Virus record (IMG/VR): IMGVR_UViG_3300009514_000025 | Span: 1 to 61,657 of that record | Strand: one strand, 5' to 3' | Origin: a virus | DNA length: 61,657 nt | Shown here: positions 1-61,657 of the stretch, piece by piece | How the letters are laid out: each line of letters opens with the position of its first letter | Numbering within the stretch: position 1 is the stretch's first letter | Translations under genes and position numbers: made by a program | The notes under the pieces: model-generated | Databases searched by the model: none | Seen by the model: only the letters and a program-made list of their open reading frames with translations | Told to the model about the DNA's origin: nothing

Positions 1-2215
1 AAGGCAACACAAACGAAACCTCTACATATGATCCATCTACAACAAAAGTATCTGTTGCATTTAAAAGTTCTAACTGTGGTATATTGTCTGGTATACCATC
101 GTCATTTATATCTGTTGGCAGAACTGACAACCTATTATCGTCTGGAATACCCGCATTTGGTAAATTCTGTGCTACTAATTCTTGACCTAAAATATTATAT
201 TTCTTATTAGAACTTAACATTCCTGTTTTATTACCATCCAGATTAGCACGAAGAACCAAAATATTGTCGTCATTTGAACTTAACGTACCAAAGTTTATTA
301 TGTTAGTAGTAGTATTACTATGTCTAAATTTAGTAGTCTCACTTTGGGCATTCATTCGTTTCGTTTTCCAACGAACTGTCCAACCAGACAATTTGCTTGC
401 AGAGAACTGTGCTTCAATACGAATCATGAAGATTGGATCAGTGATTGTTGTCCCATCAACTTCCCACGCTTCATCAATTATTGAATAGTATAAATCGACT
501 TGTGGGTTTGCTGATGTTGCTGCATTATCAAGCGCGGCGATTATTGAAGATGTTTCGGAAACAGTAAAAGTAGCAGCAATTCGTTCACCTAATATATTAT
601 AGAAATCAGAGCAGCTAAGTAATGGCTCAACAAAGTTGGCCAATACTTCATTTGAAAGAAGCGCACGATTTGATATCACGAGGCCACCCGTTTCCACAGC
701 ATCTTCAAGCCAATAAAGCGCAAGATCTTCACCAAATATCTTTACATCTTCATAATATTCTTTTGGATCGTGCCATGCAATATATTTGGAATCACCAGAA
801 AATGTTCTATTAACTGCTTGTAATTTCAAAATTGATGGATCTTGTAACATGAATGAATTATAATCGCGCCCATTAACCATTCTGTCTTGTGTATAGTAAA
901 CAGATGGTGCTACCCTACGAACATGTTCAATATCTTCTGATATTGATGCATTTTGTAAAGAATTAATTAAAGAAAACGTGAACGTTAACGTTTGTGTAGT
1001 ATTAGTCAAGTCAAGATATGTAAAGGATGCTGTTTGGTCTACCACAGCAGTTTTTTGTATAATGCTATTACTATTGGCAGATGTTCTATACCAAATATCA
1101 AATTCACCAGATGGAATATCAGAGAATTCACCATCACCAAAAATCAAACGAACTTGATCTTTATCAAGAGTTTCAATTTCATACTTCTGTCTATTCGTAT
1201 CTGAGTTGAATAATATGTTTTGTGCATTTGCCAAATCAACTTCTTCCCATTCGCCATATCTACCCGAACCATCATCTAAATGGGGCAATATCTGTGCAAA
1301 TGGGTTTACTTCAAGAATCACTCGCGTATCAGCATTGACGTTATTTAACCATACATCAGTTTCATTAATATTATTGATAGCAAGGTCATGGGTTTGATTT
1401 GGTGTTACACCATCAAATGATTGTTGTTGTAATTGTAATGTTCCTTGTTTCGTAAAACAGAAGAAACCTGTTGTATCAGAACCATCACCAAGACCGTCAT
1501 TGCCATATAATAATGACATTTTTGCGTTTCTTTCTGGACGTTTTTCAACTGGTGATGTTTCTGTTAATTTAACAGGCACCAATTCCATAGAAAACGATTC
1601 GCCTGCCGAAGTTGCCGAATAATTAAAAGTAGTAATACCATTACCTTTTAATGGCTGATTATTCCACGTATAAATTTCAAACAATACGTCTTCTATTTGT
1701 ACTCGTTCATTTGGTGCAATAGTACCGAAATCTTGTTCTAGTACACGATTCATAACAAGTAAAAATTGTTCTTTCCAGTCAGAATTATTTAAGTCATTCC
1801 ACACTATCTTAGTATTAGCTAGATTTCTTCCTGTTGAATCCACTACTTGTTCTGTAGTTTTTATGGATGTAATTTTTACTAGACCACGAGCTGCAATGTT
1901 TCTGGAAGCTTTATATGATATCAGTTTTGCCAATCTAAGGATAGATTCTTTACGCTCAGCAGTCGTAATAAAGTTTTCGTGTGCATTTAAATCAAGACGA
2001 TACGCTAAAATTTCACCAACATAGGCAAAAATTTCAAGGATTGCAATAAATTCACTTGATTCAATATAATCATTGAAGTCTTCTGGGAAATATAGTTTTA
2101 CATAGTCCAGCAGGCTTTCTTTGATAGTATTATAATCAAATGCGTTGAAGTTTACTCGTGTAAATACTTCATGCGCTCGTGTCCAAGCTTCTGCTCTTGA
2201 AATTTCGGTAGCCAT
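1..2215 (-). CDS. 6: Baseplate wedge protein gp6-like (3' end outside window)
   Basis: This is a structural subunit of the baseplate wedge; in T4, gp6 dimers form the ring that holds the wedges together. The frame starts with ATG at 2215 and stays open to the window edge, giving about 738 visible residues (T4 gp6 has 660), so the C-terminus is missing. The N-terminal part contains the run DFNDYIESSEF, then LDLNAHENF and ERKESILRLAK, which are typical of the gp6 family, followed by GRNLANTKIVWND. It is the last visible gene of a minus-strand baseplate operon. Its start lies two bases after the gp25 gene ends, which suggests coupled translation. The family call is firm; the exact length is unknown. 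Confidence 0.85.
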   Translation of the reverse strand, partial: MATEISRAEAWTRAHEVFTRVNFNAFDYNTIKESLLDYVKLYFPEDFNDYIESSEFIAILEIFAYVGEILAYRLDLNAHENFITTAERKESILRLAKLISYKASRNIAARGLVKITSIKTTEQVVDSTGRNLANTKIVWNDLNNSDWKEQFLLVMNRVLEQDFGTIAPNERVQIEDVLFEIYTWNNQPLKGNGITTFNYSATSAGESFSMELVPVKLTETSPVEKRPERNAKMSLLYGNDGLGDGSDTTGFFCFTKQGTLQLQQQSFDGVTPNQTHDLAINNINETDVWLNNVNADTRVILEVNPFAQILPHLDDGSGRYGEWEEVDLANAQNILFNSDTNRQKYEIETLDKDQVRLIFGDGEFSDIPSGEFDIWYRTSANSNSIIQKTAVVDQTASFTYLDLTNTTQTLTFTFSLINSLQNASISEDIEHVRRVAPSVYYTQDRMVNGRDYNSFMLQDPSILKLQAVNRTFSGDSKYIAWHDPKEYYEDVKIFGEDLALYWLEDAVETGGLVISNRALLSNEVLANFVEPLLSCSDFYNILGERIAATFTVSETSSIIAALDNAATSANPQVDLYYSIIDEAWEVDGTTITDPIFMIRIEAQFSASKLSGWTVRWKTKRMNAQSETTKFRHSNTTTNIINFGTLSSNDDNILVLRANLDGNKTGMLSSNKKYNILGQELVAQNLPNAGIPDDNRLSVLPTDINDDGIPDNIPQLELLNATDTFVVDGSYVEVSFVLP

Positions 2216-2216
2216 T

Positions 2217-2597
2217 TTAATCCTCGAATTGAATATTTAATTCAAAATCATCTACGGTGTTTAATTCAACATAATACAATTCTGCACTCACATATACAGA
2301 ATTGGTATCAAAATTAGGAGTCACTGATAAACTAACAAGAGACACCCTTGGATCATAATCAAATATTGTAAGAAGTTCAGCGTATACTTCGTCTATTAGA
2401 TCGCCATCAAGTTGTTCAAATGCAAGTTCAGGTATACTGCTGCCAAAATCAGGCATCATTACTCTGGTACCACGCGTGGTGAAAATATGATTCAACAAGT
2501 CTATTTTCACCAATTCAATGTCCCTAATACTTAAAGACTTATTTCGTTGAAATTCAAAAGTTGAATATCCTTTATATAAATTTTTGCGTAGTGCCAT
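2217..2597 (-). CDS. 25: Baseplate wedge protein gp25-like
   Basis: This 126-residue protein matches the size and pattern of T4 gp25 (132 residues), the conserved sheath-interacting wedge subunit found in most contractile injection systems. Visible family features are the N-terminal segment leading to a TTRGTRVMMPDFGS-type loop, then ELAFEQ and an acidic helix ending in the DPRVSL strand that holds the conserved family core. The protein is soluble with no signal peptide. The start ATG at 2597 lies about 24 bases downstream of a GATAAATA late-promoter octamer on the same strand, so the gp25-gp6 pair may have its own late transcript in addition to read-through from the upstream baseplate genes. 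Confidence 0.9.
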   Translation of the reverse strand: MALRKNLYKGYSTFEFQRNKSLSIRDIELVKIDLLNHIFTTRGTRVMMPDFGSSIPELAFEQLDGDLIDEVYAELLTIFDYDPRVSLVSLSVTPNFDTNSVYVSAELYYVELNTVDDFELNIQFED

Positions 2598-2620
2598 ATC
2601 AAAATCCTAACATTTTCTAA

Positions 2621-2628
2621 TATTTATC
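2621..2628 (-). promoter_or_regulatory. T4-type late promoter (gp25-gp6)
   Basis: GATAAATA on the minus strand, in the gap between the gp5-like and gp25 genes, about 24 bases before the gp25 start codon. Confidence 0.55.
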
Positions 2629-2645
2629 TTATTGCGGCATATGAT

Positions 2646-4106
2646 TTATCGGTGCCATTTCGGGTTACGACCCAAATCGTCGCCACGTTCTTTATGACCT
2701 ATCAAGGCATCGTCATATGATAAGAATTCGCCCGAATCTTTGTGGGTATTATTTAAATCTAAATCAGTTACGCCAGGATCGGTCATCATTCTTGCCCATG
2801 GTTCATGTTCGGGGACACGACTTGTCCACCATGCATCAAGGGCGGCCGCATCATCGGCGGCCGGACCGTTAAGGTGAATTTCCGTTCCAGTTTCTACGAT
2901 ATTGCCACCAGCCTTTATATTGACATCCCCACTTGCTTGTAAATTTAAAACGCCATTGGCAGCTTTCGCGTGGAAGTTAGTTTCTGATTTTAAGCTTAAA
3001 TTACCACCATTCGCTCCCTTTGCGTGTACTCGAACTTCATCTTCCGATATTAGATGAATACCATTTTTAGCTTTTACACGGAATGTATCACCCGCCGTAA
3101 AATTGATGTCCTTTTCAGCATGAACTGAAATATTGCGTTCGCCGTAAATATCAATATTGCCCTTTTCATCAAGTTCAATCCAAGTCTTGCCTTGGGCAGT
3201 ACTGATGTATACGCGCTCATTCGTATCATCCATAATGACTTGATGACCATGGGTTGTACGAATGCGAATACGGCAATTTTCAGAAGAATCAGACATTGAT
3301 ACAGAATGGAATCCTGGCGTAGTCCACGAATATACTTGTGGATCATATGCAAATTCTGTAGCTCCAGATAATAATCCTTCTTGTACTCTACTTTTGGCAT
3401 ATCCATGTGTATGCACTATTTTAGTACCATCTGGTTCTGTAAATGCTTCTGCTTTATCATCAGATTGTGCAGTAAATATTATTTCATCGGTCTCAATATA
3501 TTCCGCATCAACACCAGCAACACCTTTATCTGCACCACGTGTTCTATATTCGTAATTTTTTCTTGGTTCGGGCGGCGGGTCAGTATTTACAATTTTTTGT
3601 TCTTGACTCTTCTTAAATACCAAGGTTTGGTTATCATATAAAGGTTGTATTTGATTTTCTGTTGATGAAAGTGGCCCTGATGGTTCATCTGTAAGAACAT
3701 CGTTTGTTTTATATGTATATCTACCATGTGGTAACGTATGTGGTAAAAATTGATCATGCATACAACCTAAATATACGCGAAAACGCGGATCGCCTTCAAT
3801 ACATGCAACTAATGCATATGTTCCTACTTTTGGAACATTGAACATACCATATGCAACTGGACCAAATGTTTTATCATTACCACGACCACGGGATGCTGAC
3901 CAAGTAGAACCAGCCAATGGTGATATTGGTGATGCCCATGGTATATCTTCTATGACGGTTTCTTCAAGGTCACCAAAAAATGGACATGCTACACGGGCAC
4001 GTCCCATTTGTTGCGGATCATTAGTATCAACAACTCTACCTAGTGTTAACTGATCAAAATTTCCGTCAACGTCTAATAATCTTCTTACATCATCAAATAT
4101 TGCCAT
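2646..4106 (-). CDS. 5: Baseplate central spike protein gp5-like, without a visible lysozyme domain
   Basis: The protein forms the membrane-piercing spike below the baseplate hub. The N-terminal ~110 residues look like the gp5/VgrG OB-fold (TLGRVVDTNDPQQMGRARV, then an aromatic and glycine-rich barrel, ending in a GDPRFRVYLG strand). The C-terminal half (about residues 270-430) is a repetitive beta-helix of alternating strands with motifs such as DINFTAGD and DVNIKAGG. T4 gp5 has a T4-lysozyme domain between these two parts; here only a short, low-complexity linker is seen, with no lysozyme-like Glu/Asp active site. I place the start at the ATG at 4106; an upstream TTG at 4112 is unlikely. 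It follows the hub candidate gene closely. Confidence 0.8.
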   Translation of the reverse strand: MAIFDDVRRLLDVDGNFDQLTLGRVVDTNDPQQMGRARVACPFFGDLEETVIEDIPWASPISPLAGSTWSASRGRGNDKTFGPVAYGMFNVPKVGTYALVACIEGDPRFRVYLGCMHDQFLPHTLPHGRYTYKTNDVLTDEPSGPLSSTENQIQPLYDNQTLVFKKSQEQKIVNTDPPPEPRKNYEYRTRGADKGVAGVDAEYIETDEIIFTAQSDDKAEAFTEPDGTKIVHTHGYAKSRVQEGLLSGATEFAYDPQVYSWTTPGFHSVSMSDSSENCRIRIRTTHGHQVIMDDTNERVYISTAQGKTWIELDEKGNIDIYGERNISVHAEKDINFTAGDTFRVKAKNGIHLISEDEVRVHAKGANGGNLSLKSETNFHAKAANGVLNLQASGDVNIKAGGNIVETGTEIHLNGPAADDAAALDAWWTSRVPEHEPWARMMTDPGVTDLDLNNTHKDSGEFLSYDDALIGHKERGDDLGRNPKWHR

Positions 4107-4121
4107 TACCAATTATACCTA

Positions 4122-6143
4122 TTATTCAGTTTTTTCTTGTTTTATTCTTTTCAACAATTCTTCATTCATCTGCTTCACTGTATTTTTATCACCATCAGCT
4201 AAATCAATTATGGTTTCTATTTCTTCAACAACTTCAGTGGTATAGTCCACCAATGATTGCCACCAACCTTTATCTTCTTCTTTTTTGTCATCTGTTTTCT
4301 TTTCAATTTTATCTGCTACAGGAAGACTCATCATATCCAATTCCTGTAAAAATTCACCATTGTCAAAAATTTGCTTTACAGCAAATAACGTATAATATCC
4401 AGTATACCAGAAGTCTTCATATTCTGTGTTAATATCATTTGCATCAACTGGCATTTTGATATTTACCTTCACAAGAGTGGGAGTTTGTAGCCATTTTGGA
4501 TTTATTGTCTTATCTTTTTTGGGTGGTTCATTTTGCATATCTTTTTTAGGTTCATTTTTTTCGCTATCATAAAGATTGGACGGTGTTATTTGCATCTCAT
4601 TCAACAACTGTGGATTTCCATAAATTGTCATTACGGCTTCAATATTTTCTAAGGCTGCATGACGATTTAATAATGCCTGAAATGATGCACTATCTACTGG
4701 ATTTTTTGCATTTCTTCCCATTGGTTGTTTAACTTTACTACCAAGAAATAAAGGCGTTTTAGATCTTCGTTTTTTGCCTTTAGATGCGACCGAAGGTTGT
4801 CCACCCACATGTGCCATTGGAGAAGTATTACCATCTTTAAAATTCTTTTGTGCTGGTAAGGAATCCGTCGTGGCGGCAACCTGAAAGAATGTCATTGCCA
4901 TTTCCATTTTGATATCAAAATTCTTAATATCAACATTTTTGCCAGTAAAAATATAATTAAATTCGATTGATTGTCCATCAGGTGGAACGTATTCTTCACC
5001 ATTAAAAACAGCATCATATGGCATAGTTGCCATTTCATACTTGTTAATAAAGTAATCTACATAACATCCATCATGCCTAGAATTTAAACCTGATACTATT
5101 TTGTAGATATACTTTTTACCATCTTCCGTACCTTTTCCATCTTTAATTACACCATTAGAAGATTGCATTATTTTTTTTATTATTTCTTCTACGCCTATAT
5201 CTTTACCAAAATTAAAAGAACCATCTTTCGTTTTATTTGCGGTTCGAACATGTTCATTATCAGCTGCTTTATACTTAGTAGCATCTTTGTAATCAGGCGC
5301 GAAAAATCTATACTTAACAGAACGATAGTTTGCATCAAAAAATCGTGCTGCTTTATCGACAGCTACTTTTGTTGATATTTTTTTGCCTTCCTTTTCTGCA
5401 GCGTCGTATAACGTTTTCGCAAATTCAGAAACAGCCTGTATTTTATATTTTTCATATGCTTTATTTACTTTGGTTCCTAGTTTGGTAAAGGTCTGGTCTA
5501 ACGAATCTCCCGAATCTATTTTAAAATTAAATCCGTTAAATATTTTTTGTGTATGTGGAAGTTTACCTAATCCATTTATAGCGCCAATAAACATCATTTT
5601 ATATTTTGCACCAGAACTATCAAAAATAGCACTAATATCATAATTGACGAATAATAGTGGTTTAATATTTGATAACATTTCTGTAGTACCATCTTCATTA
5701 TGGCCTACGAATATTGTCTTCAAAACAAACACTAATCCAACAGGGTCAGTATCCAATTCATCGCATACATCTGTTAACCTATTGAGGAAACTTGCACCAA
5801 GTGGTTCCATGATTTCAAGTTCACCTTCAAGGGACATAGACGTTGATTGTGGTATATTACCTTTTCCAACGTAATTCTCCATCGCGATGATATTTTCCCA
5901 TGTTGCACTTGTTATATAAAATCTTGCATCTGAGGTACCATCTATAAGCGTGATGTATTTGTTATTTTCGTTTTTTCCAATTACCCGGGCCGCATATCTG
6001 GTTTTATCGTGTGGATGTTGAAAAGTTGTTATTTCGCTTGTATTAACTAGTTCTTCTGCTGCTTGTGTGTTGTTACATACCATAAGTATATGGTGGTAAG
6101 CATATGATCTAAACTTCCCAAGAATGTTATGTGGTTTTGACAT
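4122..6143 (-). CDS. Baseplate hub candidate (gp27-position structural protein)
   Basis: This is a 673-residue protein with no signal peptide or membrane segment. It lies directly upstream of the gp5-like spike gene and downstream of the gp53-like gene, the place where a baseplate hub subunit is expected. The N-terminal third (LGKFRSYAYHHILMVCNN onwards) looks like an ordered beta-rich structural domain. The middle has a charged helical stretch (about residues 230-310), and the C-terminus (about 610-673) is strongly charged and probably disordered, with many Lys/Glu/Asp. The role is inferred from position and from the lack of any enzyme motif. T4 gp27 is much shorter (391 residues), so homology is not proven; another hub or injected protein is possible. 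Confidence 0.5.
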   Translation of the reverse strand: MSKPHNILGKFRSYAYHHILMVCNNTQAAEELVNTSEITTFQHPHDKTRYAARVIGKNENNKYITLIDGTSDARFYITSATWENIIAMENYVGKGNIPQSTSMSLEGELEIMEPLGASFLNRLTDVCDELDTDPVGLVFVLKTIFVGHNEDGTTEMLSNIKPLLFVNYDISAIFDSSGAKYKMMFIGAINGLGKLPHTQKIFNGFNFKIDSGDSLDQTFTKLGTKVNKAYEKYKIQAVSEFAKTLYDAAEKEGKKISTKVAVDKAARFFDANYRSVKYRFFAPDYKDATKYKAADNEHVRTANKTKDGSFNFGKDIGVEEIIKKIMQSSNGVIKDGKGTEDGKKYIYKIVSGLNSRHDGCYVDYFINKYEMATMPYDAVFNGEEYVPPDGQSIEFNYIFTGKNVDIKNFDIKMEMAMTFFQVAATTDSLPAQKNFKDGNTSPMAHVGGQPSVASKGKKRRSKTPLFLGSKVKQPMGRNAKNPVDSASFQALLNRHAALENIEAVMTIYGNPQLLNEMQITPSNLYDSEKNEPKKDMQNEPPKKDKTINPKWLQTPTLVKVNIKMPVDANDINTEYEDFWYTGYYTLFAVKQIFDNGEFLQELDMMSLPVADKIEKKTDDKKEEDKGWWQSLVDYTTEVVEEIETIIDLADGDKNTVKQMNEELLKRIKQEKTE

Positions 6144-6161
6144 TGTTATCTCTTTATTATA

Positions 6162-6518
6162 TTATATGCGTTTTCCGCCTTCTGGCTTGGTTATTATATC
6201 TAACATTAACCGAGTGGATGTCGGAAGATAAATTACCGCACCTGCAACTAATTCGGTTTCAGGATCAACAATATTATTATATTGGAGCACTAACCACGCA
6301 TATACGGCCTTGCCATATGCGCGATGCGATATCAAATCTGGGCGACCAGCTTCATATTCTTGAACAGTAATGATAAAATCATTATCTTGTCGTTCTAGCT
6401 TTCGCTTCTCCCACCAACCAAGACGTTTATTATATATATCTATTAAGCCGCCCTGTACTTGTCGCGAATTACGATTATCGGTTGAATTTTTGTTAATATC
6501 ATCTATAGTGAAAGCCAT
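6162..6518 (-). CDS. 53: Baseplate wedge protein gp53-like
   Basis: A 118-residue protein with the core expected of gp53-type wedge subunits: an aromatic RLGWWEKRKLE segment, then YEAGRPDLISHRAYG and YAWLVLQYNNIVDP, and a C-terminal strand ending in a proline-flanked GAVIYLPT turn. The second block parallels the T4 gp53 pattern of a 'small-residue Tyr-Gly then Trp-Val-Leu' helix. It is shorter than T4 gp53 (196 residues), consistent with compact versions of this family. It sits in the minus-strand baseplate operon between the tube-cap candidate and the hub candidate, with short gaps to both. The call rests on motif and context. Confidence 0.65.
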   Translation of the reverse strand: MAFTIDDINKNSTDNRNSRQVQGGLIDIYNKRLGWWEKRKLERQDNDFIITVQEYEAGRPDLISHRAYGKAVYAWLVLQYNNIVDPETELVAGAVIYLPTSTRLMLDIITKPEGGKRI

Positions 6519-6520
6519 AA

Positions 6521-7243
6521 TTAAAATCCTTGTAATCTGCCTTGTTTATACGCATCCAAGCTAAAACCTTCGTATGCATTAGGTGAATGTGTTTCTATTA
6601 ATGCCATATCAATATTCATTATTATTGGCATTGGAACACCTGTTGACGTAGTGATATAATCTACATCGTTGGGATATGGTATTGTGAGCTGTTGGATAAC
6701 AACTGGCACGCGATTTATATGTTGCGCGATTTCCCATACATTTGTCATAGTATCATTCTTATTGTTTCTTTTCGAACTTTTTACTTTACTAGAATATGCA
6801 CTAAGATAAAGCACAGGTGGTGGTGCACCTAGTAATTCAGCGCCATAGAAAAAATCGTAGTCTTCTTGTGTTACAGCATCAGGATTAATAAAGCCCTTGG
6901 CACGAAGTTGACGTTCATTGCGTTGTTGATCATCTATCGTAGAGCTATTACCAAATCGTGGCATACACCACGATCTAAGTGTCCATAATTTTTTTAAATT
7001 GCGGTCTGCTTCTTGTATCGTTCTTGATAAGAGGCGAATATCCGATATTTGAAAATTGCGCGAAGATGTGTTTTTATACACTTGAATTTGACCCGGTGCA
7101 TGTAATGGATCTAAGGAAGCATAATTAACATTACGATTTTCAGATACTGTAGGGGAGGCGTCAAAACTAACCGTTCTGCCGCCTTTTGCTGCAGATGTTA
7201 GCTTTACCTTATACGGATTTTCTTGATTTTTCGTTTCTGCCAT
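6521..7243 (-). CDS. Baseplate tail-tube cap/initiator candidate (gp48/gp54-like C-terminus)
   Basis: First gene of the minus-strand baseplate operon, about 240 residues. The C-terminal end (NIDMALIETHSPNAYEGF then SLDAYKQGRLQGF) resembles the tail-tube initiator/cap proteins of myoviruses, in which a conserved terminal helix docks on the baseplate. The middle (about 80-160) is charged and probably loops. I chose the ATG at 7243 because an AGGGG Shine-Dalgarno sequence lies seven bases before it; the ATG at 7249 would directly abut that sequence. A GATAAATA late-promoter octamer on the same strand lies about 28 bases upstream. The exact T4 equivalent (gp48 or gp54) cannot be decided. Confidence 0.5.
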   Translation of the reverse strand: MAETKNQENPYKVKLTSAAKGGRTVSFDASPTVSENRNVNYASLDPLHAPGQIQVYKNTSSRNFQISDIRLLSRTIQEADRNLKKLWTLRSWCMPRFGNSSTIDDQQRNERQLRAKGFINPDAVTQEDYDFFYGAELLGAPPPVLYLSAYSSKVKSSKRNNKNDTMTNVWEIAQHINRVPVVIQQLTIPYPNDVDYITTSTGVPMPIIMNIDMALIETHSPNAYEGFSLDAYKQGRLQGF

Positions 7244-7270
7244 GTGCATACCCCTAATCTATATTACTGA

Positions 7271-7278
7271 TATTTATC
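7271..7278 (-). promoter_or_regulatory. T4-type late promoter (baseplate operon)
   Basis: GATAAATA on the minus strand, about 28 bases before the start of the tube-cap candidate gene. It lies back to back with the sigma70-type promoter that drives gp55 on the other strand. Confidence 0.6.
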
Positions 7279-7282
7279 ATGG

Positions 7283-7311
7283 TTGACACAGCTAAAAAAG
7301 TGATATATAAT
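7283..7311 (+). promoter_or_regulatory. Consensus sigma70-type promoter for gene 55
   Basis: TTGACA (7283-7288), a 17-base spacer, and TATAAT (7306-7311) give a perfect match to the bacterial housekeeping promoter. The predicted start is about 15 bases before the gp55 start codon, leaving room for the GGAG ribosome binding site at 7323-7326. This implies early expression by unmodified host RNA polymerase. Confidence 0.8.
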
Positions 7312-7332
7312 AACTATTAATTGGAGATAAAA

Positions 7333-7851
7333 ATGGCAAAAGAAGAAGAATTAAAAGCGCCGGCCAAGAAAAAAGTCAACTATATACGAAACAAAGACTT
7401 GCTTGCTGAAGTAATAGCCTGTAAAGAACAGGGTAAAATGTCAAATAAGTTAGCCCGAATGCTTCAATTGCTGACCGCAAAATATGGGCGTTCTTCACAG
7501 TTTGGTGGATACACCTTTAACGAAGATATGCAAGCCTATGCAATGATGATGTTGTGTAAAACATGGGTTGGTTTTAACCCCGAAAGAAGCGATAATGCCT
7601 TTGCTTACTATACCCAAAGCATTAAAAATTCATTCAAACAGTTCTTAAACCGTGAAAAGGTTCAAAGAGTTGTGCGAGATGAACTATTAGTAGATAAGGG
7701 CTTAAACCCATCACATACGTATACAATTGAACATTCTGATGCAGACCATCATTATGTACATGATGAAGAAGATCATCAACAAGTCGTGCAGGATATGAAA
7801 GAAATAAATGAAAATGATAGTTCAGAAGAATTAATTATTTTTAACAAATAA
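7333..7851 (+). CDS. 55: Late-transcription sigma factor gp55-like
   Basis: A phage sigma-family protein that directs host RNA polymerase to late promoters of the TATAAATA type. The 172-residue length is close to T4 gp55 (185). Visible family features are the N-terminal YIRNKDLLAEVIACKEQGKM helix, a central region-2-like block with FNEDMQAYAMMMLCKTW and FAYYTQSIKNSFKQFLNRE, and an acidic tail ending EELIIFNK, probably the clamp-binding end. The start is the ATG at 7333, with GGAG seven bases upstream; a TTG at 7321 is rejected because it precedes the ribosome binding site. It is the first gene of the plus-strand early block, behind a consensus sigma70 promoter, and the window contains many octamers it would recognise. 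Confidence 0.88.
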   Translation: MAKEEELKAPAKKKVNYIRNKDLLAEVIACKEQGKMSNKLARMLQLLTAKYGRSSQFGGYTFNEDMQAYAMMMLCKTWVGFNPERSDNAFAYYTQSIKNSFKQFLNREKVQRVVRDELLVDKGLNPSHTYTIEHSDADHHYVHDEEDHQQVVQDMKEINENDSSEELIIFNK

Positions 7852-7876
7852 CATAATAAAAATAGGAAATAATAAG

Positions 7877-8926
7877 ATGGGTGATACTAAACCCACGCTG
7901 AATAAGGGTGCATTCTTTACAGATTTGCACGTAGGCGCTAAATCTAATTCACAGCAACATAATGAAGATTGTGTCAATTATATTGATTGGTTCTGCGCAA
8001 ACGTAAAGGCAGATCCAACGATTGACTATATTTGTTTCGTGGGGGATTGGCATGAAGTCAGAAGTGCAATTAATGTATTTACTTTGAAGTATTCATATGA
8101 AATTGCTATAAAAATCAATGATTTAGGTCTTCCTGTATATTTTATCATAGGAAACCATGATTTATACCACAGAAATAATAGGGATATTTATTCAGTTATT
8201 CCGTTTCACGAATTTGAAAATTTCACCATTATTGACGAACCTACAGTAATTGACAACATTGCGGATGGTGTGTTAATGTGTCCATTCCTATTCCACGAAG
8301 AATATCCCAAGTTGGTGAAATATAACAAGATTCCATTTTGGGTAGGACATTTTGAATTTAAGGGTTTTGTGGTTACTGGTTATAATATCACCATGAAAAC
8401 TGGTCCAGATCACACGGATTTCAAAGGTCCAGAACATATTATATCTGGACATTTTCATAAACGGCAGACCAGTGGAAACGTAACCTATATAGGGAATGCT
8501 TTTCCAACCAATTTCAGTGATGCGGATGATATTGAACGTGGTATGATGGTTTTTGACCATAAAAAGAAAGATATGGTGTTTTTTGATTGGGCAGAATGTC
8601 CTAAGTATATTAAAAGCTCGCTTTCGGATATTGTGGCAGAAAATATCACATTATACCCTAATGCACGTGTTAGATGCATTGCCGATATTCCCATAACATA
8701 TGAGGAAAGTCTGGAATTGAAGAAAACATTTATAGAAAAATATAATCTTCGTGAATTTTCTATTGAAGAATCCAGTGAAATTAACGAAGCATTATCAGAA
8801 ACTGAAACAAATGTTGATGACAAAGACCTTGGTACTGTTGATGAAATGGTAGTTGAAATGTTGGGAGATATTGAATCTGATCACATTAATAATGAATTAC
8901 TTACAAAGATATACCAAAATTTATAA
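7877..8926 (+). CDS. 47: Recombination endonuclease subunit gp47 (Mre11/SbcD-like)
   Basis: Metal-dependent nuclease subunit that works with gp46 to resect DNA ends for recombination-dependent replication. The 349-residue protein (T4 gp47: 339) shows all calcineurin-like phosphoesterase motifs: TDLHVG (residues 15-20), a GDWHE motif near 55, GNHD at 92-95, and SGHFHK near 190, which supply the two-metal ligands. The C-terminal third (after about 270) is acidic and probably contacts the gp46 coiled-coil base. It lies 26 bases after gene 55 and 26 bases before gene 46, as an operon. Confidence 0.92.
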   Translation: MGDTKPTLNKGAFFTDLHVGAKSNSQQHNEDCVNYIDWFCANVKADPTIDYICFVGDWHEVRSAINVFTLKYSYEIAIKINDLGLPVYFIIGNHDLYHRNNRDIYSVIPFHEFENFTIIDEPTVIDNIADGVLMCPFLFHEEYPKLVKYNKIPFWVGHFEFKGFVVTGYNITMKTGPDHTDFKGPEHIISGHFHKRQTSGNVTYIGNAFPTNFSDADDIERGMMVFDHKKKDMVFFDWAECPKYIKSSLSDIVAENITLYPNARVRCIADIPITYEESLELKKTFIEKYNLREFSIEESSEINEALSETETNVDDKDLGTVDEMVVEMLGDIESDHINNELLTKIYQNL

Positions 8927-8952
8927 CATAAAAAACAAAAAATAAAAATGTA

Positions 8953-11900
8953 ATGATTAGGTTTAAACAACTTTCAATTAAAAATTTTCTTTCATACGGT
9001 GAAGCACCAACAGTAATAGACCTTGATGATATTGGTACTACACTGATCGTAGGCGAAGATCTCGACAATACTGCAAGTGGTACTGGCGCTAATGGCGTTG
9101 GTAAAGCACAACCACTCCATTGTAAAATAAAAACTCCTACAGGTTGGACAACGATGGGTGATATTTCTATTGGTGATGTAGTTAGTACACCAGATGGAAA
9201 AACAGCGACCGTAAAAGGTGTATTTCCACAAGGTGTAGTAGAAACATACAAAATATATTTTGCCGATGGTAGAACTACAGAAGCTTGTGGTGAACACCTA
9301 TGGAAAGTTAACAGCCATAGATGGAGAAATGATAAAAAATCAAATGCTTCAAAAATTATCACAACGAAAGAATTGAAACAATGCGTCGATGAAGCAAACA
9401 TCAAAAATAAATCATGGTATAATTGTACCATTCCAATGGTCAATCATCCAGAAGTTCAAGATGTATCTTTGCCTATAGATCCTTATTTGTTAGGAGCTTT
9501 GATTGGCGATGGTACAATATGTTATAGGAATATTAGATTTACATCCAAGGATGATATCATTATTGATGCTGTTTCTAACATATTAAAGGAAGATTTTTCA
9601 CAGGAATTATCTCATGAGAAGGATTACAATTATTATGTTAGAAACACCATTAAAAGAGTTGGATATAATCCAGTGGCTGATATCTTAAATGAATTATCGT
9701 TACTTGGTACTAACTCTCATAATAAATTTATCCCAAAAATATATTTAGATCATGCGAGCAAAGATCAAAAAATTCGACTTTTACAAGGACTGATGGATAC
9801 TGACGGTACTGTAGGTAAAAATGGTGCTGTTACATTTTGTTCCACGAGTAAACAACTAATTGAAGACGTACAATATTTAATTCGTAGTATTGGTGGAAAA
9901 GCCAAGATATCATCAAGAATACCAACATACTCGGATGTTTTTGGTAATAAAATAAATGGAAAACTAGCATATAACCTTTTAATACAGTATGCTTCACCAA
10001 AAGATTTGTTTACTTTACCGCGCAAACAACAGAACATTAATGAAAATTATCAATATGCTAATGCAGGTCTACGTGTTTTACGTGTAGAAAAAATACAAGA
10101 CCAAGAAGCACAATGTATTATGATCGATCATCCAGATCGATTATATGTTACAGATGATTTTATAGTTACGCATAATACTGTGTGGATTAACGCACTTATA
10201 TTCGCATTATATGGTAAACCAATATCTAATATTTCTTTAGACAATCTTATTAATAATATTAATAAGAAAAATATGGAAGTCTCCGTTGAATTTGAAAAAG
10301 ATGGTGAAATTATAACAGTTTCCCGTGGTCGAAAAGTAACGGGTAAGGGCAATTTCGCTAAAATCTTTGTTCGTCCGATGGGTGTTGATTTGGATGAACA
10401 ACTTCATGATGAAACACCTGACAGTATTAAAAATATTACAGACTTCGTTGTCGAAAAACTTAGCATACCATATGAACTGTTTGTTCGTATCGTTGCATTT
10501 GCCGCAACACATACACCGTTTCTTGATTTGCCTGTTAGACATGCTTCACAGGCAAATCAGTCTGATATTATGGAAGAACTGTTTAGATTAACCCAATTAT
10601 CTGTTAAGGCCGAATCTCTTAAAATAGAAATAAGAGATACTAAGCAGAAGTTGGAAATTAAGATTAAACATAATGAACAACTTGAGAAAGAACACGAACG
10701 CCATAATAAATTGCTCGATACTGCGCAAGGCCGTGTTGATGAATGGGAAAAGGAACGCGAAGAAAACATTACAATCATAGAAAAGGAACTTACAAAATAT
10801 AAGGCTGTTCCTGTTAAAGAACAGGAAAAATTATATAAGCGTGTCGATGAGTTAAAGGTTATGCTTGTCAAAGAAAAAGAAAAACAGTCCGAAATTGAAT
10901 CAGTAGTAACAAAAATTAGTGCTGACTATACAATAGTAAAAGCAAATCTAAAGCGCGTTGAAGAAGAAAAAGAAAAGATTTTAACTTGGAAAGAAGAAAA
11001 TACCAAGAAGGTTGCTAGATATAAAGAAGAGGCGGATAGACTACCAAAAGCACATATACTTGATGAACAAACTACTTTACATCAAACATTAAAAGGTTTG
11101 ATGGAAGATTTAGAAACGCTTGTTACAAAAGAAAGCGAAATGAAGTCAACCATTAAGGACACTATTAAAGCTATAAACAAAGCCGAAAAGGAACTAGTTC
11201 ACCTTGAAGATGAAAAATGCCCATATTGCTTACAACAGTATGCGGATGCGACTAATAAGGTTGATGAATGTAGGGAAACCATAAAAATTAAACAACAGGA
11301 AGAAATTGATGGCACTATGCTTTTGGATGTTGTACAGAAAAATATAAAAAAGACGGAAAAAGATATAGAAGCAGTATCAAGTGATATTAAGTATTCAGTA
11401 GATCAAATAAAAGAATATGAACGCTTACGCGCAGATTATATTATAAAATTGGAAGAACTGCTTAATGAAGAATGTCCTCATGGTGATAAAACTTCCGTGG
11501 GTGATATGATTACTATAATTTCCAATCTGAAAAAGGAATCTGCAGCACTTAAAGAAAAACTTTCAGCAGAAGCAGAGGATTTAGTAGAAATAGATGAAGT
11601 GGTAGAAGCACTCTCTAAAGAGTTGGAAAATTGTGAAAATGCTATCGTTATTCCATCATTAAATGAATTATATGAAATCAAAAACAAGATTAAACAATGT
11701 AAAGATAAGGTTAAGGAATTAAACGGTGCGGCAAATCCATATCTTGAACCATTAAAAGAATTGGAAGATATTAAACTTGAACCAATTGATATGGATGCTA
11801 TTAATGAATTGAATAACCTAATAACACACCAAAATTATCTGGTTAAATTACTGACCAAAAAAGATAGTTTTATTAGAAAGACATTATTGAATAAGAACTT

Positions 11901-12315
11901 GGCATTCTTAAATCAGCGATTGAAGCATTACCTAACTGCATTGGGATTACCACATAAGGTTGAATTTACACACGAAATGACTGCGAACATATCACAGTTT
12001 GGTAGGGAACTTGATTTTGGTAACCTATCCAGTGGACAAAAAGCTCGCGTAAACCTTGGTTTGTCGTTCTCATTTAGAGATGTATTACAGAAATCACATG
12101 ACAGTATTAATGTCTGTATGCTTGATGAAGTATTAGATGTGGGACTTGATTCAGTCGGTGTACAAAATGCAGCAAGGATGTTGAAGCGCAAAGCACGAGA
12201 TGAAGACTTAGCGCTATACATCATTTCACATAGGGATGAAGTCAGCAACATCTTTGACAGAAAAATGATAGTACAAATGGAAAAGGGATTTAGTTCAGTG
12301 AAGGTAGAGAATTAA
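8953..12315 (+). CDS. 46: Recombination endonuclease ATPase subunit gp46 (Rad50/SbcC-like) with in-frame intein
   Basis: SMC-like ATPase partner of gp47 in DNA-end processing. The precursor has 1120 residues; removing the 357-residue intein (residues 52-408) leaves 763 (T4 gp46: 560). The intein splits the Walker A motif: GANGVGK ends the N-extein and Thr409 starts the C-extein, restoring GANGVGKT. The C-extein then shows long coiled-coil arms (about residues 555-1010), the zinc-hook CPYC at 756-759, the ABC signature LSSGQKARVNLGLSF, and the Walker B end CMLDEVLD. Without splicing the ATPase should be inactive. The stop codon overlaps the next small gene's ATG by one base, suggesting translational coupling. 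Confidence 0.93.
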   Translation: MIRFKQLSIKNFLSYGEAPTVIDLDDIGTTLIVGEDLDNTASGTGANGVGKAQPLHCKIKTPTGWTTMGDISIGDVVSTPDGKTATVKGVFPQGVVETYKIYFADGRTTEACGEHLWKVNSHRWRNDKKSNASKIITTKELKQCVDEANIKNKSWYNCTIPMVNHPEVQDVSLPIDPYLLGALIGDGTICYRNIRFTSKDDIIIDAVSNILKEDFSQELSHEKDYNYYVRNTIKRVGYNPVADILNELSLLGTNSHNKFIPKIYLDHASKDQKIRLLQGLMDTDGTVGKNGAVTFCSTSKQLIEDVQYLIRSIGGKAKISSRIPTYSDVFGNKINGKLAYNLLIQYASPKDLFTLPRKQQNINENYQYANAGLRVLRVEKIQDQEAQCIMIDHPDRLYVTDDFIVTHNTVWINALIFALYGKPISNISLDNLINNINKKNMEVSVEFEKDGEIITVSRGRKVTGKGNFAKIFVRPMGVDLDEQLHDETPDSIKNITDFVVEKLSIPYELFVRIVAFAATHTPFLDLPVRHASQANQSDIMEELFRLTQLSVKAESLKIEIRDTKQKLEIKIKHNEQLEKEHERHNKLLDTAQGRVDEWEKEREENITIIEKELTKYKAVPVKEQEKLYKRVDELKVMLVKEKEKQSEIESVVTKISADYTIVKANLKRVEEEKEKILTWKEENTKKVARYKEEADRLPKAHILDEQTTLHQTLKGLMEDLETLVTKESEMKSTIKDTIKAINKAEKELVHLEDEKCPYCLQQYADATNKVDECRETIKIKQQEEIDGTMLLDVVQKNIKKTEKDIEAVSSDIKYSVDQIKEYERLRADYIIKLEELLNEECPHGDKTSVGDMITIISNLKKESAALKEKLSAEAEDLVEIDEVVEALSKELENCENAIVIPSLNELYEIKNKIKQCKDKVKELNGAANPYLEPLKELEDIKLEPIDMDAINELNNLITHQNYLVKLLTKKDSFIRKTLLNKNLAFLNQRLKHYLTALGLPHKVEFTHEMTANISQFGRELDFGNLSSGQKARVNLGLSFSFRDVLQKSHDSINVCMLDEVLDVGLDSVGVQNAARMLKRKARDEDLALYIISHRDEVSNIFDRKMIVQMEKGFSSVKVEN
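9106..10176 (+). other. Class 3-type intein with LAGLIDADG homing endonuclease domain, inside gp46
   Basis: A 357-residue protein-splicing element at precursor residues 52-408. It begins with Ala (AQPLHCK), not the usual Cys or Ser, and ends HN before Thr. The three residues that define class 3 inteins appear in their expected places: Trp117 two residues after the block B His115 (GEHLW), Cys388 at block F position 4 (AQCIMID) and Thr406 just before the terminal His-Asn (VTHN). Two dodecapeptide motifs of the LAGLIDADG family are present: LLGALIGDGTI near residues 178-188 and LLQGLMDTDGTV near 276-287. Both keep their acidic residue, so the homing endonuclease may be active. Confidence 0.9.
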
Positions 12316-12461
12316 TGGAGGTGATATCTGACTTTACCTTTATGAGCATATCGCTAGTTAGCGATCCCATGGAAGGGATGGAAATAAGAACTTCAATGGA
12401 ATATGATGATGAAAATATCATAGATAAATATGATAAAGCAATGAAACTATTGGAGACATAG
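12315..12461 (+). CDS. Small protein of 48 residues, first of four coupled small genes
   Basis: Function unknown. The reading frame begins at an ATG overlapping the gp46 stop codon (TAATG) and ends in TAG directly abutting the ATG of the next gene. The product is acidic and ends KYDKAMKLLET, resembling the C-terminal motif Phe-x-x-Ala-Met-x-Ile seen in the next three proteins. A GGAGGTGATATC run near its start might instead serve as internal ribosome binding sequence for an internal Met, so the exact start is uncertain. Tight coupling on both sides makes it likely to be a real gene. Confidence 0.6.
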   Translation: MEVISDFTFMSISLVSDPMEGMEIRTSMEYDDENIIDKYDKAMKLLET

Positions 12462-12809
12462 ATGAACGAACTAGATATTATAAATTACGCTAAAGTAGTA
12501 ATAAAGGATGTAATGACCAGCTTTTTATTTGAACCTGCTGATGAAGTAACCTTCGCATATATGAAGAAATCAATCATCAGTAAAATGGTTAATGACATTG
12601 ACACAGAACTTAATTTCCATGTTGAAGTCGATTTAGAAGATGGCAATCCACGGGTGGTAATGGAACTTTTCAACATTAACGATGAAGAAAGCACAAGGAT
12701 TATTGCACGATATGCAGATTGTCCTGTATTACCAAAAACTGAACAGATATCCGAAGTTAAAAAGGATGAAACCAGTATTGCATTTGAACGAGCAATGGAA
12801 ATTGTATAA
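12462..12809 (+). CDS. Small protein (115 aa) with a sheath-like SFxFEPxD peptide
   Basis: No known function. The segment SFLFEPADEVT followed by a helix resembles the C-terminal domain of this phage's tail sheath (SFVFEPNDQLT at sheath residues about 500-510), suggesting a free-standing version of that subdomain. The protein ends IAFERAMEIV, a C-terminal motif shared with its two downstream neighbours. It starts immediately after the stop of the 48-residue gene, and its stop overlaps the next ATG (TAATG), so the four genes look translationally coupled to gp46. It has no membrane or signal segment. Roles in assembly control or in recombination are both open. Confidence 0.75.
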   Translation: MNELDIINYAKVVIKDVMTSFLFEPADEVTFAYMKKSIISKMVNDIDTELNFHVEVDLEDGNPRVVMELFNINDEESTRIIARYADCPVLPKTEQISEVKKDETSIAFERAMEIV

Positions 12810-13105
12810 TGAATAAGACAATAGATGTTGAAATTTTAGATTTATCTTCACTTACACCAGATGATAATTTTGTACTTATTCGTGTTGACGTTGGGAAAAT
12901 GCCACCACAGCGAGTCCATGACTACGTTATAAAGGTCAAGGAACAATTTGAATTGTGTAAAAAATTAGAAAAAAAGAACATCCAATATTCTGTAATTGGG
13001 TGTCGATCAGATGGTAGACAAGCCGTTGAAGTATCAATTGAATATAAAGACGATGAGCCTGTTTCTACTACAACAGCATTTGATGAAGCAATGGAGATTG
13101 TATGA
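12809..13105 (+). CDS. Small protein (98 aa) with a portal-like DVGKMPPQRV peptide
   Basis: Function unknown. Residues about 27-36 (DVGKMPPQRV) are identical to ten residues in the portal protein of this same phage, and the following amphipathic helix also aligns in length. In T4-type portals this strand-helix unit (DVGNLPP in T4) is part of a small alpha/beta subdomain, so this may be a stand-alone relative of it. The C-terminus is AFDEAMEIV, the motif shared with its neighbours. It overlaps the upstream stop (TAATG) and the downstream start (GTATGA), indicating coupled translation within the gp46 operon. Confidence 0.75.
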   Translation: MNKTIDVEILDLSSLTPDDNFVLIRVDVGKMPPQRVHDYVIKVKEQFELCKKLEKKNIQYSVIGCRSDGRQAVEVSIEYKDDEPVSTTTAFDEAMEIV

Positions 13106-13434
13106 AATATTGGAAAGATACAGATATTGAACATATTGAATATGAAGAGGGTGGTTGTACATTACCACATAACAAGCCTGCATCTATTGCAACATCAGAT
13201 ACGATGCGCGTAGAAACGGAAATCATTCCAAATACAGCACAAGTACGTAAATACGTGAACTCATATACGTTTGAAATGGATGAAGGTATGTGTGTTGACG
13301 TTGAACGTAGAATTTGGCGAGGTAATAGCCCTATGCATCTTGAAGTTATTTTTGTTCCTTTATCAGCATTTGGATACGATAAAGAACCAAATAATCATGA
13401 TGTGGCATTTGATGATGCAATGAAAATCATATAA
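13102..13434 (+). CDS. Small protein (110 aa), last of the coupled small-gene cassette
   Basis: Function unknown. The 110-residue protein is mildly acidic, with an internal predicted strand-rich part (YTFEMDEGMCVDVERRIW) and the C-terminus VAFDDAMKII, the same terminal motif as the two genes upstream. The start ATG overlaps the upstream TGA (ATGA), a classic re-initiation arrangement. About 106 bases without a gene follow before the resolvase gene; in that gap I see AT-rich sequence and a ribosome binding site (AAGGAAGAG) but no confident promoter. Confidence 0.7.
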   Translation: MKYWKDTDIEHIEYEEGGCTLPHNKPASIATSDTMRVETEIIPNTAQVRKYVNSYTFEMDEGMCVDVERRIWRGNSPMHLEVIFVPLSAFGYDKEPNNHDVAFDDAMKII

Positions 13435-13540
13435 TCTTAATATATTTTAAGTTATTGATTTAGATAAGAAAAAAATAAGCTAAGGCTTCCTTGCAGACGG
13501 CATACTAAATACTACCGTTTATAAGGAAGAGTTAGCTATA

Positions 13541-14029
13541 ATGAAGATATTGGGTATAGACCAAAGTTACAATGCGAGTGGGATAATAGTTCTGGAAGGT
13601 GATAATATCCTTCATTCAGAATGTTTTAAATCCAACAAAGATTTTGACCGATTTGGACAAGCATATGAAATTGCTGTTCATATTGGAAATATTGTAGATA
13701 CTTACAAACCGGATATTGTTGCTATTGAAGGTCTTGCATTTGGGATGCGAGGGAACGTCACCCGTGACTTAGGTGGATTACAATTTGTAATTGTTGCACA
13801 TTTACAGGAAGTAAAAAAGCAACCAGTGGTGATAATCGCACCATTGACAGTAAAGAAATTTGCAACAGGTAGCGGCAAAGCTACAAAATCGGAAATGATT
13901 GAAAGATTACCTACATACGCACTTGATAATTTTTTAAAACTTGGTGTAAAAAAAACTACAGGCCTGGCAGATCTTTGTGATGCATTTAATATATGTAAAT
14001 GTGCCGAATATCAGAATCAGAACAATTGA
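13541..14029 (+). CDS. RuvC-like Holliday-junction resolvase
   Basis: A structure-selective endonuclease of the RNase H fold, predicted to cut Holliday junctions or branched DNA before packaging; it may replace T4 endonuclease VII. The 162-residue length matches RuvC proteins. The acidic catalytic residues are visible: Asp7 in GIDQS, Glu63 in VAIEGLAFG, and the Asp144/Asp147 pair in GLADLCDAFNI. The GSGKATKSEM loop near 111-119 is the Lys-rich 'GK-x-K-x-x-M/V' segment typical of the family. It follows the recombination genes 47/46 on the same strand. Confidence 0.87.
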   Translation: MKILGIDQSYNASGIIVLEGDNILHSECFKSNKDFDRFGQAYEIAVHIGNIVDTYKPDIVAIEGLAFGMRGNVTRDLGGLQFVIVAHLQEVKKQPVVIIAPLTVKKFATGSGKATKSEMIERLPTYALDNFLKLGVKKTTGLADLCDAFNICKCAEYQNQNN

Positions 14030-14036
14030 TAAAATT

Positions 14037-14102
14037 ATGACAAAAAGAAAAACGACAGAAGAATTTATACAAGAAGCGATTAAATTGTATGGTTGTAAAT
14101 AA
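14037..14102 (+). pseudogene. Remnant of a homing-endonuclease gene (21 codons)
   Basis: A short frame with product MTKRKTTEEFIQEAIKLYGCK, followed by a stop. TTEEFIQEAIKLYG matches the repeating unit that begins each module of the intact homing-endonuclease gene at 38007 (for example TEEFIKKAREVHGSK). The homologous unit would continue with a KYDYS-type segment, but here the frame ends exactly after GCK and the next gene's ATG follows two bases later. I read it as the 5' stump of a deleted free-standing homing endonuclease. It could still be translated as a small peptide. Confidence 0.6.
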
Positions 14103-14104
14103 CA

Positions 14105-14311
14105 ATGACGACTTATACTTACAAATGTACAAATGAAAAGTGTGAGATACATGACATACTGCTTGAAGTTCAGCAAAGTATGCATGATGACCCACTTACA
14201 ACATGTCCTGATTGTAAACAGGAAACACTAACAAAAGTAATCACTGGTAGTGGAGGTTTCCGCATTGGTGGTCTTGGTGTTCATAAACCCACGGCACACT
14301 GGGGCGACTGA
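14105..14311 (+). CDS. FmdB-type zinc-ribbon protein
   Basis: A 68-residue protein with a single zinc ribbon: the N-terminal YTYKCTNEKCEIHDI half and the CPDC half (around residues 34-37) provide four cysteines, with Glu/Gln-rich sequence between. The C-terminal tail (GGFRIGGLGVHKP) resembles the glycine-rich tail of small FmdB-family putative regulatory proteins. Its biochemical role is not known; in phages such proteins are usually of unknown function. It overlaps the next gene by one base (TGATG). Confidence 0.7.
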   Translation: MTTYTYKCTNEKCEIHDILLEVQQSMHDDPLTTCPDCKQETLTKVITGSGGFRIGGLGVHKPTAHWGD

Positions 14312-14619
14312 TGAGTCGCTGGAGGAAAGATATTAAGAAACTTTCTTCCAGTAAAAATCCCCTCTCCTTTTGGAATTGGATACAGGTATTAAACTTTTTT
14401 GAAGAACATAAAAACGACCTTGATATTGGAGATTTAGAACTCATAGTTAAAAGGTCAGAAGAAAATAGATTATATGTAAATGAAGAGCATGGTTCAGGGA
14501 TAGAACAATGCGAAGTAAGACCAGATGTATATCTATATCTGGAACACCTTAAGGAAGAAAAACGTAGAAGTGACACACAAGTCCAAAATTCGGACAATCT
14601 TATTGCTTGTCACCAATAA
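14311..14619 (+). CDS. Hypothetical protein (102 aa)
   Basis: I do not recognise this protein. It is helical and charged, with no membrane segment. The N-terminal basic helix (MSRWRKDIKKLSSSKN) is followed by an aromatic segment (FWNWIQVLNFFEE). The ATG lies within the loop of a small hairpin (stem GCGAC at 14304-14308 with GTCGC at 14315-14319) that also contains the stop of the preceding gene, so its translation probably depends on ribosomes arriving from upstream. It is the last gene before the 350-base structured gap. Confidence 0.6.
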   Translation: MSRWRKDIKKLSSSKNPLSFWNWIQVLNFFEEHKNDLDIGDLELIVKRSEENRLYVNEEHGSGIEQCEVRPDVYLYLEHLKEEKRRSDTQVQNSDNLIACHQ

Positions 14620-14848
14620 GTCGGCGGAGCCAGCCCAACTTGAAGCGAAAGCTATTGAGGCTAGACTGTCGTTAGATGCTATGCATTAAACGGTAGAAGA
14701 CAAATACGCTACGGTATTCCAGTCATCCAACGTTATAGCAGTAGTCTGCTAGGGTGCGTGACCCCTTCGTATCCTTGGTTATTTTTTAACCTAAAGAGGA
14801 AGGGGGCAGTTTCTCTACAGTTCTTCAAATCTAGTTATATAGATAACC

Positions 14849-14897
14849 AATCAAGTGATAAAACGCAAGCGACAGCGCGGCGTTTTGTTGCTTGATT
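14849..14897 (+). repeat. Long inverted repeat (18-bp imperfect stem, 13-base loop)
   Basis: The left arm (14849-14866) and right arm (14880-14897) pair along 18 positions when G-U pairs are allowed, around a 13-base loop rich in GC. The core AAAACGC/GCGTTTT and outer AATCAAG/CTTGATT are Watson-Crick matched. No T-run follows, so it is not a standard terminator. Confidence 0.7.
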
Positions 14898-14934
14898 TCC
14901 GTCGCGCGAAGCGGGGCGGACATCCTGGGAACTC

Positions 14935-14963
14935 TTGCTTTCCCAAACTTTTTGTGATAAACT
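14935..14963 (+). promoter_or_regulatory. Possible sigma70-type promoter before the helicase gene
   Basis: TTGCTT (14935-14940), 17-base spacer, TAAACT (14958-14963). Each box matches the consensus at four of six positions. The predicted start would fall at about the helicase ATG (14970), giving a leaderless or nearly leaderless transcript. The same TAAACT box is seen before the HD-kinase gene. Confidence 0.35.
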
Positions 14964-14969
14964 TGTCAG

Positions 14970-16568
14970 ATGGATAATAAAAAAAATATACTCGACTTTT
15001 GGCCAACTCCCGAATTCACACCACGTGAAAATCAAACCAAAGCTTTAGAATGGCTTGAACAACAAGATGCTAAGTACATCATTCTTGAATTACCTGTTGG
15101 TTCAGGTAAATCAATTTTAGGTCTTAATCTATCAAAATACCTTGGCAATGGATTAGGTAGTTCTTTTGTATTAACACCACAACGTATTCTACAAGATCAA
15201 TATGAAAATGATTTTGAAAAATATGGAAAGAAATTTCTGGCTTCTTTACATGGAAAAGGAAATTACAAATGTAAAGGTAAAGGTACGTCTTGTAACATTG
15301 GTACATTAGTTAAACCACGGTGCGAAAATTGTCCTTTTGTAGATGCAAAAAAAGAAGCACAATCTTCATCTAATACAGTACTTAATTACAAGCTTGCGTT
15401 AACGTCTTTTACATACACAGAAGTTTTCAAAAAACGTAACTTAATGATCATGGATGAAGCCCATACTTTAGAACGGCATTTGGTTGACTTCGACTCAGTT
15501 GATATCACATACGCCAGATGTAAACGATATGACATAAATTTTAAGGTACAAACAAATATTGAATCTGCCGTTCAATGGGTAAAGGAGTCATACCTACCAA
15601 AAATAGAAGATACTTTAGGTGAAATGGAAGCCGATTATGAATATCTATATGAGAAGGCAGGTACAGATGTAACACGCACTGAACTCGCCAAATTAAAGGA
15701 AATAGATGAATTGGCAGATCACGTAGCTGACGTATTACAAATGACGGTACGTACTACAGATTATTTAAATGAACATTTCGTTTTAGTACATGACAAAACT
15801 ATGTTTCAGTTTAAACGTCTTCGTGGATCATATTCATTTAAGAAAATCCTTGAACCTATGGCTAATAGGTTTCTATTCATGTCTTCCACTATTTTGAATA
15901 AGACGTCGTTCTGTTATGATCTTGGTATTGATCCAGATGAAGCAGCATTTTTATCACTTGAATCAGATTTTCCTGTTGAGAACAGGCCAGTTTATTATAT
16001 GCCAGTTATGAAAATGAATGCTTCATGGAATAAACCAGAACAAGCTACTGATAGAAAAAACATGATCAAACGTATAATTGAATTATTAGATATTCATAAA
16101 AACGAATCTGGTATTTTACATACTGCGAATTATCAAGTGGCAATGTGGCTAGTTAAAGAACTCGCTGGTAATATTGAACAGGTTATCTACCACCATAATC
16201 CAGACGATGATGTTAATCGAAAAACTGCCATTTCCGGTTTTGTTGAAAGTAGTTCACCTACTATCCTCATTAGTCCATCGTGCACAGAAGGACTTGATCT
16301 TAAAGATGACTTGTCCAGATTTGCTATAATCGTGAAGACACCATTTGGTTATCTTGGTGACCAGTGGATTAAGCGCCGGATGGAAATGTCAAATGAATGG
16401 TATCGCCGCAGAGCTATGACTGATATTATTCAGGGTGGTGGTCGTATTGTCCGTTCCGCAGAAGATGAAGGTACAGTTTATATACTGGACGGTAGTTTCG
16501 GCTATTTGTACAGTCAATCCATGGGAATGATACCGCAGTGGTGGAAAGATTCTTTCCAAGTCGTGTAA
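14970..16568 (+). CDS. DinG/XPD-type superfamily 2 DNA helicase with iron-sulfur cluster motif
   Basis: Predicted 5'-3' DNA helicase acting in repair, recombination or removal of R-loops. Of 532 residues, the order of motifs is: Q-like TPRENQTKALEWL near 17-29, Walker A VGSGKS at 43-48, four cysteines in about residues 97-122 (CKGKGTSC then CENC) spaced as in Fe-S helicases, the DEAH box at about 161-165, an arch-like helical insertion (about 180-265), and C-terminal RecA-domain motifs with GGGRIVRS near 488-495. The length is shorter than cellular DinG (about 700). No good Shine-Dalgarno precedes the ATG, consistent with the suspected leaderless start. Confidence 0.85.
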   Translation: MDNKKNILDFWPTPEFTPRENQTKALEWLEQQDAKYIILELPVGSGKSILGLNLSKYLGNGLGSSFVLTPQRILQDQYENDFEKYGKKFLASLHGKGNYKCKGKGTSCNIGTLVKPRCENCPFVDAKKEAQSSSNTVLNYKLALTSFTYTEVFKKRNLMIMDEAHTLERHLVDFDSVDITYARCKRYDINFKVQTNIESAVQWVKESYLPKIEDTLGEMEADYEYLYEKAGTDVTRTELAKLKEIDELADHVADVLQMTVRTTDYLNEHFVLVHDKTMFQFKRLRGSYSFKKILEPMANRFLFMSSTILNKTSFCYDLGIDPDEAAFLSLESDFPVENRPVYYMPVMKMNASWNKPEQATDRKNMIKRIIELLDIHKNESGILHTANYQVAMWLVKELAGNIEQVIYHHNPDDDVNRKTAISGFVESSSPTILISPSCTEGLDLKDDLSRFAIIVKTPFGYLGDQWIKRRMEMSNEWYRRRAMTDIIQGGGRIVRSAEDEGTVYILDGSFGYLYSQSMGMIPQWWKDSFQVV

Positions 16569-16596
16569 GTTATTGATTTTATTTGTAATCTATTGC

Positions 16597-16625
16597 TTGA
16601 CTTTTATAACCTATTGTTATATACT
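16597..16625 (+). promoter_or_regulatory. Sigma70-type promoter for the membrane-protein gene
   Basis: TTGACT (16597-16602), 17-base spacer, TATACT (16620-16625), each box matching five of six positions of the consensus. It lies about 33 bases before the start codon of the 136-residue membrane protein, which has an AAAGGAAAG ribosome binding site. Confidence 0.65.
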
Positions 16626-16657
16626 ATTTTTAAGTTAATTAATAAAGGAAAGACACT

Positions 16658-17068
16658 ATGTTGAATACGATTGGCAAAATTATACTTTACAGTTTCGTTG
16701 GTTATTTGCTTGTGGCGTTATTTGCTCCTTCTATGAGTTTTTGGGATGAACTAAGTTCCATATTCAGTTTCGTATTTTATGATTTTCCTCTGGTGATTGT
16801 AGGTAGTTCACTTTTAGAATGGGCAGAGACACTGGGTGAAGGCGCAAGTATAGCAGTTATGTTTTTGACATTTGCCTTAGTTATCATTTATTATGTAACA
16901 CTGTTTGTTATTATTGTTGTATTTGCAGGTGAACAGAAACCTACAAGTGCAATGTGGAAGAATGAACTTAATTGGGTATTGGGTCTTACTACTAATAAAG
17001 ATATCATCAAAGCAGAAGTTCAGGCTAATGAGATTGTAAATGCGTTAGAACAACGCAGTAAGCGATAA
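16658..17068 (+). CDS. Small integral membrane protein (136 aa)
   Basis: I do not recognise the family. Residues about 4-25 and 62-91 form clear hydrophobic membrane spans (the second, SIAVMFLTFALVIIYYV onwards, is long), and a weaker one lies at about 33-52. The C-terminal 45 residues are hydrophilic and basic at the end (LEQRSKR), probably cytoplasmic. It is expressed from its own sigma70-type promoter and ends at a strong terminator, so it is probably a monocistronic early gene. Such genes often alter the host envelope or block superinfection, but nothing here proves that. Confidence 0.65.
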   Translation: MLNTIGKIILYSFVGYLLVALFAPSMSFWDELSSIFSFVFYDFPLVIVGSSLLEWAETLGEGASIAVMFLTFALVIIYYVTLFVIIVVFAGEQKPTSAMWKNELNWVLGLTTNKDIIKAEVQANEIVNALEQRSKR

Positions 17069-17095
17069 AAAAGGGGGGCGATTGCCCCCCTTTTT
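17066..17095. terminator. Bidirectional rho-independent terminator
   Basis: An A-run, GGGGGGC, loop GATT, GCCCCCC and a T-run form a perfect GC stem with U tails in both directions. It lies between two converging genes and can stop transcription from both sides. Confidence 0.9.
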
Positions 17096-17114
17096 CACCT
17101 TATTATCATTAAAA

Positions 17115-17399
17115 TCAATAGACAGGATGTGGTGATTTGGATTCCTGTTCTAGTCTTTCTTTCAAAAAGTCTGCTACTAATTGACGTTCAGCGTAAGACA
17201 TGGTTAGCAAAATACTTTCATAGGACATCGCCCCTCGCATAAAGTAAGATAAATCAATAACATTTTTGATTATCCGCTTTGCTTCATCTTGTAGTGTTAA
17301 AAACATGTGCGTAATATCTTCCGTTGAACCTGATTTTAATGTTACATAAAAAAAGACAATGGATTGATTGGTGCAGTTATTTTTACAACTTTGCCACAA
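17115..17399 (-). CDS. 51: gp51-like tail assembly chaperone extension, probably made by -1 frameshift
   Basis: This frame overlaps the end of the gp26-like gene by 58 bases and lies in its -1 frame. It has no good start of its own: the frame opens with TTG at 17399, without a ribosome binding site, and its first ATG is at 17306. From Tyr18 on it reads YVTLKSGSTEDITHMF, then YFMRGAMSYESILLTMSYAE, the helical 'M-x-Y-x-x-x-x-M-x-x-x-ER' pattern of gp51-type chaperones. A T7 slippery run just before the upstream stop would join the two parts into a fusion of about 366 residues. Such G/GT-type proteins help assemble the tail around the tape measure. Confidence 0.7.
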   Translation of the reverse strand: MWQSCKNNCTNQSIVFFYVTLKSGSTEDITHMFLTLQDEAKRIIKNVIDLSYFMRGAMSYESILLTMSYAERQLVADFLKERLEQESKSPHPVY

Positions 17400-18214
17400 T
17401 CCTTACACTTCGTTTTATAAACAAAATCTGGACCCCAATCACTTGTTTTTTCAATAGCTTCAGATAGATTACCAATCCAACCAGCTGGAATAGTTTGCAA
17501 CCATTCTCTTATCATATTTTTATCAACAATATCATCTACAGAACTAATCACACTCATGATAGTATCAATTATACTTTCTGTTTCTTCTTCTGGAGTAAAA
17601 TCGCCGTTCGGGTCAATATTCTGTAGCATTTTGATTACATCTTTAAAACGTGATGGATGCATTTTAACGGTCTGTCCATTATTAATCTTTGTCGTATAGA
17701 TGCTTCCAATGGTAGTAGGATCGATACGTTTTGTATTTTTAACAAAATGATTAATATCTATAGAGTATTCATGTGATTTTGCATCTTCACAATCGTGTGT
17801 ATAGACAATATTAAAAAAATCACCGAATGTTATTTTCCTTAGACATATCATAAGAAAGTCTATATCTTTAGCAAACAATTCTTTGGGTTTTATAATTTGT
17901 GGTATGCATCGTTTGAATATCTTTTCTACCGCTTCACCAGAGAATAATAAATCTGGTGTTTTTATTAACACCTCATCATATGCGGTCATTGGTTGAACAT
18001 GGACTTCGCCATCTATTACATCATCTGCCAATTCACCATTTTTATAAAAAAGCCCACCAGATGGTATTTTGAAAGTTGATCCTGGCATATGAACACGTGC
18101 CAATAGGGGATTTACCACTGTTGGCGTTTGAACTATTGTTTCGGCAACTGGAGCTGGTATAGCAGGCCAATCCCAATCTGCAGTCACATTTTGTTCATCT
18201 TTAATATTATCCAT
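17342..18214 (-). CDS. 26: gp26-like baseplate hub/tail assembly chaperone
   Basis: A 290-residue protein in the position and style of gp26-type tail assembly proteins. After a proline-rich N-terminus (about 1-40) it has the strand FKIPSGGLFYKNGEL, the DEVLIKTPDLLFSG helix typical of chaperones of this group, the segment FLMICLRKITFGDF, and a C-terminal zinc-finger-like TKCKDCGKVVKIT before NPLSFFM. It ends at a T7 slippery run that probably gives a longer product with the gp51-like extension. A GATAAATA late-promoter octamer lies about 29 bases upstream on the same strand. It is divergent from the tape-measure gene. Confidence 0.7.
   Translation of the reverse strand: MDNIKDEQNVTADWDWPAIPAPVAETIVQTPTVVNPLLARVHMPGSTFKIPSGGLFYKNGELADDVIDGEVHVQPMTAYDEVLIKTPDLLFSGEAVEKIFKRCIPQIIKPKELFAKDIDFLMICLRKITFGDFFNIVYTHDCEDAKSHEYSIDINHFVKNTKRIDPTTIGSIYTTKINNGQTVKMHPSRFKDVIKMLQNIDPNGDFTPEEETESIIDTIMSVISSVDDIVDKNMIREWLQTIPAGWIGNLSEAIEKTSDWGPDFVYKTKCKDCGKVVKITAPINPLSFFM
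17348..17354 (-). promoter_or_regulatory. Putative -1 programmed ribosomal frameshift site
   Basis: On the minus strand the sense sequence reads TCT TTT TTT ATG TAA in the gp26-like frame. The seven T bases form a T TTT TTT slippery heptamer in the correct phase for a -1 shift, and the 0-frame stop follows one codon later. The -1 frame then continues for 77 codons. Confidence 0.7.
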
Positions 18215-18242
18215 GTATTTCTCCTATAATGTTATATTTCTA

Positions 18243-18250
18243 TATTTATC
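18243..18250 (-). promoter_or_regulatory. T4-type late promoter (gp26/gp51 unit)
   Basis: GATAAATA on the minus strand, 29 bases before the gp26-like start codon. It is divergent from the next late promoter, about 47 bases away on the plus strand. Confidence 0.6.
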
Positions 18251-18296
18251 AATAATATCATTGTATTTATTACTTGTTTTTGCATAGTACTCATAA

Positions 18297-18304
18297 GATA
18301 AATA
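18297..18304 (+). promoter_or_regulatory. T4-type late promoter (tape-measure gene)
   Basis: GATAAATA followed by TA, 34 bases before the ATG of the 792-residue tape-measure candidate. Confidence 0.65.
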
Positions 18305-18337
18305 TAGGAATAGTTTGCATATATTTAGGTTATCATA

Positions 18338-20716
18338 ATGGCATTGACACCAGAACAAAATGAAATTCTTCAAGCATTAGCAGCAGCAGTCAAAGCATCG
18401 GCCGGCGGCGGATTGGGCGCTGGCGTCCGTGAACCCGTCGCCGGTGGACGCAGAGGTAGATCTACTGAAGAACGCGAAGCAGAAGCAGAAAAGAAAAGAT
18501 TTGAATCAGGACTTAAGGATTTAAGTAAAGCAGATAAAGCCATAAGAAATCTCAATAAGTCTTTTGATGATATGAAAGGCTCGTTCAGATATGCCAAAGA
18601 TCTTAAAACTCTTCCAGCTAACTTACGTAAAAGCATGGAAGAATCAAATATACAAGCCGTTCAGAAGATGGCTGCCACGGTTAATAGTTTGGAAGATGTA
18701 TTTAAGATTGAAGATCAGCTTGCTGCCAATCAAAGATTAATCAATACCCTTAACAAGTATAAAGATAAGACAGTAGCCACAGGCGAACAATTTGATGAAA
18801 TCGCTGAAGCTGCTAAAGAAGCAGGTGTTCCAATAAGCAGATTAATTGATCCAACGACAAAGACTGTTAAAAATTTCAGTAACCTACAAGAAGAAACAGA
18901 TGCGCTTGCGGACGCCATGGATGATGCGGCCAGAAAAACTACACGAATGACGAGGGCTGTTGCTGCCGCTACTGAAGCATATAACAAACACAAACAAGCA
19001 TTAAAAGATTCTTTTAATGCTTTCGTTGAAGAAAACCGAATTATGCGCGAACGCGCAGCCAATGATTCTAAGTACTCTGATGCTTTGATTGGTTTGGGTA
19101 TATCAATGAAAGATTGGACAAATATCCTTGCTGATAATCGTGCAACACAACAAGCGATGGCTACCGGTGGCAGAGATTTTACAGCGGAAATTAAATCTGG
19201 TGCTACGCAGATGCGCAAGTTTAGTTACGATAATGTTCAGGCAGCCAAAACAACTGCACAGATGATGAAAGGCATCTCTGGATTTGGTGTAAGTCAAAAA
19301 AATCTTGGTGGTGCGCTTGATGAACAAATAAAAATGTATAAAGAAAACTTTAGAGTTTTCGATATGACCGCTGAAGCATTTGCACAATATACTGAACAGT
19401 TGGTAGCAGATGCAGATATCCGTACAAATCTTACCTTAATGGCAGAAAAAGAACGAAAATCGTTCATTCTTAGTATACAGGCCCGCGAATCTGAACGATT
19501 GGAAATGGGTTATACTATGGAACAGGCACGTGAATTAACGAAAACTTTTGCTAAATTGGCAGGCGAAACACCCAAAGAAAGAATGAAAAAAGCAGCTAAG
19601 CAACGTGCAATGATGGGCGCGCTTGGGATGAGTGCGGAAGGTGCAGAATTGCAGCAATTGATGATGAACATTAATACGATGCAAGGTAAGGAACGCGCTG
19701 ATGCCCTAAAAAGAATTGAAGAAATTCAACGTGGTGCTGCTAATCAATTAGCAGAAAGAAAACGCGAAGGGCTTGCTGCTGAAATGTTCTTTAGTCAAAT
19801 AGCAGAAAAGACAGGATTTGCAGATACTGCTAAAAACCTTGAAACGCTTACTATGACAGGTAAGGTGCGCGACAAAGCCGCAGCAACCCGCGATATGGCA
19901 GACCGTGAAGTTCCTTATCTAATCAGTTCTGGTCTTGATCTTCTAGGTTACATAAACGCATTCCAAGCAACATCTATCGGTTTATTGGGTGGCATATTGA
20001 TTGCACTCACTAAAGGTAAGTTATTGACTACGATGGGAAATGCCCTTAAAAATCTTAGAGCAGATTTTGGTAAAAGTTTTGGTGGACCAAAAGGTGGCAT
20101 TGGTGCAAAAGCAGGTGGTATGACAGGCAAAATCGTTGGCAAAATAGCAGCACCAATTGCAGGATTAGTTGCAGGATGGTCAAAATATGAAGAAGTAAAA
20201 GAAAAGGCAGAATTAACTGCAAGACAAAAGGTGGTTCAAGTAGGTGCTACTGGTGTTGGTGGCATGGGTGGCGCAATGGGTGGCGCAATGGCAGGGGCTG
20301 CAATAGGCTCAGTAGTTCCGGTAGTTGGAACTTTATTAGGTGGACTTATTGGCGGCGCACTTGGCGCGTGGGGTGGGTCAGAAGTTGGTGAAATTGTTGG
20401 TGAAGGCGTTAGTGGTCTTATGGATTCCCCGGAAGCACAAGCCGCTGTAGGTAAAAAGGTAGCTAAAGCAGCAGAAGAAACACCAGCAGCAAATTATCAG
20501 ACTGAAGCAGCGCGTGCTATGTCCGAAGGTAGAGCACCAGAAATGACACCAGCAGAATGGCAAAATCAATTAATCACAACATTACGAGAACTTCAATCTT
20601 ACCTGAAAGTTGTCAATGAACAAAATATGGAACTAGCAAGAGTCGGCGGCAAACAAGCTAATGCTGTTATTGAAGGTATTCGTTTTAATTCGTTTAAAGG
20701 TGCAACAACTGCATAA
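18338..20716 (+). CDS. Tail tape-measure protein candidate (gp29 position)
   Basis: A 792-residue, mostly helical protein that probably sets tail length and leaves the tail on injection. Long charged coiled-coil stretches fill about residues 45-550. A glycine-zipper membrane-active segment lies near residues 645-700 (AGAAIGSVVPVVGTLLGG, then LIGGALGAWGG), as in many tape-measure proteins that form a channel in the host membrane. The N-terminus is rich in Ala and Gly. Support for the role comes from composition and from its place between the chaperone pair and the portal gene. T4 gp29 has 590 residues; sequence homology is not evident to the eye. Confidence 0.6.
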   Translation: MALTPEQNEILQALAAAVKASAGGGLGAGVREPVAGGRRGRSTEEREAEAEKKRFESGLKDLSKADKAIRNLNKSFDDMKGSFRYAKDLKTLPANLRKSMEESNIQAVQKMAATVNSLEDVFKIEDQLAANQRLINTLNKYKDKTVATGEQFDEIAEAAKEAGVPISRLIDPTTKTVKNFSNLQEETDALADAMDDAARKTTRMTRAVAAATEAYNKHKQALKDSFNAFVEENRIMRERAANDSKYSDALIGLGISMKDWTNILADNRATQQAMATGGRDFTAEIKSGATQMRKFSYDNVQAAKTTAQMMKGISGFGVSQKNLGGALDEQIKMYKENFRVFDMTAEAFAQYTEQLVADADIRTNLTLMAEKERKSFILSIQARESERLEMGYTMEQARELTKTFAKLAGETPKERMKKAAKQRAMMGALGMSAEGAELQQLMMNINTMQGKERADALKRIEEIQRGAANQLAERKREGLAAEMFFSQIAEKTGFADTAKNLETLTMTGKVRDKAAATRDMADREVPYLISSGLDLLGYINAFQATSIGLLGGILIALTKGKLLTTMGNALKNLRADFGKSFGGPKGGIGAKAGGMTGKIVGKIAAPIAGLVAGWSKYEEVKEKAELTARQKVVQVGATGVGGMGGAMGGAMAGAAIGSVVPVVGTLLGGLIGGALGAWGGSEVGEIVGEGVSGLMDSPEAQAAVGKKVAKAAEETPAANYQTEAARAMSEGRAPEMTPAEWQNQLITTLRELQSYLKVVNEQNMELARVGGKQANAVIEGIRFNSFKGATTA

Positions 20717-20752
20717 AAAGACATACCGCATTGTTTACTGAAAAATGGCACT

Positions 20753-20760
20753 GATAAATA
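20753..20760 (+). promoter_or_regulatory. T4-type late promoter (portal)
   Basis: GATAAATA followed by TAT, 41 bases before the portal gene start. Confidence 0.65.
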
Positions 20761-20800
20761 TATCTAAAGCATTACAATTATACATTAAAAGAACTTACTT

Positions 20801-22435
20801 ATGACAGCAAAATGGACAGGATATTTTAAGGTTGTAACCCCACAACAGTCAACCACGAAAATGACAGACAGCCAAGAAATGGCTGATGCTGGCGCATATA
20901 ATAATTATACTTGGTATCAACGTTTAATTCAAGGCTCTGCTTCTCGTATGACACGTTATCGTGAATATGATTTAATGGATAATGATATTGAAGTTGCGCG
21001 AGCGCTCGATACAATCGCAGAAGAAATGACAGGAAATAATCCTAAAACAAAAGAACCATTAAAGCTTGATATCTTAACAGAAGACGAAGACAATGTTGAA
21101 AGTGTTGCAGTCTTAACCTTAAAGGCGGCGCTTCGACGTTGGGCACAGATGCATAAGTTTCCAAATCGCCTTTATGGTATCGCCCGTTTAACTATTAAAT
21201 ATGGTGATGTATTTTTTCGTAAAGGCAAAAAATTAAGTGATAAATGGGAATTTATACATCCAAAAAATGTTCTTGCTGCTGTAGTTGACCAGAATGATGC
21301 AACAAAAGTTATGGCATGGCAAATTAAAAAAGATATTGAAAAACCAAGAACAGGTGGTTATTCAATGCCTATTGGTGCAAAACAAGACTCTGCACACGAA
21401 AGCGAAATTATAGATGCGAATGAGATTATTCGTTTCTCTTTAAATGATGATATGGCAGATACACAGCCATTTGGTGAATCTGTTCTTCGCCCAGTTTATC
21501 GTTCACATAAACAAAAAGAACTGTTAGAAGATGCGGTTATCATTTATCGTGTACAGCGTGCACCAGAACGCCGCGTATTTTATATTGATGTTGGTAAGAT
21601 GCCTCCACAACGTGTAAAACAATATTTGGAAGGTATTAAGAACGAAATCAAACAAAAGAAAATTCCAACTATGAATGGTGGTCAAAATGAAGTTGACTCC
21701 GTTTATAATCCACATTCAATGAACGAAGACTTCTTCTTCGCATCGCGTCCAGATGGTCGCGGTTCCCGTGTTGAAACATTACCAGGTGGTCAAGGTCTTG
21801 GTGAATTATCAGATCTCGAATACTTTCAACGTAAAGTATGGCGTGGTTTGAAAGTTCCTGTTTCTTATATGATTGAACAACAGGAAGGTGGACAGATTTG
21901 GAATGATGGTAAAGTAGGCATTGCTTATATTCAAGAATTGCGTTTCTCCTTATATGTTGAAAGATTACAAGGTTATATTGAAGAAGTATTAGACGAAGAA
22001 TTTAAATCATTTTTACGTAAGACGAATATTCGTATTGATGAATCAATGTATCGTATTATGCTTCCAGAGCCTTCTAATTTTGGCAAGTACCGTCAACTTG
22101 AATTGGATAGTCAGTTACTCAGCGCATATACAACACCAGATGGTATTGGTTATATGTCTAAACGCTATGCAATGAAACGCTACTTGCAGATGTCAGATGA
22201 AGAAATCGTTACTAATGAACGTCTTAAACGCGAAGAATTGGGTCTTGATCCAGATGGTGATGATCCTAAAGACCTTCAACAAATTTATGGTGCTGCTGAA
22301 GAAGGTGCCCTCGGCGGCGGTGGTGCCCTTGGCGGCGGATTTGGCGGCGCAGAACTAGGTATGGGTGGCGCAGCTGCCCCAGAAGGTGGGATTGGTGCCG
22401 AAGCACCAGCCGGCGGAGAAGCGCCTCCAGCGTAA
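20801..22435 (+). CDS. 20: Portal protein gp20
   Basis: Forms the dodecameric head vertex through which DNA is packaged and ejected. The 544 residues match T4 gp20 (524). Conserved features are DLMDNDIEVARALDTIAEE near 50-68, GDVFFRKGK near 130, RVFYIDVGKMPPQRV near 258-272, and WRGLKVPVSYM near 350. The C-terminal ~45 residues are an unusual Gly/Ala/Pro tail without T4 counterpart, probably disordered. The decapeptide DVGKMPPQRV recurs in the small protein at 12809. It heads the head-gene cluster in T4 order (20, core proteins, 21, 22, 23). Confidence 0.95.
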   Translation: MTAKWTGYFKVVTPQQSTTKMTDSQEMADAGAYNNYTWYQRLIQGSASRMTRYREYDLMDNDIEVARALDTIAEEMTGNNPKTKEPLKLDILTEDEDNVESVAVLTLKAALRRWAQMHKFPNRLYGIARLTIKYGDVFFRKGKKLSDKWEFIHPKNVLAAVVDQNDATKVMAWQIKKDIEKPRTGGYSMPIGAKQDSAHESEIIDANEIIRFSLNDDMADTQPFGESVLRPVYRSHKQKELLEDAVIIYRVQRAPERRVFYIDVGKMPPQRVKQYLEGIKNEIKQKKIPTMNGGQNEVDSVYNPHSMNEDFFFASRPDGRGSRVETLPGGQGLGELSDLEYFQRKVWRGLKVPVSYMIEQQEGGQIWNDGKVGIAYIQELRFSLYVERLQGYIEEVLDEEFKSFLRKTNIRIDESMYRIMLPEPSNFGKYRQLELDSQLLSAYTTPDGIGYMSKRYAMKRYLQMSDEEIVTNERLKREELGLDPDGDDPKDLQQIYGAAEEGALGGGGALGGGFGGAELGMGGAAAPEGGIGAEAPAGGEAPPA

Positions 22436-22460
22436 AAGTTTACATAAATATAATAGATCT

Positions 22461-22468
22461 TATAAATA
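22461..22468 (+). promoter_or_regulatory. T4-type late promoter (prohead core genes)
   Basis: TATAAATA, the exact T4 late consensus, 14 bases before the ATG at 22482 and just before an AGGAGA ribosome binding site. A second octamer, CATAAATA, lies at 22443-22450. Confidence 0.65.
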
Positions 22469-22481
22469 AAAGGAGATAGTA

Positions 22482-22649
22482 ATGTCAGATAAAGAAGCAC
22501 TTAATAAAATGCTTGACAACTTAATTAATAATAAGGGTGAACAGGCAGAAGTTCATTTTCATGATTATTTACAAGGCAAGATGCAAGAAGTAATTCATGG
22601 TGATGAAGAAATAGTCGAAGAACCCGCCACTACAAACGACGAGGATTAA
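22482..22649 (+). CDS. Prohead core protein candidate (55 aa)
   Basis: A small acidic protein with an AGGAGA ribosome binding site six bases before the ATG. Its body (KMLDNLINNKGEQAEVHFHD, then YLQGKMQEVIHGDEE) aligns well with the first half of the next gene's product (KMLESLI, HEYLQMKTRELIVGE), so the two are paralogues. T4 has two small core genes (67 and 68) in this position between the portal and the prohead protease, and I infer the same scaffold-core role here. No long motif proves the link to T4 gp67. Confidence 0.65.
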   Translation: MSDKEALNKMLDNLINNKGEQAEVHFHDYLQGKMQEVIHGDEEIVEEPATTNDED

Positions 22650-22653
22650 AAGA

Positions 22654-23097
22654 ATGGCTAGGGGTGATAAAAAGGAATTAACAGCAACGGAAATAAAGAA
22701 ACGGGCTATCCACAAGATGCTTGAATCTTTAATTACTGGTGATTCAGAAGAAGCTGGTAAGCAACTTCATGAATACCTGCAAATGAAAACGCGCGAATTG
22801 ATTGTTGGTGAAACTTCTGATGAAGAAGCGGTAGAAGAACAATCTAAAGAAGCAGCATTTGCCAATTCCGGTTCAGTCATGGATGATAATGTCAAAGGTG
22901 ATGTTAAATTTGAAAATGGCGGTAAGAAAACTCTTAAGAAGCATGGTAATGCTCCTAAAGAACTTGATGATGATAAAGTCGATAAGACTAAATTTAAGTC
23001 AGGTGGTAAACAGCCAGCTAAGGTTCTTGAGCCAACACCTAAACCTGAAAAGTTTGATGATGGTCGTAATAAAGATTTAGGTACAACCAAATCTTAA
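22654..23097 (+). CDS. Prohead core protein candidate (147 aa, gp67/gp68 position)
   Basis: The N-terminal ~60 residues repeat the module of the preceding 55-residue protein. The remainder is low-complexity, rich in Lys, Asp, Glu and Gly (for example DDKVDKTKFKSGGKQP), expected to be disordered. Highly charged proteins at this position in T4-type phages form the inner prohead core and are degraded by the gp21 protease before DNA packaging. The gene follows the 55-codon gene by four bases, suggesting coupled translation. Confidence 0.65.
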   Translation: MARGDKKELTATEIKKRAIHKMLESLITGDSEEAGKQLHEYLQMKTRELIVGETSDEEAVEEQSKEAAFANSGSVMDDNVKGDVKFENGGKKTLKKHGNAPKELDDDKVDKTKFKSGGKQPAKVLEPTPKPEKFDDGRNKDLGTTKS

Positions 23098-23113
23098 TTA
23101 AAAGGAATTAGTT

Positions 23114-23335
23114 ATGAGACTTGAAGAACTATTCGAAAAAGCTAAACCATCAGAAGGACTTACCAAAGAAGAAAAAGGCAAAATCGTTAAAAAAGCAAAA
23201 GCCGGTGAAGATATTGGTAAGAAAGGCAAAGGTTTTGAAAAAGTAAAAGCAGCTGCCAAGAAAGGGGGCGCAAAAGATCCAGAAGCTGTAGCAGCCGCGC
23301 AAATGTGGAAGCAGGAAGCAGCCAAAAAAGGCTAA
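23114..23335 (+). CDS. Small basic head protein candidate (73 aa)
   Basis: A lysine-rich protein (about one third Lys/Arg) with a helix-forming pattern and an AAGGAA ribosome binding site before the ATG. The N-terminus MRLEELFEKAKPSEG resembles short capsid-targeting leaders of T4 internal proteins, which end in Leu-x-Glu cleavage sites (here LFE). The C-terminal half has KGFEKVKAAAKKGGAKDP then AVAAAQMWKQEA. Its position beside the prohead protease suggests a packaged or core protein; the exact role is unknown. Confidence 0.55.
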   Translation: MRLEELFEKAKPSEGLTKEEKGKIVKKAKAGEDIGKKGKGFEKVKAAAKKGGAKDPEAVAAAQMWKQEAAKKG

Positions 23336-23344
23336 GGAAAGACT

Positions 23345-23983
23345 ATGAATAACCAATTACTATTTGAAGAATTATCGCCATCACAAGCTGGCTTGATTAA
23401 AGAATCATCCCCTGATGGTCAGAATACATGGCTTAATGGTATTTTTATGCAAGGTGGTGTAAAGAACCGCAATGGTCGTCTTTATCCTATGAATGAAATC
23501 CAAGCAGCAGTAACTTCTGCGCAGCAACGGATTAAGGAATCAAATGGTATTTTTGGTGAACTTGATCATCCACAAACATTGACAATTAACCTCGACAGAA
23601 TTTCACATGTTATTACTGAATTAAAAGTTGAAGGCAATAATGCAGTTGGTAAGGCAAAATTACTCAATACCCCTATGGGTAATATTGCTAAGGAACTTGC
23701 TAATTCTGGTGTTGCACTAGGTGTATCCTCGCGCGGTGCAGGACAGGTTAACGAAAGTGGTGGTGTGCAAGGATTTAATTTTGTTACTGTCGATATTGTT
23801 GCACAACCTTCCGCGCCCAATGCGTACCCAAATACGGTGATTGAATCATTAGATATGGCCAAGAATGGTCACAACATCCTTGAACTTTCGGAAGCGGTAA
23901 GACATGATCCAGCTGCACAAAGATATTTCAAAAAAGAAATTGAAAAGTGGATAAACACAGGATTATTTGCTAAACGCAAATAA
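23345..23983 (+). CDS. 21: Prohead core scaffold protease gp21
   Basis: Serine protease that matures the prohead by cutting scaffold, capsid and internal proteins after Leu/Ile-x-Glu. At 212 residues it matches T4 gp21 (212). The catalytic His is in GELDHP (about residue 78) and the Ser in GVSSRG (about residues 127-132), with downstream DIVAQPSAPNAYP as in this peptidase family (MEROPS S80 type). It lies in the T4 gene order between small core genes and scaffold. A strong terminator follows, and then a new late promoter for gene 22. Confidence 0.93.
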   Translation: MNNQLLFEELSPSQAGLIKESSPDGQNTWLNGIFMQGGVKNRNGRLYPMNEIQAAVTSAQQRIKESNGIFGELDHPQTLTINLDRISHVITELKVEGNNAVGKAKLLNTPMGNIAKELANSGVALGVSSRGAGQVNESGGVQGFNFVTVDIVAQPSAPNAYPNTVIESLDMAKNGHNILELSEAVRHDPAAQRYFKKEIEKWINTGLFAKRK

Positions 23984-24044
23984 AAATTTAAAAAAGTTCA
24001 AATAATCTACATTTTTTAATATACTTTAAGTATATGAAAATACT

Positions 24045-24081
24045 AAGGATTTTGTCTTACACAAGACAAAATCCTTTTTTT
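24045..24081 (+). terminator. Rho-independent terminator after gene 21
   Basis: A perfect 14-base-pair stem (AAGGATTTTGTCTT, 24045-24058, with its complement 24063-24076) around loop ACAC, followed by a T-run. It separates the protease gene from the scaffold/capsid unit. Confidence 0.9.
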
Positions 24082-24092
24082 GTGATGCACTT

Positions 24093-24100
24093 AATAAATA
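24093..24100 (+). promoter_or_regulatory. T4-type late promoter variant (scaffold/capsid)
   Basis: AATAAATA, 67 bases before gene 22 and right after the terminator, so the scaffold and major capsid genes probably start a new transcript here. Confidence 0.5.
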
Positions 24101-24166
24101 TTTAACATAGAAAAATAAGTAACTATTTGAATTACAAAATAGTTTTAATTTTTAGGAGAAAAAACA

Positions 24167-25144
24167 ATGGAAGAACTGCTGCAAAAACTATTGGAAGCAG
24201 AAGTGCTATCTGAGGATACTAAAAAAGAATTAGAAGGTGCTTTCCAAAAGAAATTGGACGAAGCGATTACTGCTGCCAAAGATGATGCCGCAGCAGATGT
24301 TCGCGCTGAACTTACTGAACAGTGGGTTACGGAACGCGATCAGCTTGTAGAAGCTGTCGATACCAAGGTTACAGAATTCCTTGCGAAGGAAGTCGAAGAA
24401 CTTAAAGAAGACATTGAGCGTTTTCGCGATCTTGAAGCTGAATATGCTGAAAAGTTGGTTGAATCTAAAGCTGCTATGTCTGATGAGTTAAAAGATGATT
24501 TGATGGAACTCGTAGAAAAAGTTGATGCATTCTTGGAAATCCGCCTTAGTGCTGAAATCGAAGAATTGCGCGAAGATCTTGAAAATGTTCGTAAGAATGA
24601 TTTTGGTCGTCGTGTATTTGAAGCATTTGCTGAAGAATTTACAATTAATTATGCTGATGAAGATTCAGCAGAAAATACATTGCGTGAAACAACTGAACGT
24701 CTTAAAGACGTTGAAGAAGCACTTCAAGAATCTGAAACTAAGCGTCAGGAAATTGAACGTACTATTGCAATGGAAACAGTTTTATCACCTCTTGCTGGTC
24801 GCCAGCGTGAAGTGATGGAAGCAATCCTCCGAAATGTTGACACGGAACATTTGGAAGAAGGCTATAAGACCTTTATTGGTCGCGTAATCCGTGAAACAGA
24901 TAGCTCAGAGAAGGAAGATTCAGTACTAGCTGAGAGTGATGATAATGATGACGATGATGACAAGGACGACAAAGATTCTAAGAAGAAGTCTAAGAAATGT
25001 AAAGATAAAGACGACGACAAGGAAGAAAAAGTCGAAGAAGGTCGTAAAGTCACTGGCGATACCGAAGAAATGGTAATGGAAACAGCTGATCCTGCAAACG
25101 CAGCGCGGCTTGCATATTTTCGTAAACTCGCAGGCATTGAATAA
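24167..25144 (+). CDS. 22: Prohead scaffold protein gp22-like
   Basis: The main scaffold of the prohead. The 325-residue protein (T4 gp22: 269) is almost entirely helical and strongly acidic with coiled-coil heptads throughout. Residues about 250-300 form an extreme Asp/Lys/Glu run (DDNDDDDDKDD, then KKKSKKCKDKDDDKEE), and the C-terminus NAARLAYFRKLAGIE is conserved-looking and probably contacts the capsid protein. It lies between genes 21 and 23 as in T4. It should be degraded by gp21 during maturation. Confidence 0.88.
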   Translation: MEELLQKLLEAEVLSEDTKKELEGAFQKKLDEAITAAKDDAAADVRAELTEQWVTERDQLVEAVDTKVTEFLAKEVEELKEDIERFRDLEAEYAEKLVESKAAMSDELKDDLMELVEKVDAFLEIRLSAEIEELREDLENVRKNDFGRRVFEAFAEEFTINYADEDSAENTLRETTERLKDVEEALQESETKRQEIERTIAMETVLSPLAGRQREVMEAILRNVDTEHLEEGYKTFIGRVIRETDSSEKEDSVLAESDDNDDDDDKDDKDSKKKSKKCKDKDDDKEEKVEEGRKVTGDTEEMVMETADPANAARLAYFRKLAGIE

Positions 25145-25172
25145 TCTAACTTACTTCTAGGAGAAAACAAAA

Positions 25173-26648
25173 ATGAATGAATTATTCGAAAATTGGTCAG
25201 AAACGAAAGCAGCATTGCTTGAAGGTCTTTCCGCACAAAAACAAAAGGTTGTAGCACCTTTGCTGGAAAATCAGAAAGATCATTTGATCGCTGAATCCGC
25301 CGCAGCAGGTTCTACACAAGCACATGACATCGCTGGATTTCGTAAAATCTTAATTCCAATGATTCGTCGTATTATTCCAGGCACAATTGCTACTGAGCTT
25401 GTTGGTGTTCAGCCAATGACTGGTCCGGTTGGTCTTGTTTACACTTTGCGTTATCGTTACGCAGAAGCTGTAACTGCTACTTCACATGCTAACCCATTTG
25501 GCTTTACTGGTGCAATTAGTGTTGATGATGAAGTATTCGGTAACAGTTCACCAATCCGTCAGTGGTACTCTGGTGCTGCTGGTGATGGTACTGCTTCACC
25601 TAACACACTTCCAACAAATCAAATCCCAGGTGCTGGTGCAATTGATAACTCATATTCAATGGGTTCTGGTTCACCTGCAACAGGCGCACCAGGAATTGAT
25701 GCAGCATCTGCAAATGGTATGGCATGGCCTTCAAGCCTTGGCGCGTCTGCAGGTAACACTGGTTATGTTGATGGCCTTGGTCAGACAGTGGCTGGTTCAG
25801 TTTGGGGTGGTTCTGGTAGCTACATCGAAGGTTCTGGTGGTCGTAAGATGACTATGGACGTTGTTAGTCAGTCTGTTGAAGCTGGTAGCCGTAAGTTACA
25901 AGCTGGCTGGACTATTGAAGCTATGCAGGATCTTAATGCACAACATGGTCTTGATCTTGAATCTGAAATGACACAGGCATTGTCTGCTGAAATCGTTCAG
26001 GAAATCGACCAAGAAATCATCACTGATCTTCTTGCCCTTGCTGGCACAGTTGATACATTTGATGGTTCTGCTGCGGGTGCCTATGGTACTGGCGGTAATT
26101 ATACACCTGCTTATGTTGGTGATCGTCTTGCTAACCTTGGGGTTGTTATCAATCGCGTAGCAAACGAAATCGCACGTAAGACACGTCGTGGTGCTGGTAA
26201 CTTCATCGTTGTTTCACCATTGATTGTTTCTGTTCTTCAGTCTGCTGCTAAGTCTGTCTTTGCACCTGCTGTTGATGGTTCATTCAAGGGCCCAAACAAC
26301 ACAATGTTGGTTGGTACGCTTAACGGCACAATCAAGGTTTATAGCTATCTTTGGAACCAAGCTGGTTCTGGTATTGACATGGGCGGCGTCGCTTCCCCTA
26401 GCAATGCTGACGATACTATTCTCGTTGGTTATAAAGGTGGTAATGGAGAAACTGATACCGGTTACTTCTATTGCCCATACATTCCATTGATGTCTTCTGG
26501 TGTTGTTGTTAACCCAACAACGTTCCAACCAGTTGTTAGTTTGATGACTCGCTACGGCAAGTCCGTCTTCACTAACACGCAAACATCTTTGGGTAACAGT
26601 GCTGATTACTACGGTAAGATCACGGTTGCAAACCTTGACCTTGCTTAA
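25173..26648 (+). CDS. 23: Major capsid protein gp23
   Basis: The main building block of the capsid (HK97 fold). The 491 residues include the conserved blocks VGVQPMTGPVGLVYTLRYRY (about 89-108), RTRRGAGNFIVVSP and VGYKGGNGETDTGYFYCPYI. The region about 110-225, rich in Gly/Ser, corresponds to the insertion domain of gp23. An expected prohead-protease site is LIAE-Ser at Glu41/Ser42. A paralogue lacking the insertion is encoded at 39382 on the minus strand. The gene ends before a terminator with a UUCG loop. Confidence 0.96.
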   Translation: MNELFENWSETKAALLEGLSAQKQKVVAPLLENQKDHLIAESAAAGSTQAHDIAGFRKILIPMIRRIIPGTIATELVGVQPMTGPVGLVYTLRYRYAEAVTATSHANPFGFTGAISVDDEVFGNSSPIRQWYSGAAGDGTASPNTLPTNQIPGAGAIDNSYSMGSGSPATGAPGIDAASANGMAWPSSLGASAGNTGYVDGLGQTVAGSVWGGSGSYIEGSGGRKMTMDVVSQSVEAGSRKLQAGWTIEAMQDLNAQHGLDLESEMTQALSAEIVQEIDQEIITDLLALAGTVDTFDGSAAGAYGTGGNYTPAYVGDRLANLGVVINRVANEIARKTRRGAGNFIVVSPLIVSVLQSAAKSVFAPAVDGSFKGPNNTMLVGTLNGTIKVYSYLWNQAGSGIDMGGVASPSNADDTILVGYKGGNGETDTGYFYCPYIPLMSSGVVVNPTTFQPVVSLMTRYGKSVFTNTQTSLGNSADYYGKITVANLDLA

Positions 26649-26680
26649 TTAGCAAACTAGTTACATGGATGTAACAGAAA

Positions 26681-26704
26681 AGCCCTCTTCGGAGGGCTTT
26701 TTTA
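26681..26704 (+). terminator. Rho-independent terminator after gene 23
   Basis: Stem AGCCCTC/GAGGGCT (26681-26687/26692-26698) capped by a stable TTCG tetraloop and followed by a T-run. A small palindrome, GTTACAT-GG-ATGTAAC, lies just upstream. Confidence 0.93.
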
Positions 26705-26748
26705 TTGGACATAAATAATAGAAATTAAGATAACATAACGTTCACAAA

Positions 26749-26756
26749 TATAAATA
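26749..26756 (+). promoter_or_regulatory. T4-type late promoter (112-aa protein)
   Basis: TATAAATA, 38 bases before the start codon at 26794. A further CATAAATA lies at 26710-26717, right after the terminator. Confidence 0.65.
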
Positions 26757-26793
26757 ATAATGACAATTAAAAAACAATAGATGGATTTTTGCA

Positions 26794-27132
26794 ATGCGAA
26801 CCAATCTTACCTTTAAGGAATATCTTGAATCGAAAGAAAAGCTAAGAGAAGCTATTAAAGTTACTCCTAAACAAACGGTGGAATACACAGTTTATAAGTA
26901 TTGTAAACTTGTCGTCGGCGAATCGAAAGATGAAAAAGAACAAGTAAATTTAAAACCAAATCAAAAAATTATTGTAGAATGGCTCTATAATGATATTGAT
27001 AATCCCACCCCCTTAAATATTACCTTTGAAGGCGTTTGTCCTGATATAGATTCCCTTGAATATAATAGTTATTGGCAGCCACAAAAACTACAAAAATGGC
27101 TATTAAAAAATACCCGCGAAGAAAGATCTTAA
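26794..27132 (+). CDS. Hypothetical late protein with capsid-targeting-like N-terminus (112 aa)
   Basis: I do not recognise the fold. The N-terminus (LTFKEYLESKEKLREAI) resembles the capsid-targeting leader of T4 internal proteins, which is an amphipathic start with Tyr/Phe-x-Glu-Phe/Tyr-Leu and a Leu-x-Glu cleavage site (LRE-Ala here). Residues 29-110 form a compact strand-rich domain (VEYTVYKYCKLVVGE, IIVEWLYNDID). It has its own late promoter and lies next to the capsid gene, so an internal head protein delivered with the DNA is plausible but unproven. Confidence 0.6.
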   Translation: MRTNLTFKEYLESKEKLREAIKVTPKQTVEYTVYKYCKLVVGESKDEKEQVNLKPNQKIIVEWLYNDIDNPTPLNITFEGVCPDIDSLEYNSYWQPQKLQKWLLKNTREERS

Positions 27133-27148
27133 TTTTTAACACTTAATA

Positions 27149-27156
27149 CATAAATA
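27149..27156 (+). promoter_or_regulatory. T4-type late promoter (61-aa protein)
   Basis: CATAAATA followed by TAAG, 28 bases before the ATG at 27184. Confidence 0.6.
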
Positions 27157-27183
27157 TAAGAAAGCCATACACGGGGATTGAAC

Positions 27184-27369
27184 ATGATTACTTTTAGAGA
27201 ATTTTTACTTAAGGAAGCCACTGGTGTAACAGATTATAATCCACCAAGTCAAGGCGGAACACGCTCTGAACTTTTGGCAAAATTTGCTAAATCAAAAGAT
27301 CCCAAAGATGCAGAACTCGCTAGAAAATCTGGCGCTACCCAAGAAGAACTTAAAAAAGCATCCAAATAA
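27184..27369 (+). CDS. Small late protein with capsid-targeting-like N-terminus (61 aa)
   Basis: The ATG at 27184 follows a GGGGA ribosome binding site by six bases; a TTG two codons upstream is disfavoured. MITFREFLLKEATG closely resembles the T4 internal-protein leader (MKTYQEFIAEA), with a Leu-Lys-Glu/Ala site for the gp21 protease. The mature part would be only about 50 residues, basic and soluble, with the segment SKDPKDAELARKSGATQEEL. It could be an injected host-takeover peptide. Own late promoter and position beside head genes support late expression. Confidence 0.6.
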   Translation: MITFREFLLKEATGVTDYNPPSQGGTRSELLAKFAKSKDPKDAELARKSGATQEELKKASK

Positions 27370-27401
27370 CATCAACAAATCCCATTCCCACCTGCCAATA
27401 G

Positions 27402-27409
27402 TATAAATA
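27402..27409 (+). promoter_or_regulatory. T4-type late promoter (neck/tail operon)
   Basis: TATAAATA, exact consensus, 28 bases before the start of the 1032-residue neck/repeat protein. The downstream genes up to 33528 overlap or nearly abut, so one transcript probably covers all four. Confidence 0.7.
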
Positions 27410-27436
27410 CTTTGTAGCATACTACAGGAGTGTTAT

Positions 27437-30400
27437 ATGTCCGTATTCGATTCTATTGGTGATTCTGCAAACAGTCTAAGAACAGAAGGCCAAGAAATAA
27501 AATTAGCTTTTAAGCAAGGCGTTCCAGCAACTGGTCAAGGTACTATTGAGTGGAATATACCAATTCCCGCCCATGGCTGTGCCTCCGGTGAAACGGGCGT
27601 ATATGCTGGCATTGTGCTTCTTCTTAGCACTGAACCATTAGATGTTTCAAATATTCCACAAGATGGAACAGTATATGTTGGTGATCCAACAGCAGATTTT
27701 GATTTAAGTACAGCAGATCGAATTGGAAATGCAATTGTTGTTGGAGCAATATATGAATGTGAAGAAAAGAATCGTGGCGAAGATTTAACAACTTCTTTAG
27801 TTATTAACGATTTACGGCCAGGCGTTTCGTATTATGTTGGTGGTTATGCTACAGATTGTCAATATCGCTATCATTCAGATGGCATTCGAGCATATTCAGA
27901 TTTTTATGGTGAAAAGGATGGAACAAGCATTCCATCCGCCCAAGTAGTTAATCTTGGCGTTGCTCAGGCCGGCGTTTTACCAACAGATGGAACCGGTCTT
28001 ATTCCTGGTGTTGATTATGAATTCGACTTAATTGTAGATAATTCGTTCCCTACAGGGTATGATTATACTACCATACAAATTACTGTTGCTGGTATTAATG
28101 CTGGTACTTATCAGGATTTATTAGATTCTATTAATACACGAATAAAATTATACGATAATCCTCCACAATCACCAATACCTCCACATACAAATGATTTTTA
28201 TTGGAATGCAACGGAAGAACAGCTTTATCAATATGATGGCGCAGCATATAATGCAATAGAAACCATGAATGAACCTACCGATCCTGCTAATATAGCGATG
28301 GGTACATATTGGTATGATACAACAAATAAAATTTTAAATCGTAATAATATTCCAAATCCAACAGGTTGGAATATTATTAATCATCTTGAAAGCGAATCAG
28401 ATCCTGCTAATCCTGCATGTACATTATATTGGTATGATAATATTGTTGCACGTAAATGGGATGGTTCCACCTGGTGTGATCAAACAACAGCATTTTCATT
28501 AACTGATCCAAGTGTTTGTCCAACCGTCGAATGCGGGACATATTGGTATGATGAAAACACATCAGCATTATTTGGTTGGGATGATATAAACGAAAGATGG
28601 CAAGAAAGAACTGCTATATATTGGCCGCAGGCTCCAGATCAATTATCGGATGGAACATATTGGTTCGATGATACAAACAATAACCTGTTCCGCCGATCCG
28701 CATCTACATGGGTAGATATTACCATTACATCAAAAGTTCAAGAAACTGAACCTACGACAGCGGCTAATGGTTTGGTATGGTATAAGCCTTCCACAGAAGA
28801 ATTAAAAGTATATTCTACTGGTTCACCAATTGGATGGATTAATACTGATGTATTGGTGTGGAATGAAGATCCAACAAATACTACATCATGTGACTTATGG
28901 TGGAATTCAACTAATGATGAATTAAGAACATGGGATATTGTTAATAATGAATGGGATCTAGTTGTTAGATTTGTTATTTCAACATTAGATCCTACACAAC
29001 CATCACCATTGGCAGTTGATACACTTTGGTATGAACCTACTGCTGCAACGTTAAAACGTTGGGATGGTGGCGATTGGGTTGATGTAGAACATGTAGAAAA
29101 AATTACAGATCCGACACAAATCAGTGTTGGTGAAGCATGGTATAATCCAGTAGCAGATGAATGGAAAATTTGGAATACACCAACAGCAGGCTGGAATGAT
29201 ATAAATCCAATTGATTCGGATGTTGATCCTAATAGTATTCCAAACGGAACTTATTGGTTTGACACAACTAATGTTGCATTATATGTTCGTAATGGTGTTG
29301 TTTGGTCTTCAGTAACATTTTCTACTGTTCCATTTGTTCCTGCAAGAAATAGTTTATGGTATGATACTTTAAATAAAATATTAAAAGAATGGAATGGTAC
29401 TACATGGGTTACATCTACACCTATAGCTGTTGCCTATTTTAATTCATCTGGTGGTATAACTTTTGAAACTATACAAAAAGGTAGTGATACTGCGATATTA
29501 ATTCCAGCACCACCAGGTTCTTCTTCGGAACCATCTATTGTTGGCACTGGTTTTGCTGACTTTACAGAATTTGACATTAATCCTGTAACTGGATATACAT
29601 ATGAACGTGGCACCATCGGAAGAGTTTATCCAGCAAGATATATCAATGATAACGATTTCTTATGGAGTAGTTTGTCGCCTGCTCCAGGAAAACTTGCAAT
29701 ACCAGATGCGGGCAATGATGGCAAGTCTGGACTTCCTTCATATGCTGAACTTGGCGTTGGCGATGATGGAACACCAGATGAACGTCGTGAATTAATGGAC
29801 AGTATTCGTGCACAGCTTGGTTATCCTGTTGTTGATGTTGAATTAACAAATTATCAATTAGATACTGCTATTCAAGGCGCACTTGAATCATTTAGAAAGC
29901 GTGCAGGTTCAGCGTATCGTAGAGGATTCTATTTCTTAGACATAGAACCAGGAAAACAACAGTACTTAATGACAAATAAGGTAATGGGATATAATAAAAT
30001 TGTTTCTATTACAGCAGCATATCGTTTTACGTCTGCGTTTTTATCATCAGCGCATGGTTCTGGTGTTTATGGTCAAGTAGTATTACAGCACTTATATAAC
30101 ATGGGCACATTTGATTTAACAAGTTTTCATTTAGTATCACAATACATTGAACAACTTGAACATTTATTTTCAACAAGATTGGGACATACGTTCCATGAAC
30201 ATAATCGTGTTCTTACATTTTTTAATTCATTTACACGAAATGAGCGTGTTTTATTAGACTGTATGATCGAAAGAACAGAACAAGATTTACTTAAAGATCG
30301 TTTTATCAAAACATGGATTGAACGTTATGCATTATCAGAAGCAATGATGATGCTTTCACATATTCGTGGTAAATTTGCTTCATTGCCAGGCGCGGGAGGC

Positions 30401-30535
30401 GGCATATCATTAAATGCAGGCGAATTAATTGCAACTGCACAATCTTATCGTGAAGAATTATTAAATCAGATCGATGAATTTATTGTTGACACACCAGAAG
30501 ACGTGGGTCAATATTCAACATTTATTTTAGGTTAA
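27437..30535 (+). CDS. Large neck-type virion protein with tandem Trp/Tyr repeats
   Basis: A 1032-residue structural protein in three parts. Residues 1-240 look like a beta-sandwich virion domain. Residues about 250-660 hold about ten degenerate tandem repeats of some 40-45 residues with a GTYWYD-x-x-N-x-x-L core and a later WDG-x-x-W. The C-terminal 260 residues start with LGYPVVDVELTNYQLDTAIQ and a helical domain typical of neck/connector proteins at the T4 gp13 position. The gene order (before gp14-like, gp15, gp18, gp19) supports a neck protein. The repeats may form whisker- or collar-like decorations or bind carbohydrate. Ribosome binding site AGGAG precedes the ATG. Confidence 0.6.
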   Translation: MSVFDSIGDSANSLRTEGQEIKLAFKQGVPATGQGTIEWNIPIPAHGCASGETGVYAGIVLLLSTEPLDVSNIPQDGTVYVGDPTADFDLSTADRIGNAIVVGAIYECEEKNRGEDLTTSLVINDLRPGVSYYVGGYATDCQYRYHSDGIRAYSDFYGEKDGTSIPSAQVVNLGVAQAGVLPTDGTGLIPGVDYEFDLIVDNSFPTGYDYTTIQITVAGINAGTYQDLLDSINTRIKLYDNPPQSPIPPHTNDFYWNATEEQLYQYDGAAYNAIETMNEPTDPANIAMGTYWYDTTNKILNRNNIPNPTGWNIINHLESESDPANPACTLYWYDNIVARKWDGSTWCDQTTAFSLTDPSVCPTVECGTYWYDENTSALFGWDDINERWQERTAIYWPQAPDQLSDGTYWFDDTNNNLFRRSASTWVDITITSKVQETEPTTAANGLVWYKPSTEELKVYSTGSPIGWINTDVLVWNEDPTNTTSCDLWWNSTNDELRTWDIVNNEWDLVVRFVISTLDPTQPSPLAVDTLWYEPTAATLKRWDGGDWVDVEHVEKITDPTQISVGEAWYNPVADEWKIWNTPTAGWNDINPIDSDVDPNSIPNGTYWFDTTNVALYVRNGVVWSSVTFSTVPFVPARNSLWYDTLNKILKEWNGTTWVTSTPIAVAYFNSSGGITFETIQKGSDTAILIPAPPGSSSEPSIVGTGFADFTEFDINPVTGYTYERGTIGRVYPARYINDNDFLWSSLSPAPGKLAIPDAGNDGKSGLPSYAELGVGDDGTPDERRELMDSIRAQLGYPVVDVELTNYQLDTAIQGALESFRKRAGSAYRRGFYFLDIEPGKQQYLMTNKVMGYNKIVSITAAYRFTSAFLSSAHGSGVYGQVVLQHLYNMGTFDLTSFHLVSQYIEQLEHLFSTRLGHTFHEHNRVLTFFNSFTRNERVLLDCMIERTEQDLLKDRFIKTWIERYALSEAMMMLSHIRGKFASLPGAGGGISLNAGELIATAQSYREELLNQIDEFIVDTPEDVGQYSTFILG
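28190..29410 (+). repeat. Tandem protein repeats within the neck-type gene
   Basis: About ten divergent repeats encoding the pattern Asp-Pro ... Gly-Thr-Tyr-Trp-Tyr/Phe-Asp ... Leu ... Trp-Asp-Gly ... Trp. Codon-level identity is low, so the repeats are old or under diversifying change. Confidence 0.75.
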
Positions 30536-30545
30536 GGAGAAAACC

Positions 30546-31037
30546 ATGTCAAAATATTTGGACAAAGTTATAGAAGAAATGGGGGACTATGGTGACATGG
30601 GACATCCTACAGGAGAAACATCCATGGGAATGGGCAGTGCATCATCAATGGGTATCATGGGCGGTTGTAATGGTGGACAAAAGAAAATCAAAGCATATAA
30701 GTTGCGCGATCTTCTTCAACAAAGAACTCGTGCAGAAGAAGAAGAAGATTTGAGTGACATTGATAATGAAGAAAATGGTATGGATGATGAAGCCAATAGC
30801 AATGACATAGAAGAATTGAAACAATTCTTTATGGATAATCCAGAACCTGCCGATGAAGAAATTGCTGCATATGCAGAAGAGCACGGCATGGATTTAGAAG
30901 AAATGCGTCTTGCCGTTTATGAATTAATTCAATCATTGTTGGGTGATGAAGAACAACCAGACGATGAAATGGACATGGATATGGACATGGACAGGGACTT
31001 TGATGAAACGGGCATGGATACCGAAGAGAAATTTTAA
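30546..31037 (+). CDS. Acidic virion-operon protein (163 aa)
   Basis: I do not recognise this protein. It is extremely acidic; the N-terminal ~45 residues are rich in Gly and Met, the middle is helical (KAYKLRDLLQQRTRAEEEED) and the C-terminus carries a DEMDMDMDMDRDFDE run. It lies between two neck-protein genes, with a GGAGAAAACC ribosome binding site, and its stop overlaps the next ATG (TAATG). It might be an assembly chaperone for the neighbouring large neck proteins; that is only an inference from charge and position. Confidence 0.65.
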   Translation: MSKYLDKVIEEMGDYGDMGHPTGETSMGMGSASSMGIMGGCNGGQKKIKAYKLRDLLQQRTRAEEEEDLSDIDNEENGMDDEANSNDIEELKQFFMDNPEPADEEIAAYAEEHGMDLEEMRLAVYELIQSLLGDEEQPDDEMDMDMDMDRDFDETGMDTEEKF

Positions 31038-32752
31038 TGGCTTGTAATGATTACGCCGATACTTCCTGTAGTGGAACAGTTGGTCCAGATTACGAACTGA
31101 ACCCAGATGGTACAATTAAAACTGATACCTCTGGACAGCCGTGCGTATCAACTCCAAATGGAAGAAGACTTCAACCAAATCAAACTAATGATTTTAGATG
31201 TAGACCATTTCAATTAGAACTTGGTAACGCTAATCAATATGTTGATCGTGTGGTTAACGAAGCGTTGAATATTGGTGGTGCAACATTAAATGTTTACAAA
31301 TTATTAGGTGTACATGAACAAGGAAAACTTGTAGATTGTACAGGAAGAGGGGAGGCAGTATCAAATGGTGACTTACCAAATTTTCCAGCAGCGAATGCAT
31401 TCGATATGTATGTTACAGAATGGCGTTCCATTCAGCGTGGTAGTGGTGTCCTTGCTTCTGCTTACATTGGTTACGATTTTGGCAACATCAAAACAAACGA
31501 TGACTCTCGTCGTGCTTATGGGATTGATACAAGCATTTATAAGCATGTTACAACAATTGCAATTAAACAAAGTTCTCAACAGTCAAGGCGTGTAACAAGA
31601 GCAAGAATCGAACGTTCAAACGATGGTATAAAATGGTATGGTGTTAGTGTTGTATTATTACCAGATGATGATTGTTTGAACACCGTTCAATTTAAACATT
31701 CTGTTCCATCGCGCTATTGGAGAATACGCCCATTAGATTTTAATGGCCTCGCCGATAATAATGTTTGGGCAATTCCTGCAATTCAAATGTTTCATAACTA
31801 TGAAGCTACTGATGAATATAATATTCAAGATAAAGTTTTGCTTGAAAATAGAGATCGTGGTTATGCAACAGATGAAATTCCAATAAAAGGATATTATGAT
31901 TTAACGGATAACCTAAGTGAACTTACTGCTTTTGGGTTAGAAATTCCATCTATGACGATATATATAACTGTTAGTTTTTCAGCATGTGTTGCTGCCCTTG
32001 GCCGTCCACTTGTCGTGGGTGATATTATGGAAATTCCAAGCGAAGCACAATATTCAGCTGAGATGAAAAGAATTTTAAAATGGATGGAAGTTACAGATAT
32101 ATCTTGGGCAACGGAAGGTTATACACCAGGATGGCAGCCAACGCTGCTTCGTATCGTAGCACAACCTGCGTTTGTTTCACAAGAAACTCAAGACATATTT
32201 GGTGATCTTGGTGAAACATTACCAGATGGTATTGGCACAGTTTCTGGTGAAGATGGACAAGATCCTGTATATCAAGACTATTTTGATGTTAGTCAAACGA
32301 TTGAAGCAGAAGCCCGAGATGCTGTTCCAGAACGCGGTGCAGAAGGTTCAAGTACTATTAGGGCATGGGAAAAATCGGAAGTTGAAGCCGCCGCCGATCA
32401 AGGTGTACCAAATCTTCAAAAGATTGGATTATATCCAAACGGTTTATATGTTGAAGATGCAATGCCACCAAACAATGCACCATTTACAGAAGGCGATGAA
32501 TATCCTGAGAATCCAACACATGGTGATTATCATAGGTTGACATATTCTGGGCTGGCGGAAGATATTCCTGCAAGATTGTTCCGATATTCTACATCAAAAG
32601 GACGTTGGATATATTTGGAAACAGATTTGCGTGATTTATATAATCCTGCTAAGCCAACATTAAAAGAATTTATAATAAGCCCGAATGCTGTTCCAAATAG
32701 TGAAATTACTAGAAATAGGGAAACTATAGATGACGATTGTGAGGAATCTTAA
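31037..32752 (+). CDS. 14: Neck protein (gp14-like region) with discoidin-like domain
   Basis: A 571-residue virion protein. Residues about 115-255 resemble an F5/8 type C (discoidin) carbohydrate-binding domain: AANAFDMYVTEWRS, a central YIGYDFGN, then RARIERSNDGIKWYGV and SRYWRIRPLDF. Residues about 305-400 hold a segment common in T4-type neck proteins (GRPLVVGDIMEIP, then WMEVTDISWATEGYTPGW and VSQETQDIFG). The C-terminal ~130 residues are acidic and probably extended. Position directly before gp15 supports gp14. T4 gp14 (256 residues) has no discoidin domain, so this is an enlarged version. Confidence 0.6.
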   Translation: MACNDYADTSCSGTVGPDYELNPDGTIKTDTSGQPCVSTPNGRRLQPNQTNDFRCRPFQLELGNANQYVDRVVNEALNIGGATLNVYKLLGVHEQGKLVDCTGRGEAVSNGDLPNFPAANAFDMYVTEWRSIQRGSGVLASAYIGYDFGNIKTNDDSRRAYGIDTSIYKHVTTIAIKQSSQQSRRVTRARIERSNDGIKWYGVSVVLLPDDDCLNTVQFKHSVPSRYWRIRPLDFNGLADNNVWAIPAIQMFHNYEATDEYNIQDKVLLENRDRGYATDEIPIKGYYDLTDNLSELTAFGLEIPSMTIYITVSFSACVAALGRPLVVGDIMEIPSEAQYSAEMKRILKWMEVTDISWATEGYTPGWQPTLLRIVAQPAFVSQETQDIFGDLGETLPDGIGTVSGEDGQDPVYQDYFDVSQTIEAEARDAVPERGAEGSSTIRAWEKSEVEAAADQGVPNLQKIGLYPNGLYVEDAMPPNNAPFTEGDEYPENPTHGDYHRLTYSGLAEDIPARLFRYSTSKGRWIYLETDLRDLYNPAKPTLKEFIISPNAVPNSEITRNRETIDDDCEES

Positions 32753-33528
32753 TGGCTACGTCAGTATTAGAGAATTATCATTACAACGCGCAATTACGTA
32801 AATATATTGTACAATTTGCGGCAATCTTTGCAGGTATACAAGTAGAAGTAGGAAAGCGCGATAATGTGGAACCACATTTAATTCATGTGCCTATTAAGAA
32901 TGCAAGCATGGATCGTGTTGTTGGGCATATAAAAAGCGAGAATACACAAAATAAGCCAATTAGATTACCAATTATGTCATTTCAATTGGTAAATGTAGAT
33001 CAGGCACCAGAATTACGAAAAGGTGTTGGCGCAAAGCGCAGAAGCTCACACATGCCTACTGGTGGCATGTTCCCTGATGATATTACAGTAGTAGAACAAC
33101 GTCAACCTATTCCATACCGGGCAGTTTTTGAATTGGCTATATGGGCAAGCAATCAAGATCAACATTACCAGATTATGGAACAAATATTTACACTTTTTGA
33201 TCCAATTTTACAGATTCAAATATCTGATGATATTTTTGATTGGACTAAACTTACATCAGTAGAATTAACCGATATCCGATTTGATGAAACGCTTCCAATG
33301 GGAAGTGAACGAAGAATTATTCAAAGTAGACTAGGTTTCACAGTACCTATATATTTGTCAATTCCGTCGAAAGTTCATAATAAATATGTTAAAGATATTT
33401 ATCTTAGAATTGGGGCGGTTGGAACCGATGTTGAATCTTCATATGACATTATAGCTGATCTTGATTCTCAAGGGGAAACCTATGAAAAGGTATTTTCCCT
33501 TGATGATATAGATATAACCGAAAATTAA
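32752..33528 (+). CDS. 15: Tail sheath stabiliser/terminator gp15
   Basis: Forms the hexameric ring that closes the tail tube and sheath and joins tail to head. The 258 residues match T4 gp15 (272) in length and order of motifs: N-terminal YNAQLRKYIVQFAAIF, then LIHVPIKNAS, PIPYRAVFELAIWASNQDQH and IMEQIFTLFDPILQI. It starts at an ATG overlapping the preceding stop (TAATG). It is followed by about 90 bases with a late promoter and then the sheath gene. Confidence 0.85.
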   Translation: MATSVLENYHYNAQLRKYIVQFAAIFAGIQVEVGKRDNVEPHLIHVPIKNASMDRVVGHIKSENTQNKPIRLPIMSFQLVNVDQAPELRKGVGAKRRSSHMPTGGMFPDDITVVEQRQPIPYRAVFELAIWASNQDQHYQIMEQIFTLFDPILQIQISDDIFDWTKLTSVELTDIRFDETLPMGSERRIIQSRLGFTVPIYLSIPSKVHNKYVKDIYLRIGAVGTDVESSYDIIADLDSQGETYEKVFSLDDIDITEN

Positions 33529-33557
33529 CCAGTTTTGGTGTTTTTTGGGTACGTCTT

Positions 33558-33565
33558 TATAAATA
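33558..33565 (+). promoter_or_regulatory. T4-type late promoter (sheath)
   Basis: TATAAATA, exact consensus, 57 bases before the sheath gene start, which has an AAGGAGAA ribosome binding site. Confidence 0.7.
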
Positions 33566-33621
33566 GTATTAGCCACGTAATGTTAGTGGAAGAAATAATG
33601 TTTAGTTAAGGAGAACCCGAT

Positions 33622-35370
33622 ATGGCAACTTTGGTAAGTCCAGGAGTAAGCGTAACAGTAACAGATGAAAGCTTTTTCATCCCTGTATCCGCACCTACAG
33701 TTCCTTTGTTTTTTATTGCGACTGCCGATGAAAAACTACGACCAGATGGCGTGACGCCAGCGGAAGGTACGTATGAATATAATGTCGTTCGCACTGTTAC
33801 ATCTTTGAATCAAAGTACCCAATTATATGGTGTTCCTAGATTCCTTGAAGATCCTGCAACAGGTGCTGCACATCATGGTGATGCACGAAATGAATATGGA
33901 TTATTTGCAGTAAATCAATTTTTAGGCATAGGCAATCGTGCTTATGTTGTTCGTACAAATGTTAACTTAAATGATGAACTTTCTGATATTCGCACCATGT
34001 GGGATGCGAAAATGCTTGAATCTAAAGTAGTCCTTGAAAACTTGATCCAGGATTTTATGAATGAAAAGGATGCAATCGCAGGCGATCTTCCCGGTACGAC
34101 AACGACTGTAACCGCTTCCGAATTACAAGATCTTACAAGAACAGCGACAGAAGATTTATTTGACTCTTATTCTTTTAGTAATGTAGATACAGATTTCTTT
34201 GGTTCGGTTGGATCTGCTTCTGGTCTTAATGTATATGCAAGCGGATATGATATGCCAGCTACTGACACATATGATGGTTACGACTATATATCGGGCAACT
34301 TAAGTTCATATTCATATCCTGGTGGTGCTACAATAGCAGGCGAATTTACTCCGCAAGAAGGTGGTGATTTCTTAATTGCTACTGCCGATGATATGAAATT
34401 TACAGTTGAATTTTTAAATCAAACAAGCCTTGGTGCTAACGACGCAGCTCGTCGTGTTGCTATTGCAACAGCTTTCCAAGCATCAATTAATAGTAACACA
34501 GATATTCGTTCTGAAAATTTTGACTATAACTTAATTCTTTGCCCAGGTTGGCCTGAAGTTGCTGATGAACTTCTAACGCTTGTTGCAGATATGCAGGATG
34601 AAGCATTAGTTATCTCAGATACACCAATGAATTTAAATCCAGATGGAATCACCAACCCAAGTACTGGTTGGGCTGCATCAACAGATCGTCAACGTTCTAC
34701 GCATATTGCGTATTATTATCCATCTGCGCTTGCTTCAAATCTTGATGGTAAGAATGTAGTAGTTGCAGCATCCGGTGTTGCGCTTCGCACATACACTTAT
34801 AGTGATAATGTATCGTTCTTGTGGTTTGCACCCGCTGGTATTCGTCGTGGTCTTATTACAGGCATAACTAATCTTGGATATGTTTCAGGCGAGCTTGGCA
34901 CACCAACAACATTTGTTCCAGTGGCTTTGAATCTTGGTCAACGTGATGCGATGTATCAATATGCTGCATCTGGAGACATTAACCCATTGGTATTCTTCCC
35001 GGGTAATGGTTTCCTTGTTTGGGGTCAGAAGACATCTGCACCAGCAGCAAGTGCACTGGATCGTGTTAATGTTTCACGACTTATTAAATATATTAAACGT
35101 CAGTTACGTAGAAATACTTTAAGCTTCGTATTCGAACCAAACGATCAATTAACCCGCGATAACTTGAAAGCTGTTATAGATGGTTTCCTTGGAGATTTAA
35201 TTGTCAAGCGCGGGTTGTATGACTTTGCTACTGTCTGTGATGAAAGTAACAATACACCGGATAGAATTGATAGAAATGAAATGTATGTTGATATTGCTTT
35301 GAAACCTGTTAAGGCAGCTGAATTCATTTACATTCCAATTCGCATAGTCGCAACTGGTGCGGAAATTTAA
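33622..35370 (+). CDS. 18: Tail sheath protein gp18
   Basis: The contractile sheath subunit. The 582 residues (T4 gp18: 659) show the conserved C-terminal core: INPLVFFPGNGFLVWGQKT, NVSRLIKYIKRQLRRNTLSF, FEPNDQLT, and ending with KPVKAAEFIYIPIRIV. The N-terminal LVSPGVSVTVTDES is the usual beta-strand start that donates to the neighbour subunit. The SFVFEPNDQLT peptide recurs in modified form in the small protein at 12462. A clear ribosome binding site supports the start. Confidence 0.93.
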   Translation: MATLVSPGVSVTVTDESFFIPVSAPTVPLFFIATADEKLRPDGVTPAEGTYEYNVVRTVTSLNQSTQLYGVPRFLEDPATGAAHHGDARNEYGLFAVNQFLGIGNRAYVVRTNVNLNDELSDIRTMWDAKMLESKVVLENLIQDFMNEKDAIAGDLPGTTTTVTASELQDLTRTATEDLFDSYSFSNVDTDFFGSVGSASGLNVYASGYDMPATDTYDGYDYISGNLSSYSYPGGATIAGEFTPQEGGDFLIATADDMKFTVEFLNQTSLGANDAARRVAIATAFQASINSNTDIRSENFDYNLILCPGWPEVADELLTLVADMQDEALVISDTPMNLNPDGITNPSTGWAASTDRQRSTHIAYYYPSALASNLDGKNVVVAASGVALRTYTYSDNVSFLWFAPAGIRRGLITGITNLGYVSGELGTPTTFVPVALNLGQRDAMYQYAASGDINPLVFFPGNGFLVWGQKTSAPAASALDRVNVSRLIKYIKRQLRRNTLSFVFEPNDQLTRDNLKAVIDGFLGDLIVKRGLYDFATVCDESNNTPDRIDRNEMYVDIALKPVKAAEFIYIPIRIVATGAEI

Positions 35371-35387
35371 TATAATTAAAAACTTTA

Positions 35388-35395
35388 TGTAAATA
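35388..35395 (+). promoter_or_regulatory. Weak late-promoter-like octamer before the tail tube gene
   Basis: TGTAAATA, one mismatch from TATAAATA, 32 bases before the tube gene. A separate promoter would allow the high tube output; support is weaker than for the other octamers. Confidence 0.35.
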
Positions 35396-35426
35396 CGTAA
35401 AGAACACATAGAGAAGGGAAAATAAA

Positions 35427-36017
35427 ATGGCAACAATTAATGATCAAGGTATCCCTGGAGTAGGAACGGGTATCCTCCATCCAAAACAGAAGAACCGTTG
35501 GAGAATAAGATTCGCCAATCTTGGTGGTGGTGCCGATGCACAACCACTTATGTTACAGGCGGTAACTGTTACTCGACCAGTGTTATCCTTTGAAGAAGTT
35601 CAATTGGATCGTTATAATTCCCGTGCTTGGGTCGCTGGTAAATATACATTTGAGCCTATAACGCTTAGTTTCGAAGATGACGTTTCTGGGTCCGCAACGC
35701 GGGTTATTCAGGAACAGTTACAGAAACAACAATGGTTAATCGGTGCAGAAGGACAGTGGCTCGCTGCAGCCGGCGAAGGTTCACTTTACAAATTCGTCAC
35801 ATATCTCGATATGTTAGATGGTAATGATCAACCGATAGAAGTATGGACGGTAGAAGGTTGCTGGTTCCAACAAGTAGATTATACTGACTTGGATTATGCC
35901 GCATCTGATGTAGTCTTAATAACTACTACAATTCGTTATGATCATGCACGTCAGACTGTTGGTGGTTACACACAAGGTAATGGTGTAGCAACTGGTGGTG
36001 CTGGTACGATAGGCTAA
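35427..36017 (+). CDS. 19: Tail tube protein gp19
   Basis: Inner tube subunit. The 196 residues (T4 gp19: 163) contain the T4-type tube pattern: KNRWRIRFANLGG, VTRPVLSFEEVQLDRYNSR, YTFEPITLSFEDD and DLDYAASDVVLITTTIRYDHA near the end. It has an AGAAGGGAA ribosome binding site and is followed by a strong terminator. A longer relative with the same fold is encoded in the next unit. Confidence 0.92.
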   Translation: MATINDQGIPGVGTGILHPKQKNRWRIRFANLGGGADAQPLMLQAVTVTRPVLSFEEVQLDRYNSRAWVAGKYTFEPITLSFEDDVSGSATRVIQEQLQKQQWLIGAEGQWLAAAGEGSLYKFVTYLDMLDGNDQPIEVWTVEGCWFQQVDYTDLDYAASDVVLITTTIRYDHARQTVGGYTQGNGVATGGAGTIG

Positions 36018-36066
36018 TATCATAAGATATCATGGACGATAATTTCACAGGGATGTGATTATATTT

Positions 36067-36092
36067 GGGGGACAGAAATGTCCCCCTTTTTT
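36067..36092 (+). terminator. Rho-independent terminator after the tail tube gene
   Basis: Stem GGGGGACA/TGTCCCCC around a GAAA loop (36067-36086), followed by six T bases. Confidence 0.95.
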
Positions 36093-36105
36093 GTCCGCCC
36101 ATCCA

Positions 36106-36113
36106 TATAAATA
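36106..36113 (+). promoter_or_regulatory. T4-type late promoter (tube-like protein and gp4)
   Basis: TATAAATA, exact consensus, 23 bases before the 455-residue protein and immediately after the terminator. Confidence 0.7.
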
Positions 36114-36135
36114 TACAATATAGTAGGAGTTTTAT

Positions 36136-37503
36136 ATGGCACAAGATCCAAGAAGATTCACAGTTAAACATTGTGGCGCAGCACAAAATACGAAGGCCGC
36201 CGATGATACGAAAAGGAAAGATTTTTTCGATGGGCTTGGCAAAATCGGCGATATTGAAGTATTAAATAGATTTGGCGGCGGCAAAATTACCGCAGGTCTT
36301 CGTACCCTTGCGAAAACTTCTAATTCAATTAGAACAGGTGAAACCGATTCCGCTGTAATTCCTAATGATGTTGGTTATGTTCTTGGTGAAGTTGGAATAG
36401 ATCCTAATGCAGCACAGAAAGCAGGCCAATTTAATCCTGGTGTATTGAATAGAGGAATTGGACAGGCGGAATCAATACTTAACAGTGTTAAAGGTGGTAG
36501 TTTTTCACTTAATGATATTCCAAACGTAGTGAGCGATCTTCAAAACTTAGGATCATTAATAGATGGAATTTATACAGACAGATCTGGACAAAGCAGTACA
36601 AGAGAATTTGACGTTTGTGGTGCATCACCGTATGCTATTGATCTTTTTCAATTTGCACCAAAATATAAATTTTTATTTATTGTTCAGATTAATTTAAAAA
36701 ATACATATCAAAGTCTATCAAAAACAGCCGAAAAGTTAGCATTTGTTGTTAAAACAAGTACACGTCCAAATATTAATATAGATCATGAAGAAATTAATAT
36801 GTATAATTTTTGGACACGTGTTCCAAAGCGTGTAGCATATGAACCAATAACTATGCGATTTTATGATGATAATAAAGGTCTTGCACATCAATTTTATACA
36901 TCATATTTAAGAGCTATTAGTCCAATTAGTAGATTGGGTGGCCAACAAAGCGGTTATATGAGTATTGACTGGCTTCAAGCTAATAGTATGAAACCCAATA
37001 GTAAGGATGCGTTAAGTTCTGCTTCCTTAAGTGCACTAGTAGGAAATAATACTTCTCTTATTGATGAAATTAAACTTTTTCAAATTTATGACTATGGTAG
37101 AAAAATGACCGCATATCATTTTCATCATCCGAAGCTTCTTACGATGAATCTTGACGATTTGGATATGGCAGAATCTGGTACGGGTAGTGAAATAGAATTC
37201 CAATTTGCATATGATGCATTACACATAACACCAGCACTTTCTATAATAGGAAACCCAATCGGTCTTACTGGTTTAACAGGTGAAGCATTTGCAACCTATC
37301 CAATTAAGCCAAACCTTGGGCCTGCACCCGAAGAAGCATTTCCAGAAGATGCAGAAGATGAGGATGATTCACCTGATGCGGATGGAGATAATGTTTTCCA
37401 GAATGTAACTGGCGCAATTTCTAGTGGTATTTCATCTGTAACGGGATTAGTAAGTAGTGCATTTGATAAGGTTGCAGACTTTGGTGGCTCTCTCTTTCAA
37501 TAA
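36136..37503 (+). CDS. Tail-tube-fold baseplate protein candidate (gp48/gp54-like)
   Basis: A 455-residue protein with an N-terminal unordered part (1-150), a central domain (about 165-385) that repeats the pattern of the tail tube protein, and a flexible acidic tail ending in an amphipathic Gly/Ser-rich helix. Tube-like features are KYKFLFIVQINLKN, TRPNINIDHEEINMYNFWT, RVAYEPITMRFYDD and EIEFQFAYDAL. In T4 the tube-fold proteins other than gp19 are gp48 and gp54, which start the tube on the baseplate, so one of these roles is likely. Confidence 0.6.
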   Translation: MAQDPRRFTVKHCGAAQNTKAADDTKRKDFFDGLGKIGDIEVLNRFGGGKITAGLRTLAKTSNSIRTGETDSAVIPNDVGYVLGEVGIDPNAAQKAGQFNPGVLNRGIGQAESILNSVKGGSFSLNDIPNVVSDLQNLGSLIDGIYTDRSGQSSTREFDVCGASPYAIDLFQFAPKYKFLFIVQINLKNTYQSLSKTAEKLAFVVKTSTRPNINIDHEEINMYNFWTRVPKRVAYEPITMRFYDDNKGLAHQFYTSYLRAISPISRLGGQQSGYMSIDWLQANSMKPNSKDALSSASLSALVGNNTSLIDEIKLFQIYDYGRKMTAYHFHHPKLLTMNLDDLDMAESGTGSEIEFQFAYDALHITPALSIIGNPIGLTGLTGEAFATYPIKPNLGPAPEEAFPEDAEDEDDSPDADGDNVFQNVTGAISSGISSVTGLVSSAFDKVADFGGSLFQ

Positions 37504-37518
37504 TTAATGGATAGGTAA

Positions 37519-37965
37519 ATGGCAAGGAAGGGCATAAAGAAAGGATTATTCAGACCAAGACATCCAGAAAAATATATGGGCGATTTAAATAATATTATCT
37601 ATCGTTCCTCATGGGAACAATCTTTTATGAATTTTCTTGATAATAATCCCAATATAATACAATGGGGTTCCGAAATTATTGCAATCCCTTACCGCAAGCC
37701 TACCACTGGAAGAATTCACAAATATTATCCAGATTTTTGGATCAAATATAAGAACAAAAATGGTAATATCATTCAAGAAGTTATTGAAGTTAAACCAGAA
37801 AAAGAAACCCATCAACCAACGACTGTTGGTAAAACTAAAAAGACCCAATTATACGAAGCCATTACGTGGTCAATTAATACATCAAAATGGAAGTCCGCCA
37901 AGCTTTTCTGTGATAAATATGGGATGGTGTTTAGGATTTTAACTGAAAAACAAATATTCCGTTAA
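37519..37965 (+). CDS. 4: Head completion protein gp4
   Basis: Matches the T4 head-completion protein gp4 (150 residues; 148 here). The fold is that of a TnsA-type nuclease: IYRSSWEQSFMNFLDNN near the start, Asp in HKYYPDFWIKYKN, and the catalytic-looking EVIEVKPEKE segment, giving an E-x(n)-D-x(n)-E-x-K pattern. In T4 it protects or completes filled heads before tail joining. It follows the tube-like gene closely and precedes a homing endonuclease. Confidence 0.85.
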   Translation: MARKGIKKGLFRPRHPEKYMGDLNNIIYRSSWEQSFMNFLDNNPNIIQWGSEIIAIPYRKPTTGRIHKYYPDFWIKYKNKNGNIIQEVIEVKPEKETHQPTTVGKTKKTQLYEAITWSINTSKWKSAKLFCDKYGMVFRILTEKQIFR

Positions 37966-38006
37966 CAGAAATAGGGACGTTTAAATGATTATTAATAGAT
38001 ACTATT

Positions 38007-38945
38007 ATGGATATAAAAACTAAAGAATTTATTAAAAAATCTAAAAAATATCATGGGGAACGTTATGATTATTCTGAAACAATATACGTTCATTCCATGC
38101 AAAAATTAAAAATTCGTTGTACTATACACGGAATATTTGAACTTACACCTAATAATCATTTATCGGGAAGGCAAGGCTGTCAAAAATGTTCTGGTAAATA
38201 CAAACCCAATACAGAAGAATTTATTAAAAAAGCCAGAGAAGTTCACGGTAGTAAATATGAATATGTCCATACAAAATACGGTAAAAATAATCGTACTAAG
38301 GTTATAGTGGGATGTTCCACACATGGTGAATTTCAAATAACTCCTGCTAACCATATTAGTGGTAAAGAAGGATGTCCTGAATGTGCTAAGAAGAAATATG
38401 GTGCATATCATAAAAAGAATACAACACAATTTATAAAAGAATCCAAAATAATTCATGCAGGTAAATATGATTATTCTTTGGTAGAATATACAGGAACGCA
38501 CGATAAAGTTAAGATTATATGTAATATACATGGAACATTTAACCAACGCCCATCATCACATTTACGCGGCGTGGGTTGCCCCAAATGTTCACATATTGAT
38601 TATTGTGGTGGATATGGTAAGAAGCGATTTATAAATCATCCAGAAATTAAAAATAATCCTGCTATATTATATTTAATATATGTAACAGATGAAACTGAAA
38701 ATTTTTTAAAAATAGGAATTACAGAGAAAGATCTTAATACGAGATTTATTAAAAATAATAAGTTGCCTTATACTTTTACTACAAAAATAATAATCGAAGG
38801 AAAATTATACGAATTGTATGAGCTTGAACAAAGAATTAAACATAAATATAAAAAATATAAGTATATTCCAAATAAGAAATTTAATGGATATACGGAATGT
38901 TTTGCTACTAAATGCGCAGACATGTTGTGTGAGGAATTAAAATGA
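38007..38945 (+). CDS. Free-standing GIY-YIG-type homing endonuclease
   Basis: A selfish mobile gene (312 residues). The N-terminal 210 residues hold three repeats, each starting like TEEFIKKAREVHGSKYEY, followed by a Cys-x-x-His-Gly strand and a GCP-x-C knuckle (for example EGCPECAKK), giving zinc-ribbon DNA-binding units. The C-terminal 90 residues start AILYLIYVTD and FLKIGIT, the GIY-YIG signature of the T5orf172-like group. Its codon and base use are even more AT-rich than the neighbours. Its stop overlaps the start of the small-terminase gene (ATGA), and the gene lies between two head genes as mobile endonucleases often do. Confidence 0.85.
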   Translation: MDIKTKEFIKKSKKYHGERYDYSETIYVHSMQKLKIRCTIHGIFELTPNNHLSGRQGCQKCSGKYKPNTEEFIKKAREVHGSKYEYVHTKYGKNNRTKVIVGCSTHGEFQITPANHISGKEGCPECAKKKYGAYHKKNTTQFIKESKIIHAGKYDYSLVEYTGTHDKVKIICNIHGTFNQRPSSHLRGVGCPKCSHIDYCGGYGKKRFINHPEIKNNPAILYLIYVTDETENFLKIGITEKDLNTRFIKNNKLPYTFTTKIIIEGKLYELYELEQRIKHKYKKYKYIPNKKFNGYTECFATKCADMLCEELK

Positions 38946-39385
38946 GCACTGAAACGAAAGAAATAGAAGTAGCAATTGAACATCCATTAGAAGAGATATT
39001 CGATGTGGAAGCAGGTACGACTCTTATGCCTCGTACCGAAAAAACTACTGAACTGGTAGCATCAGAAGAGTACGATAACAAAGACAAAGAAATCGAAAAC
39101 CAGTTTCAAGAAGTTTATGATGCTGCACTTTCTGCGTTTGAAGATCAAGTTGCTGAAGCAGAAGTTATTGAGGGGAAGTATAAAGCCCGTAACATGGAAG
39201 TTGGTGTTCAATTATTGAATACTGCCTTGGCAGCAGCAAAAGAAAAATCTGGCTTAAAACAACACAAAGATAAAACAGCTATTGCTAAAGGTAAGCTAGG
39301 AGTAAAAACGACCAACAATACGTTGATTATTGCTGATCGTAATGACATCTTAAGAACAATGATGGGTAATAAAAAAGAAGATTAA
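38942..39385 (+). CDS. 16: Terminase small subunit gp16
   Basis: Regulates and recruits the packaging motor. The 147 residues (T4 gp16: 164) show the central coiled-coil core of the gp16 family: FQEVYDAALSAFEDQVAEAE, then NMEVGVQLLNTALAAAKEKS and a basic KQHKDKTA segment. The N-terminus is acidic and flexible. The start overlaps the stop of the homing endonuclease. Its stop shares a TTAA palindrome with the stop of the convergent gp23-paralogue gene. Unlike T4, gene 17 does not follow directly. Confidence 0.8.
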   Translation: MSTETKEIEVAIEHPLEEIFDVEAGTTLMPRTEKTTELVASEEYDNKDKEIENQFQEVYDAALSAFEDQVAEAEVIEGKYKARNMEVGVQLLNTALAAAKEKSGLKQHKDKTAIAKGKLGVKTTNNTLIIADRNDILRTMMGNKKED

Positions 39386-40692
39386 TCCAATATTTCCATT
39401 GCCACTTCAAAAGCATCAGTAACATTTTCCATCAAATCTACTTCTTTTGTTTCTTCTTTCTTAATTTTTAATTTATTTAACTTTGGTAAATTATCAAATG
39501 TTATTTCAACATAATAATCGCACGGTTCTTTTGTGATTGTAGTTAATGAACCATCTTTTGTAGTGTCTACTTCTTGTTTTTGATTGACATATTTACCATA
39601 ACGACTCATAAATTTAATAACAGGCGCAAATGTATTAGGGTCAATAATAACGCCCGTAGTCATCAATGGGATATATGGTGCATAGAAGTATCCTGCATCT
39701 ATTTCACCATTTCCGCCTTTATAACCAACTATGGCTTTATCTTGCTTAAGACCATAGTCACAGTATATTTTGATCATATCATTCCACGTTCCAAGATATT
39801 TAACATAACCATAATCTTTATCCGTTTCTGATGTTTTTACGAATTTTTTACTATTTTTTAAAATTTCAGCAATTGTTTCGGAAACGATTGCAAAATTGCC
39901 TGCACCTCTTCGGGTTCTTTGTGCAATTCTATTTGCGGCACGATTAATAAGAAATTCGATAGTTTGAATTACATCGTTTGTAATACACATATCATCAGCC
40001 AAATTTTTTGACATATCAAAAGTTTCTTTATGAGCGACAGCACAGATATCATTTCTGATTTCTTCATATATTTCTTGTGCAATTTCATTGCCATAATCTC
40101 TGTCATCTGGAATACCAGTTCCAGATATGTCTTGTTGGGCGACAATCTCCATATTAAGTTTTAATTTTCTACTACTTGCTTCTAATGCAGCTGAATTAAT
40201 TTCAAGGCTTAGTCTTGTTTCTTGATCTTCACCAATTGTATTAACTTTTTCCGTTTTATATTGTAACAAATAAATTAACCCAACTGGACCAGTCATTGGT
40301 TGAATACCAACAAAATGTTTAGCAACTTGTTGATCTATCATGCGTTCTGCAAGAGATTTAAGTATATGATCTTGTGAAATTGTATGTATTGAACTATTGT
40401 TGTGAGCATTGACACTACTGATATGATTTTTCATATTTTCCATCAATGATTGTTTAACCTTATCTACGGATTCAATAGTTGGTGATTCTTTTGTTAAATC
40501 AGCAACGGATAAGACTGTTTCTTCTTCTGAAGATGTGAATCCCGTTTCAGGTACGATATCTTCTAATTCTTTAATGAGTTCACTAAATGTAAACGATTTT
40601 TTTGTCTTTGTCACAATTGAATTTTTATCTTTAGCGCGCAAATCAGCAGCCGGATCTTCCAGCATCATTTTTTTCATTTTTTCGATATCCAT
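39382..40692 (-). CDS. 24: gp24-like capsid vertex protein (gp23 paralogue)
   Basis: A second HK97-fold capsid protein of 436 residues. Blocks VGIQPMTGPVGLIYLLQYKT, RTRRGAGNFAIVSET and VGYKGGNGEIDAGYFYAPYI are very close to the major capsid protein, but the ~115-residue Gly/Ser-rich insertion of gp23 is absent. It has an extra charged N-terminal region of about 120 residues. In T4 such a paralogue (gp24) forms the pentameric vertices. It is encoded on the minus strand between terminase genes 16 and 17. Its C-terminus TDAFEVAMEILD matches the terminal motif of the small proteins behind gp46. A weak AGTAAATA octamer lies upstream at 40714-40721. Confidence 0.85.
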   Translation of the reverse strand: MDIEKMKKMMLEDPAADLRAKDKNSIVTKTKKSFTFSELIKELEDIVPETGFTSSEEETVLSVADLTKESPTIESVDKVKQSLMENMKNHISSVNAHNNSSIHTISQDHILKSLAERMIDQQVAKHFVGIQPMTGPVGLIYLLQYKTEKVNTIGEDQETRLSLEINSAALEASSRKLKLNMEIVAQQDISGTGIPDDRDYGNEIAQEIYEEIRNDICAVAHKETFDMSKNLADDMCITNDVIQTIEFLINRAANRIAQRTRRGAGNFAIVSETIAEILKNSKKFVKTSETDKDYGYVKYLGTWNDMIKIYCDYGLKQDKAIVGYKGGNGEIDAGYFYAPYIPLMTTGVIIDPNTFAPVIKFMSRYGKYVNQKQEVDTTKDGSLTTITKEPCDYYVEITFDNLPKLNKLKIKKEETKEVDLMENVTDAFEVAMEILD

Positions 40693-40816
40693 GAACTCAT
40701 CCTCTTTTCTTTGTATTTACTATTGAAAAAATTCTACATGCAATAGATTGGTAACCTAAAGATTTGGTATAGTAAATAAAGATATGGAAATAGGATAATA
40801 ATTAAGGAAGATTGTA

Positions 40817-42373
40817 ATGGCGCGCGCAAAGAATAATAACCTAAAGAAACCTGGACAGGAACTTGAATATACACATGAACAGGTGATGGAATTGAAGCGC
40901 TGTGCAGAAGATCCAATCTATTTTATAAAAAAATATGTACAGATTCAACATCCAACAAGAGGCGCTATACCATTTGACCTTTATTCTTATCAGGAAAAAA
41001 TGATAAGGGCATATCAAGATAACCGTTATACGGTTGTTCTTTCTGCACGCCAAACAGGTAAATCTGTTACATCCGCTGCATATCTTCTTTGGTATGCAAT
41101 GTTTCATTTTGATAAAACTATTTTGATTGCATCTAATAAAAACGCAAATGCAATGGAAATGATTCTGCGTATTAGATTCGCGTATGAAAATCTTCCTTTC
41201 TGGTTGAAACCTGGCGTTAAAGACGATGGTTGGAATAAGCACGAAATTGGTTTTGATAATGGTTCTCGTATTGTGTCAACTGCAACATCAGAAGATTCTG
41301 GTCGTGGTATGGCTATTTCACTTTTATTCCTTGATGAATTTGCATTCGTAAAACATGCTATTCAAGATGAATTTTGGACATCTATTGCACCTACATTATC
41401 AACGGGTGGTTCATGTATAATGACATCCACTCCAAATGGTGATATGAACATATACGCACAAGTTTGGCGTGGTTCACAAATGGGTACAAATGGATTTTAT
41501 CCTATACATGTTAAGTGGGATGAGCCACCAGATCGTGATAGCAAATTTAAAGAAGCGGAAATTGGAAGAATCGGTGAAAGACGCTGGCAACAAGAATATG
41601 AATGTGTATTTTTATCATCCGATTCGCTGTTGATCGATTCTTTATTCTTAACAAATATTTCATCAACAATTGAAAAGATCGTTCCTAAGCTTACAGTAAA
41701 TGATGTTGTTTTATTTGAAGATATAAAACCGATGACAACCTATTTGCTTGGAGTTGATCCTGCAACCGGCAATGGTGAAGATTTTAGTGTTATAAGTATA
41801 TATGAATTTCCATCAATGGTTCAAGTTGGCGAATATCGTTCTAATACTATGTCAACAAATGATTTATATGGTGTTATGAAAAATATTCTAAAACACATGG
41901 AATCGAAAGGTGCCATGGTATATTTCTCAATAGAAAATAATGGTGTTGGTCAGGGACTGATCGCATTATATGAAGCAGATGAAGATCCTTTGAACACGGT
42001 TGAATTTATTTCCGAAGATGGTAGAAATAAATTAGGATTTACCACGACTGCTCGTAGTAAAATGCGTGCATGTGTTAACCTGAAGGAAATGCTTGAGAAA
42101 TCTAATATGCATATTCGTTCCAAAATTCTTTTATCTGAATTGAAATCTTATGTTCGACATCGTGGCGCATATGCAGCGCAACCAGGTGCCACAGATGATT
42201 GTATTGCTGCAACACTTATTGTACTTAGACTGGTAGAAGAAATTGCATCATATGAACAAGCTGCTTTTGATAAGCTATATTCTGGTGACTATGATGAATG
42301 GGACTCGTCAGAGTGGGATGGTTATGAAGAAGGTTACGATGATAACGATGAAGGAATGCCAATTTTATTTTAA
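40817..42373 (+). CDS. 17: Terminase large subunit gp17
   Basis: The ATPase-nuclease that packages DNA. The 518 residues (T4 gp17: 610) include Walker A SARQTGKS at about residue 76-83, Walker B LLFLDEFAF near 171-179, the coupling motif TSTPNG near 199, and the nuclease active-site start LLGVDPATGNGEDFSVISI near 312-330. The C-terminus is acidic (DEWDSSEWDGYEEGY). It has no intein. A ribosome binding site (AAGGAAG) lies nine bases upstream, and a weak AGTAAATA octamer is at 40771-40778. Confidence 0.95.
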   Translation: MARAKNNNLKKPGQELEYTHEQVMELKRCAEDPIYFIKKYVQIQHPTRGAIPFDLYSYQEKMIRAYQDNRYTVVLSARQTGKSVTSAAYLLWYAMFHFDKTILIASNKNANAMEMILRIRFAYENLPFWLKPGVKDDGWNKHEIGFDNGSRIVSTATSEDSGRGMAISLLFLDEFAFVKHAIQDEFWTSIAPTLSTGGSCIMTSTPNGDMNIYAQVWRGSQMGTNGFYPIHVKWDEPPDRDSKFKEAEIGRIGERRWQQEYECVFLSSDSLLIDSLFLTNISSTIEKIVPKLTVNDVVLFEDIKPMTTYLLGVDPATGNGEDFSVISIYEFPSMVQVGEYRSNTMSTNDLYGVMKNILKHMESKGAMVYFSIENNGVGQGLIALYEADEDPLNTVEFISEDGRNKLGFTTTARSKMRACVNLKEMLEKSNMHIRSKILLSELKSYVRHRGAYAAQPGATDDCIAATLIVLRLVEEIASYEQAAFDKLYSGDYDEWDSSEWDGYEEGYDDNDEGMPILF

Positions 42374-43027
42374 TTACCTATAATATTGTTTAATAATATC
42401 AGTGCTTCCACCAATATCAATTATAACTGGTTTATTATTATATACGCCCCAATTGGCAACCCGGCCAAAATCTCCTGCGGCGATATCGTAATTGCCAACT
42501 AGATCTACAAAACTGTTTATAGTTTCGTTAGTTTCATATGCTTCTTGAAACTTTTCATCCTCTTCATCGTACCTTCTTTTGCCGGTCATGTGATTTGATA
42601 ATCGTATTAATTCTTTTGGTGTTAAACCATTAAACAGTTTTTTGAATATTGTTGGAGTCATCTTTTCTGCTTTTTCTGTATGAATCCATGTTGGTTGATC
42701 GTGTTCTTCATCATAGTCTATTATTGGAATGGTTATTCCAAGACCAGTAACATAATAATCATTTAAGACTTGTGCTTCATATTCATTCTGAGCCATGCCC
42801 TTGGTATTTTTGGCGATTTTTAATATAGTGGGCCTACCTTCGTATGGGATTTCGAATGCTATCCTTGAAGAACCCGCCCCCATTTTGGCAGCTCGCTGCT
42901 TAGCGTATTCAACCCGCTGTTTAAATGAAACAGTAGGTTTATATACAGATTTGTCCCATTCGGCTGGTAGTGGAACTTCTAATAATAATTCTTTTACTTT
43001 CATGATTATGTTATTTATTATTGACAT
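42374..43027 (-). CDS. Kinase-fold protein (217 aa)
   Basis: A likely protein-kinase-fold protein. Visible elements are the glycine loop GAGSSRIAFEIPYEG, the Lys of TILKIAK, an Asn/Asp catalytic-loop-like NYDIAAGDFGRVANWG segment and the VIIDIGGS metal-binding-like end. The canonical HRD motif is not clear, so it may be a pseudo- or atypical kinase. The N-terminal MKVKELLLEV resembles a capsid-targeting leader with a Leu-Leu-Glu site, if translation starts at the second Met (43003). Neither start has a good Shine-Dalgarno. The stop abuts that of gene 17 (convergent). Such proteins could be packaged and injected, but this is inference. Confidence 0.65.
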   Translation of the reverse strand: MSIINNIIMKVKELLLEVPLPAEWDKSVYKPTVSFKQRVEYAKQRAAKMGAGSSRIAFEIPYEGRPTILKIAKNTKGMAQNEYEAQVLNDYYVTGLGITIPIIDYDEEHDQPTWIHTEKAEKMTPTIFKKLFNGLTPKELIRLSNHMTGKRRYDEEDEKFQEAYETNETINSFVDLVGNYDIAAGDFGRVANWGVYNNKPVIIDIGGSTDIIKQYYR

Positions 43028-43049
43028 TATTAAATAGGACTGTTAAACT
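43021..43049 (+). promoter_or_regulatory. Sigma70-type promoter abutting the HD-kinase start
   Basis: TTGACA (43021-43026), 17-base spacer, TAAACT (43044-43049). The -10 box ends right before the ATG at 43050, so RNA would start inside the frame; the downstream Met at 43077 may then be the true start. It overlaps the start of the divergent kinase-like gene. Confidence 0.5.
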
Positions 43050-44243
43050 ATGGAAATTATTATTTTGGATAAAGAAATGAAAGACTTAAAAACCCTATTC
43101 GTTCAATGGTATTTCAACGAATTTATGGATATTGATCCGTTACATGTTGAAATGTCTAACTTTAGTGAAGATTCCCCATGGCATAGGGAACGAACTATTG
43201 CTGTCCATACCAATATGGTAGTTGGAGAGTTTCTGACGCGTGCAGGGTCTAAAAATGCCGAAAATGAATGGTCTACTAATGATCTATATGGGGCTTTCGC
43301 CTGCGCGTTTCACGATGTTGGAAAACCCGCCGCCCGCACGGAAGTATATAAGCCAGAACGTGGCACATACTACCGTTATGGTGGTCATGAGTTGATTTCT
43401 GCCCGTTTGTGGGAAGATTGGGCTGTTCGTAACTGGAAGTTCTTGGAAGAAGAATTTGATATGACTCCTCATGGAATTTATTCTGTGGGATGGTTAATCG
43501 AAAACCATCTTCCTTGGGATGTAAAGAAGCCAGAAAAGCGCCACCAGCTTGCCTTGGGCGCGAAACACACTGTGCATGATCCTGAGCGTTTTATCAATGT
43601 AGTGAAGGCCGACACATGGGGTCGTATTTCTGATGATGCTACTGAAAAGCGTGGCAAGGTTAACGCTTGGTGTGATGAGTTTCTTCGTTTTTTCAAGGAA
43701 GTTAAGGAAGAATACAAGACACGATATGTGAACCCAGATGCACCTATCATGTATATGCCAATTGCTGCTTCTGGTTCAGGAAAGTCCACACTTTTGAATA
43801 GTGAAAGCATGGACTGTGTATTGGATCGTAATAATATTGATGGTGAACTTTTGCACTTTTCATTGGATAAGCTACGTCATGATTGGTATGATCCTGATGA
43901 TTATCGAAATGCGTTTGCTCTTGCTTGTGAAGACAAGGAATTCAAGAACAAGGCCAATAAGGTATTTGCTGACATGGTGAAAACTGGTCAGTCTATTTAC
44001 CTTGATAATATCAATATTTCTAAGAAGCGACGTGCTGAATATATTCGGCAGGGACATAAGTATGGATATGTTGTATATGCTATCTTGTTACCTGTTGAAT
44101 TACAGACAGTGCTTGATAGACAAGATACGCGTTCTGATAAGTTTGTCCCATTGGATGCGGTAAAGCAGCATTACATGAGTCTTAGCTTGCCGTCATTGGG
44201 CGAAGTTGATCGTATTATCATATACAGTGGTAATCTACCTTAA
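43050..44243 (+). CDS. HD-domain/polynucleotide kinase end-healing enzyme (HD-Pnk type)
   Basis: A bifunctional enzyme predicted to repair broken RNA or DNA ends. The N-terminal HD phosphohydrolase domain (about 20-220) has all metal ligands: His at WHRERTIAVH, the HD pair in CAFHDVGKP, His in GGHELISA and Asp in VKADTWG. The C-terminal P-loop kinase (about 225-397) has AASGSGKSTLL, the DKLRHDWY segment and the lid-like LDRQDTRSDK. This HD-plus-kinase order is the one described for bacterial HD-Pnk, which removes 2',3'-cyclic or 3' phosphates and adds 5' phosphates. T4 Pnk uses a different phosphatase fold and the opposite order. The start may be the ATG at 43077 (see promoter). Confidence 0.82.
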   Translation: MEIIILDKEMKDLKTLFVQWYFNEFMDIDPLHVEMSNFSEDSPWHRERTIAVHTNMVVGEFLTRAGSKNAENEWSTNDLYGAFACAFHDVGKPAARTEVYKPERGTYYRYGGHELISARLWEDWAVRNWKFLEEEFDMTPHGIYSVGWLIENHLPWDVKKPEKRHQLALGAKHTVHDPERFINVVKADTWGRISDDATEKRGKVNAWCDEFLRFFKEVKEEYKTRYVNPDAPIMYMPIAASGSGKSTLLNSESMDCVLDRNNIDGELLHFSLDKLRHDWYDPDDYRNAFALACEDKEFKNKANKVFADMVKTGQSIYLDNINISKKRRAEYIRQGHKYGYVVYAILLPVELQTVLDRQDTRSDKFVPLDAVKQHYMSLSLPSLGEVDRIIIYSGNLP

Positions 44244-44268
44244 AAATCCCCGCTTCGGCGGGGATTTT
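44242..44268 (+). terminator. Rho-independent terminator after the HD-kinase gene
   Basis: Stem AAAATCCCCGC/GCGGGGATTTT capped by a TTCG tetraloop (44243-44268), with A- and T-runs that make it functional in both directions. Confidence 0.92.
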
Positions 44269-44276
44269 CCATGCAC

Positions 44277-44284
44277 GATAAATA
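44277..44284 (+). promoter_or_regulatory. T4-type late promoter with leaderless geometry (SWIM protein)
   Basis: GATAAATA ends only five bases before the ATG at 44290, so the expected RNA start falls at about the start codon. The terminator upstream prevents most read-through. Confidence 0.5.
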
Positions 44285-44289
44285 GATAC

Positions 44290-44859
44290 ATGGATGAAAA
44301 ATATCAAATTATTCGCGGAAAACGGGTTCTGAATCAGTTAGATGATTTTGAATTGTTTGAGCAATCTACTTATAATGATTTAGAACGAAATGTTCTGAAC
44401 TTTATACCCATTTCAACGAAGCGGCAGCACGCTGTTGATCCTGTTAGAATCAATAGCATTGAATTATTGCCGTTTCTTGGTACCAAAAATCTTAATGTAA
44501 AAACACTCGCAAATAGTGATGGTACTAATTATAGTCCTAAGATTATTTTCAATAATGTCGAGTTCGAGGACGAAGATTCGCCAGATAATATAACTTTCAA
44601 AGCTAAAAATGGAAATGAATATCATGTTAAAGCACTTGATTTAAATCAAAATACGCTTCGTGTTCGCTGTGATTGTCTTGATTTTTATTGGCGGTTTGCT
44701 GCATTTAATGCAAAGGATAAAAGTTTAATTGGTGCTCCACCTAAGCCTTATCAAAGAATTTCAAATCGTGGCCCGGCGAACCCTCAAAAAGTTCCTGGTG
44801 TGTGTAAACATCTTATCGCTGCCGTGAAAGCATTAAAACATTCTGGTATAGTACGTTAG
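44290..44859 (+). CDS. SWIM zinc-finger protein (189 aa)
   Basis: A predicted zinc-binding protein. The C-terminal half has the SWIM pattern Cys-x-Cys ... Cys-x-His: CDCLDFYWRF (around residues 118-127) and GVCKHLIAAVKAL (around 170-182). The N-terminal part (FELFEQSTYNDLERNVLNFI onwards) is unknown. SWIM domains bind DNA or proteins in DNA-processing enzymes. I take the only in-frame ATG after the terminator (44290) as the start; an earlier frame extension lies inside the terminator and is unlikely. No ribosome binding site is visible, consistent with a leaderless message. The stop overlaps the convergent gene's stop. Confidence 0.7.
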   Translation: MDEKYQIIRGKRVLNQLDDFELFEQSTYNDLERNVLNFIPISTKRQHAVDPVRINSIELLPFLGTKNLNVKTLANSDGTNYSPKIIFNNVEFEDEDSPDNITFKAKNGNEYHVKALDLNQNTLRVRCDCLDFYWRFAAFNAKDKSLIGAPPKPYQRISNRGPANPQKVPGVCKHLIAAVKALKHSGIVR

Positions 44860-46046
44860 TGAATAGTCACGTCTTTCTTTTTGAAAGGCTTAGTTGTCAC
44901 AGTTCTTTTCTCTTCGTTAGCACTATTAGATTCTTTAAGAACATTTTTGATATTTTGTTCTTTTGATTCGTCAACTTCTACAAACTTCTTATCTTTAGTA
45001 ATTTTCTTAATAGCGCCAGCTTCTTTTAGTTCTGCTTTTTTATATGGTTCGTGTTTTTTGGACGGCGCGACTTTTTCCTTGATAATATCTTTTATCTTAT
45101 CATCATTAGACTTTTCTACTACAGTTGATTCTTTCTTACCACCTAAGCCAGTTACTGCATGAAGAATTTTTTCTGCTACACTCTTTGCATCTGAATTTTC
45201 GTCTGGTTTTTTATCAATACTTTCCATAGCGACTTTCTTCTTAGTTTCGCTTTCAGGTTTTTCTTCTTTTTTATTTTCAGTATCTTTTTTGCTTTCTTTA
45301 TCAGACTTGGCTGTTTCTTTAACTTTTTTGGTTTCTTTAGTTTCAATTTTTTTCTCGTCTTCTTTAGATTCAACAGAGTTTTCGTCTGTAGCCTTGGGGG
45401 CTACGATTGTAGGCTTTTCGGCTACAGTTTTAGTTTCTTCTTTTTTAGGTTCCGTAGGTTTTACTTTTTTCTCTTCTTTTGCTTTTTTGAAGATGCCTAG
45501 AATTTCGTCATCCAACTTATCGTCGGTTTTTCTTTCAGGTTTTGGAATATCTGTCAAAGTCTTGAACAGTTCTTTACCATCTTTAACTTTAAGTGGCTGC
45601 ATTATAAACTTACGATTAGGTTTAACAACTGGAATTTCTTGTGTCTTAACTTCTTCGTCTTTTAGTGGTTCTTTACTGACCTTGGATGATTTAATAATAT
45701 CATCAAGTTTTGGTTTGCCAGGTGATAATGTAACATTTTCTGGTTTTGACGCATAAACTTCATGCGTTCCAACAACATTCACAGAACCGCGCAATGGTTC
45801 AAAGTAGTATCCATCAACAATTATATCAATATGGAAAGGATAGGCTGTAGTATCAAGCATAGATAATGCAGGAATTTCAACAGACCATTTTCTTTCGCTT
45901 TGTTTTTTAGAATCAAATCCAAGTTCCATTCCGCTGGCTTCGATTATAAATCGTACAGTCATGTCGTTGGTATCAATGCCTTGAACATCCACATCAAATT
46001 CCAATACGTTGTCTTTTTTGTTTGATATTGTTACTAAATTATCCAT
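44856..46046 (-). CDS. Virion-protein candidate with charged, disordered Lys/Glu-rich body (396 aa)
   Basis: Residues 1-115 look like a compact beta domain (for example VTISNKKDNVLEFDVDVQG, then YPFHIDIIVDGYYFEPLRG), similar in style to immunoglobulin-like head decoration or core proteins. Residues about 120-396 are almost only Lys, Glu, Asp, Ser and Thr with KKEETKT-type repeats, so disordered. I do not recognise the family. Highly charged bodies of this kind occur in T4-type prohead core proteins. A CATAAATA late-promoter octamer on the minus strand lies 22 bases upstream, so it is expressed late. Confidence 0.6.
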   Translation of the reverse strand: MDNLVTISNKKDNVLEFDVDVQGIDTNDMTVRFIIEASGMELGFDSKKQSERKWSVEIPALSMLDTTAYPFHIDIIVDGYYFEPLRGSVNVVGTHEVYASKPENVTLSPGKPKLDDIIKSSKVSKEPLKDEEVKTQEIPVVKPNRKFIMQPLKVKDGKELFKTLTDIPKPERKTDDKLDDEILGIFKKAKEEKKVKPTEPKKEETKTVAEKPTIVAPKATDENSVESKEDEKKIETKETKKVKETAKSDKESKKDTENKKEEKPESETKKKVAMESIDKKPDENSDAKSVAEKILHAVTGLGGKKESTVVEKSNDDKIKDIIKEKVAPSKKHEPYKKAELKEAGAIKKITKDKKFVEVDESKEQNIKNVLKESNSANEEKRTVTTKPFKKKDVTIH

Positions 46047-46067
46047 TTAAAATCCCCAAATATCTTG

Positions 46068-46075
46068 TATTTATG
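46068..46075 (-). promoter_or_regulatory. T4-type late promoter (396-aa protein)
   Basis: CATAAATA on the minus strand, 22 bases before the ATG at 46046, in the gap after the 149-residue gene. Confidence 0.6.
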
Positions 46076-46525
46076 TTATTTCTTTCTTTTCAGATTATAG
46101 ATAGAAACTTTAATATTATGCAGGACTCTACGTATTTTATTCACGCTAATACGAATTTTTTCTCTTGTTACATTTAATACATTTACTACCGCCACAATTG
46201 TATTTGCGCGTTGTATTGGTACTAAGTATATTTTTTCCATGTGGAAAGTTCCAAAATCCACTTTAATGATGACCTGTTTCTTGGTTTTATATATTTTTGT
46301 AGGATCGTAGACATCTTGAACGGGTTGGAAAAAGTTTGAAACATCATCAAATTTGTTCCAGGCCGCGCCAGGATATGGTCCGCCACCACCGCCTACTGGT
46401 GGTACTACTGGTGGTGGAACCGGCACGCAATATAAAGAGAAATGTGTAGTAATTAATCCTTCGCACGCTTTAAATCCAACACCAAGCCCACCTGTAATAA
46501 TTTTGGTTGTAACTATTCCTGCCAT
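46076..46525 (-). CDS. Virion-protein candidate with Pro/Gly hinge (149 aa)
   Basis: Function unknown. The N-terminus (MAGIVTTKIITGGLGVGFKA) is followed by a Pro- and Gly-rich hinge (PVPPPVVPPVGGGGGPYPG) and a basic C-terminal half ending LKRKK. The hinge suggests a two-part extended virion protein, for example a decoration or fibre-attachment protein. It lies nine bases downstream of the 228-residue structural protein on the same strand, probably in one late transcript. Confidence 0.6.
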   Translation of the reverse strand: MAGIVTTKIITGGLGVGFKACEGLITTHFSLYCVPVPPPVVPPVGGGGGPYPGAAWNKFDDVSNFFQPVQDVYDPTKIYKTKKQVIIKVDFGTFHMEKIYLVPIQRANTIVAVVNVLNVTREKIRISVNKIRRVLHNIKVSIYNLKRKK

Positions 46526-46533
46526 ATATCACC

Positions 46534-47220
46534 TTATGGTGAACCAGTACATGTTGGTTTTCCATCAGTTGCAGCTGTTGGTTTACGTTCACAGACAGAA
46601 TCTGTACTTAATGTGCCATATTGATCGAATAAGTGGAATACACGTAATACGGTTGTACAGTCATCATCATATACCGTTAACGTTTTAGCAATGTCATCAA
46701 TTTTGGTTCTATTTGTATCAAATTTCAATATTAGGTCAACAACATCTTTTACAGCATCTATGTCAAGAAATAGCTGTGTGGTATCCGCCTTAATCTGATT
46801 TAACGCTAAACCAGTTGAACCAATGCCTAAGTGTTCGGTTCGGTCTTCATCCCAAACACCATCTATGATTGTTTCTTCAAACGGATTGATTTCTGCGCTT
46901 TGATAGCGATCTGTATTTGGTAAAGAGGAACCACCATCAGAACGTACCAAATATTTTTTCATTGGATCATAACCTATTGTATCTGTAAATAAAAAGGTAT
47001 AAAATCCATCTTTTCCCAATGGAGAACCACCATCGTCGATTTCTGACATGATTCCATCTGTAGACTGTCCACTTCCCCCCGGCGCACCAACTATTAATGT
47101 TTGAACAGCACCATTGACTTCCCATATTCTTACCTTGGGATATCCTGGTGTGACTGTAGCAATATCTGTAGCAGGCAACCCATTATTGGCAAAAATACTA
47201 TTAATTTCAATTTGTGCCAT
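46534..47220 (-). CDS. Virion/fibre-associated protein (228 aa)
   Basis: The N-terminus MAQIEINSIFANNG, followed by TVTPGYPKVRIWEVNG, resembles small structural proteins associated with phage neck or fibres. A coiled, helical middle (TTQLFLDIDAVKDVVDLILK) suggests trimerisation. I start at the ATG at 47220 because GGAGAA lies eight bases upstream; a Met five codons earlier lies before that site. A TATAAATA late promoter is 33 bases upstream on the same strand. It is divergent from the tail-fibre locus and likely works with it. Confidence 0.6.
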   Translation of the reverse strand: MAQIEINSIFANNGLPATDIATVTPGYPKVRIWEVNGAVQTLIVGAPGGSGQSTDGIMSEIDDGGSPLGKDGFYTFLFTDTIGYDPMKKYLVRSDGGSSLPNTDRYQSAEINPFEETIIDGVWDEDRTEHLGIGSTGLALNQIKADTTQLFLDIDAVKDVVDLILKFDTNRTKIDDIAKTLTVYDDDCTTVLRVFHLFDQYGTLSTDSVCERKPTAATDGKPTCTGSP

Positions 47221-47252
47221 TCGGCTATTCTCCATTTATTACGTATATCATC

Positions 47253-47260
47253 TATTTATA
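47253..47260 (-). promoter_or_regulatory. T4-type late promoter (228- and 149-aa proteins)
   Basis: TATAAATA on the minus strand, exact consensus, back to back with the octamers of the tail-fibre operon. Confidence 0.65.
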
Positions 47261-47285
47261 AAAATAAATACAGAAACATCGCACC

Positions 47286-47293
47286 CATAAATA
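47286..47293 (+). promoter_or_regulatory. T4-type late promoter (tail-fibre operon)
   Basis: CATAAATA followed by TAAG, 31 bases before the first gene of the fibre locus. No terminator is seen inside the next 14 kb, so one long transcript may cover the fibre genes. Confidence 0.6.
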
Positions 47294-47323
47294 TAAGAAA
47301 CACACTTGCAGGAATACGAAATC

Positions 47324-47563
47324 ATGGAAAATTTTTCATTAATCAAGAAATTAGACGAGCAAAAGGATGCAGAACCGTCCCCATTAGCCGAAGGCATTCC
47401 ATATCAGCAATACGAATTGGAGGTAGATGGGAAAGTTCAAGTAGTTAATATTCCTATAAAAGAAATAGACGCGTTTGAAAATACAATAGTAGAAACGAAA
47501 GAACCTCTAACCCGCAAAATATTGAAACGAATTCTTAGAGAACATCGCGGCGTTAGAGGCTAA
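47324..47563 (+). CDS. Hypothetical protein at head of fibre operon (79 aa)
   Basis: I do not recognise the family. The ATG at 47324 has a GCAGGA ribosome binding site 11 bases upstream; a TTG at 47306 lies before it. The product is charged and helical at both ends (N-terminal SLIKKLDEQKDAE, C-terminal LTRKILKRILREHRG). It could be a small fibre-assembly chaperone, because such genes often sit beside fibre genes, but no sequence evidence decides this. Confidence 0.5.
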   Translation: MENFSLIKKLDEQKDAEPSPLAEGIPYQQYELEVDGKVQVVNIPIKEIDAFENTIVETKEPLTRKILKRILREHRGVRG

Positions 47564-47578
47564 TAATAGGGATAACAG

Positions 47579-48067
47579 ATGGCATTTGTTCTAACCAGAC
47601 CAATTTCTGGCGGCGGCGCGGGAATCTCTGGCATGACCACAACAAACATTAATGGTCAGCCGATGATAACATTGGAAGATATTACTCGCAGTAATAAGAT
47701 TCTTTCGGTAGCGGAAAATCCTGTTTCATTTGCAGAAAACGTATTATTACATAATGATTGGATTCAGATTGGAACCGCAAGCGATGCAAATACTGCTTTT
47801 GTTGCTGACTTCGATGGGACAATTGTTGCCGCTACTGGAATATGTGAAAATGTTAGAAATCATGATAAAAATATAAATCTCTACATTAATAGTACAGATC
47901 AGGGAGCGATAGGTTCATTTACTGGTTCGACTCTTGACACATTTATAAATACAATATTGAATATAGACTTTAACCAAGGCGACATGATTAGATTGCGCGC
48001 CGTAGATGGAATCACTGGAAAAATTGAAGACAGTGTTATCAAACTTACTATCAAATGGAGAGGATAA
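47579..48067 (+). CDS. Stand-alone fibre C-terminal domain protein (162 aa)
   Basis: Almost the whole protein (from about residue 20) matches the C-terminal ~150 residues of two larger fibre proteins encoded downstream (at 48068 and 51525): a TTTNINGQPMITLEDITRSN start, a core NLYINSTDQGAIGSFTG-type sheet and the ending KLTIKWRG. The short Gly-rich N-terminus (RPISGGGAGISGM) acts as linker. It may be a tip protein, a trimerisation module or a spare receptor-binding domain. Its last base is followed directly by the next gene's ATG. Confidence 0.65.
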   Translation: MAFVLTRPISGGGAGISGMTTTNINGQPMITLEDITRSNKILSVAENPVSFAENVLLHNDWIQIGTASDANTAFVADFDGTIVAATGICENVRNHDKNINLYINSTDQGAIGSFTGSTLDTFINTILNIDFNQGDMIRLRAVDGITGKIEDSVIKLTIKWRG

Positions 48068-50989
48068 ATGAGCTTATTAATTAGAAATAAATTGGGTGGT
48101 AGTCCACCTGCGGCAGTCCCTATTGATGATTTGGGATTTGAGGTTGTATCGGGTACCGATTATAATCTATTAAATGAAGAGGCAGCAGATGTTCAATCGT
48201 CTGCGCAAACTGGTGGTGACTTAAATACCGCAATACTTGCAGGCGATATTGTTGTACTTAGTCCAAAGGATGGAACAACAGAACTTTCAGCAGCTAATAG
48301 TATAGCTGTCTTAAAACTTCACAATGATCCTAATTGGGGTATCAATGGAGCAAATCTTACTGATCTTGATGATGTTGATTTAACAGGTTCACCATTACCC
48401 GCAACCGGTGATGTTCTTCAACTTGATGGTTCTGGAAATTGGATAAATGTCCAACCAACTACGGTTGCTGGAAGCATTAATTTTGGCGATCTTGCTGATA
48501 TTAATCCTGATACCGGTTCACCATATCGACCTATCACTTCCTTTTATATTTTAGAAGGTGATGGTTCTGGTAGTTTAAATGTTGTAGATGGTACTACAGA
48601 TACTTCACTCTTTATTCCATGGATTGAAGACACGGCAGGCGCAGCAGTAGCTGGCGGTGTACAAACTGATCTTACTTTAACGTATAACGCGTCCACTAAT
48701 AAAATTGATGCGTCTGTTGATGACAGCTATCTTCGTAATGATGGTGATACATTAGATTCGGGAACATTAAACATTGCATCTGGTGCTTCAATTGTTGTTG
48801 CTACTGGTGCAAGCATTTCTTGGGCTGATGCGCCAACCAATGGTAATCATCTTGCTAATAAAACATATGTTGATAGTGTTGCTTCTGGTCTTGATACAAA
48901 AGAATCCTGTGATCTTGCTACGACGCCTGCAACGGGTTCTCCGCAAACTGGTTTTGGTAATATCCCAGGTTATGGATTTTCTGGTTCACCAGCAACTGGT
49001 ACATTTACTGGCGTAAATGTTTTCGATATTGATGGTGATTTATCACCTCCTAGTGTTGGATATCGTATTCTTGTTAAAGATCAGGATGATCCAAAAGAAA
49101 ATGGTATTTACGAGGTTACTGTTGTTGGTGGTTCACCACTTGGTTCAAGTTGTACTTTAGTACGTGCAGATGATTTTGATGGAGTGCCACCTGCTGAAGT
49201 TTCTGCTGGTTCATTTACATTTATTGAGCATGGCGTTAGTAATGCAGGCACTGGCTGGGTTGTAACTGGCACTGGTGATTTGACTGTTGATACGGATGAT
49301 ATCAATTGGTCACAATTCTCTGGTGCAGGCACATATACGACTGGTGATGGTTTAGGGTTAACAGGTACAGAATTCTATTTAGATATTAATAATCTGAATA
49401 CGATTGCTGTTGTTGGCGCGGATGAAATTGCTTTCAATGATCAAACCAACGATACAACTAAAAAACGTACATTCACAAGTCTTATTTCAGATTTAGGACT
49501 TTATACTTCTAGTAATTTAACAGCTTCTGATGGTGTGGTAATCACTGGTGGTGATATTCAATTAGATATTACTAATCTTCCATCTTCAACACCTTCATTA
49601 TCAGCTGAAATGGTATTTGATACTGGTGGTACTGGTATACACAATAAAGCAACCGTACAATCTTTCTTCAATCAAGCGAATGTTGTTTATAATATCACAG
49701 CAAATGGTATTCTTACCAGAACAGCAGATGATACATATGCATCACGCACAATAGTAAAATCTACTACAGCTAGTGAAGAAGGTATCATAGTAACTAATGG
49801 TAATGGTGTTTCTGCTAATCCATCTATTGGTATTGATATTGAAGGTACTACTGCTTCTGCCTCTGATCTAGCATCAACCGATGAGTTCCTTGGTTTTAAT
49901 GGCACAAATAACCGTGCATTTACTGGTCAGCAAATTGCTGATGGTGTTTCAGCTATATTGGGTGGTCTTGGTAATGCATATACAACGATTCAAGGCGACT
50001 CTGGTTCAGCATCTGCAGGTAGTTCAAGTGCTACAATATCATTCATTGGCGCAGCCAATGGTGGTATTCTTACTGTTGCTACTGATTCTGCACCAGACAC
50101 TGTAACCTTTGCACTTGATCTCCATGATTTAGCTGCAGGTAGTGGAACTGTTGATCTTACAGATGTGCTTGCAGTTGCAGAAGGTGGTTCACCACTTGGA
50201 TCAACTGTTCAATACACTTTCCAAGATGTTATTACCGATTTAAATATTGTAAGTGGTGTTAATGGTACACCTGGTATTGTTATCGGTGATGGTGCTGGTA
50301 ATTATACAACTAATACAATTGCCGTAAATGGTGTTGGTAATAGAGATGGTCTTATTGTAGTAAATGGTGATATGACAGGTTCACCATATGATAGTACTAT
50401 TACATTTGGTTTGGATATTAACAATAATGCAACAGCAGGTGAAGATTTAGCAGCCGCCGATAAGATTATTGCTTATAATGGCTCCCAAGCCGCTAACCAT
50501 GCATTTACAGGACAAGAAGTTGCAGATGGTGTTTCAACAATGTTGGGACTTGGCGGTATTACCGTTACTACAATTAATGGTCAAGAAGTTCTTACACTTG
50601 TTGATACAACACGTTCTAACAAAGTTCTTTCTGTTGGCGATACTTCTGTCACGTGGTCAGAAAACAAAGTTGGTAACAATGATTGGTTACAAATCGGTGG
50701 TGCAGTTGATGCTCTTAGCGGTTATCTTGTTCCATTGAACGCAACGATTGTTAAAGTTACTGCACATACGGCAGATAATAAAGGAAACACAAAACCAATC
50801 AACTTGTATATTGATGGTTCACTCAATAGTACTATTGGCACATTTAATGGCCCATCAGGCGAAGATGATTTCAGAGATGTAACATTGAATATTGATGTTA
50901 ACCAAGATCAAAAACTACGTTTACGTGGTGGTACTGGTGGTAATATTGAAGATACGGTGGTTACAATTTGGTTGAAATGGAGAGGATAA
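48068..50989 (+). CDS. Tail fibre protein (973 aa)
   Basis: A long adhesin. The N-terminal ~100 residues (MSLLIRNKLGG ... PIDDLGFEV) form an attachment module shared with the proteins at 50993 and 57369. Residues about 225-430 hold a known phage fibre pattern: HLANKTYVDSVASGLDTKES, then RILVKDQDD, NGIYEVTV and LVRADDFDG. The middle alternates short beta repeats. The C-terminal ~150 residues match the small protein at 47579 and the giant fibre at 51525, ending WLKWRG. It binds cell-surface receptors or holds other fibre parts. Start abuts the preceding stop. Confidence 0.8.
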   Translation: MSLLIRNKLGGSPPAAVPIDDLGFEVVSGTDYNLLNEEAADVQSSAQTGGDLNTAILAGDIVVLSPKDGTTELSAANSIAVLKLHNDPNWGINGANLTDLDDVDLTGSPLPATGDVLQLDGSGNWINVQPTTVAGSINFGDLADINPDTGSPYRPITSFYILEGDGSGSLNVVDGTTDTSLFIPWIEDTAGAAVAGGVQTDLTLTYNASTNKIDASVDDSYLRNDGDTLDSGTLNIASGASIVVATGASISWADAPTNGNHLANKTYVDSVASGLDTKESCDLATTPATGSPQTGFGNIPGYGFSGSPATGTFTGVNVFDIDGDLSPPSVGYRILVKDQDDPKENGIYEVTVVGGSPLGSSCTLVRADDFDGVPPAEVSAGSFTFIEHGVSNAGTGWVVTGTGDLTVDTDDINWSQFSGAGTYTTGDGLGLTGTEFYLDINNLNTIAVVGADEIAFNDQTNDTTKKRTFTSLISDLGLYTSSNLTASDGVVITGGDIQLDITNLPSSTPSLSAEMVFDTGGTGIHNKATVQSFFNQANVVYNITANGILTRTADDTYASRTIVKSTTASEEGIIVTNGNGVSANPSIGIDIEGTTASASDLASTDEFLGFNGTNNRAFTGQQIADGVSAILGGLGNAYTTIQGDSGSASAGSSSATISFIGAANGGILTVATDSAPDTVTFALDLHDLAAGSGTVDLTDVLAVAEGGSPLGSTVQYTFQDVITDLNIVSGVNGTPGIVIGDGAGNYTTNTIAVNGVGNRDGLIVVNGDMTGSPYDSTITFGLDINNNATAGEDLAAADKIIAYNGSQAANHAFTGQEVADGVSTMLGLGGITVTTINGQEVLTLVDTTRSNKVLSVGDTSVTWSENKVGNNDWLQIGGAVDALSGYLVPLNATIVKVTAHTADNKGNTKPINLYIDGSLNSTIGTFNGPSGEDDFRDVTLNIDVNQDQKLRLRGGTGGNIEDTVVTIWLKWRG

Positions 50990-50992
50990 TAA

Positions 50993-51505
50993 ATGAGTTT
51001 TACAATTCGTAATCTTACAGCTGGAACAATTGCGATTGATGATCTTGGCTTATCACTTGCTGCGTATGAGGATTATGATTTAACTCAAGATGATGCAAGA
51101 GATATTGCACAAAGTACAGACTTAATTGCTGCAATTAATGCAGATAATGTTCTTGTTGTAGATCCTATAAGTACAGGTTCACCAGTTACATTATTATCAA
51201 AAGCAAATAGTTTAATTTGTGTAAGTGTCGCCAATAATCCACATTTTAGGATTATTGGCGGCGAGCTTGCACATTTAGATGATGTTAAAGATACACTACC
51301 TACAGATGGTTATGTTCTTACTTTTGACGCAGGAGCTAGTAAATGGGAACCGGCGGCGGCCGCGGCCGGCGCGGGTGGTATAACACAATTTCCATTTTAC
51401 CGTGCTAATGGTGTATTAGATCCTATACCAGTAACTTACATCGCAACGTTTCCATTCTATAGGGCAGACGGCACACTAGATCTTATACCAATAGATGCAT
51501 CATAA
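50993..51505 (+). CDS. Short fibre/adaptor protein (170 aa)
   Basis: The N-terminal ~110 residues (SFTIRNLTAGTIAIDDLGLS) are the same attachment module as in the fibre proteins at 48068 and 57369, including the LTDLDDV-like LAHLDDVKDTLPTDGYVL strand. It lacks a long shaft and instead ends with two copies of an FPFYRANGVLDPIP-type unit (FPFYRADGTLDLIP is the second). It may be a truncated fibre or an adaptor that occupies the same docking site. Confidence 0.6.
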   Translation: MSFTIRNLTAGTIAIDDLGLSLAAYEDYDLTQDDARDIAQSTDLIAAINADNVLVVDPISTGSPVTLLSKANSLICVSVANNPHFRIIGGELAHLDDVKDTLPTDGYVLTFDAGASKWEPAAAAAGAGGITQFPFYRANGVLDPIPVTYIATFPFYRADGTLDLIPIDAS

Positions 51506-51524
51506 TAAAATGAGATATTAAATA

Positions 51525-54500
51525 ATGGCAGATAAATTACCAATTAAGGCAAAGTGGTCAGGTGGATCGCCAGATGATGTTATTGCTTTACAAGAATTTC
51601 AATCGACTGATACTATAGCCCTTAATTATCTCTCTGGCGGTGCATCGCCTTCTGAAGGCCATGTACTTACTTGGGGCGGTAGCCCATTGGGATGGATTAC
51701 AGCTGCCCCAGATCTTGGCGCTAATAACTTAGATGACTTATTAGATGTTTTCATTACAGGAGCAGGTTCACCAGAAGTACCAGCAGACAATGAAGTTCTT
51801 GCTTATGATAGTAGTTCTGGTAATTGGATTAATCAAACCGCATCCGAAGCTGGGTTATCTATAGTAGGCCACACACATACCTTAAATGAACTTAGTAATG
51901 TATATGTATCTGCTGGTTCACCAGAAATAACAATAGGTTATGTGCTTACTTATGGTGGTAGTCCTTTGGGTTGGTATGCAATTGCGCCCGCTGTCGGAAT
52001 AGATGCGTTAGATGATTTAACAAACGTTACCATTGCATCTGTTACATCAGGCGAAATTTTAGTATATCAGGGATCACCAGCCGAATGGCAAAATAATACA
52101 TTGGCAGAAGCAGGCATTAGTGCTATAGGCCATACACACGCAATGGTTGATATCACAGATTCAACGTGGATTAGTGATATTACAAGTGAAAATCTTGAAG
52201 ATTTAAACAACGTTTCATTAACAGGTTCACCACAACCAGTATCAGGTGATTTATTAAGATGGAACGGTTCAACGTGGATCAATTATCCAGATAGTAATTT
52301 TTCATCATCTGGTCATAATCATACTAAATCTGATATTACAGATTTTACCGAAAGCGATTATGTTCATACTACCGGCACTGAAACTGTTGGTGGTAATAAA
52401 ACATTTAGTAATGATATTATAATTTCGGGTGATCTTACTGTTAATGGTACTACAACTACCATTAATACAACTACACTTGAAATCGGCGATAACATTTATC
52501 TTCTCAATGCAGACATGGATGATGGTAGTCCAATTCCTGCACCTACACAAGATGCTGGTTTTGAAGTCGAGCGTGGTATAGTTGATAATGTGTCTTGGCT
52601 TTGGGATGAAACTGTCGATACGTTTAGACCTAAATTAGGAACAGGTGAAGCATATTTAGGATATGTATTAGATCCTACTAATGATAACCATATTGGTGAT
52701 CGTGGGTATAACGATTTAAGATATTCTAATATAAGTCATGCACACGCAATAAATGAGTTAAGTGATGCTACTATAACTTCACTTACAGCAGGCGAAGTAT
52801 TAATTTCTGCGGGTTCACCACTTGGTTGGATTAACCAAACATTAGCTGAAGCAGGCATCTCATCTGATTCACATACACACATTATAAATGATTTAACAGA
52901 TATAACTATTGCATCTGTTACATCTGGTGAAATTCTTGTCTATCAAGGTTCTCCAGCCGAATGGCAGAACAATACATTAGCAGAAGCAGGTATTAGTGCT
53001 GTTGGTCATACACATGTTATGGTTGATATTACAGATTCAACATGGATCAGTGATATTACAAATGAACCAATTGCCGACCTTAGTGATGTGACAATTAATG
53101 CTGTCGGGTCAGGCGAAGTCCTTGTTTATCAGGGTTCACCAGCCGAATGGCAAAATAACACATTAGCAGAAGCGGGAATTTCTGCGATTGGTCATACGCA
53201 TGTCATGGTTGATATTACTGATTCAACTTGGATTAGTGATATTACAGCAGAACCTATTGCCGATCTTAGTGATGTTACTGTTGCTTCTCTTGGTGCAGGT
53301 GAAATATTAGTTGCTGTCGGATCACCGCTTACATGGATTAATCAAACATTAGCAGAAGCAGGTATTGCATCTGATTCACATACACATATAGTTAATGATT
53401 TAACAGATGTAACTATTGCATCTGTCGGGTCAGGCGAAGTCCTTGTTTATCAGGGTTCACCAGCCGAATGGCAAAATAACACATTAGCAGAAGCGGGAAT
53501 TTCTGCAACAGGCCACACACATGTGATGGTAGACATTACTGATAGTACTTGGATTAGTGATATAACAGCAGAATCATTGGATGATCTTAGTGATGTTTAT
53601 ACGCCAGCCCCACAAGTAGGTGAATTGCTTACTTACGGTGGTAGTCCGTTGGGTTGGTATGCGGCCGCACCCGCTGGTGGAGTAGATGCATTAGATGATT
53701 TAACCGATGTAGTAATTACAGGTTCGGTAGGTTCACCATTAACTCCCGCTGATAATGAGTTGCTTGCTTTTGATATTGGTTCAGGTAATTGGATTAATCA
53801 AACAGCAGCACAAGCAGGGTTATCTGTAACTGGTCATACACATGTTATGGTTGATATTACTGATAGTACTTGGATTAGTGATATTACAGGAGAACCTATT
53901 GGTGATCTTAACGACGTTACAGTTACATCACTTACATCAGGTGAAGTATTACTTTCCAGTGGTTCACCACTTGGATGGATAAATGCAACGCTCGCAGAAG
54001 CAGGCATATCTGCAACTGGCCATACCCATGTTATGGTTGATATTACAGATTCTACATGGATTAGTGATATAACAGCCGAAAATATTGAAGACTTAAACAA
54101 TGTTTCATTAACAGGTTCCCCAGCGCCAGTATCTGGGGATTTATTAAGATGGAACGGTTCAACATGGACAAACTATCCAGATAGTAATTTCTCATCGTCT
54201 GGTCATACACATGTCAAGGCGAATATTACAGACTTCACTGAATCTGACTATGTTCACACGACGGGTGTTGAAACTGTTGGTGGTAATAAAACCTTTAGTA
54301 ATAATATAATTATCTCTGGTGACTTAACAGTTAACGGTACAACGACTTCTATTAATACTACCACACTTGAAATAGAAGATAATATTTATCTTCTTAATTC
54401 AGGAATGGTAGGAAGTCCTCTTGTTGCTCCTACACAAGACGCTGGCTTCGAAGTCGCCCGTGGTACAGCTACAAACGTATCATGGTTGTGGGATGAAACT

Positions 54501-57365
54501 TTTGATGTATTTAGACCTAAAATTGGTGCAGCAGAAGCGCACTTAGGATATGTACTTGATCCAACCAATGATAACCATGTCGGTGATCGTGGATATAATG
54601 ATCTTAGATATTCTTCTATTAGTCACGTACACGCCGTGGATGATTTATCCGACGCAACAATTACTTCACTTGGTACTGGTGAAATATTACTTTCAAGTGG
54701 TTCACCACTTGGATGGATAAATGCAACACTTGCAGAAGCAGGCATTGCATCTGATTCTCATACACACATATTAAATGATTTAACTGATGTAGTTATTACG
54801 CAAGGTTCACCTCTTGTTGATAATGACGTTCTTGCTTTTGACACTACATCGGGTAATTGGATTAACCAAACAGCAGCACAAGCTGGTTTGTCTGTAACAG
54901 GTCATACGCATGTTATGGTTGATGTTACCGACAGTACTTGGATTAGTGATATCACCGCTGAACCAATCGCGGATTTATCTGACGTTACAGTAACTTCACT
55001 TACAGCAGGTGAAATATTGGTTGCTGTTGGTTCACCGCTTACATGGATTAACCAAACATTAGCAGAAGCGGGAATTTCTGCAACAGGACACTCGCATACT
55101 AAATCTGATATTACAGATTTTACTGAATCTGATTATGTTCATATTACTGGTACTGAAACAGTATCAGGCGCGAAATCATTTACTGCAAGTACAACAAAAA
55201 TAGGTGGAACAACAGCTTCATCAGAAGTTCTTTCTGTTCAAACCACATCAGCAGATACTTGGTTAGAAATGTTAAACAATGGAGGTACTGGTAAAGGTGC
55301 TTTCTTTGGTTTAACAACCAATGATTTTCAAATATGGAACTATCAAGCAGGTAGCATTTCTTTTTATACAGATACGAGCGATTCATCTGGTACTGTAAGA
55401 TTTGTTTTAACAAATGATGGAAATTATATTTTCAGTAATCTTACCAGTAGTGGAATGGGCATTGCTACAATAGATGGATCGGGATATCTTGGAAGAGATG
55501 CAGATTTAGAATTACTTTCTGATGTTACTGTAACTTCTCTTGGTATTGGCGAGATATTACTTTCCAGTGGTTCACCGCTTGGATGGATCAATGCTACATT
55601 AGCAGAAGCAGGCATTTCCGCAACCGGACACTCGCATACAAAATCTGACATTACAGATTTTACTGAATCTGACTATGTTCATACTACCGGCGTTGAAACT
55701 ATTGGTGGTAATAAGACCTTTAGTAATAATGTTATAGTTAGTGGTGATCTTACTGTTAATGGTACTACAACTACCATTAATACAACTACACTTGAAATCG
55801 GCGATAACATTTACTTATTAAACGCAGATATGGATGATGGAAGTCCTATTCCTGTACCAACACAAGATGCTGGTTTTGAAGTTGAACGCGGCGTAGTCGA
55901 TAATACATCGTGGCTTTGGGATGAAACATTAGATGTATTCAGACCTAAATTAGGAACAGGTGAAGCATATTTGGGATATGTTCTTGACCCTACTAACGAC
56001 AATCACGTTGGTGATCGCGGGTATAATGATTTAAGATATTCTAATATAAGCCATTTACATGCAGTAGATGATTTATCTGATGCTACTATAACTTCACTTA
56101 CAACTGGCGAAATTTTATTTTCAAGCGGCTCGCCGGTTGGATGGACAAATGCAACATTAGCTGAAGCGGGCATCGCGTCTGATTCACATACACATCTAAT
56201 AAATGATTTAACGGATGTTATTGTATCTTCTGTTACATCAGGTGAAATTTTAGTATATCAAGGTTCTCCTGCGGAATGGCAAAATAATACATTAGCAGAG
56301 GCTGGAATATCAGCAGTTGGTCATACTCATGTTATGGTTGATATTGCCGATTCTACATGGATCAGTGATATAACAAATGAACCTATTAGTGATCTTAATG
56401 ATGTTACAATCACTTCACTTGCTGCCGGTGAAATATTAGTTGCTGTTGGTTCCCCACTTACATGGATTAACCAAACGTTAACAGAAGCAGGCATAGCATC
56501 TTCTTCACATACACACGTATTAAGTGATCTTACTGATGTATATACAACAGGCTCGCCCGCGCCACAACCTGGAGATGTTCTTACTTACGGCGGCAGTCCA
56601 GTTGGTTGGTATGCATTAACAACTGCTGGCGGCGTGGATTCATTAGATGATTTAACAGATGTAACTATTACTGGAACTGGTTCACCTGAAGTACCTGCAG
56701 ATAATGAAGTATTAGCATATGATAGTGGATCTAGTGAATGGATTAATCAAACACCAAAAGAAGCTGGCTTAGTTGCAGGACCTACATCTTCAACAGATAA
56801 TGCAGTCGTTCGTTGGGATGGTACAAATGGTGCATTAGTTCAAGATAGTGGTGTAATGATTGATGATAGCGATAACGTTGTTATTCCTGGTAGCATAAAG
56901 ATTAGTAATGCTGCCTCCCCTATTATTTCTGGTGTAATGACTATTGAAGATATTAATGGTCAACCAATGATGTGCATGGAAGATACAACACGCGCCAACA
57001 AAAAATTAACAATAGAAACGGTGAATATAGCGTGGTCTGAATCAACATTAACCAATTTTGACTGGATGCAAGTTGGAGCAGCGATTGATGCAGATTCAAG
57101 TTATATTATGCCATTTGATGGAACAATAGTTAAGGCAACCGGACATTGTGAAAATGCTTTGGGTAACACGAAGGATATTAGATTGTATGTTAATACAACA
57201 TTAAATGGCACAGCAATGGGAACGCTTACTGGTGGCGCAAACGCAACATTTAATACAACATTAAACATTGATTTCAGTGCGGGTGATCGTATACGCCTCC
57301 GTGCATGGACGGGTGGCACAATTCGAGATACTATTGTCACCTTATGGATTAAATGGAGAGCATAA
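51525..57365 (+). CDS. Giant repeat-containing tail fibre (1946 aa)
   Basis: The largest gene of the window. After a distinct N-terminus (MADKLPIKAKWSGGSPDDV) the shaft consists of dozens of short repeats of the form LAEAGISATGHTH, DITDSTWISDI and LSDVTVTSL-GEIL. About 21 His-x-His motifs (GHTH, SHTH, GHSH, SHAH) are spread along it, like the metal-binding HxH sites of the T4 long-fibre tip. A module of about 190 residues starting near NNVSLTGSP and containing TQDAGFEV and DRGYNDLRYS occurs twice in full and once in shorter form. A separate non-repeat domain lies at residues about 1215-1325. The C-terminal domain ends WIKWRA like the proteins at 47579 and 48068. Confidence 0.85.
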   Translation: MADKLPIKAKWSGGSPDDVIALQEFQSTDTIALNYLSGGASPSEGHVLTWGGSPLGWITAAPDLGANNLDDLLDVFITGAGSPEVPADNEVLAYDSSSGNWINQTASEAGLSIVGHTHTLNELSNVYVSAGSPEITIGYVLTYGGSPLGWYAIAPAVGIDALDDLTNVTIASVTSGEILVYQGSPAEWQNNTLAEAGISAIGHTHAMVDITDSTWISDITSENLEDLNNVSLTGSPQPVSGDLLRWNGSTWINYPDSNFSSSGHNHTKSDITDFTESDYVHTTGTETVGGNKTFSNDIIISGDLTVNGTTTTINTTTLEIGDNIYLLNADMDDGSPIPAPTQDAGFEVERGIVDNVSWLWDETVDTFRPKLGTGEAYLGYVLDPTNDNHIGDRGYNDLRYSNISHAHAINELSDATITSLTAGEVLISAGSPLGWINQTLAEAGISSDSHTHIINDLTDITIASVTSGEILVYQGSPAEWQNNTLAEAGISAVGHTHVMVDITDSTWISDITNEPIADLSDVTINAVGSGEVLVYQGSPAEWQNNTLAEAGISAIGHTHVMVDITDSTWISDITAEPIADLSDVTVASLGAGEILVAVGSPLTWINQTLAEAGIASDSHTHIVNDLTDVTIASVGSGEVLVYQGSPAEWQNNTLAEAGISATGHTHVMVDITDSTWISDITAESLDDLSDVYTPAPQVGELLTYGGSPLGWYAAAPAGGVDALDDLTDVVITGSVGSPLTPADNELLAFDIGSGNWINQTAAQAGLSVTGHTHVMVDITDSTWISDITGEPIGDLNDVTVTSLTSGEVLLSSGSPLGWINATLAEAGISATGHTHVMVDITDSTWISDITAENIEDLNNVSLTGSPAPVSGDLLRWNGSTWTNYPDSNFSSSGHTHVKANITDFTESDYVHTTGVETVGGNKTFSNNIIISGDLTVNGTTTSINTTTLEIEDNIYLLNSGMVGSPLVAPTQDAGFEVARGTATNVSWLWDETFDVFRPKIGAAEAHLGYVLDPTNDNHVGDRGYNDLRYSSISHVHAVDDLSDATITSLGTGEILLSSGSPLGWINATLAEAGIASDSHTHILNDLTDVVITQGSPLVDNDVLAFDTTSGNWINQTAAQAGLSVTGHTHVMVDVTDSTWISDITAEPIADLSDVTVTSLTAGEILVAVGSPLTWINQTLAEAGISATGHSHTKSDITDFTESDYVHITGTETVSGAKSFTASTTKIGGTTASSEVLSVQTTSADTWLEMLNNGGTGKGAFFGLTTNDFQIWNYQAGSISFYTDTSDSSGTVRFVLTNDGNYIFSNLTSSGMGIATIDGSGYLGRDADLELLSDVTVTSLGIGEILLSSGSPLGWINATLAEAGISATGHSHTKSDITDFTESDYVHTTGVETIGGNKTFSNNVIVSGDLTVNGTTTTINTTTLEIGDNIYLLNADMDDGSPIPVPTQDAGFEVERGVVDNTSWLWDETLDVFRPKLGTGEAYLGYVLDPTNDNHVGDRGYNDLRYSNISHLHAVDDLSDATITSLTTGEILFSSGSPVGWTNATLAEAGIASDSHTHLINDLTDVIVSSVTSGEILVYQGSPAEWQNNTLAEAGISAVGHTHVMVDIADSTWISDITNEPISDLNDVTITSLAAGEILVAVGSPLTWINQTLTEAGIASSSHTHVLSDLTDVYTTGSPAPQPGDVLTYGGSPVGWYALTTAGGVDSLDDLTDVTITGTGSPEVPADNEVLAYDSGSSEWINQTPKEAGLVAGPTSSTDNAVVRWDGTNGALVQDSGVMIDDSDNVVIPGSIKISNAASPIISGVMTIEDINGQPMMCMEDTTRANKKLTIETVNIAWSESTLTNFDWMQVGAAIDADSSYIMPFDGTIVKATGHCENALGNTKDIRLYVNTTLNGTAMGTLTGGANATFNTTLNIDFSAGDRIRLRAWTGGTIRDTIVTLWIKWRA
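52189..52748 (+). repeat. Fibre module, copy 1
   Basis: Encodes a block from NNVSLTGSP through FTESDYVHTTG, TLEIGDNIYLLNADM and DRGYNDLRYS. It is repeated at 54079-54636 and, without its first part, at 55630-56062, and again in the gene at 59444 (about 59715-60146). Confidence 0.8.
54079..54636 (+). repeat. Fibre module, copy 2
   Basis: Second full copy of the module. Protein identity to copy 1 is high, while many third codon positions differ, so the duplication is not recent or has been diversified. Confidence 0.8.
55630..56062 (+). repeat. Fibre module, copy 3 (5' part missing)
   Basis: Third copy, starting at the SHTKSDITDFTESDY segment; the preceding NNVSLTGSP part is replaced by another repeat unit. 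Confidence 0.8.
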
Positions 57366-57368
57366 TAG

Positions 57369-58679
57369 ATGTCACAGTATTTAAGAAATTTAACAGATTC
57401 ACCTGTATATAATGTAGAACTTACCGATCTTGGTATTACGGTTGAGGTTGGCGTTGACTATGATACGTCTGAAATAGATTCGGGCGATTTAGGTAATAGC
57501 ATTGATTTAGTAACTGCTATTCAAGCTGGTGAAGTTGCTTTTTTGAACGATGAAACTTCGCCATGGGTTCCATTATCTTCTCAAGAAAGCCAAGCTATTA
57601 TTAATGCATCTAATAATGCTGCTACTAATATTTTAGGAACAGAAAACTTCTTTCCAAAATGGGCAGATGATTGTCCTTGTACGCTCACAGAATCGAACAT
57701 GTATCAAGATCCTTCTACAGGATATATTGGTGTTAATTTACAAGGAAGTCCATTAACACCGGCGACAGATTTTGATATTAATGGTTCATTACAATTAACA
57801 GGTTCAAGTTCTGGTTATACAAGATTTGATGTCCCTGCCAGTGGCGATAATGTTATCTATACATTACCAAGTAATGATGGTGATTCAAGTCAGGTACTTC
57901 AAACAGACGGGTCTGGAACACTTACTTGGGTTGATCAAACGGTAGGTACAAGTGTTCTTAACGATTTAGATGATGTAACAACTTCTTCACCAACATCTGG
58001 TGAAGTTCTTGTATATCAAGGTTCGCCTGCTGAATGGCAAAACAACACACTTGCGGAAGCAGGCATTAGTGCTGTTGGACACTCGCACTCACTTGGTGAT
58101 TTATCAGATGTTAACGTTACTGCATCAGGCTCGCCATTGCCAACAGATGGACAAGTATTAACATATGATACAACAAATGGATGGCAACCAGAAAACCCAT
58201 ATGGTGCTGGTTGCGGTATGGTTATTCAGCGTCTTCATGGATCTGTTGCTGAAAAATCTGGTACATCAGAAATTCCATATGATGACACTACACCACTTGT
58301 TACAGAAGGTACAGAAGTATGGTCACGAGCCATAACACCAGTAAATACGGCAAATGATATAGAATTAACATGTTCTTTAACACTCGATGCTTATGTTTCG
58401 GGCGGTATGGGTGGCGGGGATATGGAAGTTGTTGTTACTTTCTTTAGAGATTCAACCTGCATTGGTGCAATGGCACAATTTATAAGTAGTTACGACGAAC
58501 AACAAGTCCATATTTCATTAACTGATTCACCATCTACTACTTCAAGTATAACGTATTCTTGTAGAATTGGCAGATTGGGTTCAGAAGGAACATGGTATGT
58601 TAATAGACTTAGCTCAAGTAAATTTAATGGGATGTTAGCCAAACAAGGTTACATCTTGAAGGAGATAGATAATGCCTAA
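57369..58679 (+). CDS. Tail fibre protein with C-terminal receptor-domain type 2 (436 aa)
   Basis: A mosaic fibre. The N-terminal ~90 residues (SQYLRNLTDSPVYNVELTDL) belong to the attachment module seen at 48068 and 50993. A short middle contains FDVPASGDNVIYTLPSNDGD and VLQTDGSGTLTWV, a common phage fibre unit, and one LAEAGISAVGHSH repeat. The C-terminal ~155 residues (VIQRLHGSVAEKSG ... GTWYVNRLSSSKFNG) are shared with the next two genes, not with the giant fibre. Its stop lies inside the start of the next gene. Confidence 0.75.
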   Translation: MSQYLRNLTDSPVYNVELTDLGITVEVGVDYDTSEIDSGDLGNSIDLVTAIQAGEVAFLNDETSPWVPLSSQESQAIINASNNAATNILGTENFFPKWADDCPCTLTESNMYQDPSTGYIGVNLQGSPLTPATDFDINGSLQLTGSSSGYTRFDVPASGDNVIYTLPSNDGDSSQVLQTDGSGTLTWVDQTVGTSVLNDLDDVTTSSPTSGEVLVYQGSPAEWQNNTLAEAGISAVGHSHSLGDLSDVNVTASGSPLPTDGQVLTYDTTNGWQPENPYGAGCGMVIQRLHGSVAEKSGTSEIPYDDTTPLVTEGTEVWSRAITPVNTANDIELTCSLTLDAYVSGGMGGGDMEVVVTFFRDSTCIGAMAQFISSYDEQQVHISLTDSPSTTSSITYSCRIGRLGSEGTWYVNRLSSSKFNGMLAKQGYILKEIDNA

Positions 58680-59451
58680 TTATATGAATTTGATGGGTGA
58701 GCATTATCCAGAAATAGAATGCTACTGTGATGGCGATCCTACTGTTTATGGAAACATTACATTTGTCGGCTCGCCAACAATTTCACAGGGTACGTTAGAT
58801 GCATTGACTGAATCCCCACGACTTTACCAGATTGAAGCACCGTTGGGTTCTCCGCTTCCAGCAGATGATACATTGTTGCAATATGAAGAAACCGATAATA
58901 CTTGGCACTATAAAACAGCAGCCGATGCAAGCGTTTCTGTTATCGGTCATCCACATACTGAATCTGACATTACAGATTTACAACCAAGTAAAGTGATTCA
59001 GCATATGGATGGTGCTATATCAAAAACATCTGGCACAATTGAAATTGCTGGCGGTGATGTAACGCCACCCATAACAGAAGGTGTTGAACTTTGGTCGCAG
59101 GCGATAACACCCACAGATGCTGCAAACACGGTAGAGATAACAACAAATATGATCCTTTCTGCATATGCAAATGCCGGTCATGGTTATGGTGCACTTGACG
59201 TTGCTGTTACATTTTATAGAGATTCAACATGTATTCTTGTCTTGCCACATAGTTTACAGAGTGCAGAAGCGCATCATTGTGGTAGTACCTTTATTGATAC
59301 CCCGGCAACCACATCTAGTGTAACATATTCATGTAGGGTAGGAAGAACATCTGGAGAAGGCGCTTGGTATGTTAATGGTCTTTATTTAAAGGAATTTCAG
59401 GGCTTGATTGCTAACCAAGGTTATACGGTAAAGGAGATAAGAAATGCCTAA
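58672..59451 (+). CDS. Short tail fibre/receptor-binding protein (259 aa)
   Basis: The N-terminus MPNYMNLMGEHYPEIE, then GDPTVYGNITFVGSPTISQG, is a second type of attachment module, shared with the next two genes. It has almost no shaft, and ends in the type 2 C-terminal domain (IQHMDGAISKTSG ... GAWYVNGLYLKEFQG). Compared with its relatives the central glycine-rich loop differs (AGHGYGALDVAV instead of GGMGGGDMEVVV), a likely specificity region. It overlaps the preceding gene by eight bases and the next one likewise. Confidence 0.75.
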   Translation: MPNYMNLMGEHYPEIECYCDGDPTVYGNITFVGSPTISQGTLDALTESPRLYQIEAPLGSPLPADDTLLQYEETDNTWHYKTAADASVSVIGHPHTESDITDLQPSKVIQHMDGAISKTSGTIEIAGGDVTPPITEGVELWSQAITPTDAANTVEITTNMILSAYANAGHGYGALDVAVTFYRDSTCILVLPHSLQSAEAHHCGSTFIDTPATTSSVTYSCRVGRTSGEGAWYVNGLYLKEFQGLIANQGYTVKEIRNA

Positions 59452-61264
59452 TTACGTAAATATATTGGCAGAATATTACCCTGACATACCATATTATTGT
59501 GTTGGTGATCCCACCGTTTATGGTAATATCGTATTTCTCGGGTCACCAATAATTTCTCAAGGTACATTAGATGCTTTAACAATATCACCACTTGTTTATC
59601 CAGTTGAAGTTGCAGCCGATACGCTTACCAATCTTGATATACTACAATATAATAGTAGTAATAATCATTGGGAAAATAAATCGCTTGCAGAAGCTGGTAT
59701 ATCGGCTACGGGACATTCACACAATAAATCTGATATTTCTGATTTTACTGAATCTGACTATGTTCATACGACTGGTGTTGAAACTATTGGTGGAAATAAA
59801 ACATTCAGTAATAATGTCACTATTACTGGTGATTTGTCTGTTGATGGTACTACAACAAGCATCAATACTACTACTCTTGAAATAGGCGACAATATTTATT
59901 TATTAAATGCAGATATGGATGATGGAAGTCCTATTCCTTCCCCTACACAAGACGCTGGTTTTGAAGTTGAACGGGGCACAGCCACAAATGTTTCATGGTT
60001 GTGGGATGAAACATTAGATACATTTAGACCCAAATTGGGCGCTGGCGAGGCTGCTTTAGGATACATTCTTGATCCTACAGATGCTAATGGAGTTGGTGAT
60101 CGTGGTTATAATGATTTACGATATGCACCACTTAGTCATACACATGTTATGGTTGATATTACTGATAGTACTTGGATTAGTGATATTACGGGAGAGTTAT
60201 TAAGTGATCTCAATGATACAACAATTTCATCAATCGGTGCCAACGAAATTCTTAAATGGAATGGCTCTGCATGGATTAATAACACACTCGCCGAAGCAGG
60301 TATTTCTGCAACAGGTCATACGCATGTTATGGCTAACATTACAGATAGTACTTGGATTAGTGATATTACAAGTGAGAACTTAGAAGACCTTAGTAACATA
60401 ACAATTACATCACTAGGTACAGACGAACTATTATTTACACAAGATGGTTCTACATGGATTAATCAAACATTAGCAGAAGCAGGTATTTCTGCAACAGGCC
60501 ATACGCATGTTATGGCTAACATTACAGATAGTACCTGGATTAGTGATATAACAGGTGAAGACTTGACCGATCTTAATGATGTTACAATTACATCACTAGG
60601 TACAGACGAACTATTATTTACACAAGATGGTTCTACATGGATTAATCAAACATTAGCAGAAGCAGGTATTGCAACATCTGGACATACTCATGCGCTTAAT
60701 GATCTTACTGATGTAACTATTGGTTCACCAACACCAACTACAGATGATATTCTAACGTTTAATGGTAGTACATGGCAAGCCGCTCCGATTGATAGCAGCG
60801 CCATGGGACACTATAAACAGTTAGTCTATGGTGCAATTAGTAAATCTTCAGGTACATCTTCAATACCAGACGATGACACAATTCCAACATCATCGGAAGG
60901 TTATGAAATTTGGTCAGATACTATAACACCAGGTTCAACAGATGCTGTAATTAAAATTGGATTTTCTATTACCATTGACACATATGTCAGTGGTGGAATG
61001 GGTGGCGGTGATATGGATGTTGCAGTTACAGTATTTAGAGATTCAACATGTATTGGTGCAATGTCACAATATATAGATAGTTATAACCAAGAACAGATGT
61101 CAATTAATATTGTTGATGCACCAAGCACGACATCATCTATAACATATTCAGCACGCATTGGACGTTTAACTTCTTCTGGTACGTGGTATGTTAACAGATT
61201 ACAATCAGAAAAACTTGGTGGTATGCTTGAAAAGCAAGGCTATACTATTGAAGAGATTGACTAA
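59444..61264 (+). CDS. Tail fibre protein (606 aa)
   Basis: Starts with the MPNY-type module (MPNYVNILAEYYPDI), continues with one copy of the large fibre module (DFTESDYVHTTG to DRGYNDLRYA, about residues 90-235), then four GHTH repeats with DSTWISDI, and ends in the type 2 C-terminal domain (GTWYVNRLQSEKLGG). It is thus a recombinant of the shaft of the giant fibre with the ends of the shorter fibres. The start overlaps the previous stop by eight bases. Confidence 0.8.
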   Translation: MPNYVNILAEYYPDIPYYCVGDPTVYGNIVFLGSPIISQGTLDALTISPLVYPVEVAADTLTNLDILQYNSSNNHWENKSLAEAGISATGHSHNKSDISDFTESDYVHTTGVETIGGNKTFSNNVTITGDLSVDGTTTSINTTTLEIGDNIYLLNADMDDGSPIPSPTQDAGFEVERGTATNVSWLWDETLDTFRPKLGAGEAALGYILDPTDANGVGDRGYNDLRYAPLSHTHVMVDITDSTWISDITGELLSDLNDTTISSIGANEILKWNGSAWINNTLAEAGISATGHTHVMANITDSTWISDITSENLEDLSNITITSLGTDELLFTQDGSTWINQTLAEAGISATGHTHVMANITDSTWISDITGEDLTDLNDVTITSLGTDELLFTQDGSTWINQTLAEAGIATSGHTHALNDLTDVTIGSPTPTTDDILTFNGSTWQAAPIDSSAMGHYKQLVYGAISKSSGTSSIPDDDTIPTSSEGYEIWSDTITPGSTDAVIKIGFSITIDTYVSGGMGGGDMDVAVTVFRDSTCIGAMSQYIDSYNQEQMSINIVDAPSTTSSITYSARIGRLTSSGTWYVNRLQSEKLGGMLEKQGYTIEEID

Positions 61265-61275
61265 GGAAAATAATT

Positions 61276-61657
61276 ATGCCTAATTATATTGACATTATCG
61301 GAACATACTTTCCTTCTATGGATGCATATTCCACCGGAGATCCAACTGACTATAATACTATAGTTTTTAATGGTTCACCAATACTTTCACAAAGTACATT
61401 GGATGCTTATGCTACACAACTTGAAACTGAAGCACCAGTAGTAAATGGTGATCATCTTATTATTGTAGAAGATAATCCAGGTGATGGGGAAATTTTGTCA
61501 TATGATTTTACAAGTAAAAAATTTGCACATAATACATTAGCAGAAGCGGGAATTTCTACAACAGGACACACACATACAGAATCTGATATTACAGATTTAC
61601 AGTCATATCTACTTGATATTACATCTGAACCATTAAGTGATCTTAGTGATGTAACTA
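61276..61657 (+). CDS. Tail fibre protein, MPNY type (3' end outside window)
   Basis: A third MPNY-type fibre begins at the ATG at 61276 (MPNYIDIIGTYFPS, then NGSPILSQSTLDAY) and runs off the window after an LAEAGISTTGHTH repeat. An AAGGAAAA ribosome binding site precedes it. About 127 codons are visible. The locus therefore continues to the right with more fibre paralogues. Confidence 0.8.
   Translation, partial: MPNYIDIIGTYFPSMDAYSTGDPTDYNTIVFNGSPILSQSTLDAYATQLETEAPVVNGDHLIIVEDNPGDGEILSYDFTSKKFAHNTLAEAGISTTGHTHTESDITDLQSYLLDITSEPLSDLSDVT

What the first reader, a model, noticed from the sequence alone, without database searches (positions are those of the whole stretch)
9106..10176. Class 3-type intein splitting the P-loop of the gp46 (Rad50-like) ATPase
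The element starts with Ala, lacks the N-terminal Cys/Ser nucleophile, and has the Trp (block B, GEHLW), Cys (block F, AQCIMID) and Thr (VTHN) triad that defines class 3 inteins. It sits inside Walker A between Lys51 and Thr409, so gp46 is inactive until splicing. Class 3 inteins are uncommon and best known from DnaB-type helicases and some phage proteins; I know of no standard example in gene 46. Both LAGLIDADG motifs look intact.
Basis: partly seen in the sequence, partly recalled or inferred. Interest (0 to 1): 0.78.

Follow-up and report, generated by a model that had tools for sequence, protein, structure and literature searches.

The report
Class 3 intein in phage gp46
A phage DNA-repair ATPase gene (gp46, the phage Rad50) carries, exactly inside its ATP-binding loop, a self-splicing protein element of the unusual 'class 3' type with an intact-looking homing endonuclease; the element is a genuine but recognisable kind, and the new part is that gp46 is a recurrent home for it, apparently invaded in several separate lineages.

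Summary
Window 8953-12315 is one open 1120-codon frame for gp46/SbcC. A 357-residue insert (9106-10176) lies between Lys51 and Thr409 of Walker A (GANGVGK|T). Close relatives (71-73% identical) have the empty site. The insert has the complete class 3 signature: no Cys/Ser at position 1 (Ala), Trp66 (B:12), Cys337 (F:4), Thr355 (G:5), plus His64 and terminal His-Asn. The triad, His64 and the final Asn are invariant in 70 non-redundant relatives. The best solved-sequence matches are known class 3 DnaB inteins, and AlphaFold gives a confident intein-plus-endonuclease fold (pLDDT 93). Both LAGLIDADG motifs keep their aspartates. Nor is the gp46 host a one-off: I found the same site occupied in 11 other complete uncultivated-virus gp46 genes, in cultivated phage SCTP-2 (unannotated) and, as a variant, in phage LfeInf (annotated 'putative intein'). 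The gp46 inteins fall into about three lineages, one joined with inteins of UvsW-like helicases, so they appear to hop between P-loop genes. Splicing and endonuclease activity are inferred, not shown. Verdict: new member of a known kind, moderately interesting.

The parts
8953..12315 (+). gp46 (Rad50/SbcC-like) gene with in-frame intein, 1120-aa precursor
   Evidence: single open frame; phrog_77 SbcC-like, E 5.9e-76
8953..9105 (+). N-extein, 51 aa, ending in Walker A GANGVGK
   Evidence: matches empty-site gp46 L082/L083
9106..10176 (+). class 3 intein with LAGLIDADG homing endonuclease, 357 aa
9295..9303 (+). block B His64-Leu-Trp66 (Trp = B:12 of the WCT triad)
   Evidence: H64 and W66 invariant in 70/70 relatives; aligns with H-x-W of MchDnaB1 6rix/6riy
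9487..9513 (+). LAGLIDADG motif 1 (LLGALIGDG, Asp135)
   Evidence: D in 60/70 relatives; alignment
9778..9807 (+). LAGLIDADG motif 2 (LLQGLMDTDG, Asp233)
   Evidence: D in 62/70 relatives; LAGLIDADG_3 E 9.7e-13
10114..10116 (+). block F Cys337 (F:4), presumed initiating nucleophile
   Evidence: C in 70/70; aligns with Cys of 6rix/6bs8 block F
10168..10176 (+). block G Thr355-His356-Asn357 (Thr = G:5; Asn = C-terminal cleavage)
   Evidence: T and N 70/70, H 69/70
10177..12315 (+). C-extein, 712 aa, starting with +1 Thr of Walker A; carries CPYC zinc hook, LSSGQ signature and Walker B VCMLDE
   Evidence: sequence; SMC_N and phrog_77 matches
7877..8926 (+). gp47 (Mre11/SbcD-like nuclease), partner gene directly upstream
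   Evidence: Metallophos, phrog_100 SbcD-like E 5.5e-57

Best explanation
The insert is a mobile class 3 intein. The host gene is translated as one 1120-aa precursor whose Walker A loop is split. Cys337 in block F attacks the Lys51-Ala1 peptide bond to form a first branched thioester. The N-extein then passes to Thr409 (+1), Asn357 cyclises, and a 763-aa gp46 with a restored GANGVGKT loop is released together with a free 357-aa intein. The free intein's two-motif LAGLIDADG domain is expected to cut intein-free gp46 genes at their Walker A codons (about AAYGGNGTNGGNAAR|ACN), so that recombination copies the intein in. Shown here: in-frame insertion, exact empty sites, the full class 3 residue set, a confident predicted fold, conserved endonuclease motifs, purifying selection on sister inteins, patchy distribution. 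Inferred: the chemistry, cleavage site, mobility, and inactivity of unspliced gp46.
For: Junctions fixed by empty-site homologues. W, C, T, block-B His and terminal Asn invariant in 70/70 non-redundant relatives, matching the published definition W B:12, C F:4, T G:5 (PMC3196547, PMC5050341). PDB sequence search: best hits 6rix, 6riy and 6bs8, the class 3 DnaB inteins, with the residues aligned. AlphaFold pLDDT 93.4, pTM 0.91; Foldseek puts TliVMA and PI-SceI intein-endonucleases first and class 3 inteins 6rix/6bs8 further down, about 1.2 A over 69 columns. Same site occupied in 12 other complete or near-complete gp46 genes. Extein tree: window gp46 nests among three intein-free relatives (100*), presence/absence needs 7 changes, at least 4 forced by starred branches. 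dN/dS about 0.08 for both splicing and endonuclease parts of L120 vs L124.
Against: No experiment. The nearest intein relative is only 56% identical, so neither this copy's splicing nor its endonuclease activity is proven; three gp46 inteins (L001, L056, L128) have lost endonuclease residues, so decay is common. Coordinates of the model were not available to measure Cys337-His64-Thr355 geometry.
Confidence: 0.93

Rival explanations
1. Splicing-competent class 3 intein whose endonuclease is already inactive, so the element is now only vertically inherited.
For: Related gp46 inteins L056 (269 aa, endonuclease largely deleted), L001 and L128 have lost LAGLIDADG acids. The window intein's relatives are divergent.
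Against: Both aspartates and surrounding motifs are kept in this copy, LAGLIDADG_3 E 9.7e-13. The window gp46 sits among intein-free sisters, which suggests recent acquisition.
Confidence: 0.2
2. Dead or mis-splicing insert: the gene is a pseudogene and the phage lacks functional gp46.
For: Insertion is in an essential loop; a class 3 intein pseudogene is known (Arth_1007, PMC3196547).
Against: No stop or frameshift in 1120 codons. All catalytic splicing residues present. Exteins 71-73% identical to intein-free gp46 with dN/dS 0.13-0.16.
Confidence: 0.04
3. Class 1 or class 2 intein, with the W/C/T coincidences not in the proper blocks.
For: Position 1 is Ala, as in some class 2 inteins.
Against: Cys at F:4 and Trp at B:12 align column by column with solved class 3 inteins and are invariant across 70 relatives. 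Class 1 requires Cys/Ser1, absent here and in all 12 sister gp46 inteins.
Confidence: 0.02

Closest known systems
Class 3 DnaB inteins of Mycobacterium (MchDnaB1, PDB 6rix/6riy; MsmDnaBi1, PDB 6bs8)
   Same: WCT residues, block-B His, no N-terminal nucleophile, splicing-domain fold; host is an ATPase
   Different: those are chains of about 130-145 aa without endonuclease; host is DnaB
Phage P-loop (K|T) inteins of TerL and helicases (mycobacteriophage TerL1-a site, PMC5050341; jumbo-phage SF2 helicase inteins, e.g. Salmonella phage SA002, 43% identity)
   Same: K|T Walker A insertion; for the relatives found here (e.g. SA002) also class 3 signature and LAGLIDADG endonuclease
   Different: host gene is a terminase or helicase, not gp46. 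I did not check which class the TerL1-a inteins are
Inteins in gp46 of other viruses: IMG/VR L114 (56%), L126, L085, L086, L004, L118, L120, L124, L002, L056, L128; Salicola phage SCTP-2
   Same: identical insertion site, class 3 residues
   Different: 28-56% identical to the window intein; L001, L056 and L128 have decayed endonucleases; +1 is Ser in L002 and L118
Lactobacillus phage LfeInf gp46 homologue (KP054477.1, 'putative intein' in GenBank)
   Same: intein in gp46-like Walker A K|S, AQP start, block F Cys
   Different: Phe instead of Trp at B:12 and Ser instead of Thr at G:5; GenBank places its N boundary about 32 residues too far downstream

Membership tests
Class 3 intein | no Cys/Ser nucleophile at intein position 1 | tested here: met
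   Ala1; junction fixed by empty sites L082/L083
Class 3 intein | Trp at block B:12 | tested here: met
   W66, 70/70 relatives; aligned with 6rix/6bs8
Class 3 intein | Cys at block F:4 | tested here: met
   C337, 70/70 relatives
Class 3 intein | Thr at block G:5, followed by His-Asn | tested here: met
   T355-H356-N357
Class 3 intein | HINT splicing fold | tested here: met
   AlphaFold pLDDT 93; Foldseek to 6rix, 6bs8, 6riz
Class 3 intein | splices through a block F Cys branched intermediate | not testable with these tools
   needs expression and mutants
LAGLIDADG homing endonuclease | two LAGLIDADG motifs with acidic catalytic residues and endonuclease fold | tested here: met
   D135, D233; PF14528 E 9.7e-13; PI-SceI among top structural hits
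LAGLIDADG homing endonuclease | cleaves the intein-free allele | not testable with these tools
   natural empty alleles identified (L082-L084) for such a test
gp46 / Rad50-SbcC | SMC-type ATPase, zinc hook, signature and Walker B, next to gp47/SbcD | tested here: met
   phrog_77 E 5.9e-76; CPYC, LSSGQ, LDE in sequence; gp47 upstream
P-loop (K|T) intein insertion | insertion between Walker A Lys and Thr/Ser | tested here: met
   K51 and T409; 12 further gp46 genes at the same site

The most novel reading that the evidence does not exclude
A lineage of Walker A-specific class 3 inteins has repeatedly invaded phage recombination ATPases, moving between gp46 and the unrelated UvsW-like helicase. 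Because gp46/47 is thought to process the DNA ends used in homing, an intein that keeps gp46 inactive until it has spliced could time or limit its own mobility and the phage's recombination-dependent replication.
Probability: 0.12. Interest if true: 0.68.

Novelty: new member of a known kind. Interest (0 to 1): 0.42.

Why it matters
It adds the phage Rad50 (gp46) to the genes that host class 3 P-loop inteins and shows that this is recurrent, with ready-made empty alleles for homing tests. gp46 helps process DNA ends in T4-type recombination (PMC2988022 lists gp46 and gp47 as possible homing factors), so the intein sits in a gene its own mobility may depend on. The 51% identity between a gp46 intein (L002) and a UvsW-like helicase intein (L006), grouped with 97/96 support, makes cross-gene homing between unrelated P-loops testable. 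The LfeInf variant (Phe-Cys-Ser) bears on how strictly the WCT triad is required. Several such gp46 genes are unannotated or have a misplaced boundary.

Tried and rejected
A class 1/2 assignment was rejected on block alignment. Intron: rejected, as the insert is in frame without stops and is conserved as protein. Single origin of all gp46 inteins: the best one-clade tree is 25.9 log units worse, p-AU 0.043, a marginal rejection with long branches in play and with the group named after a first tree was seen, so 'about three lineages' is the better reading but not certain. Cellular Rad50/SbcC with the same junction: a pattern scan of 84,980 genomes gave 64 stretches, of which one (L147, not SbcC-like by its N-extein) looked like this intein family after translation; the pattern is exact, so absence is not proven. 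Literature searches for intein with gp46, Rad50, SbcC or 'recombination endonuclease subunit' found no report of such an intein in the passages I read; not every listed paper was opened, and the library lacks most subscription papers, Tori & Perler 2011 included. Guessing recent arrival from base composition was uninformative (GC 0.33 vs 0.34, GC3 0.19 vs 0.26).

Full report
What is there. The frame 8953-12315 is open for 1120 codons. Its outer parts are gp46, the phage Rad50/SbcC: PHROG 77 'SbcC-like' at 5.9e-76, with a CPYC zinc hook, LSSGQ signature and Walker B VCMLDE visible in the sequence. Directly upstream lie gp47/SbcD (7877-8926) and a gp55-like late sigma factor (7321-7851). The insert 9106-10176 begins right after Walker A Lys51 and ends right before Thr409.

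Junctions. Three uncultivated-virus gp46 genes (L082 on a 363-kb contig, L083, L084) match the spliced protein over its whole length at 70.9-72.7% identity; L082 and L083 were printed and read GANGVGK-TVWINAL with no insert. This fixes the boundaries independently of any intein motif and shows that the empty site exists in close relatives. In the extein tree the window gene sits inside this otherwise intein-free group (100*), and occupancy across 38 gp46 genes needs at least seven gains or losses on the tree, four of them forced by starred branches.

Class. The published definition is Trp at B:12, Cys at F:4, Thr at G:5 and no nucleophile at A:1 (PMC3196547, PMC5050341). The insert has Ala1, Trp66, Cys337 and Thr355, with His64 and terminal His356-Asn357. 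In an alignment of 70 non-redundant relatives (window included), Trp, block B His, Cys, Thr and Asn are invariant, and the penultimate His is in 69. Against solved structures the best sequence hits are 6rix, 6riy and 6bs8, all class 3, with these residues aligned. In the MchDnaB1 intein the Cys-His-Thr set forms a protease-like triad (PMC7664689). AlphaFold on 26 window and IMG/VR inteins gave pLDDT 93.4 and pTM 0.91. Foldseek ranks intein-endonucleases TliVMA and PI-SceI first, and the class 3 inteins follow.

Endonuclease. PF14528 matches at 9.7e-13. Both motif aspartates, D135 and D233, are present. Among sister gp46 inteins, L056 is a 269-aa form with most of the endonuclease gone, and L001 and L128 have lost the acids, the pattern expected of a homing cycle (inference). 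For the closest pair (L120 vs L124) dN/dS is 0.08 in the splicing part and 0.07 in the endonuclease part.

Not an isolated case. tblastn of the intein hits 705 phage records, 553 with at least 80% coverage. Hosts checked by Pfam or PHROGs include UvsW-like and other SF2 helicases, PhoH, UvrD, DnaB-like helicase and terminase; 'UvsW-like' is my reading of SF2 helicase matches (ResIII, PHROG 16). A junction pattern scan adds proteins whose N-exteins look like DnaB/gp41-, Clp- and Lon-type ATPases (named from sequence only). In gp46 itself the same K|T site is occupied in L002, L004, L056, L085, L086, L114, L118, L120, L124, L126 and L128 (intein complete; the gene runs off the contig or stretch held in L085, L114, L124 and L128), in truncated L115, L123 and L125, and in cultivated Salicola phage SCTP-2, where the gene is annotated 'hypothetical protein'. 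Lactobacillus phage LfeInf carries an annotated 'putative intein' in its gp46 homologue; by my reading its true start is K38|A39, and its triad is Phe-Cys-Ser.

History. The intein tree gives a window clade of six gp46 inteins (100/100), a second group in which gp46 L002 joins inteins of UvsW-like helicases L005 and L006 (97/96) next to four gp46 inteins, and a third pair L001/L128 (100/100). Holding all gp46 inteins together is marginally rejected (p-AU 0.043). L002 is 51% identical to the L006 helicase intein and 50% to gp46 L118. I read this as several entries into gp46 and at least one move between gp46 and a helicase P-loop; the direction is not resolved.

Mechanism. Established for class 3 inteins: block F Cys attack, transfer to the +1 residue, Asn cyclisation (PMC3196547, PMC5050341). 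Inferred for this copy: that it splices, that unspliced gp46 is inactive because Walker A is split, and that the endonuclease cuts the empty Walker A codons. Nothing here tests regulation of gp46 by splicing.

Verdict. New member of a known kind, in a host gene for which the papers I could search gave no report, though one GenBank record already notes an intein there.

Noticed in passing
L138 (KP054477.1, LfeInf) 1402-4395: gp46-like intein with block F Cys but Phe at B:12 and Ser at G:5 (Phe-Cys-Ser instead of Trp-Cys-Thr) and Ala1; annotated N boundary looks about 32 residues too late.
   Followed up: partly
L001 2352-5117 (Salicola phage SCTP-2 gene 539): gp46 annotated 'hypothetical protein' carries an unannotated class 3 intein with decayed LAGLIDADG motifs.
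   Followed up: yes
L005 1-2022: UvsW-like helicase with a P-loop class 3 intein and the start of a second Hint domain further on (Pfam Intein_splicing at 591-669), so possibly two inteins in one helicase.
   Followed up: no
L135 1402-4011 (Klebsiella phage KP13-16): UvrD-like helicase with a P-loop class 3 intein and a second Hint match at 585-666.
   Followed up: no
L025 ORF at 3737: intein-family matches extend over residues 89-855 of a 1321-aa TerL-like frame, suggesting two related inteins in one gene.
   Followed up: no
L219, L224, L257, L266: AQPL-type class 3 P-loop inteins in proteins whose N-exteins look like Clp and Lon ATPases on viral contigs.
   Followed up: no
L234: DnaB-like P-loop intein with HVF rather than HLW at the block B position by a simple pattern match; may be another Phe variant.
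   Followed up: no
window 40817-42373: the phage's own large terminase has an intein-free Walker A (RQTGK|SVTS), a site often occupied by this intein family elsewhere.
   Followed up: yes
window 51525-57365: 1946-aa protein with eight matches to one PHROG (9627), a repeated-domain, probably tail-fibre-type protein; two neighbours (57369-58679, 59444-61264) share the same domain.
   Followed up: no
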